From Blastococcus sp. (GTDB lineage Bacteria; Actinomycetota; Actinomycetes; Mycobacteriales; Geodermatophilaceae): a DNA stretch of 49,604 nucleotides. Positions 1 through 49,604 of the stretch are shown here, piece after piece. The stretch covers positions 1-49,604 of the forward strand of contig JAOPWH010000095.1 of assembly GCA_025965795.1 (NCBI GenBank), given 5' to 3'. Positions within the stretch are counted from its first letter, which is position 1; every line of letters begins with the position of its first letter. Both the position numbers and the translations under genes were made by a program. Under the pieces are notes generated by a model, which saw only the letters and a list, made by a program, of their open reading frames with translations, did no database searches and had not been told where the DNA came from.

Positions 1-261
<261 letters not shown>

Positions 262-345
262 TCAGGTCCGGCGCCCGCGACGGACGACACCGGCTGCGTG
301 GACGCTCCTGCGGCCCACGACCAGTGCCTCACCGTTCCGACCTGG

Positions 346-372
346 TTGGCACTCAGGTGCTCCGAGTGCCAA
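346..372. promoter_or_regulatory. CIRCE element (HrcA operator), perfect dyad
   Basis: TTGGCACTC-N9-GAGTGCCAA upstream of groEL; perfect 9-bp inverted repeat with 9-nt spacer. Confidence 0.93.
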
Positions 373-379
373 CACGAGT

Positions 380-406
380 CTGGCACTCGACCCAGGCGAG
401 TGCAAG
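380..406. promoter_or_regulatory. Second CIRCE-like element, one arm mismatch
   Basis: CTGGCACTC-N9-GAGTGCAAG, 34 bp from the first CIRCE. Confidence 0.8.
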
Positions 407-430
407 AACGGGGTTCCCACCGGACGCAGC

Positions 431-460
431 GAGGCCCGGCCCCAGGGGGGACCGGGCCTC
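431..460 (-). terminator. Putative hairpin terminator downstream of cspA
   Basis: GAGGCCCGG...CCGGGCCTC perfect 9-bp inverted repeat just past the cspA stop; no clear U-tract. Confidence 0.5.
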
Positions 461-474
461 GCCGTACGGGGATG

Positions 475-675
475 TCAGGCCGCGGTGACGTGGTCGGCCT
501 GCGGCCCCTTCTCGCCCTGGACGACCTCGAAGCTGACCCGCTGGCCCTCCTCGAGGCTCTTGTAGCCCTCCATCTGGATGGCCGAGTAGTGGACGAAGAC
601 GTCCTGGCCGCCGTCGACGGCGATGAAGCCGAAGCCCTTCTCGGCGTTGAACCACTTCACGGTGCCCTGTGCCAC
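475..675 (-). CDS. cspA: Cold-shock protein, CspA family (66 aa, GTG start)
   Basis: (M/V)[65 protein letters not shown], with RNP1/RNP2 motifs. Confidence 0.95.
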
Positions 676-910
676 GTTGTGCTCCCACATTTTCGTGCGT
701 GCGGACGGAGCCTCTTGATCGAGGAGCCGGGTCTCGCTCTTCCGCCCGCCGAACACGCGCGTGGAACTCGAACCGCGCGGGACGGTACAGCAGCACAGGG
801 GTGTAGGCGCTACATCCACGCAGGACAACGCCCGGATCGGGGCCGTTTCGTCGCCCGATCCGGTGCCGTCGTCGACCCTACGTCCCGGAGCGGAACGAGG
901 CCGCCCGGCC

Positions 911-2230
911 TCAGCCGATCAGACCGGCCGCCCGGACCGACTTCAGCGACGGCTCGACCCGGTGCGTGGGGCCGACCACGGGCTCCAACGGGTCGAGGGT
1001 CTTCAGCCCCTCACCGGTGTTGAGGACGACGGTCTCCTTCGCCGGGTCGAGCCGGCCGTCCTCGACCAGCTGGCGCAGCACCGCGATGGTGACTCCGCCC
1101 GCGGTCTCGGCGAAGACCCCGGTGGTCCGCGCCAGGTCTCGGATGCCCTGCACGATCGCGTCATCCCCGACCCGGCCGACGGCACCTCCGGTGCGGCGGA
1201 TGGCGTCGAGTGCGTAGGGGCCGTCGGCGGGGTTGCCGATGTTCAGGGACTTGGCGATACCGAAGGGCCGGACCGGCTTGACGACGTCCCAGCCGTTGTC
1301 GAAGGCGGTCGCGATCGGGTCGCAGCCGGCCGACTGGGCGCCGAAGATCGTCCACTCGGTCGCCTCGACGATGCCCGCGGCGGTCAGCTCGCGGAACGCC
1401 TTGTCGACCTTGGTCAGCAACGAGCCCGACGCCATCGGGATGACGACCTGCGCCGGGATCCGCCAGCCCAGCTGCTCGGCGAGCTCGTAGCCCATCGTCT
1501 TGGAGCCCTCGGCGTAGTACGGCCGCACGTTCTGGTTGACGAAGGCGGTGTCCTCGAATTCGTCGGTCTCGGCGAGTTCGCTGGTCAGCCGGTTGACGTC
1601 GTCGTAGGAACCGTCGACGGCGACCAGCGTCTGGCCGTACACCGCGGACTGCACGACCTTGCCCGGCTCCAGATCCGACGGGATGAAGACGACGGACGGG
1701 ATACCGGCGCGCGCCGCGTGCGCGGCGACGGAGTTGGCCAGGTTGCCGGTCGAGGCACAGGCGATCCTCTGGTACCCGAGGCCCTTCGCCGCCGTCGCGG
1801 CCAGGCTGACCACGCGGTCCTTGAACGAGTGCGTGGGATTCGCCGAGTCGTCCTTGACCCACAGACCGCCGGTGAGGCCCAGTTCCTCGGCCAGGCGGTC
1901 GGCCCGCACCAACGGTGTGAGGCCCGGGTCGAGGCTCACCCGGCTCGCCGGGTCGTGCCCGACCGGCAGCAGCGCGACGTACCGCCAGATGTTCTGCGGT
2001 CCCGCCTCGATCTGCTCGCGGGTCACGGCCTTCATGAGCTCGGGGTCGTAGTCGACCTCCAGCGGGCCGAAGCACTCGGCACAGGCGTGTTCGGCGATCA
2101 GGCCGAAGGTGGCGCCACAGTTACGACACACGAGGCCGCGGGCGGGGTTCGGCGGAATCGGACCACCGCCACTGGAATCGGCCTGGCCGGCTGGGCTGGT
2201 CTCGGTGGTGCTGGGAGCGGTCAGAGTCAT
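911..2230 (-). CDS. thrC: Threonine synthase
   Basis: 439 aa; PLP lysine region [21 protein letters not shown]-terminal zinc-ribbon-like CRNCGATF...CAEC. Confidence 0.95.
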
Positions 2231-2244
2231 ACGACGACTACCTC

Positions 2245-2369
2245 CTCATCTTCCCCGCGTCGGGCCGTCGAGCCGCGCGGGACGGAATTGGCACCTCCCG
2301 CTGCGCATGCGCAGGCGGAGGTTGCCGGGGCTTCAGCGGGCCGTGTCCCTCTGCCCCTCTGGATGAGTG
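2245..2369 (-). ncRNA. SAM-I (S-box) riboswitch in the thrC 5' UTR
   Basis: Minus-strand CUCAUCcAGAGgGGCaGAGGGAcacGGCCCGcUGAAGCCCCGGCAACC...GGUGCCAAUUCC...GAUGAG matches the S-box core; P1 CUCAUC/GAUGAG closes it and an SD-like GAGGAGG follows directly before the ATG. Confidence 0.92.
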
Positions 2370-2428
2370 GAACGCCGTCGACTGTACCCAGTCCGCGAGC
2401 GGCCCCCGCGCCTGGCCAGGATGTGCCG

Positions 2429-3262
2429 GTGACCTCACCGGCTCCCGCGCGCATCGTCTACACCGACCTCGACGGCACGATGGTCGGTCCGCGCGGCTCG
2501 TTCTGGCACACCGCGGCCCGGCAGCTGACCGACGACCCAGCCGCCGCCCTCCTCGACCTGCACCGGGCGGGAGTCCCGTTGGTGCTGGTCAGCGGGCGGA
2601 CGCACGAGCAGGTGGTGGAGGCGGCGCGCATCTTCGCCGCGGACGGCGCCATCGCCGAACTGGGCGCGACGGTCAGCTGGGACGCCGGACGCGGGAACCA
2701 CCGGCTGCGCGGCGAGCTCCCGGCGGAGTTCGGCGATCGGACGCCGATGGCGGTCATCACCGAACTCGGCCTCGTCGACCGCGTGTTCGCCGAACACCCC
2801 GGGCAGCTCGAGTGGCACGCACCCTGGCACACCACCCACCAAGCCGACGCCCTGCTCCGCGGCCGGGTCGATCCGCTCGCCGTCGACGCGTGGCTGAACC
2901 AGCAGGGGCTGGGCTGGCTGACGCTGAAGGACAACGGCGCGCTGCCCGTGACGTCGCGGACGACCCTGGACGACGACCCGCGACCGCCGCGGGTCTACCA
3001 CCTCATGCCACGCGGGATCTCCAAGGGCGCGGCGATCGCCTGGGACCTGGACCGGCGCGGGCTCTCCCCGGCCGACGCGGTGGCGATCGGCGACAGCGTG
3101 AGCGACCTGGAGATGGCCCCGGCGGTCGGCCGGCTCTGGATCACCGCGAACGGGGCGGCGGTGGACGGGATGGCCGAGCTGCTGGCCGCCGTCCCCAATG
3201 CCGCCGTCACCGACGGTGCGATGGGCGAGGGCTGGGCCCAGGCCGTCCGCGCCGCACTGTGA
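2429..3262 (+). CDS. HAD-superfamily hydrolase (Cof/MPGP-like phosphatase)
   Basis: TDLDGTMVGPRG motif I, VSGRT motif II, GISKGAAI and AIGDSVSDLEM motif IV. Start uncertain (2423/2429 GTG; the ATG at 2363 lies in the antisense riboswitch region). Confidence 0.88.
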   Translation: MTSPAPARIVYTDLDGTMVGPRGSFWHTAARQLTDDPAAALLDLHRAGVPLVLVSGRTHEQVVEAARIFAADGAIAELGATVSWDAGRGNHRLRGELPAEFGDRTPMAVITELGLVDRVFAEHPGQLEWHAPWHTTHQADALLRGRVDPLAVDAWLNQQGLGWLTLKDNGALPVTSRTTLDDDPRPPRVYHLMPRGISKGAAIAWDLDRRGLSPADAVAIGDSVSDLEMAPAVGRLWITANGAAVDGMAELLAAVPNAAVTDGAMGEGWAQAVRAAL

Positions 3263-3368
3263 AGCGTTGTCACGCCGAGTGGGCCCCGGAGGGGTCCCGG
3301 AGGCATGACTTCTGGGCTCCGCTCAGCCGGGGCGCACCTGGCCGCGGCATCGCCCGGTAGGGCGACGG

Positions 3369-4271
3369 TCAGGACGTGACGTCGCGGCGGGCGAAGTGGC
3401 GGAAGGCGAGGGCGGTGAAGATCGTCGCGTAGACCAGCGACTGCACGACGCCGCGGAAGAGGTCCGCGGAGTCCACCGGCGTCTGGAGCAGGTCGGTCCA
3501 GGCGAACTCCCCGGCGGTCGGGAACCAGTCGCGGATGGCGCCGAGCTGCTCGACCTGGTCCAGGATCGCGAAGACGAACATGGTGAACACCGCACCACCG
3601 ACCGCGGCCAGCGGCGCGTCGGTGATCGTGGAGAACCAGAACGCCAGCGTGCCGACGACGAGCAGGTGGACGGCGAGGTAGCCGAGCATCCCGGCCAGCC
3701 GCAGCATCCCTTCGCCCTGCCCGAGCGTGACGCCGATCGGGGTCTGGATGTCGGAGAACCCGAACGCGATCCCGCCCGCCACGACGGCGACGGCCGCCAG
3801 GGTCACCAGCGCGCCGACCGACGTCACCAGGGCGGCGAGCCACTTCTGACGGAGCAGTCGCATCCGCGGCACCGGGGTGGCCAGGGTGTAGCGCAGCGAA
3901 CCCCACTGCGCCTCACTGGCGACCGTGTCGCCGAAGCACAGCGCATACACGACGACGAGGAAGAAGCCCGTGGTCGCGAACAGCACGAACAGGGTGAAGT
4001 TCAGCCCGCTGGAGGTGGCGACGTCGACCAGGTTGATCCGGCTGTTCTGCTGTGCCTCGTCGCTGGCCCCCAGCTGCAGCGCGCCGATCAGGATCAGCGG
4101 GAGCGCCGCCATCAGCACGAAGATCCCGATGGTGCGGCGGCGCTTGAACTGCCGGCGGAGCTCTACCGACAGCCGCAGCGTGCGCTCCGGCCGGTATCCG
4201 GCCACCGCGCCGGTCGGCTGGACGTGCTCGGCCGACATGGCCGTCGCGGCGCCTTCGTCGGTCCTGCTCAC
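3369..4271 (-). CDS. ABC transporter permease (ABC-2 type)
   Basis: About 300 aa with about 6 hydrophobic helices; GTG start overlaps the stop of the upstream ATPase-containing ORF by 4 bp. Confidence 0.88.
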   Translation of the reverse strand: MSRTDEGAATAMSAEHVQPTGAVAGYRPERTLRLSVELRRQFKRRRTIGIFVLMAALPLILIGALQLGASDEAQQNSRINLVDVATSSGLNFTLFVLFATTGFFLVVVYALCFGDTVASEAQWGSLRYTLATPVPRMRLLRQKWLAALVTSVGALVTLAAVAVVAGGIAFGFSDIQTPIGVTLGQGEGMLRLAGMLGYLAVHLLVVGTLAFWFSTITDAPLAAVGGAVFTMFVFAILDQVEQLGAIRDWFPTAGEFAWTDLLQTPVDSADLFRGVVQSLVYATIFTALAFRHFARRDVTS

Positions 4272-7192
4272 TGTGACTCCCCCACCAAGGCCAGGAACGC
4301 GTCCTCCAGCCGGCGCCGGGGCGTGAACTGGTCCACGTCCAGGCCCGCGGCGATCAGCGCCTGCAGCGCGGCCGCCCGACTGGTGGCGCCGAGGTCGGCG
4401 ACCAGGCCCTCGTCGGTGCGCTCGGTGCTCACGCCGGGCAGCGCCTCGAGGACGGCGACAGCGCGGTCGGTGTCGGCGTCGTCGGTCAGCCCGACCAGCA
4501 CCGCTCCCCCCGTGCCGACGATCTCCTCGACCGTGCCCTGCGCGATCTTCTGCCCCTTCGCCATGACGACCACGTGGCTGCAGGTCTGCTCGATCTCCGA
4601 CAGCAGGTGGCTGGAGACGATGACCGTCCGGCCGGTGGCGGCGTAGGAGCGGAGCACCTCGCGCATGGCGTGGATCTGCGGCGGGTCCAGCCCGTTGGTG
4701 GGCTCGTCGAGGACCAGCAGGTCGGGCAGGCCGAGCATCGCCTGGGCGATCGCCACCCGCTGCCGCATGCCCTGGCTGTAGCTGCGCACCCGCTTGTCGA
4801 TCGCGGTGCCCAGGCCGGCGACCTCGATGGCCTCGGCCATGTGCGCGTCCGCGGCCGGCCGACCCGTTGCCGCCCAGTACAGCGTCAGGTTGTCGCGGCC
4901 GGACAGGTGCGGCTGCAGCCCCGTCCCCTCGACGAACGAGCCCAGCCGGGACAGCACCGGCGCGCCCGGGGCGGCGGCGTGGCCGAAGATGCTGATCCGG
5001 CCCTCCGTCGGCCGGATCAGCCCCATGAGCATCCGCAGCGACGTCGTCTTGCCCGCGCCGTTGGGCCCGAGCAGGCCGAGCACCTGGCCGCGGCGCACCT
5101 CGAAGGACAGGTCCCGGACGGCGACGAAGCCGTCCTTGTAGGCCTTGCTCACCCGCTCGAACCGCAGCGGCACGTCCTCGCCGTCGGGCTCCACCGCCGA
5201 GACGCGACGGCGACTCCGCCGTCCCCACAGCCGGGCCGCCGCCCAGCCCAGCAGGCCCAGGCCGCCGAGGACGGCGAGCAGGACCCACCAGCGGGAGGTC
5301 CCGGAGTCGGTCCGCGCCGATCCTTCGACCCGAGGCAGGGCGAGGTCGGCACTCGCGTCGGCGGGCCCGGCGCCGAGACCGACGGAGTACACCGCCGCCT
5401 CGTCGGGCAGCGCGAACGCCTGGTCGGTGGACGACACGACCAGCCGCATCGTGTGGCCCTCCTCGAAGCGGTGCACGATCGCCGGCAGGGTCACCGGGAC
5501 GAGCGTCGGCTTCGCCGCATCGGTGGACAGGCCGGTCAGCGCCAGCGGCGCGACCAGGCCCGAGGGCAGGGTCTGTCCGCCGTCCGGGCCGGAGTCGTAG
5601 AGCTTGGCGAACAGCGTCGCCGAGCCGCTCGGTGAGGAGACGGCGAGCTGCACGGTCGGGGCACCGACCACCTCGACGGCGGCGTCCAGGGGCTTGCTCG
5701 CGAACGCCGCGAACTGGCCGGGGATCTCCACCGACGTTCCGCCCAGCGCGGCGCCGATCGCGCCGAGCCCGGGGACGGTCGTGATGGCCGCGGGTGTGCC
5801 ACCGGCCGGGGTGACGACCGGCTGGGTGGGTCCGCTCACGGCGATTGAGCTGCGGTCGGTCGGTCGCCGGCCGTCGAGTCCGGGATAGCTGCCGGCCTGC
5901 ACGGTCTGGGTGCCGCCCTGCACGGTGCCGACCCCGCCGCCGCCCAGCCCGGTCGGCGCGGGGAACTCGAAGCCGGTGCCGGGATCGGTGCCGGTCTTCC
6001 TCAGGTGGAAGTCGAACCAGCCGGCGACCTGCTCCCGGAGGTCGGCCGCGACCCGGTCGGAGGCCTGGGAGTCGTGCCCTCCGGCGTACCAGACGACCTT
6101 CACCGGAGTGCCGTGTGCTGCGATCCCCCGGGCGTTGGCGTCGGCCTGGCCGAGGCCGAAGAGGGAGTCCTGGGTGCCCTGGACGAGGAGCGTGGGTGCG
6201 TCGATGCGGTCGAGCACGCGCGCCGGACTGCTGCGGTCGAGGACAGCTCGGACCTCCGGCGTCAGCGTTCCGCTGGCCGCGGCGGCCTGGTACGCGGCGC
6301 AGATGTCGGCGCGGAAGCGGCCGCAGGTCAGCGCCTGTTCGACCGCGGCCGGGTCCAGGGACGCCGGATCGAGGCGTGGGGAGCCGCCCGATGCCCCGGC
6401 GCCCGCGCCACCGGCGCTCCCCCCACCCAGCGCCCCGAGCAGCCCGCCGGCCGGCGCCGAGCCCACGCCGAAGAACAGTCCGGCCCACAGCCGCTTGTAG
6501 ACCCCGGCGTCGGAGCTCTCTGGCGTCGCTGCGGGCGTGCCGGCGTCGTCGACGATCTCGTCCTGCGACGGGAAGAGGGCCGCGGTCAGCGAGTTCCAGG
6601 TGATCTGCGGCGCGATCGCGTCGATCCGGTCGTCGTAGGCCGCACCCAGCAGGGCGAGGGCGCCGCCGTAGGACCCCCCGGCCACACCGACGCGAGGGTC
6701 GCCTTCGCCGTCGAGGAGGACGTCGTCCCGCTCGGCGAGGCCGTCGATCAGGGTGGAGAGGTCGGCGATCTCGTAACGCGGGTCGTCGAGGCCGATCTGC
6801 CCGGTGCTGCGGCCGAACCCACGGGCCGAGTAGGTGAGGACGACGTAGCCGCGCTCGGCGAGGTCGCGGGCGTCATCGGCCACCGACTGCTTGCTGCCCC
6901 CGAAACCGTGCGCGAGGACGACGGCCGGGGCGGGCTCATCGGCGGCCGAGGCCGGGACGAAGAGGGTGGTGTCGAGCTCGACGGCATCCTTCCCGGAGCC
7001 GGAGGGAACCCGCGCCTCCTCGGTCCGCACGCCCTCGGCGGCGGCCGCGGGGGGCGCCAGCACGAGCAGGCCACTGACGGAGAGCAGGGGAAGCAGGAGA
7101 GCGAGCGTCACGCGGGCGCCGGAGCGCGGGCGGGAACGCACGAGCCCGCGGACGGCACGCACGAAGCGGCCAACGGTCGAGGGGCGGGACAT
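4268..7192 (-). CDS. Fusion: secreted alpha/beta hydrolase (CocE/X-Pro dipeptidyl-peptidase S15-like) - TM helix - ABC transporter ATPase
   Basis: Signal peptide; GGSYGG nucleophile elbow, D/H (VQGTQDS, YAGGHD); C-terminal jelly-roll-like region; TM WWVLLAVLGGLGLLGWAAARLW; Walker A GPNGAGKTT, signature YSQGMRQR, Walker B LLVLDEPTNGLDP. Confidence 0.93.
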   Translation of the reverse strand: MSRPSTVGRFVRAVRGLVRSRPRSGARVTLALLLPLLSVSGLLVLAPPAAAAEGVRTEEARVPSGSGKDAVELDTTLFVPASAADEPAPAVVLAHGFGGSKQSVADDARDLAERGYVVLTYSARGFGRSTGQIGLDDPRYEIADLSTLIDGLAERDDVLLDGEGDPRVGVAGGSYGGALALLGAAYDDRIDAIAPQITWNSLTAALFPSQDEIVDDAGTPAATPESSDAGVYKRLWAGLFFGVGSAPAGGLLGALGGGSAGGAGAGASGGSPRLDPASLDPAAVEQALTCGRFRADICAAYQAAAASGTLTPEVRAVLDRSSPARVLDRIDAPTLLVQGTQDSLFGLGQADANARGIAAHGTPVKVVWYAGGHDSQASDRVAADLREQVAGWFDFHLRKTGTDPGTGFEFPAPTGLGGGGVGTVQGGTQTVQAGSYPGLDGRRPTDRSSIAVSGPTQPVVTPAGGTPAAITTVPGLGAIGAALGGTSVEIPGQFAAFASKPLDAAVEVVGAPTVQLAVSSPSGSATLFAKLYDSGPDGGQTLPSGLVAPLALTGLSTDAAKPTLVPVTLPAIVHRFEEGHTMRLVVSSTDQAFALPDEAAVYSVGLGAGPADASADLALPRVEGSARTDSGTSRWWVLLAVLGGLGLLGWAAARLWGRRSRRRVSAVEPDGEDVPLRFERVSKAYKDGFVAVRDLSFEVRRGQVLGLLGPNGAGKTTSLRMLMGLIRPTEGRISIFGHAAAPGAPVLSRLGSFVEGTGLQPHLSGRDNLTLYWAATGRPAADAHMAEAIEVAGLGTAIDKRVRSYSQGMRQRVAIAQAMLGLPDLLVLDEPTNGLDPPQIHAMREVLRSYAATGRTVIVSSHLLSEIEQTCSHVVVMAKGQKIAQGTVEEIVGTGGAVLVGLTDDADTDRAVAVLEALPGVSTERTDEGLVADLGATSRAAALQALIAAGLDVDQFTPRRRLEDAFLALVGESQ

Positions 7193-7251
7193 GTTCCGCC
7201 CGGGGCGGCCGAGCTCGGCGAGGAGCGGAAAGGGTGCGCCGGAGCGCGGGA

Positions 7252-8841
7252 TCAGGGCTGCCAGTCGCCGGTCGTGACGACCACCAGGCCGGGTGCGGCG
7301 ACGTCCGCCGGCACCTCGAAGAACCGCGGTGACGGTCCGGTGAGCTGCGGGAACTGCTTGATCAGGTTCAGCGCAGCCTGACGCTGGGTCTCATCGCCCT
7401 CGGTGAAGAAGACGGTGGAGGCGGCGACGTCCTTGGCCGTGTACGGCCCCACGGCGGGAGTCTCCCAGCCCTTCGCCTTGATGCCGGCCGCGATCTTGGC
7501 GGCGAGGCCGGTGGTCTGCGTGGCGTTGAGCACCGTGACCGGCGCCTTCGCGTCGGGCACGACCGCGGGGGCGGGCTCCTCGAGGACAGGGACGCTGGGG
7601 AGCGTGGGCAGTGCCGGCGTCTCGGGCACCACCGGCCCGGTCGCCGTATCGGACTTCGCGGCCGCGGCGTCGGAGGTGTTCGGTGACGTCACCTGGTAGA
7701 TGCCCAGGACGCCGAGCGCGACGACGACCATGGCCACCAGGCCCATCGTGACCCGGTGCGGGCGACGACTCGGACGCTCGTCGGCCAGCGCCTCGACGAT
7801 CGGGATGCCCTTGCGCTTGGCGTCCTCCCGGCGGGCCGCCTCGGCGGCCTGGAGCTGGGAACGGCGGGCGGCACGCCCACCGGTGACCGGACCGGAGACG
7901 GGTCCACGGGCGGCAACCGGCGGCGTCGACACCGGGGCGTCGTCGAGGTCCGCGGCGTAGTCGTCATCCACGTACTCGTCGTCGACGTACTCGTCGTGGG
8001 CGAGGTCGTCGTGGGCGGGGTCGTCACCGGCGAGGTCGGCGTCGGCGTCGGCGAGGTCGTCCTCGGCGAGCTCGTCCTCCGCGAAGCGCCGGGCCGCGGC
8101 CGAGCGCTCGGGGATCATGGTGGTGGCCGGGGCCGGCGCCGGGCCCAGGCGGGAGGAGCCGAGCGAGCTCGACAGCAGACCGACCTCGTCCGCGGCCGCG
8201 AGCTCGGCGAGGTCGGAACGGGACGGCTTGGTCCAGTCGCCGTAGGCCGGCGACGGCGCCCCGGACGGCGTGGTCTCCCGAGGCACGCGGGGCGACGGGG
8301 CCGCGGCCCGAGAAGCGAGGGCCGGCCCGGCCGAGGCCGTGTCGTCGGCGAGGCGGGAACGCTCCTGCCGCTTGACCACGGATGCGGCGGACGCGGCGAT
8401 ACGACGGCGGTCCCCGACGGCACCGGCCGGCTTGCCGACCGGCGCGAAGCTGTCGGGCCCGGCGGCGGGGGCCGGGATCTCCGGGGAAGGCACGGCCCGG
8501 AAAGGCGCCGCGGTGGTGCGGGGTCCGCCCGGCACGGGCGGCAACGGCAGCCGGGAGCGCGAGACCTGGCGGGAACCGTCGGCGGCACGGGTACCCGCGG
8601 CCGACGGACCCGGGGCGGGGCGGGCGCCGGGACGACGTCCGGGCTCCAGCGCGGCCTCCAGGATGCTGTCCCGACGGCGGTCGGTGCGCACCCGGCCGAT
8701 GTCGGTCTGCTGATCGCTCAGGCCTGCGGACGCAGCTCCGCTCCACAACCCGTCGGGGCCATCCGTACGGCGACGTCCAGCTGCGACCGGAGCGTCGCTC
8801 CAGTCGAGGTCGTTACTGCCTGACGCTGCGTGCCTGCCCAC
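7252..8841 (-). CDS. LytR_C domain-containing membrane protein with long acidic N-terminal region
   Basis: TM VTMGLVAMVVVALGVLGIYQV followed by VTVLNATQTTGLAAKIAAGIKAKGWE (LytR C-terminal domain). Confidence 0.85.
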   Translation of the reverse strand: MGRHAASGSNDLDWSDAPVAAGRRRTDGPDGLWSGAASAGLSDQQTDIGRVRTDRRRDSILEAALEPGRRPGARPAPGPSAAGTRAADGSRQVSRSRLPLPPVPGGPRTTAAPFRAVPSPEIPAPAAGPDSFAPVGKPAGAVGDRRRIAASAASVVKRQERSRLADDTASAGPALASRAAAPSPRVPRETTPSGAPSPAYGDWTKPSRSDLAELAAADEVGLLSSSLGSSRLGPAPAPATTMIPERSAAARRFAEDELAEDDLADADADLAGDDPAHDDLAHDEYVDDEYVDDDYAADLDDAPVSTPPVAARGPVSGPVTGGRAARRSQLQAAEAARREDAKRKGIPIVEALADERPSRRPHRVTMGLVAMVVVALGVLGIYQVTSPNTSDAAAAKSDTATGPVVPETPALPTLPSVPVLEEPAPAVVPDAKAPVTVLNATQTTGLAAKIAAGIKAKGWETPAVGPYTAKDVAASTVFFTEGDETQRQAALNLIKQFPQLTGPSPRFFEVPADVAAPGLVVVTTGDWQP

Positions 8842-8868
8842 AGTGAGTGAATCTAAAGGGTGTAACTC

Positions 8869-9192
8869 TCAAAGCACAGCACCTGGCGCAGATGTCTGTC
8901 TTTGTCGCGCAGATCGCAGTCTGCGAAGGCGCCGGACGAGCAGCGGATCGGCCTCCAACGCCTCGGACCGGTCGACCAGGGCGTTGAGCACCTGGTAGTA
9001 GCGCGTGGGAGTGACGTCGAACTGGTCGCGGATGGCCATCTCCTTGGCGCCGGCGCGACGCCACCACTGCCGCTCGAAGGTGAGCATCTCGTGCTCTCGC
9101 TGGGACAGCCGCAGCGGCGCGACCTGCACGGACGCCCCCCGGGACCCGTCGGCCCGGGGTGGGGAGACCACCGGGGGCGGATCGCTGATCAT
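8869..9192 (-). CDS. DUF3263 domain-containing protein
   Basis: LSQREHEMLTFERQWWRRAGAKEMAIRDQFDVTPTRYYQVLNALVDRSEALEADPLLVRRLRRLR is diagnostic of DUF3263. Confidence 0.9.
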   Translation of the reverse strand: MISDPPPVVSPPRADGSRGASVQVAPLRLSQREHEMLTFERQWWRRAGAKEMAIRDQFDVTPTRYYQVLNALVDRSEALEADPLLVRRLRRLRSARQRQTSAPGAVL

Positions 9193-9319
9193 GGCTCGTC
9201 ACGCTCCTGCCGTACGGGCGACCCGGCGCTCCGGATCGGCTCGGTCCGAACCGTAGCCACGGGCACCGACAATTTCCGTCGCGCCACGTCCGCACCACCA
9301 GGAACAGCGACGACGGAGC

Positions 9320-10237
9320 TCAGACCCCCGCCGGAAGGGCCGCCCCGGCGGGACGACGACTCTGGCTCCGGGCGTGTCGCAGGCTGTCGGCCGTGAAGAC
9401 CGCCAGAGCCACCCAGACGATCACGAAGCCGACCAGGCGGGCCGGCGGCATCGCCTCGTCGTAGACGAAGACGCCGATCGCCAGCTGCATGAGCGGCGTG
9501 AGGTACTGCAGCAGGCCCACGGTCGACAGCGGGATCCGCCGGGCGGCCGCGGCGAAGAGCAGCAGCGGCACCGCGGTGGCGATCCCCGAGCTGGCCAGCA
9601 GGAGCGCGTGCCCGGCGCCGGCGTTGCCGAAGGTGCCGCTCCCGTTGCTGTGCAGCACTCCCAGGACGACGGCGGCCGGGATCGCCACCATCGCCGTCTC
9701 GACGAACAGCCCGGGAGCGGCCTCGACGCGCACCAGCTTCTTCATGACGCCGTACAGACCGAAGCTCGCGGCCAGCGCGAGGGCGATCCACGGCGGCCGT
9801 CCGTAGTCCACGGTGAGCACGGCCACGGCCACGGCCGCGATGCCGACCGCCACCCACTGCAGCCTCCGGAGCCGCTCGGAGAAGACGATGACGCCGAGCA
9901 GCACGCTGACCAGCGGGTTGATGAAGTACCCGAGCGAGGTCTCCACCACGTGTCCGGAGTTCACGCCGTAGACGAACACCAGCCAGTTGACGGCGATGAG
10001 CAGGCCGGCGCCGGCGAGCACGAGCAGCCGGCGGCGGTCGGTGATCAGTGCCCGCACCTGCGACCACCGGCGCAGGACGGTCAGCAGCAGCCCGATGAAC
10101 AGCAGCGACCACACCACGCGGTGCGCGACGATCTCGAGGCCACCGGCCGGTTCCAGGAGCGGGAAGTACAGCGGGAACAGGCCCCACAGCGCGTAGGCGG
10201 TGAGCCCGGATGCCATTCCCAGGCGTCGCTCGTCCAC
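9320..10237 (-). CDS. rarD: EamA-family transporter RarD
   Basis: MASGLTAYALWGLFPLYFPLLEPAGGLEIVAHRVVWSLLF...; RarD signature and about 10 TM segments. Confidence 0.93.
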   Translation of the reverse strand: MDERRLGMASGLTAYALWGLFPLYFPLLEPAGGLEIVAHRVVWSLLFIGLLLTVLRRWSQVRALITDRRRLLVLAGAGLLIAVNWLVFVYGVNSGHVVETSLGYFINPLVSVLLGVIVFSERLRRLQWVAVGIAAVAVAVLTVDYGRPPWIALALAASFGLYGVMKKLVRVEAAPGLFVETAMVAIPAAVVLGVLHSNGSGTFGNAGAGHALLLASSGIATAVPLLLFAAAARRIPLSTVGLLQYLTPLMQLAIGVFVYDEAMPPARLVGFVIVWVALAVFTADSLRHARSQSRRPAGAALPAGV

Positions 10238-10329
10238 GGCCGCACCGTACGCCCGCGCGCCTTGCTCCTACGGCCCCCTCCCGGAACCCGCCCTGAGCCT
10301 GCGCAGGGTGGGGAGGACGGGGCCCTCTG

Positions 10330-10761
10330 TCAGGCCGTCTGGATGTAGTCGACCATGTGCTTGCGCTCGTCCTCGAGTTCGTCGAGGCGTGCCTTCACGA
10401 CGTCGCCGATCGAGACGATGCCGGTCAGGACGCCGTCGTCGACCACCGGCACGTGCCGCACCCGGTGATCGGTCATGGTCTGCGCCAGCGCGTGCACGTC
10501 GGCATCCGACGAGCACGTGTGCACCTGCGCCGTCATCAGGCTGGAGACCGGGTCGGTGAGCAGCGCGGCGCCGCGCTCGTGCAGCCCGCGAGCGACGTCG
10601 CGTTCGGAGACGATCCCCTCCACCCGCCGGCCGTCGGAGGACACGACGAGCGCACCGATCCCGTGTTCGGCGAGCAGCGCGAGCGCGGCACGCACGCTCT
10701 CCGAACCGTCGATGGTGGCCACCTCATGGCCCTTGCGACGCAACAGCGATCTGATCTGCAC
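10330..10761 (-). CDS. CBS-domain pair protein
   Basis: Two CBS motifs: GIGALVVSSDGRRVEGIVSERDV and RVRHVPVVDDGVLTGIVSIGDVV. Confidence 0.92.
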   Translation of the reverse strand: MQIRSLLRRKGHEVATIDGSESVRAALALLAEHGIGALVVSSDGRRVEGIVSERDVARGLHERGAALLTDPVSSLMTAQVHTCSSDADVHALAQTMTDHRVRHVPVVDDGVLTGIVSIGDVVKARLDELEDERKHMVDYIQTA

Positions 10762-10894
10762 GGCGGCCTCCTCACGGCACGCTGCGGAGTCTCCCCCTCT
10801 GGCCGCCCGGACGGCAACGGAGACCCGATCGGGTGTCCCGGCCGCCGCGACCGGGTCCGTCGTCACCACCCGTGGACCGGCCTACCGTCGTGGT

Positions 10895-11287
10895 GTGCGC
10901 GCACGGCCCAATCCCCTGCAGTGGCTCTGGTACGCCCTCGGCGGCGGTCTGCCCCGCGCCCTCTCACCCTGGGTCCTCGCCGACACCACCGGACGCACCT
11001 GGATCTGGCGGCACCTGGCGCGGGCCGTCGTCCAGATGCTGCCAGTGGTGGCCGCCTGCCTCGTCGTCCCCGTTCCGCTCGCCTACCGGCTGTCGGCGGC
11101 GGTCGGCGGCCTGCTGCTCGGGCTGATGTTCTCCGTCGCGTTCATGACCGAGACCATCGAGCACCGCGTGGCCAAGGCCGGCTATCCACCGGGCACCGCG
11201 GCGCAGCTGCGCGCGGAACGGGCCGAGCGGGACCGGGTCGAGCGCCACTCCACCTACCGCAGGGACGGCGCCGGCAGCTTCGACTGA
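10895..11287 (+). CDS. DUF5313-like small membrane protein
   Basis: VRARPNPLQWLWYALGGGLPRALSPWVLADTTGRTWIWRHLAR... with two TM segments. Confidence 0.7.
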   Translation: MRARPNPLQWLWYALGGGLPRALSPWVLADTTGRTWIWRHLARAVVQMLPVVAACLVVPVPLAYRLSAAVGGLLLGLMFSVAFMTETIEHRVAKAGYPPGTAAQLRAERAERDRVERHSTYRRDGAGSFD

Positions 11288-11324
11288 AGGACGACCCCGG
11301 CAGAGGGTCCGCCGGGACAGGGCC

Positions 11325-11531
11325 TCACTCGATGCGGAACCCGAACTTCACGGTGACCTGGAAGTAGGCGACGGCCCCCTCGACGACCTGGCCGCGGATC
11401 TCACCGGTCTGGAACCACTCGATGTTCCGGACCGTCTGTGCGGCCTTGCCGATCGCGTTCCGGATCGCCTCGTCCACGCTCACCGGGCTGCTGCCCACGA
11501 TCTCGCTCAGCCCGTACACGTGATCGCTCAC
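11325..11531 (-). CDS. Dodecin (flavin-binding)
   Basis: 68 aa: VSDHVYGLSEIVGSSPVSVDEAIRNAIGKAAQTVRNIEWFQTGEIRGQVVEGAVAYFQVTVKFGFRIE. Confidence 0.93.
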   Translation of the reverse strand: MSDHVYGLSEIVGSSPVSVDEAIRNAIGKAAQTVRNIEWFQTGEIRGQVVEGAVAYFQVTVKFGFRIE

Positions 11532-11754
11532 GCCACCGCCTCCTCGCCGTCGTCCGTTCCGCCCGACCATGGCACACCCGCGGCGCACGCGGAGGTGGGT
11601 CGCGCGTCCGTCCGGCGTACGCCGCACGGCGTACTCCCCACGGGGCGACGTACGTCGTTCCGGTCGCTGCGAATACGTCGGACGACGGATTTCGGCAGGC
11701 GGCGGCCGCGGAAGCCTTCTCGGCATACCGCACACCGCCGAAGGAGCCCTCCCG

Positions 11755-12381
11755 ATGCCCGCTCTCGCTCTCGCCCCCACCGCCGCTCCCGTCATCCCCA
11801 CCCCCCGCTCCTCCGGCTCCCGCAGCGTCCGCGTCACGGACGAGCCGTCCGGTGCCCGGATGCTGGCCGACCTCGCCGCCGGGGACGACGCCACCTGGCA
11901 GTCGACGGTCCGGCGCTACGAGCGGCTGCTGCGCTCCTCGGCCCGGGCGGTTCTCCGCAGCGACGCCGACGTCGACGAGGCCGTCCAGCGCACCTGGGTG
12001 CTGCTGCTCAAGAACGCCGCGCGCATCCAGGACCCTGCCGCCCTGCCCGGCTGGCTCGCCACCACCGCCCGCCGCGAGGCGCTCGCCATCGTCCGCGCCC
12101 AGCAGCGCACCGTGCCCACCGACGACGTCGCCGACCACATCGCCCCCGAGGACACCGACATGGCCGGCGGCCTGATGCGGCTCGAGCTGCGCACCGCCCT
12201 CCTGCGGGCGGTCGACACCCTGCCGGAGACCCAGCGCCAGGTGGTCAGCGCGATGTTGCGGGGCGAGCAGTCCTACGACTCGCTGAGCCAGGAGCTCGGC
12301 ATGCCGCGGGGCAGCCTCGGCCCCCTCCGCGGACGGGCGATCCGCAGCCTGCGAGCCCAGCTCGTGCCCGCCTTCGCCTGA
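11755..12381 (+). CDS. ECF-type RNA polymerase sigma factor
   Basis: Sigma2-like DADVDEAVQRTWVLLLKNAARIQDPAALPGWLATTARREAL and sigma4-like LPETQRQVVSAMLRGEQSYDSLSQELGMPRGSLGPLRGRAIRSLR. Confidence 0.9.
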   Translation: MPALALAPTAAPVIPTPRSSGSRSVRVTDEPSGARMLADLAAGDDATWQSTVRRYERLLRSSARAVLRSDADVDEAVQRTWVLLLKNAARIQDPAALPGWLATTARREALAIVRAQQRTVPTDDVADHIAPEDTDMAGGLMRLELRTALLRAVDTLPETQRQVVSAMLRGEQSYDSLSQELGMPRGSLGPLRGRAIRSLRAQLVPAFA

Positions 12382-12393
12382 GGCCCCTCCGCT

Positions 12394-12594
12394 CTACTGC
12401 TGGCCCGAGCCCGAACCGCCGAGCGGGCCGCTGTCCACCACGTGCTGGATCCCCTGCCGGAACGCCTCGGCGAAGCTGAGGTCGGGCTGGGCGTCGACGG
12501 TGGCCCGGAACTGCTCGGCGAGGCTCTCGTCGAGTTCCACCTCGTGCTCCGGCTCGCCGCCCTGGCCGAACAACGACAGCTTGATCGGTGGCAT
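12394..12594 (-). CDS. Small hypothetical protein (66 aa)
   Basis: MPPIKLSLFGQGGEPEHEVELDESLAEQFRATVDAQPDLSFAEAFRQGIQHVVDSGPLGGSGSGQQ; lies between ECF sigma and LuxR genes; coding-like composition. Confidence 0.65.
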   Translation of the reverse strand: MPPIKLSLFGQGGEPEHEVELDESLAEQFRATVDAQPDLSFAEAFRQGIQHVVDSGPLGGSGSGQQ

Positions 12595-12621
12595 GAGAGC
12601 CCTCCCAGGTTCGGCCGACGG

Positions 12622-15411
12622 CTACCGGGCGACCCTGGCCGCAACGGCTGCCGCCTGCGCACGGTTGGTGACCTGGAGTTTATGCAGCACACGGGACACG
12701 TGGACCCCCACCGTGCGATCGCTGATGAACAATTTCCGCGCGATCTCCCGGTTGGTCGCACCGGTGCCCAGCAGGGCCAGCACCTCGTACTCGCGGTCGG
12801 TCAACCCGTAGGGCCGGTTCTCGGTGGACACCCGCGGCGACGGCGCCAAGGCGATCCGCGTGCGGCTGAGGAGCGCGTCGACCTCGGCCACGACGGGTGC
12901 CGCGCCCAGCCGCCCGGCGAGCTCGCGGGCCGCCGTGGCCGCTGCGGCCGCCTTGTCCCGATTCCTGCCCGCCACGTGGCACTCCGCCTCTCGCAGCAGG
13001 CAGTACGCCACCTCGCGGGGCCGGTCCGCTGCCTGCCACAGCTCGACCGCCTCGGCCCAGTCCGCAGCAGTGGCGGTGCCGTGTGCGCGGGCGTACTCGT
13101 TACGGGCCGTCCGGAGGTCGCCGGCGTAGTTGCGGTCGTCCGTGTCCGCCGAGGTCACCTCGTCGAGCTCGGCGGACAGCCGGTCGAGCCGCGCCTCTGC
13201 GTGCCGGTCGAGCCGGCCGGTCACCGGCCCCACCCCGTCTGCCTCGTTCCGGAGTGCGATGACCAGCAGCTCGGCGCGGAAGTGCTTGTCCTGGGTCGCC
13301 GAGAGCCGCCGCAGGGCCTCGTCGACGGTCCGGTAGCACGAGTCGCGGGCGCCCTCCTGGGCCTGGATCCCGGCGGTCGCCGCGGCGAGCGCGGCGATGA
13401 CAGCCGGCTCGTCCACCTCCGACAGCGGCGATGCCGACGCCAGGCTGGCGCGGGCGGCCTCGGTGTTGCCCATGGCCAGCTGGAGTTCGGCCCGCTCGAG
13501 GTGCAGGTGCAGGCCCTGTCCCTGGGTGATCCGGCCGTCGAGGAGCTCGGCGAGGACCTCCTCGCAGCGGGAGTACTGGCCCCGCCGGATGAGCATGTTG
13601 GTGGCGTTGCAGGCCAGGGCCGCCCCGACCGGTAGCTCGAGGCCGTACTCCGGCAGCAGGGTCAGCCCCTCGAGCGCCGCGGTGGATGCCTCCGCCGGCA
13701 TGCCCGAGAACTCGTACGCCACGATCAGGTTCGCGTAGCTGCGGCAGAGGACCACGCGGTCCTCGACGTCGCGGGCCAGGCGCACGCCCTCGCGCAGGAG
13801 GTCCAGCGCCCGCGGGTCGCCCAGGAACGTGCCCGCCGTGCCCCGCGTGGTCAGGGCGTCGGCGAGCACCGCCGTCGTCCCGTGCTCCCGGGCGGCGGAG
13901 ATGGCCCGATCGGCCAGCCGCACCGCGTCGTCGAACTCGGCCATGATGAACGCGCCCCGGGCCATCGCCCCCCACACCTGGGCATGACAGGCCGTCACGT
14001 CGTCGTCCAGGGTCGCGGCCGCCTCGGCGTACGCGGCCCGGCTCCTCGCGGTCAGCCCGGCCTCCCACAGGAAACAGCCCAGCCGCTCGAGCGCACTGGC
14101 GCGGGCGGGCCGCGGGATACCGCTCTCCTGCAGCGCTCCGCCGAGTAGCGAGGCCGCGGCCGACGGGTCACCGGCCAGCCGCGCCGTTCCCGCCGCCTCG
14201 AGGGCGATGTCCAGCCTCCGCTCCGGGTCCACCTCCCCGGTCCCGCCGAACTCCAGCGCCCGCTGGTAGTGCGCCCATGACTCGGCGAAGGCATTGAGCC
14301 GGCGCGCCTTACGGGCAGCGCGGATGCTCCACCCGGCCGCCTCGGCGGACACGCCCGCCGCCGCCCAGTGCAGGCTCACGGCCGCGGCCGTGACGACGTC
14401 GTCCGCGGCACCGGCCGACAGCGCCCGCGCGGCCTGCTCGTGCAGCGTCCGCCGCTCGAACGGAAGCAGCTGGGTGAGCACCGCCTCGCACATGAGGCTG
14501 TGCCGGAACGCGTAGTCGACGCCTTCGACGACCAGCACCCCCACGTCGACCGCCTCGCGGACGGCGCGGGCGTACCGGTCCGCGGACAGGCCCGACGCCT
14601 GGAAGAGGCGCTGGTCGGGAACCCAGAGCCCGAAGACCGCGGCCAGCCGGACGAGACCGGCGGCGTCGGCGCCCAGGCTCCGGACGCGGGAGAGCAGGAC
14701 GTCCTTCACCCGCCGTGCGCCGGGGTCCTTGACCAGCTCGCCGAGCAGATACGGGTTGCCCTGGGTCTGCTCGTACCAGGCGTCCCCGTCGACGCCGTCC
14801 CGCGAGTCGCCGGTCAGTGCCGCGACCAGCTCGCGGGTCTCCGCCCGGTCCAGCCGCGTCAGTTCGAGGCAGTCGGCCCCGGGCAGCCGGGTGAGCTCGT
14901 CGACGGCCTGCTGCACACGATCGACCTGCGGGGTCTCGTCGTCCCGGAGGGTGAGCACCAGGCTGAGCCGGCGGCGCGCCGCCGTGCAGGCCAGGTACAC
15001 GAGGAAGTCGCAGGTGGTCTCGTCGGCCCACTGCAGGTCGTCGATCACGAGGGTGGTCGCGGTCGGCGAACCGCTGGGTGCCAGCGCATCGGCCCACACG
15101 CGGATCGCCTTCAGGCGTTGCTCGGCCGACTGCTGCTCGGCACCGTCGGCCTCGGCGGGCCAGCCGCCGTGCGCGTCGAAGATCTGCTCGAGGGCGGCCA
15201 GGGGCAGCGCCTGGCCGGCCAACTGCAGGCACGAGCCCTCGATGACCTCGGTGAGCGCGGCGGCCCGCTCCACCGCCACCAGCGAGGACTTCCCGACGCC
15301 CGCCTCACCGGACACCAGGACGACGTGCCCCGGCTCCCGGAACGCCGCCGACACGACCGCCCGCTGCTTCGCCCGGCCGACGTACGGGAGTGCCGTGCCG
15401 GCCCCGATCAC
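12622..15411 (-). CDS. Large ATP-binding LuxR-family transcriptional regulator (AAA/NACHT-like plus LuxR HTH)
   Basis: N-terminal Walker A SGEAGVGKSSLV, Walker B LVIDDLQWAD; C-terminal LTDREYEVLALLGTGATNREIARKLFISDRTVGVHVSRVLHKLQVTNR. Confidence 0.9.
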   Translation of the reverse strand: MIGAGTALPYVGRAKQRAVVSAAFREPGHVVLVSGEAGVGKSSLVAVERAAALTEVIEGSCLQLAGQALPLAALEQIFDAHGGWPAEADGAEQQSAEQRLKAIRVWADALAPSGSPTATTLVIDDLQWADETTCDFLVYLACTAARRRLSLVLTLRDDETPQVDRVQQAVDELTRLPGADCLELTRLDRAETRELVAALTGDSRDGVDGDAWYEQTQGNPYLLGELVKDPGARRVKDVLLSRVRSLGADAAGLVRLAAVFGLWVPDQRLFQASGLSADRYARAVREAVDVGVLVVEGVDYAFRHSLMCEAVLTQLLPFERRTLHEQAARALSAGAADDVVTAAAVSLHWAAAGVSAEAAGWSIRAARKARRLNAFAESWAHYQRALEFGGTGEVDPERRLDIALEAAGTARLAGDPSAAASLLGGALQESGIPRPARASALERLGCFLWEAGLTARSRAAYAEAAATLDDDVTACHAQVWGAMARGAFIMAEFDDAVRLADRAISAAREHGTTAVLADALTTRGTAGTFLGDPRALDLLREGVRLARDVEDRVVLCRSYANLIVAYEFSGMPAEASTAALEGLTLLPEYGLELPVGAALACNATNMLIRRGQYSRCEEVLAELLDGRITQGQGLHLHLERAELQLAMGNTEAARASLASASPLSEVDEPAVIAALAAATAGIQAQEGARDSCYRTVDEALRRLSATQDKHFRAELLVIALRNEADGVGPVTGRLDRHAEARLDRLSAELDEVTSADTDDRNYAGDLRTARNEYARAHGTATAADWAEAVELWQAADRPREVAYCLLREAECHVAGRNRDKAAAAATAARELAGRLGAAPVVAEVDALLSRTRIALAPSPRVSTENRPYGLTDREYEVLALLGTGATNREIARKLFISDRTVGVHVSRVLHKLQVTNRAQAAAVAARVAR

Positions 15412-15464
15412 CTGGTCATGGTGCCCCGCAGGACCGGGCCCGTCCAGATCGATCGCAGCCGGAC

Positions 15465-15486
15465 GTCTCCGCCATCTGGTGGAGAC
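15465..15486. promoter_or_regulatory. Putative operator dyad, copy 1
   Basis: GTCTCCGCCATCTGGTGGAGAC, near-perfect 10-bp inverted repeat in the divergent intergenic region. Confidence 0.5.
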
Positions 15487-15511
15487 GTGCCTCCCGCAGG
15501 GGTATGAGCCG

Positions 15512-15534
15512 GTCTCCACCAGCTGGCCGGAGAC
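15512..15534. promoter_or_regulatory. Putative operator dyad, copy 2
   Basis: GTCTCCACCAGCTGGCCGGAGAC; same GTCTCC-n-CCA-nn-TGG-n-GGAGAC architecture as copy 1, about 47 bp away. Confidence 0.5.
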
Positions 15535-15707
15535 AGCACCGTCGCGGTGCCCGACCGTGGGAACCGTCCAGCAGAACGGGGCCACATCCGGCCCCCGACC
15601 TGCACCCCGCCCGTTCGTTCGAGCCCGTCCGTTCGAGGAGTGTCCATGCTGCAGCCCCGAGGCGCCGGGTACCCGTCGTGCGCCCTCCGCTGCGACGAGG
15701 TCGCCCG

Positions 15708-17249
15708 ATGAGGATCGCCCTGGTGACCGAGGGCACCTACCCCACCGTGACCGGCGGCGTCAGCACCTGGTGCGACCAACTGCTGCGCGGCATGCCGGAG
15801 CACGACTGGTCGGTGGTGGCCCTGACGGCGACCGGCTCCGAGCCCGTCGTCTGGGAGCGGCCGCCGTCGGTCAGCTCCGTCGTCCTCTTCCCCATGTGGG
15901 GCGAGCTGCCCCCGCCGGCCCGCCGCGGCCGGGGCGGCAGCGACCTCCTGCTCGGCGTGCAGCAGGCGCTGCACGCACTCTGGGACGCCGCGCTGGCCCC
16001 CGACGGTCCCGACGCGGTGAGCCAGGCCCGCACAGCGCTCCGCACGCTCGTCCTGCTCTCCCGCGACGTCCGGCTCGGCAGCCTGCTCACGGCCCGGGGG
16101 TCGGCGTCGGCGGTCCTGACGGCGTGGCGCGACCGGTGCGCCGACCAGCCCCGGATGAGCGTCGCCGAGGCAGTCACCGCCTCGATCGTCGTCGACCGCA
16201 TGCTCTCGGTCGTCGATGCCCCCCTCGGCCCGGTCGACGTCGTGCACGCGGCCAGCAACGGCGCCGCGGCGCTGGTCGGCCTGGCCGCGCGCTGGCGGCA
16301 GGGCACTCCCCTCCTCCTCTCCGAGCACGGCGTCTACCTGCGCGAGCGCTACCTCGCCCTCGACGACGGCGGGTACTCGTGGGCCGAGCGACGGGCAGTC
16401 ACCGCCGTCGTCCGCCGGATCTGCGAGGTCGCCTACCGCGAGTCCGAGCAGGTGCTGCCCGTCTCGGACTTCAACCAGCGCTGGATCCGGCGACTGGGCG
16501 GCGAGCTCACCCGAGCGGTCACCATCCGCAACGGCGTGCAGCCGGACCTGTACGAGCCGGTGGGCGACGAGCCCGAGGTCCCCACGCTGAGCTTCGTGGG
16601 CCGGATCGACCCGCTCAAGGACCTGCACACCCTGGTCCGGGCGTTCGCCCTGCTGCGGGACCGGCTGCCCGCCGCGCGGCTGCGGCTGTTCGGTCCGGTC
16701 CCCCTCGGCAACGAGGCCTATCGCGACAGCGTCGTCGACCTCGTCGAGGAGCTCGGCGTCACCGAGGCGGTCACGTTCGAGGGCCCGAGCGACGGCAGCC
16801 GGCCGGCGATCGCGGCCGGATCGGTCGTGGTGCTCTCCAGCATCTCCGAGGGTCTGCCGTTCACCGTGATCGAGGCGATGATGTGCGGTCGCGCCACGGT
16901 GAGCACCGACGTCGGCGGAGTGGCCGAGTGCCTGGACCCCGAGGGGCGCACCGGCGTCGTCGTCCCGGCCCGCGACCCGCAGGCCTTCGCCGACGCGTGC
17001 CTCGACCTGCTCACCGACACCGACCGCCGACGTGCGATGGCCGCTGCCGCACGGGAGCACGCGCTCGCCACGGCGACGCTGGACCGGGCCCTGTCGACGT
17101 ACCGCTCTGTCTACGACGCGGCCGCCGCGTCGGCGACCCCGCAGCTTCCCTCGCACGTCCGGACCGCCGCCCGGCCCTCCCGGATCGTCCCGCGCGATCC
17201 CGCTGATCTCGTCCTGCTCGACTCCCAGCTCGCCGGAGGCACCCGATGA
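15708..17249 (+). CDS. PelF-like GT4 family glycosyltransferase
   Basis: MRIALVTEGTYPTVTGGVSTWCDQLLRGMPEHDW (PelF-like N-terminus), LSEHGVYLRERY, FVGRIDPLKDLHTLVRAF, SISEGLPFTVIEAMMCGRATVSTDVGGVAE. Confidence 0.93.
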   Translation: MRIALVTEGTYPTVTGGVSTWCDQLLRGMPEHDWSVVALTATGSEPVVWERPPSVSSVVLFPMWGELPPPARRGRGGSDLLLGVQQALHALWDAALAPDGPDAVSQARTALRTLVLLSRDVRLGSLLTARGSASAVLTAWRDRCADQPRMSVAEAVTASIVVDRMLSVVDAPLGPVDVVHAASNGAAALVGLAARWRQGTPLLLSEHGVYLRERYLALDDGGYSWAERRAVTAVVRRICEVAYRESEQVLPVSDFNQRWIRRLGGELTRAVTIRNGVQPDLYEPVGDEPEVPTLSFVGRIDPLKDLHTLVRAFALLRDRLPAARLRLFGPVPLGNEAYRDSVVDLVEELGVTEAVTFEGPSDGSRPAIAAGSVVVLSSISEGLPFTVIEAMMCGRATVSTDVGGVAECLDPEGRTGVVVPARDPQAFADACLDLLTDTDRRRAMAAAAREHALATATLDRALSTYRSVYDAAAASATPQLPSHVRTAARPSRIVPRDPADLVLLDSQLAGGTR

Positions 17250-18559
17250 CCGCTGTCCGCCCGATTCCGGCCCTCCACGACGCCGCTTCCCTCCCGGAAC
17301 TGCCAGGCGGTGCTGTGGACGAACTGGAGGTCGCGGCCCGCCTCGAGGCCTCCGGTCTCAGCGACCGTTCCGCTCGGTCCCGTCATGGTGCGGCCGACGT
17401 CTTCGCCCTGGCCGCCGTGCTGCACGGCAGCCGGTCCGAGCCGCGCCCGGAGGGCCGGCGGCGCCCGACACCCTCAGGGCTGCTCGACTCGCTGCGCCGC
17501 GCGTTGCTGCTCGTCGGCGGCGTGCTGCTGGCCGCCGCCGCGCTCGACGTCATGAACCTGTCGACCGGCCTGGTGTGGAGCGTGGGCGTCACCGGCTGGG
17601 TGGGGGGCCAGTTCGTGTCCTCGATCGCCTGGAGCCGGCTCGGCCGCGGGCAGGGACCCGAGGGGCTGCGCCGGGCGGCGTCGGCGGCACTTCTGGTGAT
17701 GGTCGTGGCGGCGCTGGCCCCGGCTCTGCTGTCGGTCTCGACCCCTGGCGCGGCCAGCACGCTGCTCTGCCTCGTCTGGGCGGCCTACGCCAGCGCCGTG
17801 TCGCTGCTGGTCTGCGCCGACCGCACCAACGCGGCGCTGGCGACCGTGCTCGTCGGACTGGTGCCCGTCTCGGTCGCCCTGGCGGCCGGGCAGGCGTGGT
17901 CGGCCGCCACGATCCTGATCTCCGCCGCTGCCGCGGCCGGCGCGGTGATCGTCCTCGCGGTGCGACTGCTGCGCACGGCCGGCCGCCCGGCTCTGCCCGA
18001 GCGGAGTGACTGGCGCGCTTCGGCTCCCGCCGCCGCCCAGGCCGCTTTCCTCGCTGCCAGCCTGCTGGCACTGCTGCAGACCGTCCCGGTCGAGAGCACC
18101 ACCCCGCTCGTCGTCGCGAGCGTCGTCGGGGCCGCCGCCGCCGACCCGGCCATCGTCCTGCTCCGGGCCCGGCTGCGCTGGTCGGCCGCCCGGCTCTACC
18201 GCCTCTCCGCCGCCGCCCGTTCGGCCCGGCGCGCCGCGGTCATGGCGGCCGCGGGCACCACGCTCGCCTCGGCGCTGGCCGCCGTGACCGTGTTCCTGGT
18301 CCTCCGAGCAGGCACGCCCGACTGGCCGGCCACGGTGGTCACCGCGGCGGCCTTCACCGCCCTTGCGACGACGTCGGCGGCGCTCACCGCCTTCGGTGCT
18401 CCCTGGCGCGCCGTGCTGGCGGCCGCGCTCACCGCCGCCTACGCCCTGCCCGCCCTGCTCTCGGCCACCCTGGCCACCGCGGTCCTGCTTCCCGTCGCCC
18501 TCGTCGGCGCGGTGACCTTGCTGCTGTACCGGGTGTCCGACCCGCGGGTCGTCGCGTGA
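17246..18559 (+). CDS. Polytopic membrane protein, candidate polysaccharide exporter/flippase of the operon
   Basis: 437 aa, about 90-aa N-terminal region then about 10-12 hydrophobic segments; ATGA overlap with the GT4 gene. Export role inferred from context only. Confidence 0.75.
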   Translation: MTAVRPIPALHDAASLPELPGGAVDELEVAARLEASGLSDRSARSRHGAADVFALAAVLHGSRSEPRPEGRRRPTPSGLLDSLRRALLLVGGVLLAAAALDVMNLSTGLVWSVGVTGWVGGQFVSSIAWSRLGRGQGPEGLRRAASAALLVMVVAALAPALLSVSTPGAASTLLCLVWAAYASAVSLLVCADRTNAALATVLVGLVPVSVALAAGQAWSAATILISAAAAAGAVIVLAVRLLRTAGRPALPERSDWRASAPAAAQAAFLAASLLALLQTVPVESTTPLVVASVVGAAAADPAIVLLRARLRWSAARLYRLSAAARSARRAAVMAAAGTTLASALAAVTVFLVLRAGTPDWPATVVTAAAFTALATTSAALTAFGAPWRAVLAAALTAAYALPALLSATLATAVLLPVALVGAVTLLLYRVSDPRVVA

Positions 18560-19233
18560 CGGCCGCCCGGGCCGCACTGCCCTGGTACGTGCATCCGGCC
18601 GAGGACCCCGGCGCCTGGCGGCAGCTCGCGCTGCAGACGCCGCGACCGTCCTTCGTGGTCGTCAACGTGCACAACGGTCCCGGCGAACCCGGGAACCCCT
18701 GGTACCCCGAGGCGCTCACGCAGCTGCGGGGCACCCGTATCGTCGGGTACATCGACCTGGCCTACGGCGAGCGACCCGTCGCCGAGGTCGTCGCGGACGT
18801 CGCGACGTGGCTGGACGTCTACCGCGTCGGTGGCGTGATGCTGGACCAGTTCCCCGCCGACGCGGCCAGCACCCGGCGCTGCCTCGAGTACGTGACCGCC
18901 GCCCGCCGGGCCGGTGCCGGCTTCGTGGTCGGCAATCCCGGCGTCGTCCCCGCACTGGGGCACCTGGCGTTGCTCGACGTCACCTGCGTCTTCGAGGGGA
19001 CGGCGGAGGCCTACTCGCGGTTCACGCCGCCGCCCGCCCTCAGCCGGGTGCCGCGGAACCGGGTGTGGCACCTCGTGCACAGCTGCCCGCCCGACGAGCT
19101 CGCCGAGGTGACCGCCCGGGCGGAGCGGCTCGGCGCCGGCCACGCCTTCGTCACCGACCGGTCGATGCCGCACCCGTGGGGCGGGTTCCCGATGGCCGGC
19201 ACGCCGGTGACTGCGGGACGAGCCGCATCGTGA
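18556..19233 (+). CDS. Spherulation-specific family 4 (Spherulin4; GH135/Sph3-like) protein
   Basis: WYVHPAEDPGAWRQL...FVVVNVHNGPGEPGNPWYPEALTQLRGTRIVGYIDLAYGERP...VGGVMLDQFPAD...VFEGTAEAY; GTGA overlap with previous gene. Confidence 0.88.
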   Translation: MTAARAALPWYVHPAEDPGAWRQLALQTPRPSFVVVNVHNGPGEPGNPWYPEALTQLRGTRIVGYIDLAYGERPVAEVVADVATWLDVYRVGGVMLDQFPADAASTRRCLEYVTAARRAGAGFVVGNPGVVPALGHLALLDVTCVFEGTAEAYSRFTPPPALSRVPRNRVWHLVHSCPPDELAEVTARAERLGAGHAFVTDRSMPHPWGGFPMAGTPVTAGRAAS

Positions 19234-20126
19234 CCGTGCTCGGAAGGGCCGGCGGTGCGTTGCTCGCGCTGCTCCTGCTCGGCGGGTGCACGGCCGTGCA
19301 CCCGTCCGGACGGCCCGCCGGGAATCGGGCGGCCACGGCTTCACCGGCGACGTCCGCGGCGCTGCCCACCGCCACGCCCACCACCACGCCCACCACCACG
19401 CCCACCGCCACGCCCACCCCGGCCGACGCGTGGCGTCCCGCACCCGGAACCACCTGGCAGTACCAGCTCAGCGGCGACCTGGACCTGTCGGTGGACGCCG
19501 AGGTCTACGACGTCGACTGGCAGGAGACGACCGCCGCACAGGTGGCGGAGCTGCACCGAACCGGGCGGCGGGTGGTCTGCTACCTCAACGCGGGCGCGCA
19601 CGAGCAGTGGCGCCCCGACGCCGCCGACTACGCGGCCGACGTGCTCGGGAAGCCGCTGGACGGCTGGCCCGGCGAGCGCTGGGTCGACGTCCGCCGCCTC
19701 GACGTCCTCCTTCCGCTGGTGTCCCGGCGGATGGACATCTGCGCGGCCAAGGGCTTCGACGCCGTGGAGCCGGACAACGTCGACGGGTACGCGAACGAGA
19801 CCGGCTTCCCGCTCACCGCCGCAGACCAGCTCGCCTTCAACACGGCGGTGGCGTCGCTGGCGCACGAGCGTGGCCTGTCGGTCGGGTTGAAGAACGACGT
19901 CGAGCAGGTCGGCGCGCTCGAGCCGGTCTTCGACTTCGCCGTCAACGAGGAGTGCCTGGTCTACGACGAGTGCGCGGCCTACCGCCCGTTCATCGACGCG
20001 GGCAAGGCGGTGCTGCACGTGGAGTACGCCGAAGGCACCCCCCGGCTGTGTGAGGCCGTCTCCCCAATTCGGCTGAGCTCGATTCTGAAAAACCTGGATC
20101 TGGACGCCGCGCTGCGACACTGCTGA
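19230..20126 (+). CDS. GH114 endo-alpha-1,4-polygalactosaminidase-like lipoprotein
   Basis: Lipobox LLLLGGCTA; TWQYQLSGDLDLSVDAEVYDVDW, VCYLNAGAHEQWRPD, GFDAVEPDNVDGYANETGFPLTAADQLAFN, LSVGLKNDVEQV, FAVNEECLVYDEC, GKAVLHVEY. Confidence 0.94.
   Translation: MTVLGRAGGALLALLLLGGCTAVHPSGRPAGNRAATASPATSAALPTATPTTTPTTTPTATPTPADAWRPAPGTTWQYQLSGDLDLSVDAEVYDVDWQETTAAQVAELHRTGRRVVCYLNAGAHEQWRPDAADYAADVLGKPLDGWPGERWVDVRRLDVLLPLVSRRMDICAAKGFDAVEPDNVDGYANETGFPLTAADQLAFNTAVASLAHERGLSVGLKNDVEQVGALEPVFDFAVNEECLVYDECAAYRPFIDAGKAVLHVEYAEGTPRLCEAVSPIRLSSILKNLDLDAALRHC
19364..19411 (+). repeat. 12-bp tandem repeat (x4) encoding a Thr/Pro linker
   Basis: GCCCACCRCCAC repeated four times, encoding TATPTTTPTTTPTATP between lipobox and GH114 domain. 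Confidence 0.85.
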
Positions 20127-20127
20127 G

Positions 20128-21732
20128 GTGCTCACCCGACGCGCTCACCTGCGCGAACTCGCGCTGCAGACCGGTTCCCCGGCTGCCGGCGTGATGCTGC
20201 GCGCCGACGGCTCGGTCGTCGTCCGGTGGGCCAACGTCGCCATGAGCGACCTGCTGGGACTTCCGGCCGGTTCCGCCGCGACGGAGCTGACCGATCTGCT
20301 CGACGACGACGGCGCCACGCGGCTGGCCTCGGTGGCCCGCGACGTCGTCCGGCTGCAGGGGCAGCGCGCCAGCCTCCAGGTGACCCTCCCCGGTGATCCG
20401 GAACCGCTCTGGCTGCACCTGCTGGCGCAGCGGCCGGCCGGTCTCCGCCGGATGTCCGGCACGGCCGACATCGCCGCCGTCCTGCACGCCGAACCGGCAC
20501 CGCGGCCGACACCTGCCGGTTCGCCCGAGGCGCCCGAGAGCGCCGCCCAGCTCAGCGAGCGCCTCGGCGCCGCCCTGCTCCTCCTGCGCCGCCGCCCCGG
20601 GCGGGTGGCGGTGGCCGTCGCAGTGGTCCGCCTTCCCGGGCCCGACGGGCCCGAGCGGCCGTCGTCGCCGACCCTCGCCGACCTGGCCGACCGGGTGCGG
20701 CGGGCGGCGCGCGAGACGGACACGGTCGTGCACCTGGACGGCGGTCGGCTCGCCGTGGTGGCCGAGGACTCCGGCGACGACGGCGGGATCGTCATGGCCC
20801 GCCGGCTCCTCGCCGTCCTCCACCGCCCGCTCGCCGACGGGGTCCGCCCCGTCGTCAGCGCCGCGGTGGTCGAGGTGGGCGATCCCGACACCGACCCCGA
20901 CACCCTGCTCGCCTCGGTCGTCGAGGGTGCGGCCGCCCGCGCCTCGGGCAGCGGTCTCACCGTGCTCGCGCCGTGGGACCGGCACTCCGACGCTCGCCCG
21001 GTTCCCGCCGACCGCACCGCTGGCTCGGCGCAGATCCGGGCCGCGCTGGACTCCGGGCGCTTCGTGCTGAACTCGCGGCCGGTCCTGGTCCCCGGCAGCG
21101 GACCGGCGGCGGGGCTGCGCTGCGACGTCCCCGGGGCGCGGGTCCGCGGAACCCTGGTGGAGGTCAGCACCGTCGACGCCGGCGTGCCCAGCCCCGTGCG
21201 TGTCGACGCCCCGGGTCTCGCCGTCGCGCTGGACCGGTGGGCCGTGGCCCGAGTGGTCGACGTCGACGCCGACGTGGTCGTGGTCCGCCTGCAGCCGGGT
21301 GGTGCTCTGGTGTCGCTCCGCGAGGAGATCACCGCCCTGCAGCGGTCCCGCCCCGAGACGCGGCTGGTCCTCGGTGTGCCCGAAGGGCGCCTGGACGAGG
21401 CCGTCTCCGCACAGCGCGCCGCGCTGCACGAGCTGGCCGGACTCGGCGTCGGCCTCGGTGTGCTCGACTGGACCGGCCGGGTGGACGTCCGGACCCTGGT
21501 GCGCTGGCGCGTCGGGATCGTGGAGCTGTCCCCCGACTGGCACCGCGACGTCCTCCTCACCGAGGGCGCGGCCATGATCACCGGCCTGGTGGCCGGACTC
21601 CGCGCCGGGCTGGGCGACGCCGCCGTCGTCCTCATCGACCGACCCGACGACGCGACCGTGGCGTCCGCGCTCGCCGACTGCGGCGTCCGCTGGACCGCCC
21701 CGGCCCGACGCTCCGTGGCCGGCGTGGCATGA
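20128..21732 (+). CDS. PAS-like plus degenerate GGDEF plus degenerate EAL protein, putative c-di-GMP sensor/effector
   Basis: GVMLRADGSVVVRWANVAMSDLLGLPAG (PAS); RETDTVVHLDGGRLAVVAED aligns to RxxD-x5-GGDEF with GGDEF lost and RxxD kept; AQIRAALDSGRFVLNSRPVLVPGSG...GLRCDVPG aligns to an EAL N-terminus with EAL lost. Confidence 0.8.
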   Translation: MLTRRAHLRELALQTGSPAAGVMLRADGSVVVRWANVAMSDLLGLPAGSAATELTDLLDDDGATRLASVARDVVRLQGQRASLQVTLPGDPEPLWLHLLAQRPAGLRRMSGTADIAAVLHAEPAPRPTPAGSPEAPESAAQLSERLGAALLLLRRRPGRVAVAVAVVRLPGPDGPERPSSPTLADLADRVRRAARETDTVVHLDGGRLAVVAEDSGDDGGIVMARRLLAVLHRPLADGVRPVVSAAVVEVGDPDTDPDTLLASVVEGAAARASGSGLTVLAPWDRHSDARPVPADRTAGSAQIRAALDSGRFVLNSRPVLVPGSGPAAGLRCDVPGARVRGTLVEVSTVDAGVPSPVRVDAPGLAVALDRWAVARVVDVDADVVVVRLQPGGALVSLREEITALQRSRPETRLVLGVPEGRLDEAVSAQRAALHELAGLGVGLGVLDWTGRVDVRTLVRWRVGIVELSPDWHRDVLLTEGAAMITGLVAGLRAGLGDAAVVLIDRPDDATVASALADCGVRWTAPARRSVAGVA

Positions 21733-22391
21733 GCCGCCGGACCGCTGCTCCGCGGGCGCCGTTCCGCGACGGCGTCTCCTCCGACGTCCGCCACGACCTG
21801 CGGCACGAGCTCGCGACCCTGCGCACGCTGTTCGCCGTCGCACAGGACGAACCGGACCTCGACCCGACCGAGCTGCGCTCGCTGCTGGCGACGGCGACCG
21901 GCGAGGTGTCCTACGCCCTGGACCTGCTGGACGCTGTGCCGGGAGCGCCCGTCCCTGCCCACCGCCCGACGGCTCCCGCCTCCCGGACCGACGTGGCCGG
22001 TGTGCTCTCCGACGCCGCCGCGGTCGTTCCCCGCGGCGTGGTCGTCGCCGTCGAGGCGACCGCTCCGCTCTGCGTCTCGATGGCCCGAACGGCCCTCGTC
22101 CGCGTGGTGCGCAACCTGCTGGGAAACGCCGTGGCCGCCATGAACGGCACCGGCACGGTGCTGCTGCGCGCCGAGCGCATCGGAGTCGACGGCCCCGTCC
22201 GCCTCGAGATCCACGACGACGGGCCGGGCCCGGGCCGCTCCGGCTTCTCCCGCAGCGGCGGGCAGGGGCTGACCGTCGTCCGCACGCTGGTGCTTTCCGC
22301 CGGTGGCTCCCTCGTGCTCGGCCGGTCCCCGTCGGGAGGCACGTGCGCGAGCGTGACCCTGCCCGCTCCACGACAGGAGTTCCGCCCGTGA
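21729..22391 (+). CDS. Small soluble sensor histidine kinase
   Basis: H-box-like DVRHDLRHELATLR, N-box VRNLLGNAVAAM, G-boxes DDGPGPG...GGQGLTVVRTL; no TM segment; ATGA overlap with previous gene. Confidence 0.88.
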   Translation: MSRRTAAPRAPFRDGVSSDVRHDLRHELATLRTLFAVAQDEPDLDPTELRSLLATATGEVSYALDLLDAVPGAPVPAHRPTAPASRTDVAGVLSDAAAVVPRGVVVAVEATAPLCVSMARTALVRVVRNLLGNAVAAMNGTGTVLLRAERIGVDGPVRLEIHDDGPGPGRSGFSRSGGQGLTVVRTLVLSAGGSLVLGRSPSGGTCASVTLPAPRQEFRP

Positions 22392-23056
22392 CCCGCGTCC
22401 TGCTCTGCGACGACCACGTCGTGTTCGCCGATGCCCTCGCCATGGCGGTCGCCGCCTCCGGCTACGAGGTGGTCGGCGTGACCCGCACGGTCGCCGAGGC
22501 CCTCGCCCAGGCACGGGCCACCCAGCCCGACGTCGTCGTCATGGATCTGCACTTCGAGCACGGGCCGGACGGGCTGACCGGGGTGCGCGCGCTGACCGGG
22601 GCGTCCCCGGCGCCACGGGTGCTGCTGCTCAGCGGCGCCGTGGACGGCCGGGTGCTCACCGAGGCGGTGGAGGCCGGCGCGGACGGCGTGGTCAGCAAGG
22701 CCGACCCGTTGGAGACCGTCCTGACCGCGGTCCAGCGCGTCGCGGAGGGGTCGTTCTACGCCGACCCCGAGCTGCTGCGCCGTTCGCTGCGGCCCTCCCC
22801 GGCCGACCTCGACCAGGTCCACCTCGCCGCCCAGTTCCTGACCCCCCGGGAGCGGGAAGTGCTCGGCCGGCTGGTCCAGGGATCGTCGACCAGGGATCTC
22901 GCCGAGGCAATGGGCGTCGGCGTGGCCACGGTCCGCACGCACGTGCAGTCGGTGCTGAACAAGCTCGGGGTCCGTTCCCGGCTCGAGGCCGTCACCGTCG
23001 CGGTCGCGCACGGTCTGCACGAACCGCCGCTCCGCCGCGTGCCGACACGGGTCTGA
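22388..23056 (+). CDS. NarL/LuxR-type response regulator
   Basis: REC VLLCDDHVVFADAL...DVVVMDLHFEHG; HTH LTPREREVLGRLVQGSSTRDLAEAMGVGVATVRTHVQSVLNKLGVRSRLEAV; GTGA overlap with kinase gene. Confidence 0.94.
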   Translation: MTRVLLCDDHVVFADALAMAVAASGYEVVGVTRTVAEALAQARATQPDVVVMDLHFEHGPDGLTGVRALTGASPAPRVLLLSGAVDGRVLTEAVEAGADGVVSKADPLETVLTAVQRVAEGSFYADPELLRRSLRPSPADLDQVHLAAQFLTPREREVLGRLVQGSSTRDLAEAMGVGVATVRTHVQSVLNKLGVRSRLEAVTVAVAHGLHEPPLRRVPTRV

Positions 23057-23097
23057 CGCCGGGCCGGCGCCTTCCAACCGCCGGTTAAGGTCGGCCC

Positions 23098-24093
23098 ATG
23101 ACCTGGCTCGTCACCGGCGGCGCCGGCTACATCGGCGCACACGTCACTGCGGCCATGCGGGAGGCGGAGCAGGAGGTCGTCGTCCTCGACGACCTCTCCA
23201 CCGGGGACGCGACCCGGATCCCGGGGACGACGGTCGTGCAGGGCAGCACCCTGGACGGCGAGCTGCTGGCGCGCACCATCCGCGAGCACCGCGTCCAGGG
23301 CGTGGTGCACCTGGCGGCCAAGAAGCAGGTGGAGGAGTCGGTGCACCGGCCGCTCTACTACTACGAGCAGAACGTCGAGGGCCTTCGGGTGCTCCTCCAG
23401 GCGGCGACCGAGGGCGGCGTCGAGTCCTTCGTGTTCTCCTCCAGCGCCGCCGTCTACGGGGCGCCGGACGTCGAGCTCGTGCAGGAGGACACCCCCACCT
23501 CCCCGGTCAACCCCTACGGGACGACGAAGCTGATCGGTGAGCGGATGGTCGCCGACGTCGCCGCCGCGACCGGCCTGCGCTACGCCAACCTGAGGTACTT
23601 CAACGTCGCCGGGACGGCGGCCCCGGAACTCACCGACCGCGGGGTGTCCAACCTCGTGCCCATGGTGTTCCAGCAGCTGGACCGGCGGATGGCCCCGTTC
23701 ATCTTCGGCGACGACTACGACACCCCTGACGGCACGTGCGTCCGCGACTTCGTGCACGTCTCCGACATCGCCTCCGCGCACGTGGCGGCGGGCCGCGGCC
23801 TCACCGACGGGCGGGTGTCCGCCCTCACCGCCAACATCGGTCGGGGCGAAGGCGTCTCGGTGCGCGAGATGGTCACCACCATCCTGGCCGTCACCGGCAC
23901 GGCGGGTCAGGACTGGGCCGAACCGGTGGTCCGCCCACGCCGGGCGGGTGACCCGGCCCGGGTGGTGGCCTCGTCGGCGACCATCGAGCGCGAACTGGGC
24001 TGGCGGGCCCAATGCACCGTGGAGGACATGGTCCGCTCCGCCTGGGAGGGCTGGAGCAGCCGCAGCCCGGCGAGCGGCCCCGCTCGTACCTGA
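23098..24093 (+). CDS. galE: UDP-glucose/UDP-GlcNAc 4-epimerase (GalE family)
   Basis: MTWLVTGGAGYIGAHV, YGTTKLIGERM (YxxxK), LRYFNVAGT; SDR extended family epimerase. Confidence 0.93.
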   Translation: MTWLVTGGAGYIGAHVTAAMREAEQEVVVLDDLSTGDATRIPGTTVVQGSTLDGELLARTIREHRVQGVVHLAAKKQVEESVHRPLYYYEQNVEGLRVLLQAATEGGVESFVFSSSAAVYGAPDVELVQEDTPTSPVNPYGTTKLIGERMVADVAAATGLRYANLRYFNVAGTAAPELTDRGVSNLVPMVFQQLDRRMAPFIFGDDYDTPDGTCVRDFVHVSDIASAHVAAGRGLTDGRVSALTANIGRGEGVSVREMVTTILAVTGTAGQDWAEPVVRPRRAGDPARVVASSATIERELGWRAQCTVEDMVRSAWEGWSSRSPASGPART

Positions 24094-24099
24094 GCCGCG

Positions 24100-24130
24100 G
24101 GGCCCCGCGCCGCACCGCCGCGCGGGGCCC
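24100..24130. terminator. Bidirectional terminator-like hairpin between convergent galE and the Agd3-like gene
   Basis: GGGCCCCGCG-N11-CGCGGGGCCC perfect 10-bp inverted repeat. Confidence 0.6.
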
Positions 24131-24137
24131 GGCCGCG

Positions 24138-27100
24138 CTACTTCTTCGCCGTCACGGTCTCCGAGCGGGCCGAGTCGTCCCCGGCGCCGGCCGCGTTCAC
24201 CGCGGCCACCGTGACGGTGTAGGCCTTGCCGTTGGTCAGGTCCGACACCGTCACGCTGGTCGCGTTCCTCGACGCCTTGACCGTGCGCACCGGCTCCGAC
24301 CCGCTGCCGGTGAACACCGACACGAGGTAGCCGGTGATGTCCGACCCGCCGTCGTCGGCCGGCTCGGCCCACCGGACGGTCAGCCTGCGGTCGCCCGCCG
24401 TCGCCCGGACCGAGGTCGGTGCATCCGGCCGGACGGCGGGAGTGACCGAGTTGGACCGGTCCGACGCCGCGCCGATGCCCGCGGCGGACGCCGCGCTCAC
24501 CCGCACGGTGTAGGAGATGCCGTTGCGCAGGCCCGGCACCGTCGCGCGGGTGTCCCCGGCCCCGGCGGACGCCTGCTGCACCACCATGTTGCCCACGGAC
24601 ACCGACACGAGGTAGCCGGTGATCGGCGATCCTCCGGTCGACCGCGGCGCCGTCCAGCTGACCGACACCCAACCGTCGCCGGCCGTGGCCGCCCCGATCC
24701 TGGGCGCACCGGGCAGCGCCGCCGGCGCCAGCGGGATCACCGGGTTGGACGGGGCCGACCGGGCACCCGCGCCCGACCAGTTGAGCGCGGTCACCGTGAA
24801 CGTGTACGGAACGCCGTTGGTGAGACCGGAGACGGTGGCGCTGGTCGCCCACCAGCCCGCGAGCACCGTCCGGACGGCGGGCGTGCCCGCCGGGCCGGCT
24901 GCCGAGATCGCGTAGCCGAGCACGGGCGAGGTGCCGGGCTCCGCCGGCGCGGTCCAGTTCACCGTCGCCGTTCCGTTGCCCGGCGTCGCGGTTCCGATCG
25001 TCGGTGCACCGGGCGTCGCCGCCCCGGCCGCCGGGACGACGCGGGCGGAGCGGCCCGACTCCGCGCCGGCCCCGTTCGCGTTGACCGCCGCGACCGTGAA
25101 GGTGTAGCCGGTGCCGTTGACCAGGCCACCGACGGTGGCCCGGGTCGCCGAGGCGGGCACCTGCAGCGTGACGGCCGGGGTGCTCGCCGTGCCGGCGTAG
25201 GCACGCACGACGTAGCCCGTGAGCGCGCTGCCTCCGGTGTCGGTCGACATCGTCCAGCCCACCGAGGCGGACGCGTTGCCCGGCGTGGCCTCACCGATGG
25301 CCGGCACGCCGGGCACGGTCGAGGGGGTCACGGTGCCCGACCGGCCGGAGGCCGCACCCAGGCCGGCCGCGTTGCGGGCCGACACGGCGAAGCTGTAGGA
25401 AGTCCCGTTGCGCAGGCCGGTCACCGTGGTGGCGGTCGTGGCCGCCTCCACCGTGCGGACGGCCGTCGTCCCGGTGCCTTCGAAGACCGACACCACGTAT
25501 CCGGTCACGGGCGTTCCCCCGGTCGACACCGGCGCGGTCCACGCCAGCGCGGCAGCGGCGTTCCCCGCCGTCACCGAGGTGATCGCGGGCGCACCCGGCA
25601 CCGTCATCGGCGCCAGGGGCGTCACCGCGGACGCGGCGGAGGCGGTACCCAGGCCGGCCGTGTTCCGTGCCGCGACGGTCACCGTGTACGCGGTGCCGTT
25701 GACGAGCCCGGTCAGCTGCGCGGACGTGGCGGTGGCCGCGGCCTCGACCGTGCGCACGGCCGTCGTCCCGGTGCCCTGGTAGACCGACACCACGTAGCCG
25801 GTGACCGGTGCACCGCCGGTTTCTGCGGGAGCGGTCCAGGCCACCGTCGCCGAGGCGTTGCCCGGCGTCACTGACGTGATCGTCGGCGCCCCGGCCACCG
25901 TCGCCGGCGTCACGAGGGCCGAGCGGGCCGAGTCCGGCCCGGTGCCGACGGAGTTCACCGCGGCCACGGACAGGCTGTAGGCAGTGCCGTTGGCCAGGCC
26001 GGGGACGTCGGCCGTGGTCGCCGGGGCGGCCACGTCCACCGTGCGCACCGCCGCCGTGCCGGTGCCCTGGAAGACCGACACCCGGTAGCCGGTGATCGCC
26101 GCTCCGCCGTCGGCGGCCGGAGCCGTCCACGTGACAGCGGCGGTCGTGTTGCCGGCGATCGCGGTCCCGAGGACGGGAGCGCCGGGCACCGTGGCCGGGG
26201 CGGCCGGCGTCACGCTGGCCGACCGGCCCGAGGCCGGGCTCGTGCCCACGGAGTTCACCGCGGCGACCGTGAAGGTGTACGGGGTTCCGTTGGTGAGGCC
26301 GGCGATCTGCGCCGCCGTCGCACCGGCGACCGGAACGGTGCGCGCCGGCGTGGCGGAGTCGCCCTCGTAGACGGAGACGACGTAGCCGGTGACCGGCGAG
26401 CCGCCGTCGAGGACGGGGGCGGTCCAGGTGAGCGTCGCCGCGGCGTTGCCGGCGGTCGCCGTGCCCATCGTGGGCGCGTCGGGAGCGATCACGGTGGAGG
26501 TGCCAATGTAGCCGCCCCGGGGAGTGGTCGGCACCGCGGTGAGCGTGCCGGAGGTCCAGCCGGACAGCTCGCCGCCGTAGGACTCGAGGGACGCGCCGCT
26601 GACCTTCGTGCCGGCCGGCACCGTCACCGGAACCTGGGCGGCGGCGTCGGCGACGTGCACGCCGGAGCCGTCCAGGTACGCGGAGACGCCGTCGGCGGCG
26701 GACTTCCAGCTCGACATCCGCGTCAGGACCTCGGACTGGGACCGGAGGTCGGTCCGGACGACGGGCGCGTTCGCGGCGTGCACCGCGCGGTAGGAGTCGA
26801 GGACGCCCTGCACGACCGGGTAGAGGATCCCGTCCTCGGCCAGGTTGGACTGGTGGGCGTAGAACGGCCGCGGGTCGTTGGACAGCACGCGCGACAGGGC
26901 GTTGCGTACCTCCAGCGGCTTGAGGTAGCTGTCGAAGCTGGCCCGGGCCTCCGCCGCGGAACCGGCCGCGAGGGGCGCGATGCAGGTGCTGGTGGCGGGG
27001 TTGGCCTCGCAGATGCCGCCGCCGCCGTTGGCGCGGCTGGTGTAGTACCAGTTGTACTCGTCGATCTGGTCGGAGAACGTGCCGGCGTTGTAGTAGATGT

Positions 27101-28616
27101 TCATCGGGTGCCGGGGCACGGTGACCGTCGCGGGGCCGGCGGAACGGGCGTTGGGCTCGCGCGACGCGTCGGAGGCGGTGTAGGCGACGCCCGCCTGCGC
27201 CAGGACCGGTCCGAGGAACGGATTGTCCGACGGCTGCTGCGGCAGCACGGCCAGCCCGGAGTGCTCTCCGGTGACCAGCTCGGTCCGGTCGAAGTCGGTG
27301 AAGCGCGCTGCGCCCCACGCCTGGTTCTGCTGGATCTGGGCGAGCAGGAATTCCGGCGCGGCCCAGTACGTGCCCGCCTGCAGGGCCCCGGCGACCTCCG
27401 GATCCTGACGCGGGGTGTCCGTCGGCGCGGTGGCGCAGCGCCAGGAGCCCCCGACGACGGTCGGCGCGATCTGGATGCAGCCCAGGTAGGGGTGGGTCGA
27501 GGTGTGGTTGACCCAGGAGAACTCGGCCTGTGCAGCGAGGAAGGCGTCGAGCAGCGGGTCGGGAGCGGTCGCCGGAAGTCCAGCGCCTTCCTTCCACACG
27601 GTGCTGCCGCCGCCGTTGAAGACCATGTCCAGCCGGAAGTCGTTGGCCTTCTGCCATGCGGCGAGCCGGCTGACGTCGGCGGCGGTCATGCGGATGTCCT
27701 TGGTGGTCACGGCCGGGTCGACGCAGTCGTCGCCGGGCGTGCAGTTGCCGGCCACGCTCCACCGGCCGTCGGGCAGGAAGACGTCGTCGACCTGGACGGC
27801 GAAGTAGTTGCGCTGGTGGCCCAGGTGGATGCCGCGGGTCATCCAGGTGACGACGCCGTGCGCGACGTCGTTCCACCACTGCATGGCCGGGTTGAAGGCT
27901 GCGGTGAGGACGAGCTCCTCCTGGCCGCCCTGGGCGTACACGCCTGCCAGGACGCCGCTGTTGGCGCCCACGGAGGCGGTCAGGAGGGGGGTGAACGTCT
28001 CTCCGGCGGGCAGCGGGGACAGCGGCTGGGCCAGGTACGCGTACACCTCACCGTTGGCCGGGTCGAAGTCGTCGATCGGCACCGACCCGTCGAGGTAGGC
28101 GAAGGGGCCGGACAGACCGGCCGGGGTGACCGTGACGGTGCCGCCGTCGAGGTTGCCCGCGTAGTTCGGTGCGCTGAGGCCCATGGCCGCGCCCGGCCAG
28201 TTGTACGCACTCACCTGACGCACCCCGTAGGCGCGCTCGTACGCGGTCAGGGCCGAGACCTCGGCCGCGCTCAGTCCACCACCGTCGTGATTGGGCACGA
28301 CCACGGCCTGGAACCGCCCGGTGGAGGTGGCGCCGTCGGCCAGGAAGGCCGCGTCGACGGCCGGCCGGCCGGCCGCGCCGATGTCGACCTTCGTGAACGG
28401 AACACCTTCGCGGAGCAGCTGGGTGGCGATCGCCTCCACCGACGGGTCGCCGTTGCTGACGACCAGGACCCGCAGGTTCACCCGCTGGTCGACGGCGGCC
28501 TGGGCGGTCCCGGGAGAGAGCGGCACGCTCACCAGCGCCAACGCCGTGACGGCGAGGACCGCCGCGCCGCGCCGCGCGAGCCAGGTACGGACGCGTGCCT
28601 GCATGGATGACCGCAT
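24138..28616 (-). CDS. Secreted Agd3-like (CE18-type) polysaccharide deacetylase with C-terminal fibronectin type III array
   Basis: Signal peptide; LRVLVVSNGDPSVEAIATQLLREGVPFTKVDI N-terminal module; GHQRNYFAVQVDDVFLPDGRW and WVNHTSTHPYLGC (D-D and HxxxH-type metal motifs), RPFYAHQSNLAEDG; then eight FnIII repeats. Confidence 0.85.
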   Translation of the reverse strand: MRSSMQARVRTWLARRGAAVLAVTALALVSVPLSPGTAQAAVDQRVNLRVLVVSNGDPSVEAIATQLLREGVPFTKVDIGAAGRPAVDAAFLADGATSTGRFQAVVVPNHDGGGLSAAEVSALTAYERAYGVRQVSAYNWPGAAMGLSAPNYAGNLDGGTVTVTPAGLSGPFAYLDGSVPIDDFDPANGEVYAYLAQPLSPLPAGETFTPLLTASVGANSGVLAGVYAQGGQEELVLTAAFNPAMQWWNDVAHGVVTWMTRGIHLGHQRNYFAVQVDDVFLPDGRWSVAGNCTPGDDCVDPAVTTKDIRMTAADVSRLAAWQKANDFRLDMVFNGGGSTVWKEGAGLPATAPDPLLDAFLAAQAEFSWVNHTSTHPYLGCIQIAPTVVGGSWRCATAPTDTPRQDPEVAGALQAGTYWAAPEFLLAQIQQNQAWGAARFTDFDRTELVTGEHSGLAVLPQQPSDNPFLGPVLAQAGVAYTASDASREPNARSAGPATVTVPRHPMNIYYNAGTFSDQIDEYNWYYTSRANGGGGICEANPATSTCIAPLAAGSAAEARASFDSYLKPLEVRNALSRVLSNDPRPFYAHQSNLAEDGILYPVVQGVLDSYRAVHAANAPVVRTDLRSQSEVLTRMSSWKSAADGVSAYLDGSGVHVADAAAQVPVTVPAGTKVSGASLESYGGELSGWTSGTLTAVPTTPRGGYIGTSTVIAPDAPTMGTATAGNAAATLTWTAPVLDGGSPVTGYVVSVYEGDSATPARTVPVAGATAAQIAGLTNGTPYTFTVAAVNSVGTSPASGRSASVTPAAPATVPGAPVLGTAIAGNTTAAVTWTAPAADGGAAITGYRVSVFQGTGTAAVRTVDVAAPATTADVPGLANGTAYSLSVAAVNSVGTGPDSARSALVTPATVAGAPTITSVTPGNASATVAWTAPAETGGAPVTGYVVSVYQGTGTTAVRTVEAAATATSAQLTGLVNGTAYTVTVAARNTAGLGTASAASAVTPLAPMTVPGAPAITSVTAGNAAAALAWTAPVSTGGTPVTGYVVSVFEGTGTTAVRTVEAATTATTVTGLRNGTSYSFAVSARNAAGLGAASGRSGTVTPSTVPGVPAIGEATPGNASASVGWTMSTDTGGSALTGYVVRAYAGTASTPAVTLQVPASATRATVGGLVNGTGYTFTVAAVNANGAGAESGRSARVVPAAGAATPGAPTIGTATPGNGTATVNWTAPAEPGTSPVLGYAISAAGPAGTPAVRTVLAGWWATSATVSGLTNGVPYTFTVTALNWSGAGARSAPSNPVIPLAPAALPGAPRIGAATAGDGWVSVSWTAPRSTGGSPITGYLVSVSVGNMVVQQASAGAGDTRATVPGLRNGISYTVRVSAASAAGIGAASDRSNSVTPAVRPDAPTSVRATAGDRRLTVRWAEPADDGGSDITGYLVSVFTGSGSEPVRTVKASRNATSVTVSDLTNGKAYTVTVAAVNAAGAGDDSARSETVTAKK
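24141..26490 (-). repeat. Eight tandem FnIII-domain repeats (protein-level), about 95-100 aa each
   Basis: Recurrent PGAPxIGxATxGNxxAxVxWTAPxxxGGxxxTGYxVSVxxG...VRTV...GLxNGTxYxFTVAAxNxxGxGxxSxRSxxVTP. Confidence 0.9.
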
Positions 28617-28631
28617 GGTGTTCTGCTCCCC

Positions 28632-28663
28632 CGATTACCGAATGTCGTCACCGACGGTAATCG
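28632..28663. promoter_or_regulatory. Perfect 9-bp dyad upstream of the Agd3-like start codon
   Basis: CGATTACCG-N14-CGGTAATCG, 16 bp upstream of the ATG at 28616. Confidence 0.45.
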
Positions 28664-28809
28664 CGGAAAAGGCCAGGTCCAGGGCGTTCTCCGGGCAGAG
28701 CACCCCAAGGGGGGAGGCGATGTGACGCAGCGTGTGCGGGCAATGACGGTGAGCGGATCATTGCTGGTGGTGGCGGCCTGCCGCAGGTATGCCGGTCCGC
28801 CACCTCGAC

Positions 28810-29340
28810 CTTCACCGCCGTCGCCGGCAGCCGCTCGGCATGCACGACGGCCTGCACCAGTCGCTGCGCCGCATGGGCCAGCACGACCTCGCCCGCTCCG
28901 GCCAGTCCCTGGAGCCGGGCGGCGAGGTTCACGGCATCGCCGACCGCGAGCCGTTGCCCGCCGTCCCCGGGGGCGGTGCCGGCGACCACCGCGCCGGTGC
29001 TCACCCCGATCCGTACCTGCAGGCGGACGCCGAACAGGCGGTCCAGCTCGCCGTTCAGTGCCTCCACGGCCGGGGGGATGGCCGCGGCGGCGCGCACCGC
29101 CCGCAGGGCGTCGTCCTCGCGCAGCATCGGGATGCCGAAGATCGCCAGGACCGCATCGCCGAGGAACTTCTCCACTGTGCCGCCGTGCCGCTTCACCGAT
29201 CGCTGCAGCACCGCGAAGTAGCGCTCCAGAACCGTGCGCACGGCTTCCGGGCCGAGCCGCTCACCCAGCTCGGTGGAGCCGACGAGATCGCAGAAGAGCA
29301 CGGTCACCGTCTTGCGGACTTCCCGGGCGGCCGACGCGCC
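28810..29340 (-). pseudogene. Truncated class III adenylate/guanylate cyclase domain (remnant)
   Basis: EVRKTVTVLFCDLVGSTELGERL...HGGTVEKFLGDAVLAIFGIP...VRIGVSTGAVVAG...RLAVGDAVNLAARLQ; no plausible start upstream (frame reads into tRNA-Thr) and homology ends abruptly at LPATAVK. Confidence 0.7.
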
Positions 29341-29342
29341 GG

Positions 29343-29418
29343 TGGAGCCGACGAGGGGACTTGAACCCCTAACCGCCCGATTACAAGTCGGGTGCGCTAC
29401 CAATTGCGCCACGTCGGC
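29343..29418 (-). tRNA. tRNA-Thr (TGT anticodon), encoded CCA
   Basis: GCCGACGTGGCGCAATTGGTAGCGCACCCGACTTGTAATCGGGCGGTTAGGGGTTCAAGTCCCCTCGTCGGCTCCA folds as a 76-nt cloverleaf with CTTGTAA anticodon loop. Confidence 0.97.
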
Positions 29419-29465
29419 GGCCGACCACCACGGGTGGCCGGGTCGATCGTAGGTGCCCGCGCCGG

Positions 29466-30191
29466 TCAGGCTGCGTCGGTTCCCGCGGTCCGGTCGCGCC
29501 GGACGTAATCGGCCGGATCGCTGCCGGGCACCGGGCCGGCGAGCATCCACCGTGCGAATCCCACGGGGTCACGCAGCTCCAGCTCGTCGAGCGCCTCCTG
29601 TCGTCGGCCCACCAGGACCGCACGGGCGGCCGGATCGAGCCGGCCGGCCAAGGCGGCCGACGTGCGCAGCCATTCCTGGCCGAGGTGCCTGGTGGACAGG
29701 CTGCGCACGGGGGCCAGCAGGTGGGACACCGACGCGCCCGCGCCCCCGGGCGGGTGCAGCTGGCCGAGGGCGGGAGGCGTCGCGGACGCCTGAGCGGACC
29801 GCGCACCGTGCAGCAGCCAGTACGCCGCACCCGCCATGACCGCCGTTCCCCCGAGGAGGGCGGCGATCACGCCACCGGCCAGCCCGGCGGTGCCCGCCAG
29901 TGCCAGCAGCACGGCCACCGTCCAGGCGGCGCCCTGCGCAGCGGCGCCGAGAGCCGCACGCAGATCGGCGTGCGCCCCCTCACGGGCGATCGCCCCGCAG
30001 AGACAGCCGGCGAACACACCGGCCACCACGACGGCGATGAGGCCGGGCCCCCGCAGGGCGAGCCCCCCGGCGAGCGCCAGCACACCGCCGACGACCGCGC
30101 CGAGGACGACGAGGGAACGGACGAGGGAACCGCGAGTGGGCACGGGCAGCCTCCTGGCGCGCCGGAACGGGAGGACGGTCAGGTCGGTCAC
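29466..30191 (-). CDS. Hypothetical membrane protein (241 aa)
   Basis: Four hydrophobic helices plus a polar C-terminal domain; no family recognised. Confidence 0.7.
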   Translation of the reverse strand: MTDLTVLPFRRARRLPVPTRGSLVRSLVVLGAVVGGVLALAGGLALRGPGLIAVVVAGVFAGCLCGAIAREGAHADLRAALGAAAQGAAWTVAVLLALAGTAGLAGGVIAALLGGTAVMAGAAYWLLHGARSAQASATPPALGQLHPPGGAGASVSHLLAPVRSLSTRHLGQEWLRTSAALAGRLDPAARAVLVGRRQEALDELELRDPVGFARWMLAGPVPGSDPADYVRRDRTAGTDAA

Positions 30192-30319
30192 GGGCCGTCG
30201 GACGGCGCACTACCCACTTCGCCGTCCTGATGCACTCCGGATGCGCCCAGGGTCTTCCGTCCCGGTGCTGTGGCGAGGACGCTGGGGACGACCGGACCGA
30301 CTGCTCATGGAGGTGCGTC

Positions 30320-31243
30320 GTGTCGACGTCCACCCCGCTCGCCCCGCCCGAGACCGCCGCGCCCGAGACCGCGGCCGGGCAGCCGGACGCGGCTCCGCCC
30401 GCTCGCGACGTGGTCGTGGGCGTCGACGGCAGCGAGTGCGCGCTGCGCGCCGTCCGCTGGGCAGCGCGCGAGGCAGCGCTGCGCGGCGCACCGCTGCGCA
30501 TCGTCCACGCCGCCTCCTACCTGGGAAGGGGCGGTGCGTCCGGCCCTCCGCTCGAACTGGCGCGCGCCCGGTCGATCACCGCGCAGGCCTTCACCGTCGC
30601 GCGGCACACCGAACACGACCTCCGCGCCTCGACCGAGGTCGTGCCCGGCGACCCGGTCGGCACGCTGCTGCGAGCGGCGGCCGCGAGCCAATTGGTCGTC
30701 CTGGGCAGTTCGACGACGGGTGCGGCCGACGAACTGGTGCTCGCTCCGGTCGCGGCCCGGCTGGCGGCCCGCTCGCCTCAGCCGGTCATCGTGGTCCCGC
30801 GCCGGCGCACCGGCCCGCCGGTGGGACGCCCGGTCGTCGCCGTGCTCGGCATCGGCGACCCCGAGGACGACGAGGCGGTGGCCGAGTTCGCCGCCACGGC
30901 CGCACGCCGGGCGGGTGTGTCGCTCACCGTGCTGCAGACCCGCCCCACCGCGCGCACCGAGGCCGCCACCTGGACCGACGTCCCCACGGAATGGAGCCGG
31001 CGACAACCCGACCTCGAGGTGCACCGCACCGAGCTCCCCCGGGCGTCGGCCGGCGACCTGCTCAGCGCTGCCTGCCCCGCGCCTCTCCTGGTGCTCAGCG
31101 CCGGTCACGGGCACCTGCTGCACCGCACGCTCGACGGGCCGCACCGGTGGCTGCTCCGGCACTGCACATCACCCATGGCCCTCGTTCCGCCGGCCCAGCG
31201 AAGCGAGCGCGGCCGGCGCGAGGAGGGTGCGCCGCAGAACTGA
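30320..31243 (+). CDS. Universal stress protein family (tandem UspA domains)
   Basis: DVVVGVDGSECALRAVRWAAREAALRGAPLRIVHA; VVLGSSTTGAADELVLAPVAARLAARSPQPVIVV; second, degenerate Usp domain. Confidence 0.92.
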   Translation: MSTSTPLAPPETAAPETAAGQPDAAPPARDVVVGVDGSECALRAVRWAAREAALRGAPLRIVHAASYLGRGGASGPPLELARARSITAQAFTVARHTEHDLRASTEVVPGDPVGTLLRAAAASQLVVLGSSTTGAADELVLAPVAARLAARSPQPVIVVPRRRTGPPVGRPVVAVLGIGDPEDDEAVAEFAATAARRAGVSLTVLQTRPTARTEAATWTDVPTEWSRRQPDLEVHRTELPRASAGDLLSAACPAPLLVLSAGHGHLLHRTLDGPHRWLLRHCTSPMALVPPAQRSERGRREEGAPQN

Positions 31244-31285
31244 CCGGGGACGGCCGCGTCCGGCCCACCGGGCAGGATCGCCCCC

Positions 31286-32062
31286 GTGAGTTCCTCCGTG
31301 GTCGAGCTCGGCCCACGCCTGGCGGTCGCCCTGGTGGCGCTGACCATCCTCGCCGCCGGGAGCGGGCGGCTGTCCGGGCTGGGCCAGGAGCGGCCGGTCC
31401 TGGTCGCGGCAGTGCGGGCCACGATCCAGCTCGCCGCCGTGTCCGCGGTCCTGCTGGCCGTCGTCGACTCCCTGGCCCTGTCCGCGGCCTTCGTCCTGCT
31501 GATGGTCTCCGTCGCCACCCTGACCGCCGCGGAACGGGTCACCGGGCGGTCCCTGCGGTCCCCGTCCGCGACGCGGGGGCTGCTGTGGACGGCGCTGCCG
31601 ATCCTCGGCGGGGCGGCGCCCGTCGTCGCCCTCGTGCTGGGCAGCGGCACGGTGCCGCTGCGCGGCACCGCGGTCATCCCGGTCGCGGGGATCCTCGTCG
31701 GCGGCGCGATGACGGCGACGTCGCTGGCCGGCCGGCGGATGCGCGACGAGCTGACCAGCCGGCGGGGTGAGGTCGAGGCCGCCCTGGCCCTCGGTTTCCT
31801 GCGACGGGACGCCGTCCTGCTCGTCGCCAGGCCGGTGGCCGCCACCGCCCTCGTCCCGCCCCTGGACCAGACCCGCACCGTCGGACTGGTCACCCTGCCG
31901 GGAGCCTTCGTCGGCGTCCTGCTCGGCGGCGGCAGTCCGATGCAGGCCGGCGCCGCCCAGCTCCTGGTGCTGATCGGCCTGCTGGCGGCGGAGGTCCTCG
32001 CCGTCTGGGTGGTGACCGAGCTGGTGGCGCGCGGCGCACTGCTGGACGACGTGCCCCGCTGA
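31286..32062 (+). CDS. UPF0014/FetB-like ABC transporter permease
   Basis: VRATIQLAAVSAVLLAV...IPVAGILVGGAMTATSLAGRRMRDEL...LGFLRRDAV...GLVTLPGAFVGVLLGGGSPMQAGAAQLLV. Confidence 0.9.
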   Translation: MSSSVVELGPRLAVALVALTILAAGSGRLSGLGQERPVLVAAVRATIQLAAVSAVLLAVVDSLALSAAFVLLMVSVATLTAAERVTGRSLRSPSATRGLLWTALPILGGAAPVVALVLGSGTVPLRGTAVIPVAGILVGGAMTATSLAGRRMRDELTSRRGEVEAALALGFLRRDAVLLVARPVAATALVPPLDQTRTVGLVTLPGAFVGVLLGGGSPMQAGAAQLLVLIGLLAAEVLAVWVVTELVARGALLDDVPR

Positions 32063-32168
32063 GACGCCCAGCAATCTCACAGCCCACCTCCAGCGTCGGG
32101 CCAGCGGGCGGTCGCACAGTAGAGCCATCGCGACGGCCGCATGGTCGTGCGAAGGGAGGACACGAACA

Positions 32169-33656
32169 GTGAGCACATCCGATCAGCCGGGCCCGTCGGG
32201 ATCCTCCGCCGGTCGCGACCCCCAGAACCCGTTCCCGGCCGGGACGCCGGAAGCGGCTGTTCCGCGGGCACAGCCCGACGGCACGGCGCCGACCACCCCG
32301 CAGCCGTCCGCGAGCCCCTACGCCGGGCATGAGCGGTCCGGAGTGAACCAGCCCTACGGCGGTGTCCCGGTCTCGCCCGGCACCGAGCCGTACGCACCCG
32401 TGCCGCCGTACACCGGCCGGCCCTACAGCACCCAGCCGTTCAGCGGCCGGCCCTACGGCAGCGCCCAGTCCTCCGGCGCAGGGGCGTTCGGCGCGGGCCC
32501 GCTCGGCGGCTACCCGCAGGCCGCCGGCGCAGAGGGCGCGACGGCCACGGCGTCACCGCGCCGCGCCGGCCGGCTCCGCCTGGGAGTGGCCGGCCTCGTC
32601 GTGGGCGCCCTCATCGGTGGCGGTGCCGGGGCGGGCGCGGCCACGCTGCTCGCCGACCCCTCGGCGCCGGCGCCCTCCTCGGCATCGGCGCAGAGCGTCG
32701 TCATCCAGAACCCGAGGTCGGCCACCACGGCGACCGCGGCAGCGGCCAAGGCGGCCCCCAGCGTCGTCACGCTCTACGTGGCCAACGGCTCCAGCTCGGG
32801 CAGCGGATCGGGCGTGGTCCTCACCGACGACGGCTACGTGCTGACCAACAACCACGTCGTCACCCTCGACAGCACCGGCACGGGCACGGTGCAGGTGCGC
32901 ACCGCCGAGGGCACCCTCTACGACGCCACGGTCGTCGGCACCGACCCCACCTCCGACCTCGCGGTGGTCAAGCTGGACGGCGTCCAGGGACTCACCCCCG
33001 CCACCTTCGCGGACTCCGCCAAGGTGCAGGTGGGGGACGTGGCCGTCGCCATCGGCGCCCCGCTGGGACTGTCGAACACCGTGACCGACGGCATCATCAG
33101 TGCCACCGGGCGCGCCGTGGCCACCGGCTCGACCCAGAACGACAGCACCGTCATCGACGCCCTGCAGACCGACGCGGCGATCAACCCGGGCAACTCCGGC
33201 GGCGCGCTGGTCAACGGGGCCGGCGAGGTCATCGGCATCAACACCGCCATCGCCACCGTCGCCTCCGGCGTTCCGGGCGGGCAGTCGGAGAGCGGCAACA
33301 TCGGCGTCGGCTTCGCGATCCCGAGCAACACCGCGGACCGGATCGCCCGCGAGATCATCCAGAACGGCAAGGCGACGCGAGCCTTCCTCGGGGTGAGCGC
33401 CCGAACCGACAGCACCCAGGGCAGCTCCGTCGGCTCCGGCGCCGGCGTCGTCTCGGTCGAGCCCGGTGGCGCGGCTGCCGATGCGGGCCTGAAGGTCGGC
33501 GACGTCGTCACCGCCGTCGACGACCGGCCGGTGACCACCTCCACCGAGCTGACCGCCGCGGTCCGCAGCCACGCCCCTGGCGACCAGGTCACGCTCACCG
33601 TTCGGCGCGGCGCCGACAGCACGACTGTCCAGGTCACGCTGGGCAGCACCAGCTGA
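32169..33656 (+). CDS. HtrA/DegP-like trypsin-family serine protease with PDZ domain
   Basis: TM; SGSGVVLTDDGYVLTNNHVV (His), DPTSDLAVVKLD (Asp), QTDAAINPGNSGGALVN (Ser), C-terminal PDZ GVVSVEPGGAAADAGLKVGDVVTAVDDRPV. Confidence 0.96.
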   Translation: MSTSDQPGPSGSSAGRDPQNPFPAGTPEAAVPRAQPDGTAPTTPQPSASPYAGHERSGVNQPYGGVPVSPGTEPYAPVPPYTGRPYSTQPFSGRPYGSAQSSGAGAFGAGPLGGYPQAAGAEGATATASPRRAGRLRLGVAGLVVGALIGGGAGAGAATLLADPSAPAPSSASAQSVVIQNPRSATTATAAAAKAAPSVVTLYVANGSSSGSGSGVVLTDDGYVLTNNHVVTLDSTGTGTVQVRTAEGTLYDATVVGTDPTSDLAVVKLDGVQGLTPATFADSAKVQVGDVAVAIGAPLGLSNTVTDGIISATGRAVATGSTQNDSTVIDALQTDAAINPGNSGGALVNGAGEVIGINTAIATVASGVPGGQSESGNIGVGFAIPSNTADRIAREIIQNGKATRAFLGVSARTDSTQGSSVGSGAGVVSVEPGGAAADAGLKVGDVVTAVDDRPVTTSTELTAAVRSHAPGDQVTLTVRRGADSTTVQVTLGSTS

Positions 33657-33767
33657 GACGTGCCGCCCAGCACCCGGGCGGCATCCGGGACCCCCTGCCC
33701 CCTGCAGCGACCCGCCCCGAGCGGGCGAGCAGTAGGGGGTAGGGGGTTCTTCTCTAGGCTGGGGCGG

Positions 33768-35048
33768 GTGCCGGCCCTCCGATCGACCGCCCCCCTGGGC
33801 ACCTCCCTCGACGATCCACAGCGCGCCCGCGACCTTGCCCGGATGAAGCGGCTGGCCACGGGCCTCTTCGGTGTCGCCGCGGCGGTCTTCCTCGCCTGCG
33901 TCCTGCTGGGCTCCGACGCCGGCCCGTGGGTGGGCTACGTGCGGGCCACGGCGGAGGCCTCGATGGTCGGTGCGCTCGCCGACTGGTTCGCCGTCACCGC
34001 ACTCTTCCGGCACCCGCTCGGGCTGCCGATCCCGCACACCGCGATCATCCCGCGGAAGAAGGACCAGATCGGGGCCAGCCTCGGCACGTTCGTCCAGGAG
34101 AACTTCCTGACCCGCGCCGTGGTGGAGGAGAAGCTCACCACGATCGACGTCCCCGGGCGGCTGGGCGGGTTCCTCGCCGCCCCCGGCCGCGCGGAGCGGC
34201 TGGCCGGTGACGCCTCCGCCGTGGTCACCGCCCTGACCGAGCTGCTCAAGGACGAGGACCTCGAGCCGGCGGTCGCGGCCATCGTCGACCGCAAGCTGCA
34301 CGCGACACCGGCCGCTCCGGTGCTCGCCCGCGTCCTCGAACTCGTGGTGGAGGGAGACCGACACCAGGAGGTGCTGTCGGCGGCGCTCCGGCTGCTGGCC
34401 CGGTTCCTCGAGGAGAACCGGCTGGTGTTCCGCGCGCAGCTCGGCGACGCCTCGCCGGCCTGGGTGCCCGACTGGGTGGACGACCGGGTGTTCGACCGCG
34501 TCTTCGCCGGGCTGCAAGGGTTCCTCGACGAGGTGGGCGACGACCCGCGGCACGAGCTGCGCCGGTCCTACGACGCGCGGCTGCGTGTCTACGTCCATGC
34601 CCTGCGGACCGATCCCGACACCGCCGGCCGGATCGAGGAGCTGAAGAAGGAACTGCTCGAGCACCCCGCCGTCCGCACCTGGTCGGGGTCGCTGTGGACC
34701 AGCGCGAAGAACGCCGTCCTCACCGCCGCCGCCGATCCCGACTCCGAGCTGCGCACCCGGGTGGCCTCGATGATCGGCCAGCTCGCCCGATCGCTGCAGA
34801 CCGACCCGACCCTGCGCGAACTGGTGCAGCGGCACACGCACACCATCGCCGGCTACCTCGTCGATCGGTTCTCCGGCGACCTCGCCGACCTGGTCAGCAG
34901 CACCGTCGAGCGCTGGGACACCGAGGAGACCAGCCGCCGGATCGAGCTCCAGGTGGGCCGGGACCTGCAGTGGATCCGGGTGAACGGAACCGTCGTCGGC
35001 GGCCTCGCCGGCCTCGTGATCTACAGCGTGGCCCAGCTACTCGGCTGA
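33768..35048 (+). CDS. DUF445 family membrane protein
   Basis: MVGALADWFAVTALFRHPLGLPIPHTAIIPRKKDQIGASLGTFVQENFLT and C-terminal VNGTVVGGLAGLVIYSVAQLL. Confidence 0.92.
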   Translation: MPALRSTAPLGTSLDDPQRARDLARMKRLATGLFGVAAAVFLACVLLGSDAGPWVGYVRATAEASMVGALADWFAVTALFRHPLGLPIPHTAIIPRKKDQIGASLGTFVQENFLTRAVVEEKLTTIDVPGRLGGFLAAPGRAERLAGDASAVVTALTELLKDEDLEPAVAAIVDRKLHATPAAPVLARVLELVVEGDRHQEVLSAALRLLARFLEENRLVFRAQLGDASPAWVPDWVDDRVFDRVFAGLQGFLDEVGDDPRHELRRSYDARLRVYVHALRTDPDTAGRIEELKKELLEHPAVRTWSGSLWTSAKNAVLTAAADPDSELRTRVASMIGQLARSLQTDPTLRELVQRHTHTIAGYLVDRFSGDLADLVSSTVERWDTEETSRRIELQVGRDLQWIRVNGTVVGGLAGLVIYSVAQLLG

Positions 35049-35103
35049 GTGTGTGCGCCGACGCCCCCTTCGTGCGTCCGGAACGGGGCGCCGGCGCACA
35101 CGC

Positions 35104-36066
35104 TCACTTCCGGGCCGTGCCTACTGCGTACAGCGCGATGCCGGCGGCGACGCTCACGTTGAGCGACTCGGTGTCGCGGTCGATCGGGATGCGGACGACG
35201 ACGTCGCAGCGCTCGCGCACGAGCCGCGACAGCCCGGTGCCCTCGGCGCCGACGACGAGCGCCACCGGATCGGCGAACCCGTCGTAGTCGCCCAGGTCCA
35301 TGTCGCCATCCCCGGCCAGACCCACGGTCTGCAGCCCCGCGTCCTGGTAGGAGGCGAGGGTGCGGGCGAGGTTGACCGCCCTGGCGACCCGGATCCGCGC
35401 GGCGGCGCCGGCGCTCGTGCGCCAGGCCGACGCCGTCATGCCCACGGCACGGCGCTGCGGCACGACCACGCCGTGCGCGTCGAAGGCGGCCGCGGAACGG
35501 ACGACGGCGCCGAGGTTGCGCGGATCGGTCACCCCGTCCATCGCCACGATCAGCGGTGGCCGGCCGGAGTTGCGCGCCAGGTCCATCAGGTCGTCGGGAT
35601 GGGCGTAGTCGTACGGCGGCACCTGCAGGCCGATGCCCTGGTGCAGGGCTCCGCTGGACATCCGGTCGAACTCGGCCTTGCCCACCTCGAGCAGCGGCAG
35701 CCCGCGGTCGGCGGCCAGGGTGATGGCCTCGGCGATCCGCTCGTCGGTGCCCCCACGAGAGGTGTCCCCGGTGACGACGTACAGCGCGTTCGCCGGAATC
35801 TTCGCGCGCAGCGCCTCGACCACCGGATTGCGGCCGAGCAGGAGTTCGGGGGCCTCCTCCGAGCGGCGCCGCTGACGGGCCCGGTCGGTGCGCTGGCGCT
35901 CCTCGGTGGCGGCGCGGCGCTGGGCGGGGTGGCCCGGACGGGCCTCTGCCGGTGGCGTCGCGCCCCGGCCTGCCAAGGAGCGGCGGTTCTTGCCGCCGGT
36001 TCCGGCGGTCGCGGTCTTCTTGCCTGCGCCGGTCGTGCGGCCGCGGCGCTGGCTGTTGCCGGCCAT
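35104..36066 (-). CDS. rlmB: 23S rRNA (guanosine-2'-O-)-methyltransferase RlmB (TrmH family)
   Basis: [80 protein letters not shown]. Confidence 0.96.
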
Positions 36067-37469
36067 CAGCGGGTCAGCTCCCATCGGGGTCCCTGCGGGG
36101 TGTCCTCGACGGAGACGCCGAGGCTGGTGAGCTGGTCGCGGATCGCGTCGGCGGCGGCGAAGTCCTTGCGCGCCCGCGCTGCCGCTCGCTGATCCAGGGC
36201 GAGCGACACCAGCCCGCCGGTCACGGACGCGAGCCGCTCGTCGCCGCCACCCGTCGACCACAGCGGGTCGAGCGGGTCGAGGCCGAGCACGCGCAGCATG
36301 GCGCGCACGGAGCCCAGGGCGCCGGCAACCGCCTTCTCGTCGCCGTCGGTCAGGGCGGTGTTGCCCTCGCGCACCGCGTCGTGGATGGCGGCGATCGCGG
36401 CGGGCGTGCCGAGGTCGTCGTCCAGGGCGTTGGTGAAGTCGGCGCACAGCACGCGGTTGCCGGCGTCTGCCCCTATCCGCTCGGCGGCCCGGCGGACGAA
36501 GGACTCGATCCGGCGGTAGGCCGCGGCGGACTCGTCGAGGGCACCCTCGGTGTACTCGATGGTCGACCGGTAGTGCGGTGCGAGGAGGTAGTAGCGCAGC
36601 TCGACCGGACGCACCCGCTGGACGACCTCGTCGACGAGCGCGGTGTTACCCATCGACTTGCTCATCTTCTCCCCGCCGAGGGTGACCCAGCCGTTGTGCA
36701 TCCAGTACCGCGCGAACGCGTCACCGGCGGCCCGCGACTGCGCCTGCTCGTTCTCGTGGTGCGGAAAGCGCAGATCGAGGCCACCGCCGTGGATGTCGAA
36801 CTCGCGGCCCAGGTACTTCCCGACCATCGCCGAGCACTCGAGGTGCCAGCCCGGCCGGCCGCGTCCCCACGGGGTGTCCCAGGACGCCGTCTCCGGCTCG
36901 CCGTCCTTGTGGCCCTTCCACAGCGCGAAGTCGCGGGGGTCGCGCTTGCGGTCGTCGGTCTCGGTGTCGGCGGCCGACTGCAGGTCCTCGAGCTTCTGCC
37001 CGGTCAGCTCCCCGTAGGCACCGAACGACCGGACGTCGAAGTAGACGTCGCCGTCGGCGGCGTAGGCGTGCCCGCCGTCGATCAGCCGCTGCATGAGCGC
37101 GACCATCTCGGGGATGTGACCGGTGGCCCGCGGCTCGTAGGTGGGCGGCAGGATCCCGAGGACGTCGTAGGCACGGGTGCAGGCCCGCTCGTTGTCGTAG
37201 GCCCAGGCCCACCAGGGGACGTCGTTGGCCTCGGCCTTCGCCAGGATCTTGTCGTCGATGTCGGTGACGTTGCGGACGTAGGTGACGTCGAGACCGCCCG
37301 CGATCAGCCACCGGCGGAGCACGTCGAAGGCCAGCGCGGCGCGGACGTGGCCGATGTGGGGGCGGCCCTGGACGGTGAGCCCGCAGACGTAGACCGACGC
37401 CCGACCGGCGCGCAGGGGCGTGAAGTCACGGACCGCACGCGCGGCCGTGTCGTACAGGCGGAGGCTCAC
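36066..37469 (-). CDS. cysS: Cysteinyl-tRNA synthetase
   Basis: [59 protein letters not shown] start. Confidence 0.97.
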
Positions 37470-37975
37470 TGCGGAGAGTCTACGGCCCCTGGAGCGCCGG
37501 AATTCCGCACCACCAGGGCCGTCGCCACCGCCGCGCGGCCCTCGCCGCGACCGGTGAGCCCCAGGCCGTCGGTCGTGGTCGCCGTGACGCTCACCGGGGC
37601 ACCGAGGGCCGCGGACAGCGCAGCGTCGGCCTCGGCCCGTCGAGGGCCCAGCTTCGGGGTGCTCGCCACCAGCTGGACCGCGGCGTTGCCCACCTGCCAA
37701 CCGGCCCGGGCGAGCACCTCTCGTACGTGCTCCAGGATCGCCGTTCCCGTGGCCCCGGCCCAGCGGGGGTCGTCGGTGCCGAGCAGGCCCCCGATGTCAC
37801 CGAGACCGGCGGCGGAGAGGACGGCGTCGGTGAGCGCGTGCGCGACGACGTCACCGTCGGAGTGCCCGGCGCAGCCGTCGGCGCCGGGCCACTCCAGTCC
37901 GGCCAGCCGGCACGCGCGCCCGGGCTCGACGGGGTGGACGTCGGTGCCGATGCCCACCCGCGGCAGCTCGCTCAC
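37466..37975 (-). CDS. ispF: 2-C-methyl-D-erythritol 2,4-cyclodiphosphate synthase
   Basis: [64 protein letters not shown]. Confidence 0.97.
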
Positions 37976-38634
37976 GCGCGAGCCTGCAGTTCAGCGAGAA
38001 CCAGATCGTGCGCCACCGTGACCTTCGCGGCCCGCTCGTCGCCGGCGACGGTGCCCACCTTGACGCCGGCGCTGTGCACGACGGCCGCGTCGTCGGTCAG
38101 CTCCGCATGGGTCGGCAGCCGGCCGTACGCCTGGACGAGCGTCGCGCGGGAGAAGCCCTGCGGGGTCTGCACCCGGCGGATCTGCTCCCGGGGCAGCGCC
38201 CCGGTGATCATGCCGTCGGGACCGACCGCCACCGTGGTGTCGACCACCGGCAGGACCGGGACGACGGCGCGGGCGCCGGCCTCGAGGGCGGCGAGCACGC
38301 GGCCGACCACCTCGGGCGGGGTGAGCGGGCGGGCGGCGTCGTGCACGAGGACGACGTCGGCAGCGGCACTCGCAGCCGAGAGCGCCGCTCGGACCGAGGC
38401 GGTACGCGTGGCCCCGCCGTCGACGAGGACCACGTCGTCCGGCAGCACCGCCGCGAACGCGGCGCGATCGGCCGCGGGAACGGCGACCACGACCTCGGTC
38501 ACGCCGCCGGCGCGCAGGGTGTCGACCGCCCAGCGGACCAGGGGCCGGCCGGCCAGCGGCACGAGCGCCTTCGGGACATCTGCCCCCAGACGCAGACCAC
38601 TCCCGGCCGCTGCGACGATGCCGACAGCGTGCAC
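37972..38634 (-). CDS. ispD: 2-C-methyl-D-erythritol 4-phosphate cytidylyltransferase
   Basis: [60 protein letters not shown]. Confidence 0.96.
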
Positions 38635-38686
38635 GGGAGTGGTCCGGGTGTCTCTGGGGTGGGGCCGTGTGCTCAGTTGCCCGAGC

Positions 38687-39169
38687 TCAGCTCGCGAGGA
38701 CCTCGTCGAGGAGAACCTCGGCCTTGTCCTCGTTGGTGCCCTCGGCGAGCGCGAGCTCGCTGACCAGGATCTGCCGGGCCTTCGAGAGCATGCGCTTCTC
38801 GCCGGCCGAGAGCCCACGGTCCTTGTCGCGGCGCCACAGGTCACGGACGCCCTCGGCGACCTTGTTCACGTCACCCGAAGCAAGCTTCTCGAGGTTCGCC
38901 TTGTAGCGGCGCGACCAGTTGGTCGGCTCCTCCGTGTGCGGTGCGCGAAGCACCTCGAAGACCTTGTTGAGGCCTTCCTGACCGACGACGTCGCGGACGC
39001 CGACGATCTCTGCGTTGTCAGCCGGCACACGCACCGTCAGGTCGCCCTGAGCGACCTTCAGTACGAGGTAGGCCCTCTCGACGCCCTTGATGGTGCGCTG
39101 CTCGATCGCCTCGATCAGTGCGGCACCGTGGTGCGGGTAGACAACGGTCTCGCCGACAGTGAAGCCCAT
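38687..39169 (-). CDS. carD: CarD-family transcriptional regulator
   Basis: [52 protein letters not shown]...[21 protein letters not shown]. Confidence 0.97.
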
Positions 39170-39290
39170 GTGGATGTGACCCCTTTCGCTGACCCGATGT
39201 TACCACGGCACACTGACGAGCGGCTCGGGCCGGGACCGTAAATCTGCAGGTCAGAAGGCTGATCAAGGATTGATGAGGGGTTGACAGAGC

Positions 39291-40148
39291 GTGCCTGATG
39301 TGCCTCGGCGGGAAGGTGGAGGGCTGCCGGCCGCCCCTGCCCTGGTCGCCGCGACGCACCCGGGACCGACTGCGGCGGTGACCGTCGTGGCGACCCTGCT
39401 GGCGGTCGCGGCCGGGGTGACGGCTGGGCGGACGGCGCTGGTCTTCGCGGCCGTCCTCGCAGGTCAGGCCTCCATCGGATGGAGCAACGACTGGCTCGAC
39501 GCCGATCGCGACCGGGCCGTCGCGCGAGGGGACAAGCCCGTCGTCCAGGGTGCCGTCCGGCCCGGCCAACTCCGCTCGGCGGCGATCGGAGCCGCCGCGC
39601 TGGCGGTCGCCCTGTCCCTGGCCCTGGGTGTCGTCCCCGGCGTACTGCTCCTGCTCCTGGTGGCCGGCGGTTGGGCCTACAACGCGGGCCTGAAACGCAC
39701 GTGGGCCTCCGTCGTGGGATACGTCGTCGGATTCGGGGCACTGCCGGCCGGGGTCGTCGCCGCGGCGCCAGGAACCCCCGCCGCCCCCTGGTGGCTGGTG
39801 GCCGCCGGCGCCGCGCTCGGCGCGGCAGCACACCTGGCCAACGTCGCACCCGATCTCGAGGACGACCTGGCGACCGGGGTCCGCGGACTGCCTCACCGGC
39901 TCGGGCCCCGTGTCAGCGCGTTCGCCGGGGCGCTGCTGCTGGGCGCGGCATCACTGGCACTCGTGCTCGGCCCGGAGGGTCGGCCGACTTCCGCCGGGTG
40001 GGCGGTCCTGATCCTGGCGGTCCCGGCCGTCGCGGTCGCCGCTCTGGCGGGAAGCCCGCGGTTCCGCCGCGCTGCCTTCCCGGCGATCCTTTTGCTGACC
40101 GTGCTCGACGTCGTGCTGCTGCTGGCCGGCGGGGCCACGCTCACCTGA
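39291..40148 (+). CDS. UbiA-family prenyltransferase
   Basis: SIGWSNDWLDADRDRAVARGDKPVVQG (NDxxDxxxD) and second aspartate region DLEDD; about 8 TM. Confidence 0.88.
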   Translation: MPDVPRREGGGLPAAPALVAATHPGPTAAVTVVATLLAVAAGVTAGRTALVFAAVLAGQASIGWSNDWLDADRDRAVARGDKPVVQGAVRPGQLRSAAIGAAALAVALSLALGVVPGVLLLLLVAGGWAYNAGLKRTWASVVGYVVGFGALPAGVVAAAPGTPAAPWWLVAAGAALGAAAHLANVAPDLEDDLATGVRGLPHRLGPRVSAFAGALLLGAASLALVLGPEGRPTSAGWAVLILAVPAVAVAALAGSPRFRRAAFPAILLLTVLDVVLLLAGGATLT

Positions 40149-40170
40149 TCGCGGCCCCGCGGACGCCGGA

Positions 40171-41160
40171 TCAGTCGCGGCCGTTGCCCTTGCCGCTGTC
40201 GCCCCCGCGCTCGCCGCCGCTGTTGTAGCCGTTGCCGTTGCCGTTGCCGTGGCCGTGGCCGTGGCCGTGGCTGCTGCCGCCGGAGCGCCCGCTGTCCTCG
40301 GTCCGCTGCGCCGTCTCGGCATCCTCGGGAGTCTCGACCTCGGGGGCCTCGACCTCCGGTGCCTCCACCTCGGAGCCGTCGCCTGCCTCGGTGCTGTCGT
40401 CGGTGCCTTCCGGCGCGGCGACGGTGCCGCACTCGGTGACCTCGCGGCCCTTGCGCTCGTCGTTGCGGTGGTGCGCCCAGCAGCTCACGGTGGCGCCGTC
40501 GGCCCAGCCGTGCTCGGAGCCGTAGCTGACCCAGTCACCGAACGACTGGTCGGCAGCCGGCCCCTGGCCGGCCCAGGTGTCGTGCGTCAGCGCCACCGGA
40601 GCGTCGACTCCCACGGGCGCCGCGACGGGTTCCTGGACCGGCGCCTCCTCGACGGGAGTCTCGTCGGCCGGGGCTCCGGTCGGCTCCTGGACCGGCGCCT
40701 CCTTCGTCGTCTCGCCGTCGACCACCGAGGTGAACGTGCTCTGCACGGGGTCCGGCAGGACACCGGCGGCACCTGCGCCGGTGAAGGCCACGAGGGCGAC
40801 ACCGGCACCGGTGCAGGCCTGTGCGACGGCGCCGGCGGAGAGGATCTTGGCAACGAGGGCGGGGAAGAACATGGCGGTACGTCTCCGTATCCGGACGCGG
40901 GCGGGCCGCCGGAGGGGCGGGCTCCCGGCCGATCTGGCCGTCCGGGCGGACGGGCTCGACTGGTCGGTGAGAAGACCGGTCACCAGCAGTTCAGCGAGGG
41001 CGGCGTTGGGCCGGCCCGGCGTCGTCGCCGTCGCCCGGACCGCCTCGGAGAAGACGGCGACACCCGCGAAGGTGTCGGCCGCTCCGTCCGGGACGGGCCG
41101 GCCGGCGAGGTACGCCTCGAAGGCGTCCTCGACGGCTGCGTCGTCGGCTGCTGTGGTCAT
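40171..41160 (-). CDS. Putative ECF sigma-associated single-pass membrane protein (possible anti-sigma), low-complexity C-terminus
   Basis: N-terminal MTTAADDAAVEDAFEAYLAGRPVPDGAADTFAGVAVFSEAVRATA, TM AVAQACTGAGVALVAFTGAGAAGV, C-terminal EVEAPEVEAPEVETPE and HGHGHGHGNGNGNG; 10 bp downstream of sigma gene. Confidence 0.75.
   Translation of the reverse strand: MTTAADDAAVEDAFEAYLAGRPVPDGAADTFAGVAVFSEAVRATATTPGRPNAALAELLVTGLLTDQSSPSARTARSAGSPPLRRPARVRIRRRTAMFFPALVAKILSAGAVAQACTGAGVALVAFTGAGAAGVLPDPVQSTFTSVVDGETTKEAPVQEPTGAPADETPVEEAPVQEPVAAPVGVDAPVALTHDTWAGQGPAADQSFGDWVSYGSEHGWADGATVSCWAHHRNDERKGREVTECGTVAAPEGTDDSTEAGDGSEVEAPEVEAPEVETPEDAETAQRTEDSGRSGGSSHGHGHGHGNGNGNGYNSGGERGGDSGKGNGRD
40231..40270 (-). 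repeat. Hexanucleotide tandem repeats encoding (HG)n(NG)n
   Basis: (GTTGCC)3(GTGGCC)3 on the plus strand. Confidence 0.85.
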
Positions 41161-41170
41161 CTCATCCCTG

Positions 41171-41773
41171 TCATCGCCGCGACGGCCCGTAGGGGTTCGC
41201 TCCCGCGCCGACTTTTTCTCCCATGTCCGGGGAGGCGGCCTCGATGCGGTCCCGGAGGGTGCGCAGCCCCCGCCGTTGCAGCGCCTTGACCGAGGCCACC
41301 GACCGGCCGAGCACGGCAGCCACCTGCTCCACCGTGAGATCGGCCAGGATGCGCAGCAGCAGGACCGACCGCTGGTCGGCGGGCAGTCCGGAACACATGC
41401 GCTCCACCTTCTCGGCCCCCACACGGACCAGTGCGTCCTCCTCGACGTCTCCCCCGAGGTGCTCGGCGAGGTCGCCGGGGTCGTCGGCGACCTGCGGCCG
41501 ACGGCTCCGACGACGCCAGTCGTCGACGAGCCGGCGGTGGGCGATGGTGAACACCCAGGCACGCAGATCGCTCTCGTCGCCGGTGAACCCGGCCAGGCCG
41601 GTGAAGACGCCGAGGAAGGTCTCGCTGGCGAGGTCGTCGGGCTCGACGGCCCCGTGCAGTCGGAGATATCCGGTGACCGAGGGCGACAGGTCGCGGTAGA
41701 GGACCTCGAAGGCCCACGCGCCCCCGGCCTGAGCGGCGTGGAGGACGTCGTCGAACGGCAGCCCCGTGCCCAT
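41171..41773 (-). CDS. ECF RNA polymerase sigma factor
   Basis: FEVLYRDLSPSVTGYLRLHGAVEPDDLASETFLGVF...LRAWVFTIAHRRLVDDWRRR; LPADQRSVLLLRILADLTVEQVAAVLGRSVASVKALQRRGLRTLRD. Confidence 0.93.
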   Translation of the reverse strand: MGTGLPFDDVLHAAQAGGAWAFEVLYRDLSPSVTGYLRLHGAVEPDDLASETFLGVFTGLAGFTGDESDLRAWVFTIAHRRLVDDWRRRSRRPQVADDPGDLAEHLGGDVEEDALVRVGAEKVERMCSGLPADQRSVLLLRILADLTVEQVAAVLGRSVASVKALQRRGLRTLRDRIEAASPDMGEKVGAGANPYGPSRR

Positions 41774-41975
41774 CCGTCCTCCTTCGTCCGATCCCGCTCC
41801 TCTCTGATCGGCAGTCCGGAGGCGCGGCCGGACCGCGACGCCCCGATCGGGCGACGGCTCGCGGAGGGGGAACGCTTCCCTGTCCGGCGACCGCGGGAGC
41901 CGCCCGATAGGCTCCAGTCGTCCCGGAGCCACCGATCCCCCGGTGGCCGGCCCGTTCCGCTGGAGGTCGACGGCT

Positions 41976-42563
41976 GTGAACCGCGCGCTTCGCGCCGCCA
42001 CGATGAGCGTGCTGCTCCTCTCCCCCGTCGCGCTCTCCGCCTGCAGCGCGGGGCAGGTCACGCAGACGGCCTCGCAGATCCGGGACAAGGTCGGCGACTC
42101 GGTCCGCGTCGGCGCGATCACCGTGCGCGCCGTCGAGTTGGAGCACCCCCGCGGCAACCAGTACGACGCAGGTGACGACGCTCCACTGCGCATGGCCATC
42201 GTGAACAGCAGCAACGAGAGCGACACGCTCACCGACGTCCAGGGCGAGGGGTTCGCGTCGGCCGAGATCACCGGCGCCGTGCCCGAGGGCGCCACGAGCA
42301 GCGACGCGCCGACGGAGATCGAGATCCCGGCCGACGGCTCCGTCTTCGTCGGTGAGAACGACGTCACGATCACCCTCACCGACCTCAGCGAGTCGATGAC
42401 CACCGGCCAGCGGCTCCAACTCGTCCTCACCTTCCAGAACGCCGGTGAGGTGACGGTGCTGGCCTCCGTCGCCAACCCCGACGGGGAAGAGGCCCGAGGC
42501 CAGGCCTTCGACTTCCACGAGAAGACGACCAGCCGCGAGGGTGGCGAGAACGGCCCGGGCTGA
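41976..42563 (+). CDS. Lipoprotein, LpqE-like by position
   Basis: Lipobox VALSACSAG; secreted beta-rich sequence; immediately upstream of radA as lpqE is in mycobacteria. Confidence 0.75.
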   Translation: MNRALRAATMSVLLLSPVALSACSAGQVTQTASQIRDKVGDSVRVGAITVRAVELEHPRGNQYDAGDDAPLRMAIVNSSNESDTLTDVQGEGFASAEITGAVPEGATSSDAPTEIEIPADGSVFVGENDVTITLTDLSESMTTGQRLQLVLTFQNAGEVTVLASVANPDGEEARGQAFDFHEKTTSREGGENGPG

Positions 42564-42629
42564 CGCGTCCTCCCCCGTCCGCTCGCCGGCCTCTCCGGAA
42601 CTGTCGGTCCTCGCGGTTAACGTCGCCGA

Positions 42630-43997
42630 GTGCCCGCCCCCGGAGTGAAGTCCACCCGTCCGTCCCACCGCTGCACCGAGTGCGGCTTCGCCTCGGCGAA
42701 GTGGGTGGGGCGGTGCCCGGAGTGCCAGGCCTGGGGCACGCTGCAGGAGCACGGGGCCCCCACGACGCCGCTGCGGTCGGTGAAGGCCGGCCCGGTCACC
42801 GCGCCCGCCCTCCCGATCGCCCAGGTCGAGCTGGCCGGAGCGCGCGCCGTCCCCACCGGGATCGAGGAGTTCGACCGCGTGCTGGGCGGCGGACTGGTAC
42901 CGGGCGCCGTACTGCTGGTGGCCGGCGAGCCCGGCGTCGGCAAGTCGACGCTGCTGCTGGAGGTCGCCCACCGGGTCGCGGCCAGCAACGGTCCCGCCCT
43001 CGTCGTCTCCGGTGAGGAGTCCGCGGGCCAGGTCCGGCTGCGGGCGGAGCGGATCGGCGCCCTGCACGACCAGCTCTACCTGGCTGCCGAGACCGAACTG
43101 TCGGCCGTGCTGGCCCACGTGGAGGCGGTCAATCCGTCGCTGCTGATCCTCGACAGCGTGCAGACCGTCCGCTCCCCCGCCGTCGACGGCACCGACGGCG
43201 GCGCCACGCAGGTCCGTGCCGTGGCCAGTGCGCTGACCGGCGTCGCCAAGAGCCGTGGGATGACGACGATCCTCGTCGGGCACGTCACCAAGGACGGCGC
43301 GATCGCCGGTCCCCGCACCCTCGAGCACCTGGTCGACGTGGTGATCTCCTTCGACGGCGAACGGCACTCCAGCCTGCGGCTGGTGCGGGCGATCAAGAAC
43401 CGGTTCGGCCCGGCCGACGAGATCGGCTGCTTCGAGATCGGCGACCGCGGCGTGGTCGGCGTCCCCGACCCCTCCGCCCTCTTCGTGTCACGACGCTCGG
43501 CACCGGTGCCGGGCAGCTGCGTCACCGTCACCCTGGAGGGGAGCCGGCCACTGCTCGCGGAGGTCCAGGCACTGGTGGCGAGCTCCGGCGGTGGCGGCTC
43601 GCCCCGCCGGGCGGTCAGCGGCCTGGACTCCCAGCGGGTGGCCATGGTCAACGCCGTGGTCGAGCGACGCGGCGGGGTCAAGCTGGCCGACGCGGACGTG
43701 TTCGCCGCCTCGGTCGGCGGGGTGCGGATCGCCGAGCCGGCCGCTGATCTGGCGCTCGCCCTGGCCATCGCGTCCGCGGCGAAGGACCACCCGCTGCCGG
43801 CCGGCACCGTCGCGATCGGCGAGGTGGGCCTCTCCGGGGAGATCCGGCGAGTGGGCGGAACCGGACGCCGGCTCGCCGAGGCGGCACGTCAGGGATACAA
43901 GGTCGCCCTCGTGCCCGTCGACTCCGGACCGGCCCCGCGCGGCATGCGCCTGGTCGAGGTCCCCGACCTCGGCGCGGCGTTCAGCCGGTTGTTCTAG
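42630..43997 (+). CDS. radA: DNA repair protein RadA
   Basis: HRCTECGFASAKWVGRCPECQAWGT zinc finger; GEPGVGKSTLLLEVA; KNRFG motif. Confidence 0.97.
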   Translation: MPAPGVKSTRPSHRCTECGFASAKWVGRCPECQAWGTLQEHGAPTTPLRSVKAGPVTAPALPIAQVELAGARAVPTGIEEFDRVLGGGLVPGAVLLVAGEPGVGKSTLLLEVAHRVAASNGPALVVSGEESAGQVRLRAERIGALHDQLYLAAETELSAVLAHVEAVNPSLLILDSVQTVRSPAVDGTDGGATQVRAVASALTGVAKSRGMTTILVGHVTKDGAIAGPRTLEHLVDVVISFDGERHSSLRLVRAIKNRFGPADEIGCFEIGDRGVVGVPDPSALFVSRRSAPVPGSCVTVTLEGSRPLLAEVQALVASSGGGGSPRRAVSGLDSQRVAMVNAVVERRGGVKLADADVFAASVGGVRIAEPAADLALALAIASAAKDHPLPAGTVAIGEVGLSGEIRRVGGTGRRLAEAARQGYKVALVPVDSGPAPRGMRLVEVPDLGAAFSRLF

Positions 43998-44099
43998 CTC
44001 CGCAGAGTCTCGATTCGGCCGCGAAAGCCCGGCCCGGACCCGTGTTCACCCCGGCCACGTAGACTCAGCCGCCGCACCACTCGACCGTCAGGAGCGCTC

Positions 44100-45185
44100 G
44101 TGCCCGCCGAGGTGGACCCCGAGATCGCGTTGCGCGAACTCCTCGGCCGCATCGCCCCCGGGACGGCCCTGCGCGACGGTCTCGAGCGCATCCTCGCCGG
44201 CCGTACCGGGGCGCTGATCGTCCTCGGCTACGACCGGGTGGTCGAGTCGCTGTGCACCGGCGGCTTCGCCCTCGACGTCGCCCTGTCGGCGACGCGGCTG
44301 CGCGAGCTCGCGAAGATGGACGGCGCGGTGATCGTCTCCTACGACGGCATGCGGATCGTGCGGGCGGGCGTGCACCTCATGCCAGACCCCACCATCCCCA
44401 CCGAGGAGTCGGGCACCCGGCACCGCACGGCCGAGCGGGTCGCGCTGCAGACCGGCTTCCCGGTGATCTCGGTGAGCCAGTCGATGCACATCATCAGCGT
44501 CTACGTGGCCGCCCGCCGGTACACCCTCGAGCACCCGACCACGATCCTCGCCCGGGCGAATCAGGCCCTTGCTGCCCTGGAGCGCTACAAGCTGCGCCTC
44601 GACGAGGTCGCCAGCACGCTCTCGGCGCTGGAGATCGAGGACCTGGTGACGGTCCGCGATGCGATGAGCGTCAGCCAGCGGCTGGAGATGGTCCGTCGGA
44701 TCGCCGACGAGATCGAGGGCTTCGTCGTCGAGCTGGGCACCGACGGCCGGCTGCTCGCCCTGCAGCTGGACGAGATGCTCGCCGGTGTCGAGGAGGATCG
44801 CGGCCTCCTGGTGCGCGACTACCTACCGGGTAACGGGCGCCGGCCGCGCAGCATCGAGCAGGTGCTCACCGACCTGCGCGCGCTCTCGGCCACCGAGCTG
44901 CTCGACCTCTCGGCGGTTGCCCGCTGCTACGGCCTTCCGACCTCACCCGAGGCACTGGACTCCCCGGTCAGCCCGCGCGGCTACCGGCTGCTCAACCGCG
45001 TTCCCCGCCTCCCCGGCGGCATCATCGACCGCCTGGTCGACCACTTCGGCGGGCTGCAGAAGCTGCTGGCCGCCACCATCGAGGACCTGCTGGCCGTCGA
45101 AGGGGTCGGCGAGGCGCGCGCCCGCGGCATCCGCGAGGGCCTCTCCCGGCTGGCCGAGACCTCGATCCTCGACCGCTACAGCTGA
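44100..45185 (+). CDS. disA: DNA integrity scanning protein / diadenylate cyclase DisA
   Basis: [56 protein letters not shown] (DGA and RHR motifs), C-terminal HhH. Confidence 0.97.
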
Positions 45186-45196
45186 AGCAGTGCGGA

Positions 45197-45421
45197 ATGG
45201 CGCGACGCCGCTGGAGCGATCTCAGCCAACGTAGCCGCAGGCTGATCGTCCTGGGCGCGGTCGTCGAGGGCGTCCTCAAGATCGCGGCGCTGCGGGACAT
45301 CAGGCGTCGCCCGGCGACACGGATCCGGGGCCCGAAGTGGGCCTGGCTCACCGCGGTCACCCTCGTCAACTCGGTCGGAGGCGCCCCGCTCGCGTACTTC
45401 CTCTTCGGCCGGCGGCGCTAG
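45197..45421 (+). CDS. Small hypothetical membrane protein (74 aa)
   Basis: MARRRWSDLSQRSRRLIVLGAVVEGVLKIAALRDIRRRPATRIRGPKWAWLTAVTLVNSVGGAPLAYFLFGRRR; two TM. Confidence 0.75.
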   Translation: MARRRWSDLSQRSRRLIVLGAVVEGVLKIAALRDIRRRPATRIRGPKWAWLTAVTLVNSVGGAPLAYFLFGRRR

Positions 45422-45447
45422 GCGAGCGCCTGGTCCGAACCTCGCAG

Positions 45448-46143
45448 TCAGCTGAGGGTGATCGGGGTGTCCGCACTCGTCTTGGTGCCCAGCCGGCCGC
45501 GGAGCAGATAGGAGCCCCGGGCCGGGGCCACCCGAGGGGCGGTGCAGGTCGGCTCACTGGTGCGCCCGCTCCAGACCAGCGGAAAGGACACCCTCGCGCC
45601 CGGGGCGAGGGTGCGGGTGTCCGGGCCCGCCTCCGGAAAGCAGTCGTTGCTGCCCCAGAGCCGGGTGCCGCGACCGTCCAACAGCACGATCTCCTGCAGG
45701 CCCTTGTCCAGCGGCCGCACGCAGGGAACGGGTGAGGTGTTCTGCACGACCAGCTCGAACGTCGGCTTGCTGCCCCCGGCCACCGACGCGGGCGCGCGCA
45801 CCGCGACGCCGATCATGTCGTCCGTGCACCGCCCGCCGGGCGCGGGAGCCGGCACGGCGGGGGTGGGCCGCGGCGCGGGGGTCGCCGTGACCGCCGGAAC
45901 GGCGTGCGTCGGCGTCCGGAGCCCGGTCATCGGGGGAACGATCTGTTCCAAGGCGGGTGTCGGGACGACGCGACTCGACGAGCTGGCGGCGGCCGGATCG
46001 GTGCCCGTCGTACCCAGCCGGCCGGTCGCCAGCGCGTATCCCAGCCAGCCACCGCCGCCGAGGAGCGCGACCACGACGAGCAGCACGACCACGCGCCGGC
46101 GCCAGTAGACGGCTGCGGGCAGCTCGCCGACGGGGTGCCACAC
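45448..46143 (-). CDS. Hypothetical single-TM secreted-domain protein (Rv3587c-like by position)
   Basis: N-terminal TM RVVVLLVVVALLGGGGWLGYAL; extracellular beta domain FELVVQNTSPVPCVRPL. Confidence 0.8.
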   Translation of the reverse strand: MWHPVGELPAAVYWRRRVVVLLVVVALLGGGGWLGYALATGRLGTTGTDPAAASSSSRVVPTPALEQIVPPMTGLRTPTHAVPAVTATPAPRPTPAVPAPAPGGRCTDDMIGVAVRAPASVAGGSKPTFELVVQNTSPVPCVRPLDKGLQEIVLLDGRGTRLWGSNDCFPEAGPDTRTLAPGARVSFPLVWSGRTSEPTCTAPRVAPARGSYLLRGRLGTKTSADTPITLS

Positions 46144-46220
46144 GCCGCGAACGGTAGTGGTCCGGTTCCGGCGCGGTGCTCGTGGCGCGCCGCTCCCGGA
46201 GAGCGGCAGACTGGGCTCCC

Positions 46221-47117
46221 GTGACCAGCGTGCGGGTGGAGCCGTCGTCCAAGGTGTCGACGGCCGACGTGATCGTGGACTGGTACGCCGGCGCGGCCCG
46301 GAACCTGCCCTGGCGACGTCCGGACGTGGACGCCTGGGCGGTCCTGGTCAGCGAGGTGATGCTGCAACAGACGCCGGTGGCCCGGGTGGAGCCGGTGTGG
46401 CGCGACTGGACGGTGCGCTGGCCGACTCCCGCCGACCTCGCCGCCGCGACCCCGGCCGAGGTCATCCGCGCCTGGGGAAAGCTGGGATACCCCCGCCGTG
46501 CGCTCCGGCTGCGCGAAGCGGCCGCGGCAATCGTCGAGCGGCACGACGGCGTCGTCCCCCGGGCGGTTCCCGAGCTGGAGGCCCTGCCCGGAGTCGGCAC
46601 CTACACCGCACGTGCCGTCGCCTGTTTCGGATACGGCTCACCACAACCGGTGGTGGACACGAACGTCCGGCGGGTCGTCGCCCGGCTGGTCCACGGACAG
46701 GCGGAGGCCGGCAACGCGCGCACCGCCGACCTGGCCGACATCGCGGCGCTCGCCCCGCCCGAGCCGGAACGTGCGGTCCGCTTCTCGGTCGCCACGATGG
46801 AACTCGGCGCACTCGTCTGCGTCGCGGGCGCCCCGCGCTGCGGGGTCTGCCCCGTCCGGGACCGGTGTGCCTGGCGACTGGCCGGGTCTCCGGCGCACAC
46901 CGGCCCGCCCCGGCGGGTGCAGAAGTTCACCGGCACCGACCGCCAGGTGCGCGGCCGTCTGCTCGACGTCCTCCGGGCGGCTGCCCACCCCGTGCCGGCG
47001 AGCGAGCTGGACGCCACCTGGGCCGACGCGGTCCAGCGGTCGCGCTGCCTGGATTCACTGCTCACCGACGGCCTGGTCGAGCAGACCGACGACGGCCTGT
47101 TCCGCCTGCCGCAGTGA
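46221..47117 (+). CDS. mutY: A/G-specific adenine glycosylase
   Basis: NLPWRR, VSEVMLQQTPVARVEPVW, LPGVGTYTARAVACFGYG, VVDTNVRRVVAR, FeS motif CVAGAPRCGVCPVRDRC. Confidence 0.94.
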   Translation: MTSVRVEPSSKVSTADVIVDWYAGAARNLPWRRPDVDAWAVLVSEVMLQQTPVARVEPVWRDWTVRWPTPADLAAATPAEVIRAWGKLGYPRRALRLREAAAAIVERHDGVVPRAVPELEALPGVGTYTARAVACFGYGSPQPVVDTNVRRVVARLVHGQAEAGNARTADLADIAALAPPEPERAVRFSVATMELGALVCVAGAPRCGVCPVRDRCAWRLAGSPAHTGPPRRVQKFTGTDRQVRGRLLDVLRAAAHPVPASELDATWADAVQRSRCLDSLLTDGLVEQTDDGLFRLPQ

Positions 47118-47178
47118 CCAGGCCCGCCGTCGGCGAAATCGGTGGCCAAACGCGGTGGGGGCGCGGTTCACTGCGCCG

Positions 47179-48087
47179 GTGCAGCTGCCCGGGGAACTCA
47201 CTGCCCGACCCTTGACCGAGGCCGACGCCCGCGCCGTCTTCGAGGTGACGGCTGCCCAGGAACTGCACGACCTCGGCAGGGTCGACGTCGACGAGGCCGA
47301 CATCGTCGGGGACTGGCAGCAACCGAGCTTCGACGTGTCCGCCAGCACGGTCGGGATCTTCGACGGCGACCGCCTCGTGGCGTACGCCGAGGTCGGCGGC
47401 GAGGACCGGGGGGACGCCGCCGTGCACCCGCAGCACCGCGGACGAGGCATCGGGACCGCGCTCGCCACCTGGACCCAGGAGCTCGCCCGGGAGCGCGGCT
47501 CGCAGGTGTTCGGGATGTCGGTGCCCCAGGGCTCTCCGGCGGACGAGCTCCTGGAGTCGCTCGGCTACTTCGTCCGGTGGAACTCGTGGGTGCTGCAGCT
47601 GCCCGAAGGGACGCAGATCGCGGCCCAGCCCCTGCCGGAGGGCTACTCGATCCGGACCGCGGAGGGCGAGACGGACCACCGGTCCGCCTGGACCGTGATC
47701 GAGGACGCCTTCCTCGAATGGTCGGAACGGCAACGGCGGTCGTTCGAGGACTTCTGCGCCAGGACCGTGCGCCGCCCGGGTTTCCAGCCGTGGCACCTGC
47801 GGATCGTCGCGGACGCCGACGGGAACGCGGTCGGCGCGTGCTTCCTCATCGTCAGCGGCGAGATCGGATACGTCGCCATGGTGGCGGTGCGCAAGGAACG
47901 GCGGGGGCTGGGGCTGGCGCGGGCCCTGCTGGCCGACGCCTTCGCGAACGCCCGCGACCACGGCGCCACGCACTGCGAGCTGTCCACCGACTCGCGCACC
48001 GGCGCCCTCGGCCTCTACGAGCGGGTCGGAATGGTCGTCACCAGCACCTGGGTCCACCGCGCCGTGGATCTCTCTCGAGCGGGTTGA
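47179..48087 (+). CDS. GNAT-family N-acetyltransferase (two GNAT-like domains)
   Basis: VHPQHRGRGIGTALATWTQELAR and VAVRKERRGLGLARALLADAFANARDHG acetyl-CoA motifs. Confidence 0.85.
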   Translation: MQLPGELTARPLTEADARAVFEVTAAQELHDLGRVDVDEADIVGDWQQPSFDVSASTVGIFDGDRLVAYAEVGGEDRGDAAVHPQHRGRGIGTALATWTQELARERGSQVFGMSVPQGSPADELLESLGYFVRWNSWVLQLPEGTQIAAQPLPEGYSIRTAEGETDHRSAWTVIEDAFLEWSERQRRSFEDFCARTVRRPGFQPWHLRIVADADGNAVGACFLIVSGEIGYVAMVAVRKERRGLGLARALLADAFANARDHGATHCELSTDSRTGALGLYERVGMVVTSTWVHRAVDLSRAG

Positions 48088-48106
48088 CCCGCCCCACGAA
48101 CAGCGA

Positions 48107-48142
48107 AGGGGCCGTCCCCACCTCGCGGTGGGAACGGCCCCT
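48107..48142. terminator. Strong terminator-like hairpin between convergent acetyltransferase and clpC genes
   Basis: AGGGGCCGTCCCCACC-TCGC-GGTGGGAACGGCCCCT (16-bp arms, one mismatch). Confidence 0.75.
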
Positions 48143-48148
48143 GTCGTC

Positions 48149-48172
48149 GGACCCCGTCGGAGGACGGGGTCC
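48149..48172. terminator. Second hairpin, probably the clpC-proximal terminator
   Basis: GGACCCCGTC-GGAG-GACGGGGTCC perfect 10-bp inverted repeat, directly downstream of the clpC stop on the minus strand. Confidence 0.6.
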
Positions 48173-48177
48173 TGCTG

Positions 48178-49604
<1,427 letters not shown>

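Follow-up and report, generated by a model that had tools for sequence, protein, structure and literature searches.

A CE18-type deacetylase with a C-terminal array of eight FnIII domains beside a Pel/GAG-like exopolysaccharide cluster in Blastococcus

The DNA analysed here (the window, i.e., the whole stretch of 49,604 nucleotides of contig JAOPWH010000095.1 from Blastococcus sp.) encodes a protein of 1492 amino acids whose N-terminal part shares its fold and its catalytic residues with Agd3, the CE18-CBM87 deacetylase of A. fumigatus, and whose C-terminal part consists of eight fibronectin type III (FnIII) domains. We consider it likely that this protein is a Sec-secreted CE18 de-N-acetylase of a Pel/GAG-like GalNAc polymer produced by the adjoining gene cluster, with the FnIII domains forming a stalk that serves as a spacer. 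The analysis shows the family, the fold, the catalytic residues, the cluster and a probable single origin of the tail; the substrate, the deacetylase activity and the role of the tail are what we infer.

Results

The deacetylase gene and the ends of its product

The deacetylase gene is one intact open reading frame with an ATG start (Table 1). Its GC3 of 0.94 is coding-like, there is a GGGGGAG sequence just upstream, and homologues with 60–67% identity are found in other genomes; thus, the open reading frame can be regarded as real. The sole hydrophobic stretch of the protein is aa 13–31, the core of the predicted signal peptide. The sequence ends with ...SETVTAKK, shortly after the last FnIII domain, which is itself complete, and it contains no LPXTG or other sortase motif, no lipobox and no terminal transmembrane helix, in agreement with the original prediction. 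That prediction also held the protein to be a secreted polymer-modifying enzyme, a view which is supported, and to which the adjoining GAG/Pel-like cluster, absent from the earlier account, adds further support.

Table 1. Positions of the deacetylase gene, its parts and the neighbouring cluster genes in the window
Feature	Position	Strand	Basis
PelF, GT4 glycosyltransferase	15708..17249	+	NF038011 172 bits, cut-off 100
Polytopic membrane protein, about 10 predicted transmembrane helices, exporter-like position and topology	17246..18559	+	no Pfam match
Spherulin-4 family protein (PF12138), Sph3-like, without signal peptide	18556..19233	+	Pfam
GH114 glycoside hydrolase, lipobox LLGGC, Ega3-like	19224..20126	+	sequence, family match
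Degenerate GGDEF/EAL-like protein, I-site-like RETD motif	20128..21732	+	motif; Pfam below cut-off
Small sensor histidine kinase	21729..22391	+	HATPase_c
NarL/LuxR-type response regulator	22343..23056	+	Pfam
GalE, UDP-sugar 4-epimerase, convergent with deacetylase gene	23098..24093	+	TIGR01179 317 bits, cut-off 262
CE18-type deacetylase (1492 aa) carrying the FnIII array at its C-terminus	24138..28616	-	ORF, Pfam, profile-to-Agd3, fold
Eight FnIII domains, aa 711–1492	24141..26486	-	Pfam fn3 E=7.6e-104
Agd3-core C-terminal beta domain, about aa 641–704	26505..26696	-	Agd3 alignment; beta-rich in model
CE18 catalytic domain, about aa 266–640	26697..27821	-	profile alignment, model, Foldseek
CM4: H588 of HQSNL (= Agd3 H668, HQANL)	26853..26855	-	profile alignment
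CM3: R502 (= Agd3 R613), arginine downstream of CM2	27111..27113	-	profile alignment
CM2: H371-x3-H375 (= Agd3 H510/H514; HxxxH metal ligands)	27492..27506	-	profile alignment
CM1: D277-D278 (= Agd3 D377/D378; base and metal ligand)	27783..27788	-	profile alignment; PMC7229062
CBM87-like N-terminal domain, about aa 46–265	27822..28481	-	PF25116 24 bits E=3.6e-5, below gathering 27.6; Agd3 alignment
Sec signal peptide aa 1–40, cleavage near AQA-A	28497..28616	-	sequence, hydrophobic stretch
Likely ribosome-binding site GGGGGAG	28626..28632	-	sequence, just upstream of deacetylase ATG

The Agd3 core

The assignment of the protein to the Agd3 family is weak for the single sequence, but becomes firm with a profile. 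Scanned alone against Pfam, the sequence scores 9.5 bits with Agd3_CE and 24 bits with CBM87_Agd3, neither of which reaches the gathering score (27.6). This is a matter of profile sensitivity, as other members of the same alignment do match Agd3_CE: of the 18, 14 are recognised, the best with E=7e-38. The single-sequence Pfam scan of the core, being too weak, was replaced by a family profile built from an alignment of 18 homologues. With this profile there was one strong match in the PDB, Agd3 (6nwz, E=7e-37), in two stretches that between them span all three domains, from the CBM through the CE domain to the beta domain at the C-terminus; phmmer with the deacetylase sequence alone also gave 6nwz as the single significant PDB match (E=1.4e-6). 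An AlphaFold model of aa 41–704 (mean pLDDT 90.8, pTM 0.91) has the three domains of this fold, CBM87 preceding the catalytic domain and a beta-sandwich following it. The best PDB match found with the model by Foldseek, a comparison which the original prediction had proposed as its own test and which it passes, is again 6nwz (E=2.3e-29, TM 0.68/0.67). The deacetylase region had been placed at residues 40–720; its extent is nearer to aa 41–704.

The catalytic residues of Agd3 were taken as named in PMC7229062 and compared via the 18-homologue profile alignment. All six are matched in the Blastococcus protein (D277, D278, H371, H375, R502 and H588), so that its metal triad and its remaining catalytic residues coincide with those of Agd3, and the Asp-Asp pair of CM1 is invariant across the 18 homologues. 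The motifs first noticed in the sequence lie at these sites: VDDVF at aa 276–280, NHTSTH at aa 370–375 and HQSNL at aa 588–592.

The three residues with which the CBM87 of Agd3 has been shown to bind GAG, D242, W292 and W344, align with Y138, V191 and M245 or A244, respectively; two of them, W292 and W344, have no identical counterpart in the Blastococcus protein. There are aromatic residues close to the aligned positions, namely Y192 beside V191, and W247-W248 near M245/A244. The glycan-binding residues of CBM87 are only partly recognisable, and details of the substrate may differ from those of Agd3. Overall, the Blastococcus enzyme is like Agd3 in its three-domain fold, its full set of catalytic motif residues and its secretion, whereas it differs in a core identity of about 17%, in lacking an N-terminal serine-rich stretch, in the shifted aromatic residues of the CBM, and in the addition of eight FnIII domains at the C-terminus.

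The FnIII tail

The eight tandem FnIII domains of the original prediction are borne out by Pfam fn3, which matches eight stretches, and the repeats start at aa 711, 810, 907, 1006, 1101, 1201, 1301 and 1396. The number of FnIII units following the CE18 core is eight in Blastococcus, seven in genome G056, four in G463, three in G787 and one in Kineococcus, where the single unit is below the Pfam cut-off and follows a proline-rich linker. Streptomyces-type and other CE18 members end at the core, or carry unrelated tails. A maximum-likelihood tree unites the five proteins with FnIII tails in a single clade (support 100/99), which implies that the tail probably arose once. Conservation is lower in the tail, at 43–50% identity, compared with 60–67% in the enzyme.

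Downstream of its FnIII array, the G056 protein has a linker rich in Gly, Pro and Gln, then LAMTG, a transmembrane helix and RRRR, an ending which we take to be a sortase-type anchor. An anchor-like end of this kind favours a role of the tail as a stalk or spacer. A wall anchor after the array is absent in the proteins of Blastococcus, G463, G787 and Kineococcus, and, as the Blastococcus tail has no visible anchor, the enzyme may be retained by binding. Retention by binding would make sense for all four proteins if the array, instead of being a passive spacer, served in adhesion or glycan binding and so kept the enzyme on the matrix, the surface or partner proteins. This is a possibility of some weight, albeit the lesser one: the repeats vary in number from 1 to 8 and are weakly conserved, and the sortase-like anchor that closes the array of G056 is what one expects of a stalk. 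The stalk, or spacer, is the role that we prefer.

The neighbouring exopolysaccharide cluster

The deacetylase gene ends an exopolysaccharide cluster at 15.7–24.1 kb, the genes of which are on the plus strand and which probably makes a sticky sugar polymer that the deacetylase modifies. The set of genes known from GAG-type and bacterial agd3 clusters is complete here: a glycosyltransferase, a polytopic membrane protein, GH114, Spherulin-4 and an epimerase. The fungal galactosaminogalactan (GAG) cluster consists of the epimerase Uge3, the glycosyltransferase Gtb3, Sph3, Ega3 and Agd3 (PMC7229062); thus, each of its functions has a counterpart in the Blastococcus cluster. In both, the deacetylase is accompanied by a glycosyltransferase, Spherulin-4, GH114 and an epimerase, but the glycosyltransferase of Blastococcus is of the bacterial PelF type, whereas that of the fungus is the integral-membrane Gtb3.

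A deacetylase with the CE18 fold might act on a polymer other than Pel/GAG-type alpha-1,4-GalNAc, for example mixed Gal/GalNAc, GlcNAc or another amino-sugar polymer, which would be consistent with CBM87 glycan-binding residues that are kept in part, with a core identity to Agd3 of about 17%, and with GalE-type epimerases, which may supply UDP-Gal or UDP-GalNAc. We regard this as unlikely, as the adjoining PelF, GH114 and Spherulin-4 are all associated with alpha-1,4-galactosamine/GalNAc polymers, and a Pel/GAG-like polymer is preferred.

In the Spherulin-4 protein, the usual D-E pair reads D-Q, as it does in most actinobacterial homologues, so its catalysis may differ from that of Sph3. On the other side of the deacetylase gene, between it and a tRNA-Thr gene (29343–29418), there is a fragment of an adenylate/guanylate cyclase domain (28648–29361, minus strand), seemingly what is left of a larger regulator. 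The 3′ end of the tRNA-Thr was tried as an attachment-site repeat, and no second copy was found within the window.

Comparison with the Gram-positive Pel system of B. cereus (pelDEA_DAFG, PMC7112168; CE26, PMC13254593) reveals a common PelF (NF038011, 172 bits against a cut-off of 100), an extracellular polymer deacetylase with an N-terminal CBM, and c-di-GMP control by a degenerate GGDEF domain, which is putative in Blastococcus. The deacetylase of Blastococcus, however, is a secreted CE18 enzyme, whereas that of B. cereus is a CE26 enzyme held by an N-terminal transmembrane helix, and Blastococcus has separate GH114 and Spherulin-4 hydrolases. Searches of the cluster proteins against Pfam and NCBIfam gave no match to PelD, PelE, PelG or CE26 PelA_DA; the polytopic membrane protein is possibly a remote analogue of PelG.

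Distribution of the locus

A protein-based scan of a public genome collection gave three close relatives only, and wider genome searches were then used. CE18 is present in 3 of 115 genomes of the Geodermatophilaceae, and a close Spherulin-4 orthologue (at least 68% identity) is in the same three. PelF is above its cut-off in four of the 115, i.e., in all three genomes with CE18 and in one more; this fourth genome, with PelF at G004:C15:192779-194302 and without CE18, may use another deacetylase. Of 37 CE18 loci examined, a PelF-like glycosyltransferase is close by in 33 (scored by tblastn match, so that other GT4 genes could be included), Spherulin-4 in 27 and GH114 in 17; among the four loci without a PelF-like glycosyltransferase, three (L051, L099 and L103) are cut by contig ends. 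Thus, the CE18/Spherulin-4/PelF locus is accessory and travels as a unit. At one locus (L044, genome G355, about 9100–10900), the CE18 gene is disrupted by frame changes and stops. The Kineococcus locus L007 has two divergent, adjacent CE18-like genes (5378–7048, minus strand, and 7875–10580, plus strand), of which one is core-only (33% identity to the Blastococcus protein) and the other has the linker and FnIII.

The same gene set flanks CE18 in G056 and G463, in another order and orientation. These differences among Blastococcus, G056 and G463, together with the mere 44 bp that separate the stop codons of the deacetylase gene and the convergent galE, could be seen as traces of a truncation, in which an ancestral C-terminal sorting signal, similar to that of G056, disappeared as rearrangement of the cluster brought the end of the gene up against that of galE. 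Such a history appears improbable, because the last FnIII domain is complete and the proteins of G463, G787 and Kineococcus have no anchor either; it is no less simple to assume that G056 gained its anchor.

A candidate for c-di-GMP control

In the degenerate GGDEF/EAL-like protein, RETD lies five residues (the canonical distance) before DGGRL, which replaces GGDEF, and the orthologue in G463 has RDTD and APGRL at the same sites. Its Pfam scores fall below cut-off, its structure model has a pLDDT of 45, and the G056 cluster does not contain the gene. Going by the motif, the protein is possibly a candidate c-di-GMP receptor, analogous to PelD. Were this so, the locus might represent a distinct actinobacterial Pel/GAG-type system, combining CE18 on a long FnIII stalk of variable length outside the cell with a polymer synthase switched by a non-PelD c-di-GMP receptor (the GGDEF/EAL protein, the gene of which is part of the operon), a proposal that we consider speculative and rather doubtful.

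Discussion

The proposed function can be described as a series of steps. The protein would be a Sec-secreted, metal-dependent CE18 polysaccharide de-N-acetylase, in which the N-terminal CBM87-like domain and the central CE domain correspond to the Agd3 core. A GalNAc-containing polymer would be synthesised and exported by the products of the adjacent cluster (PelF, the membrane protein and GalE), the Agd3 core would strip acetyl groups from it, and the GH114 and Spherulin-4 hydrolases would trim it, the presumed outcome being a matrix that is both cationic and adhesive. The array of eight FnIII domains would be a later C-terminal addition of variable length, most likely an extended spacer which reaches through the wall or the matrix, and which in one relative may be fixed by a sortase signal.

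It is highly improbable that the enzyme should instead be placed in one of the neighbouring families, namely CE26 (PelA_DA), CE4 or that with the fold of the heparan sulfate N-deacetylases: NDST1 is second in Foldseek (E=1e-15) and the next, weak match of the profile (E=0.002), and CE4 deacetylases follow far behind with partial TM scores, but the E-value of Agd3 is better by about 14 orders of magnitude, in a match that extends across all three domains, the CM3 arginine is in the CE18-type position, CM4 is HQSNL, CE26 enzymes are absent from the list of matches, and the residue three after the catalytic His is Asn in Blastococcus, compared with Asp in a CE26 enzyme (H488, D491; PMC13254593). 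Membership of CE4 and NDST was thus set aside on E-values and motifs. The N-deacetylase domain of human NDST1 is alike in a distantly similar fold and in the HxxxH region, whereas NDST1 has a sulfotransferase fusion and heparan sulfate as its substrate, and its E-value is far weaker than that of Agd3. That NDST1 has the nearest fold after Agd3 is a hint that the CE18 and NDST deacetylases share an origin.

Bacterial homologues of Agd3, from Actinobacteria and others, were described in exopolysaccharide operons in 2020 (PMC7229062, Fig. 8). They resemble the Blastococcus locus in that a CE18 operon includes a glycosyltransferase, a polytopic membrane protein, GH114 and Spherulin-4; they differ in that the Streptomyces-type members examined end at the core, whereas the Blastococcus protein has the FnIII tail. 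The novelty relative to fungal Agd3 that the original prediction implied therefore holds for the tail, which looks undescribed, and not for actinobacterial Agd3 homologues in such clusters. The term “fibronectin type III” does not occur in the text of PMC7229062, and a literature search of partial coverage for FnIII and carbohydrate esterases in work on actinobacterial exopolysaccharides found no paper combining all of these. Within that coverage, we found no description of the subclade with FnIII tails, of the variation in its length or of the form with an anchor.

With the Blastococcus protein, the Agd3 family gains a form in which the number of FnIII units may set the reach or the placement of the enzyme. 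The actinobacterial cluster beside it is intact and offers a counterpart for each of the five genes of the fungal galactosaminogalactan cluster. Thus, it becomes directly testable whether such bacteria make a GalNAc matrix that is deacetylated in part, and whether adhesion of the matrix depends on where the deacetylase sits with respect to the wall.
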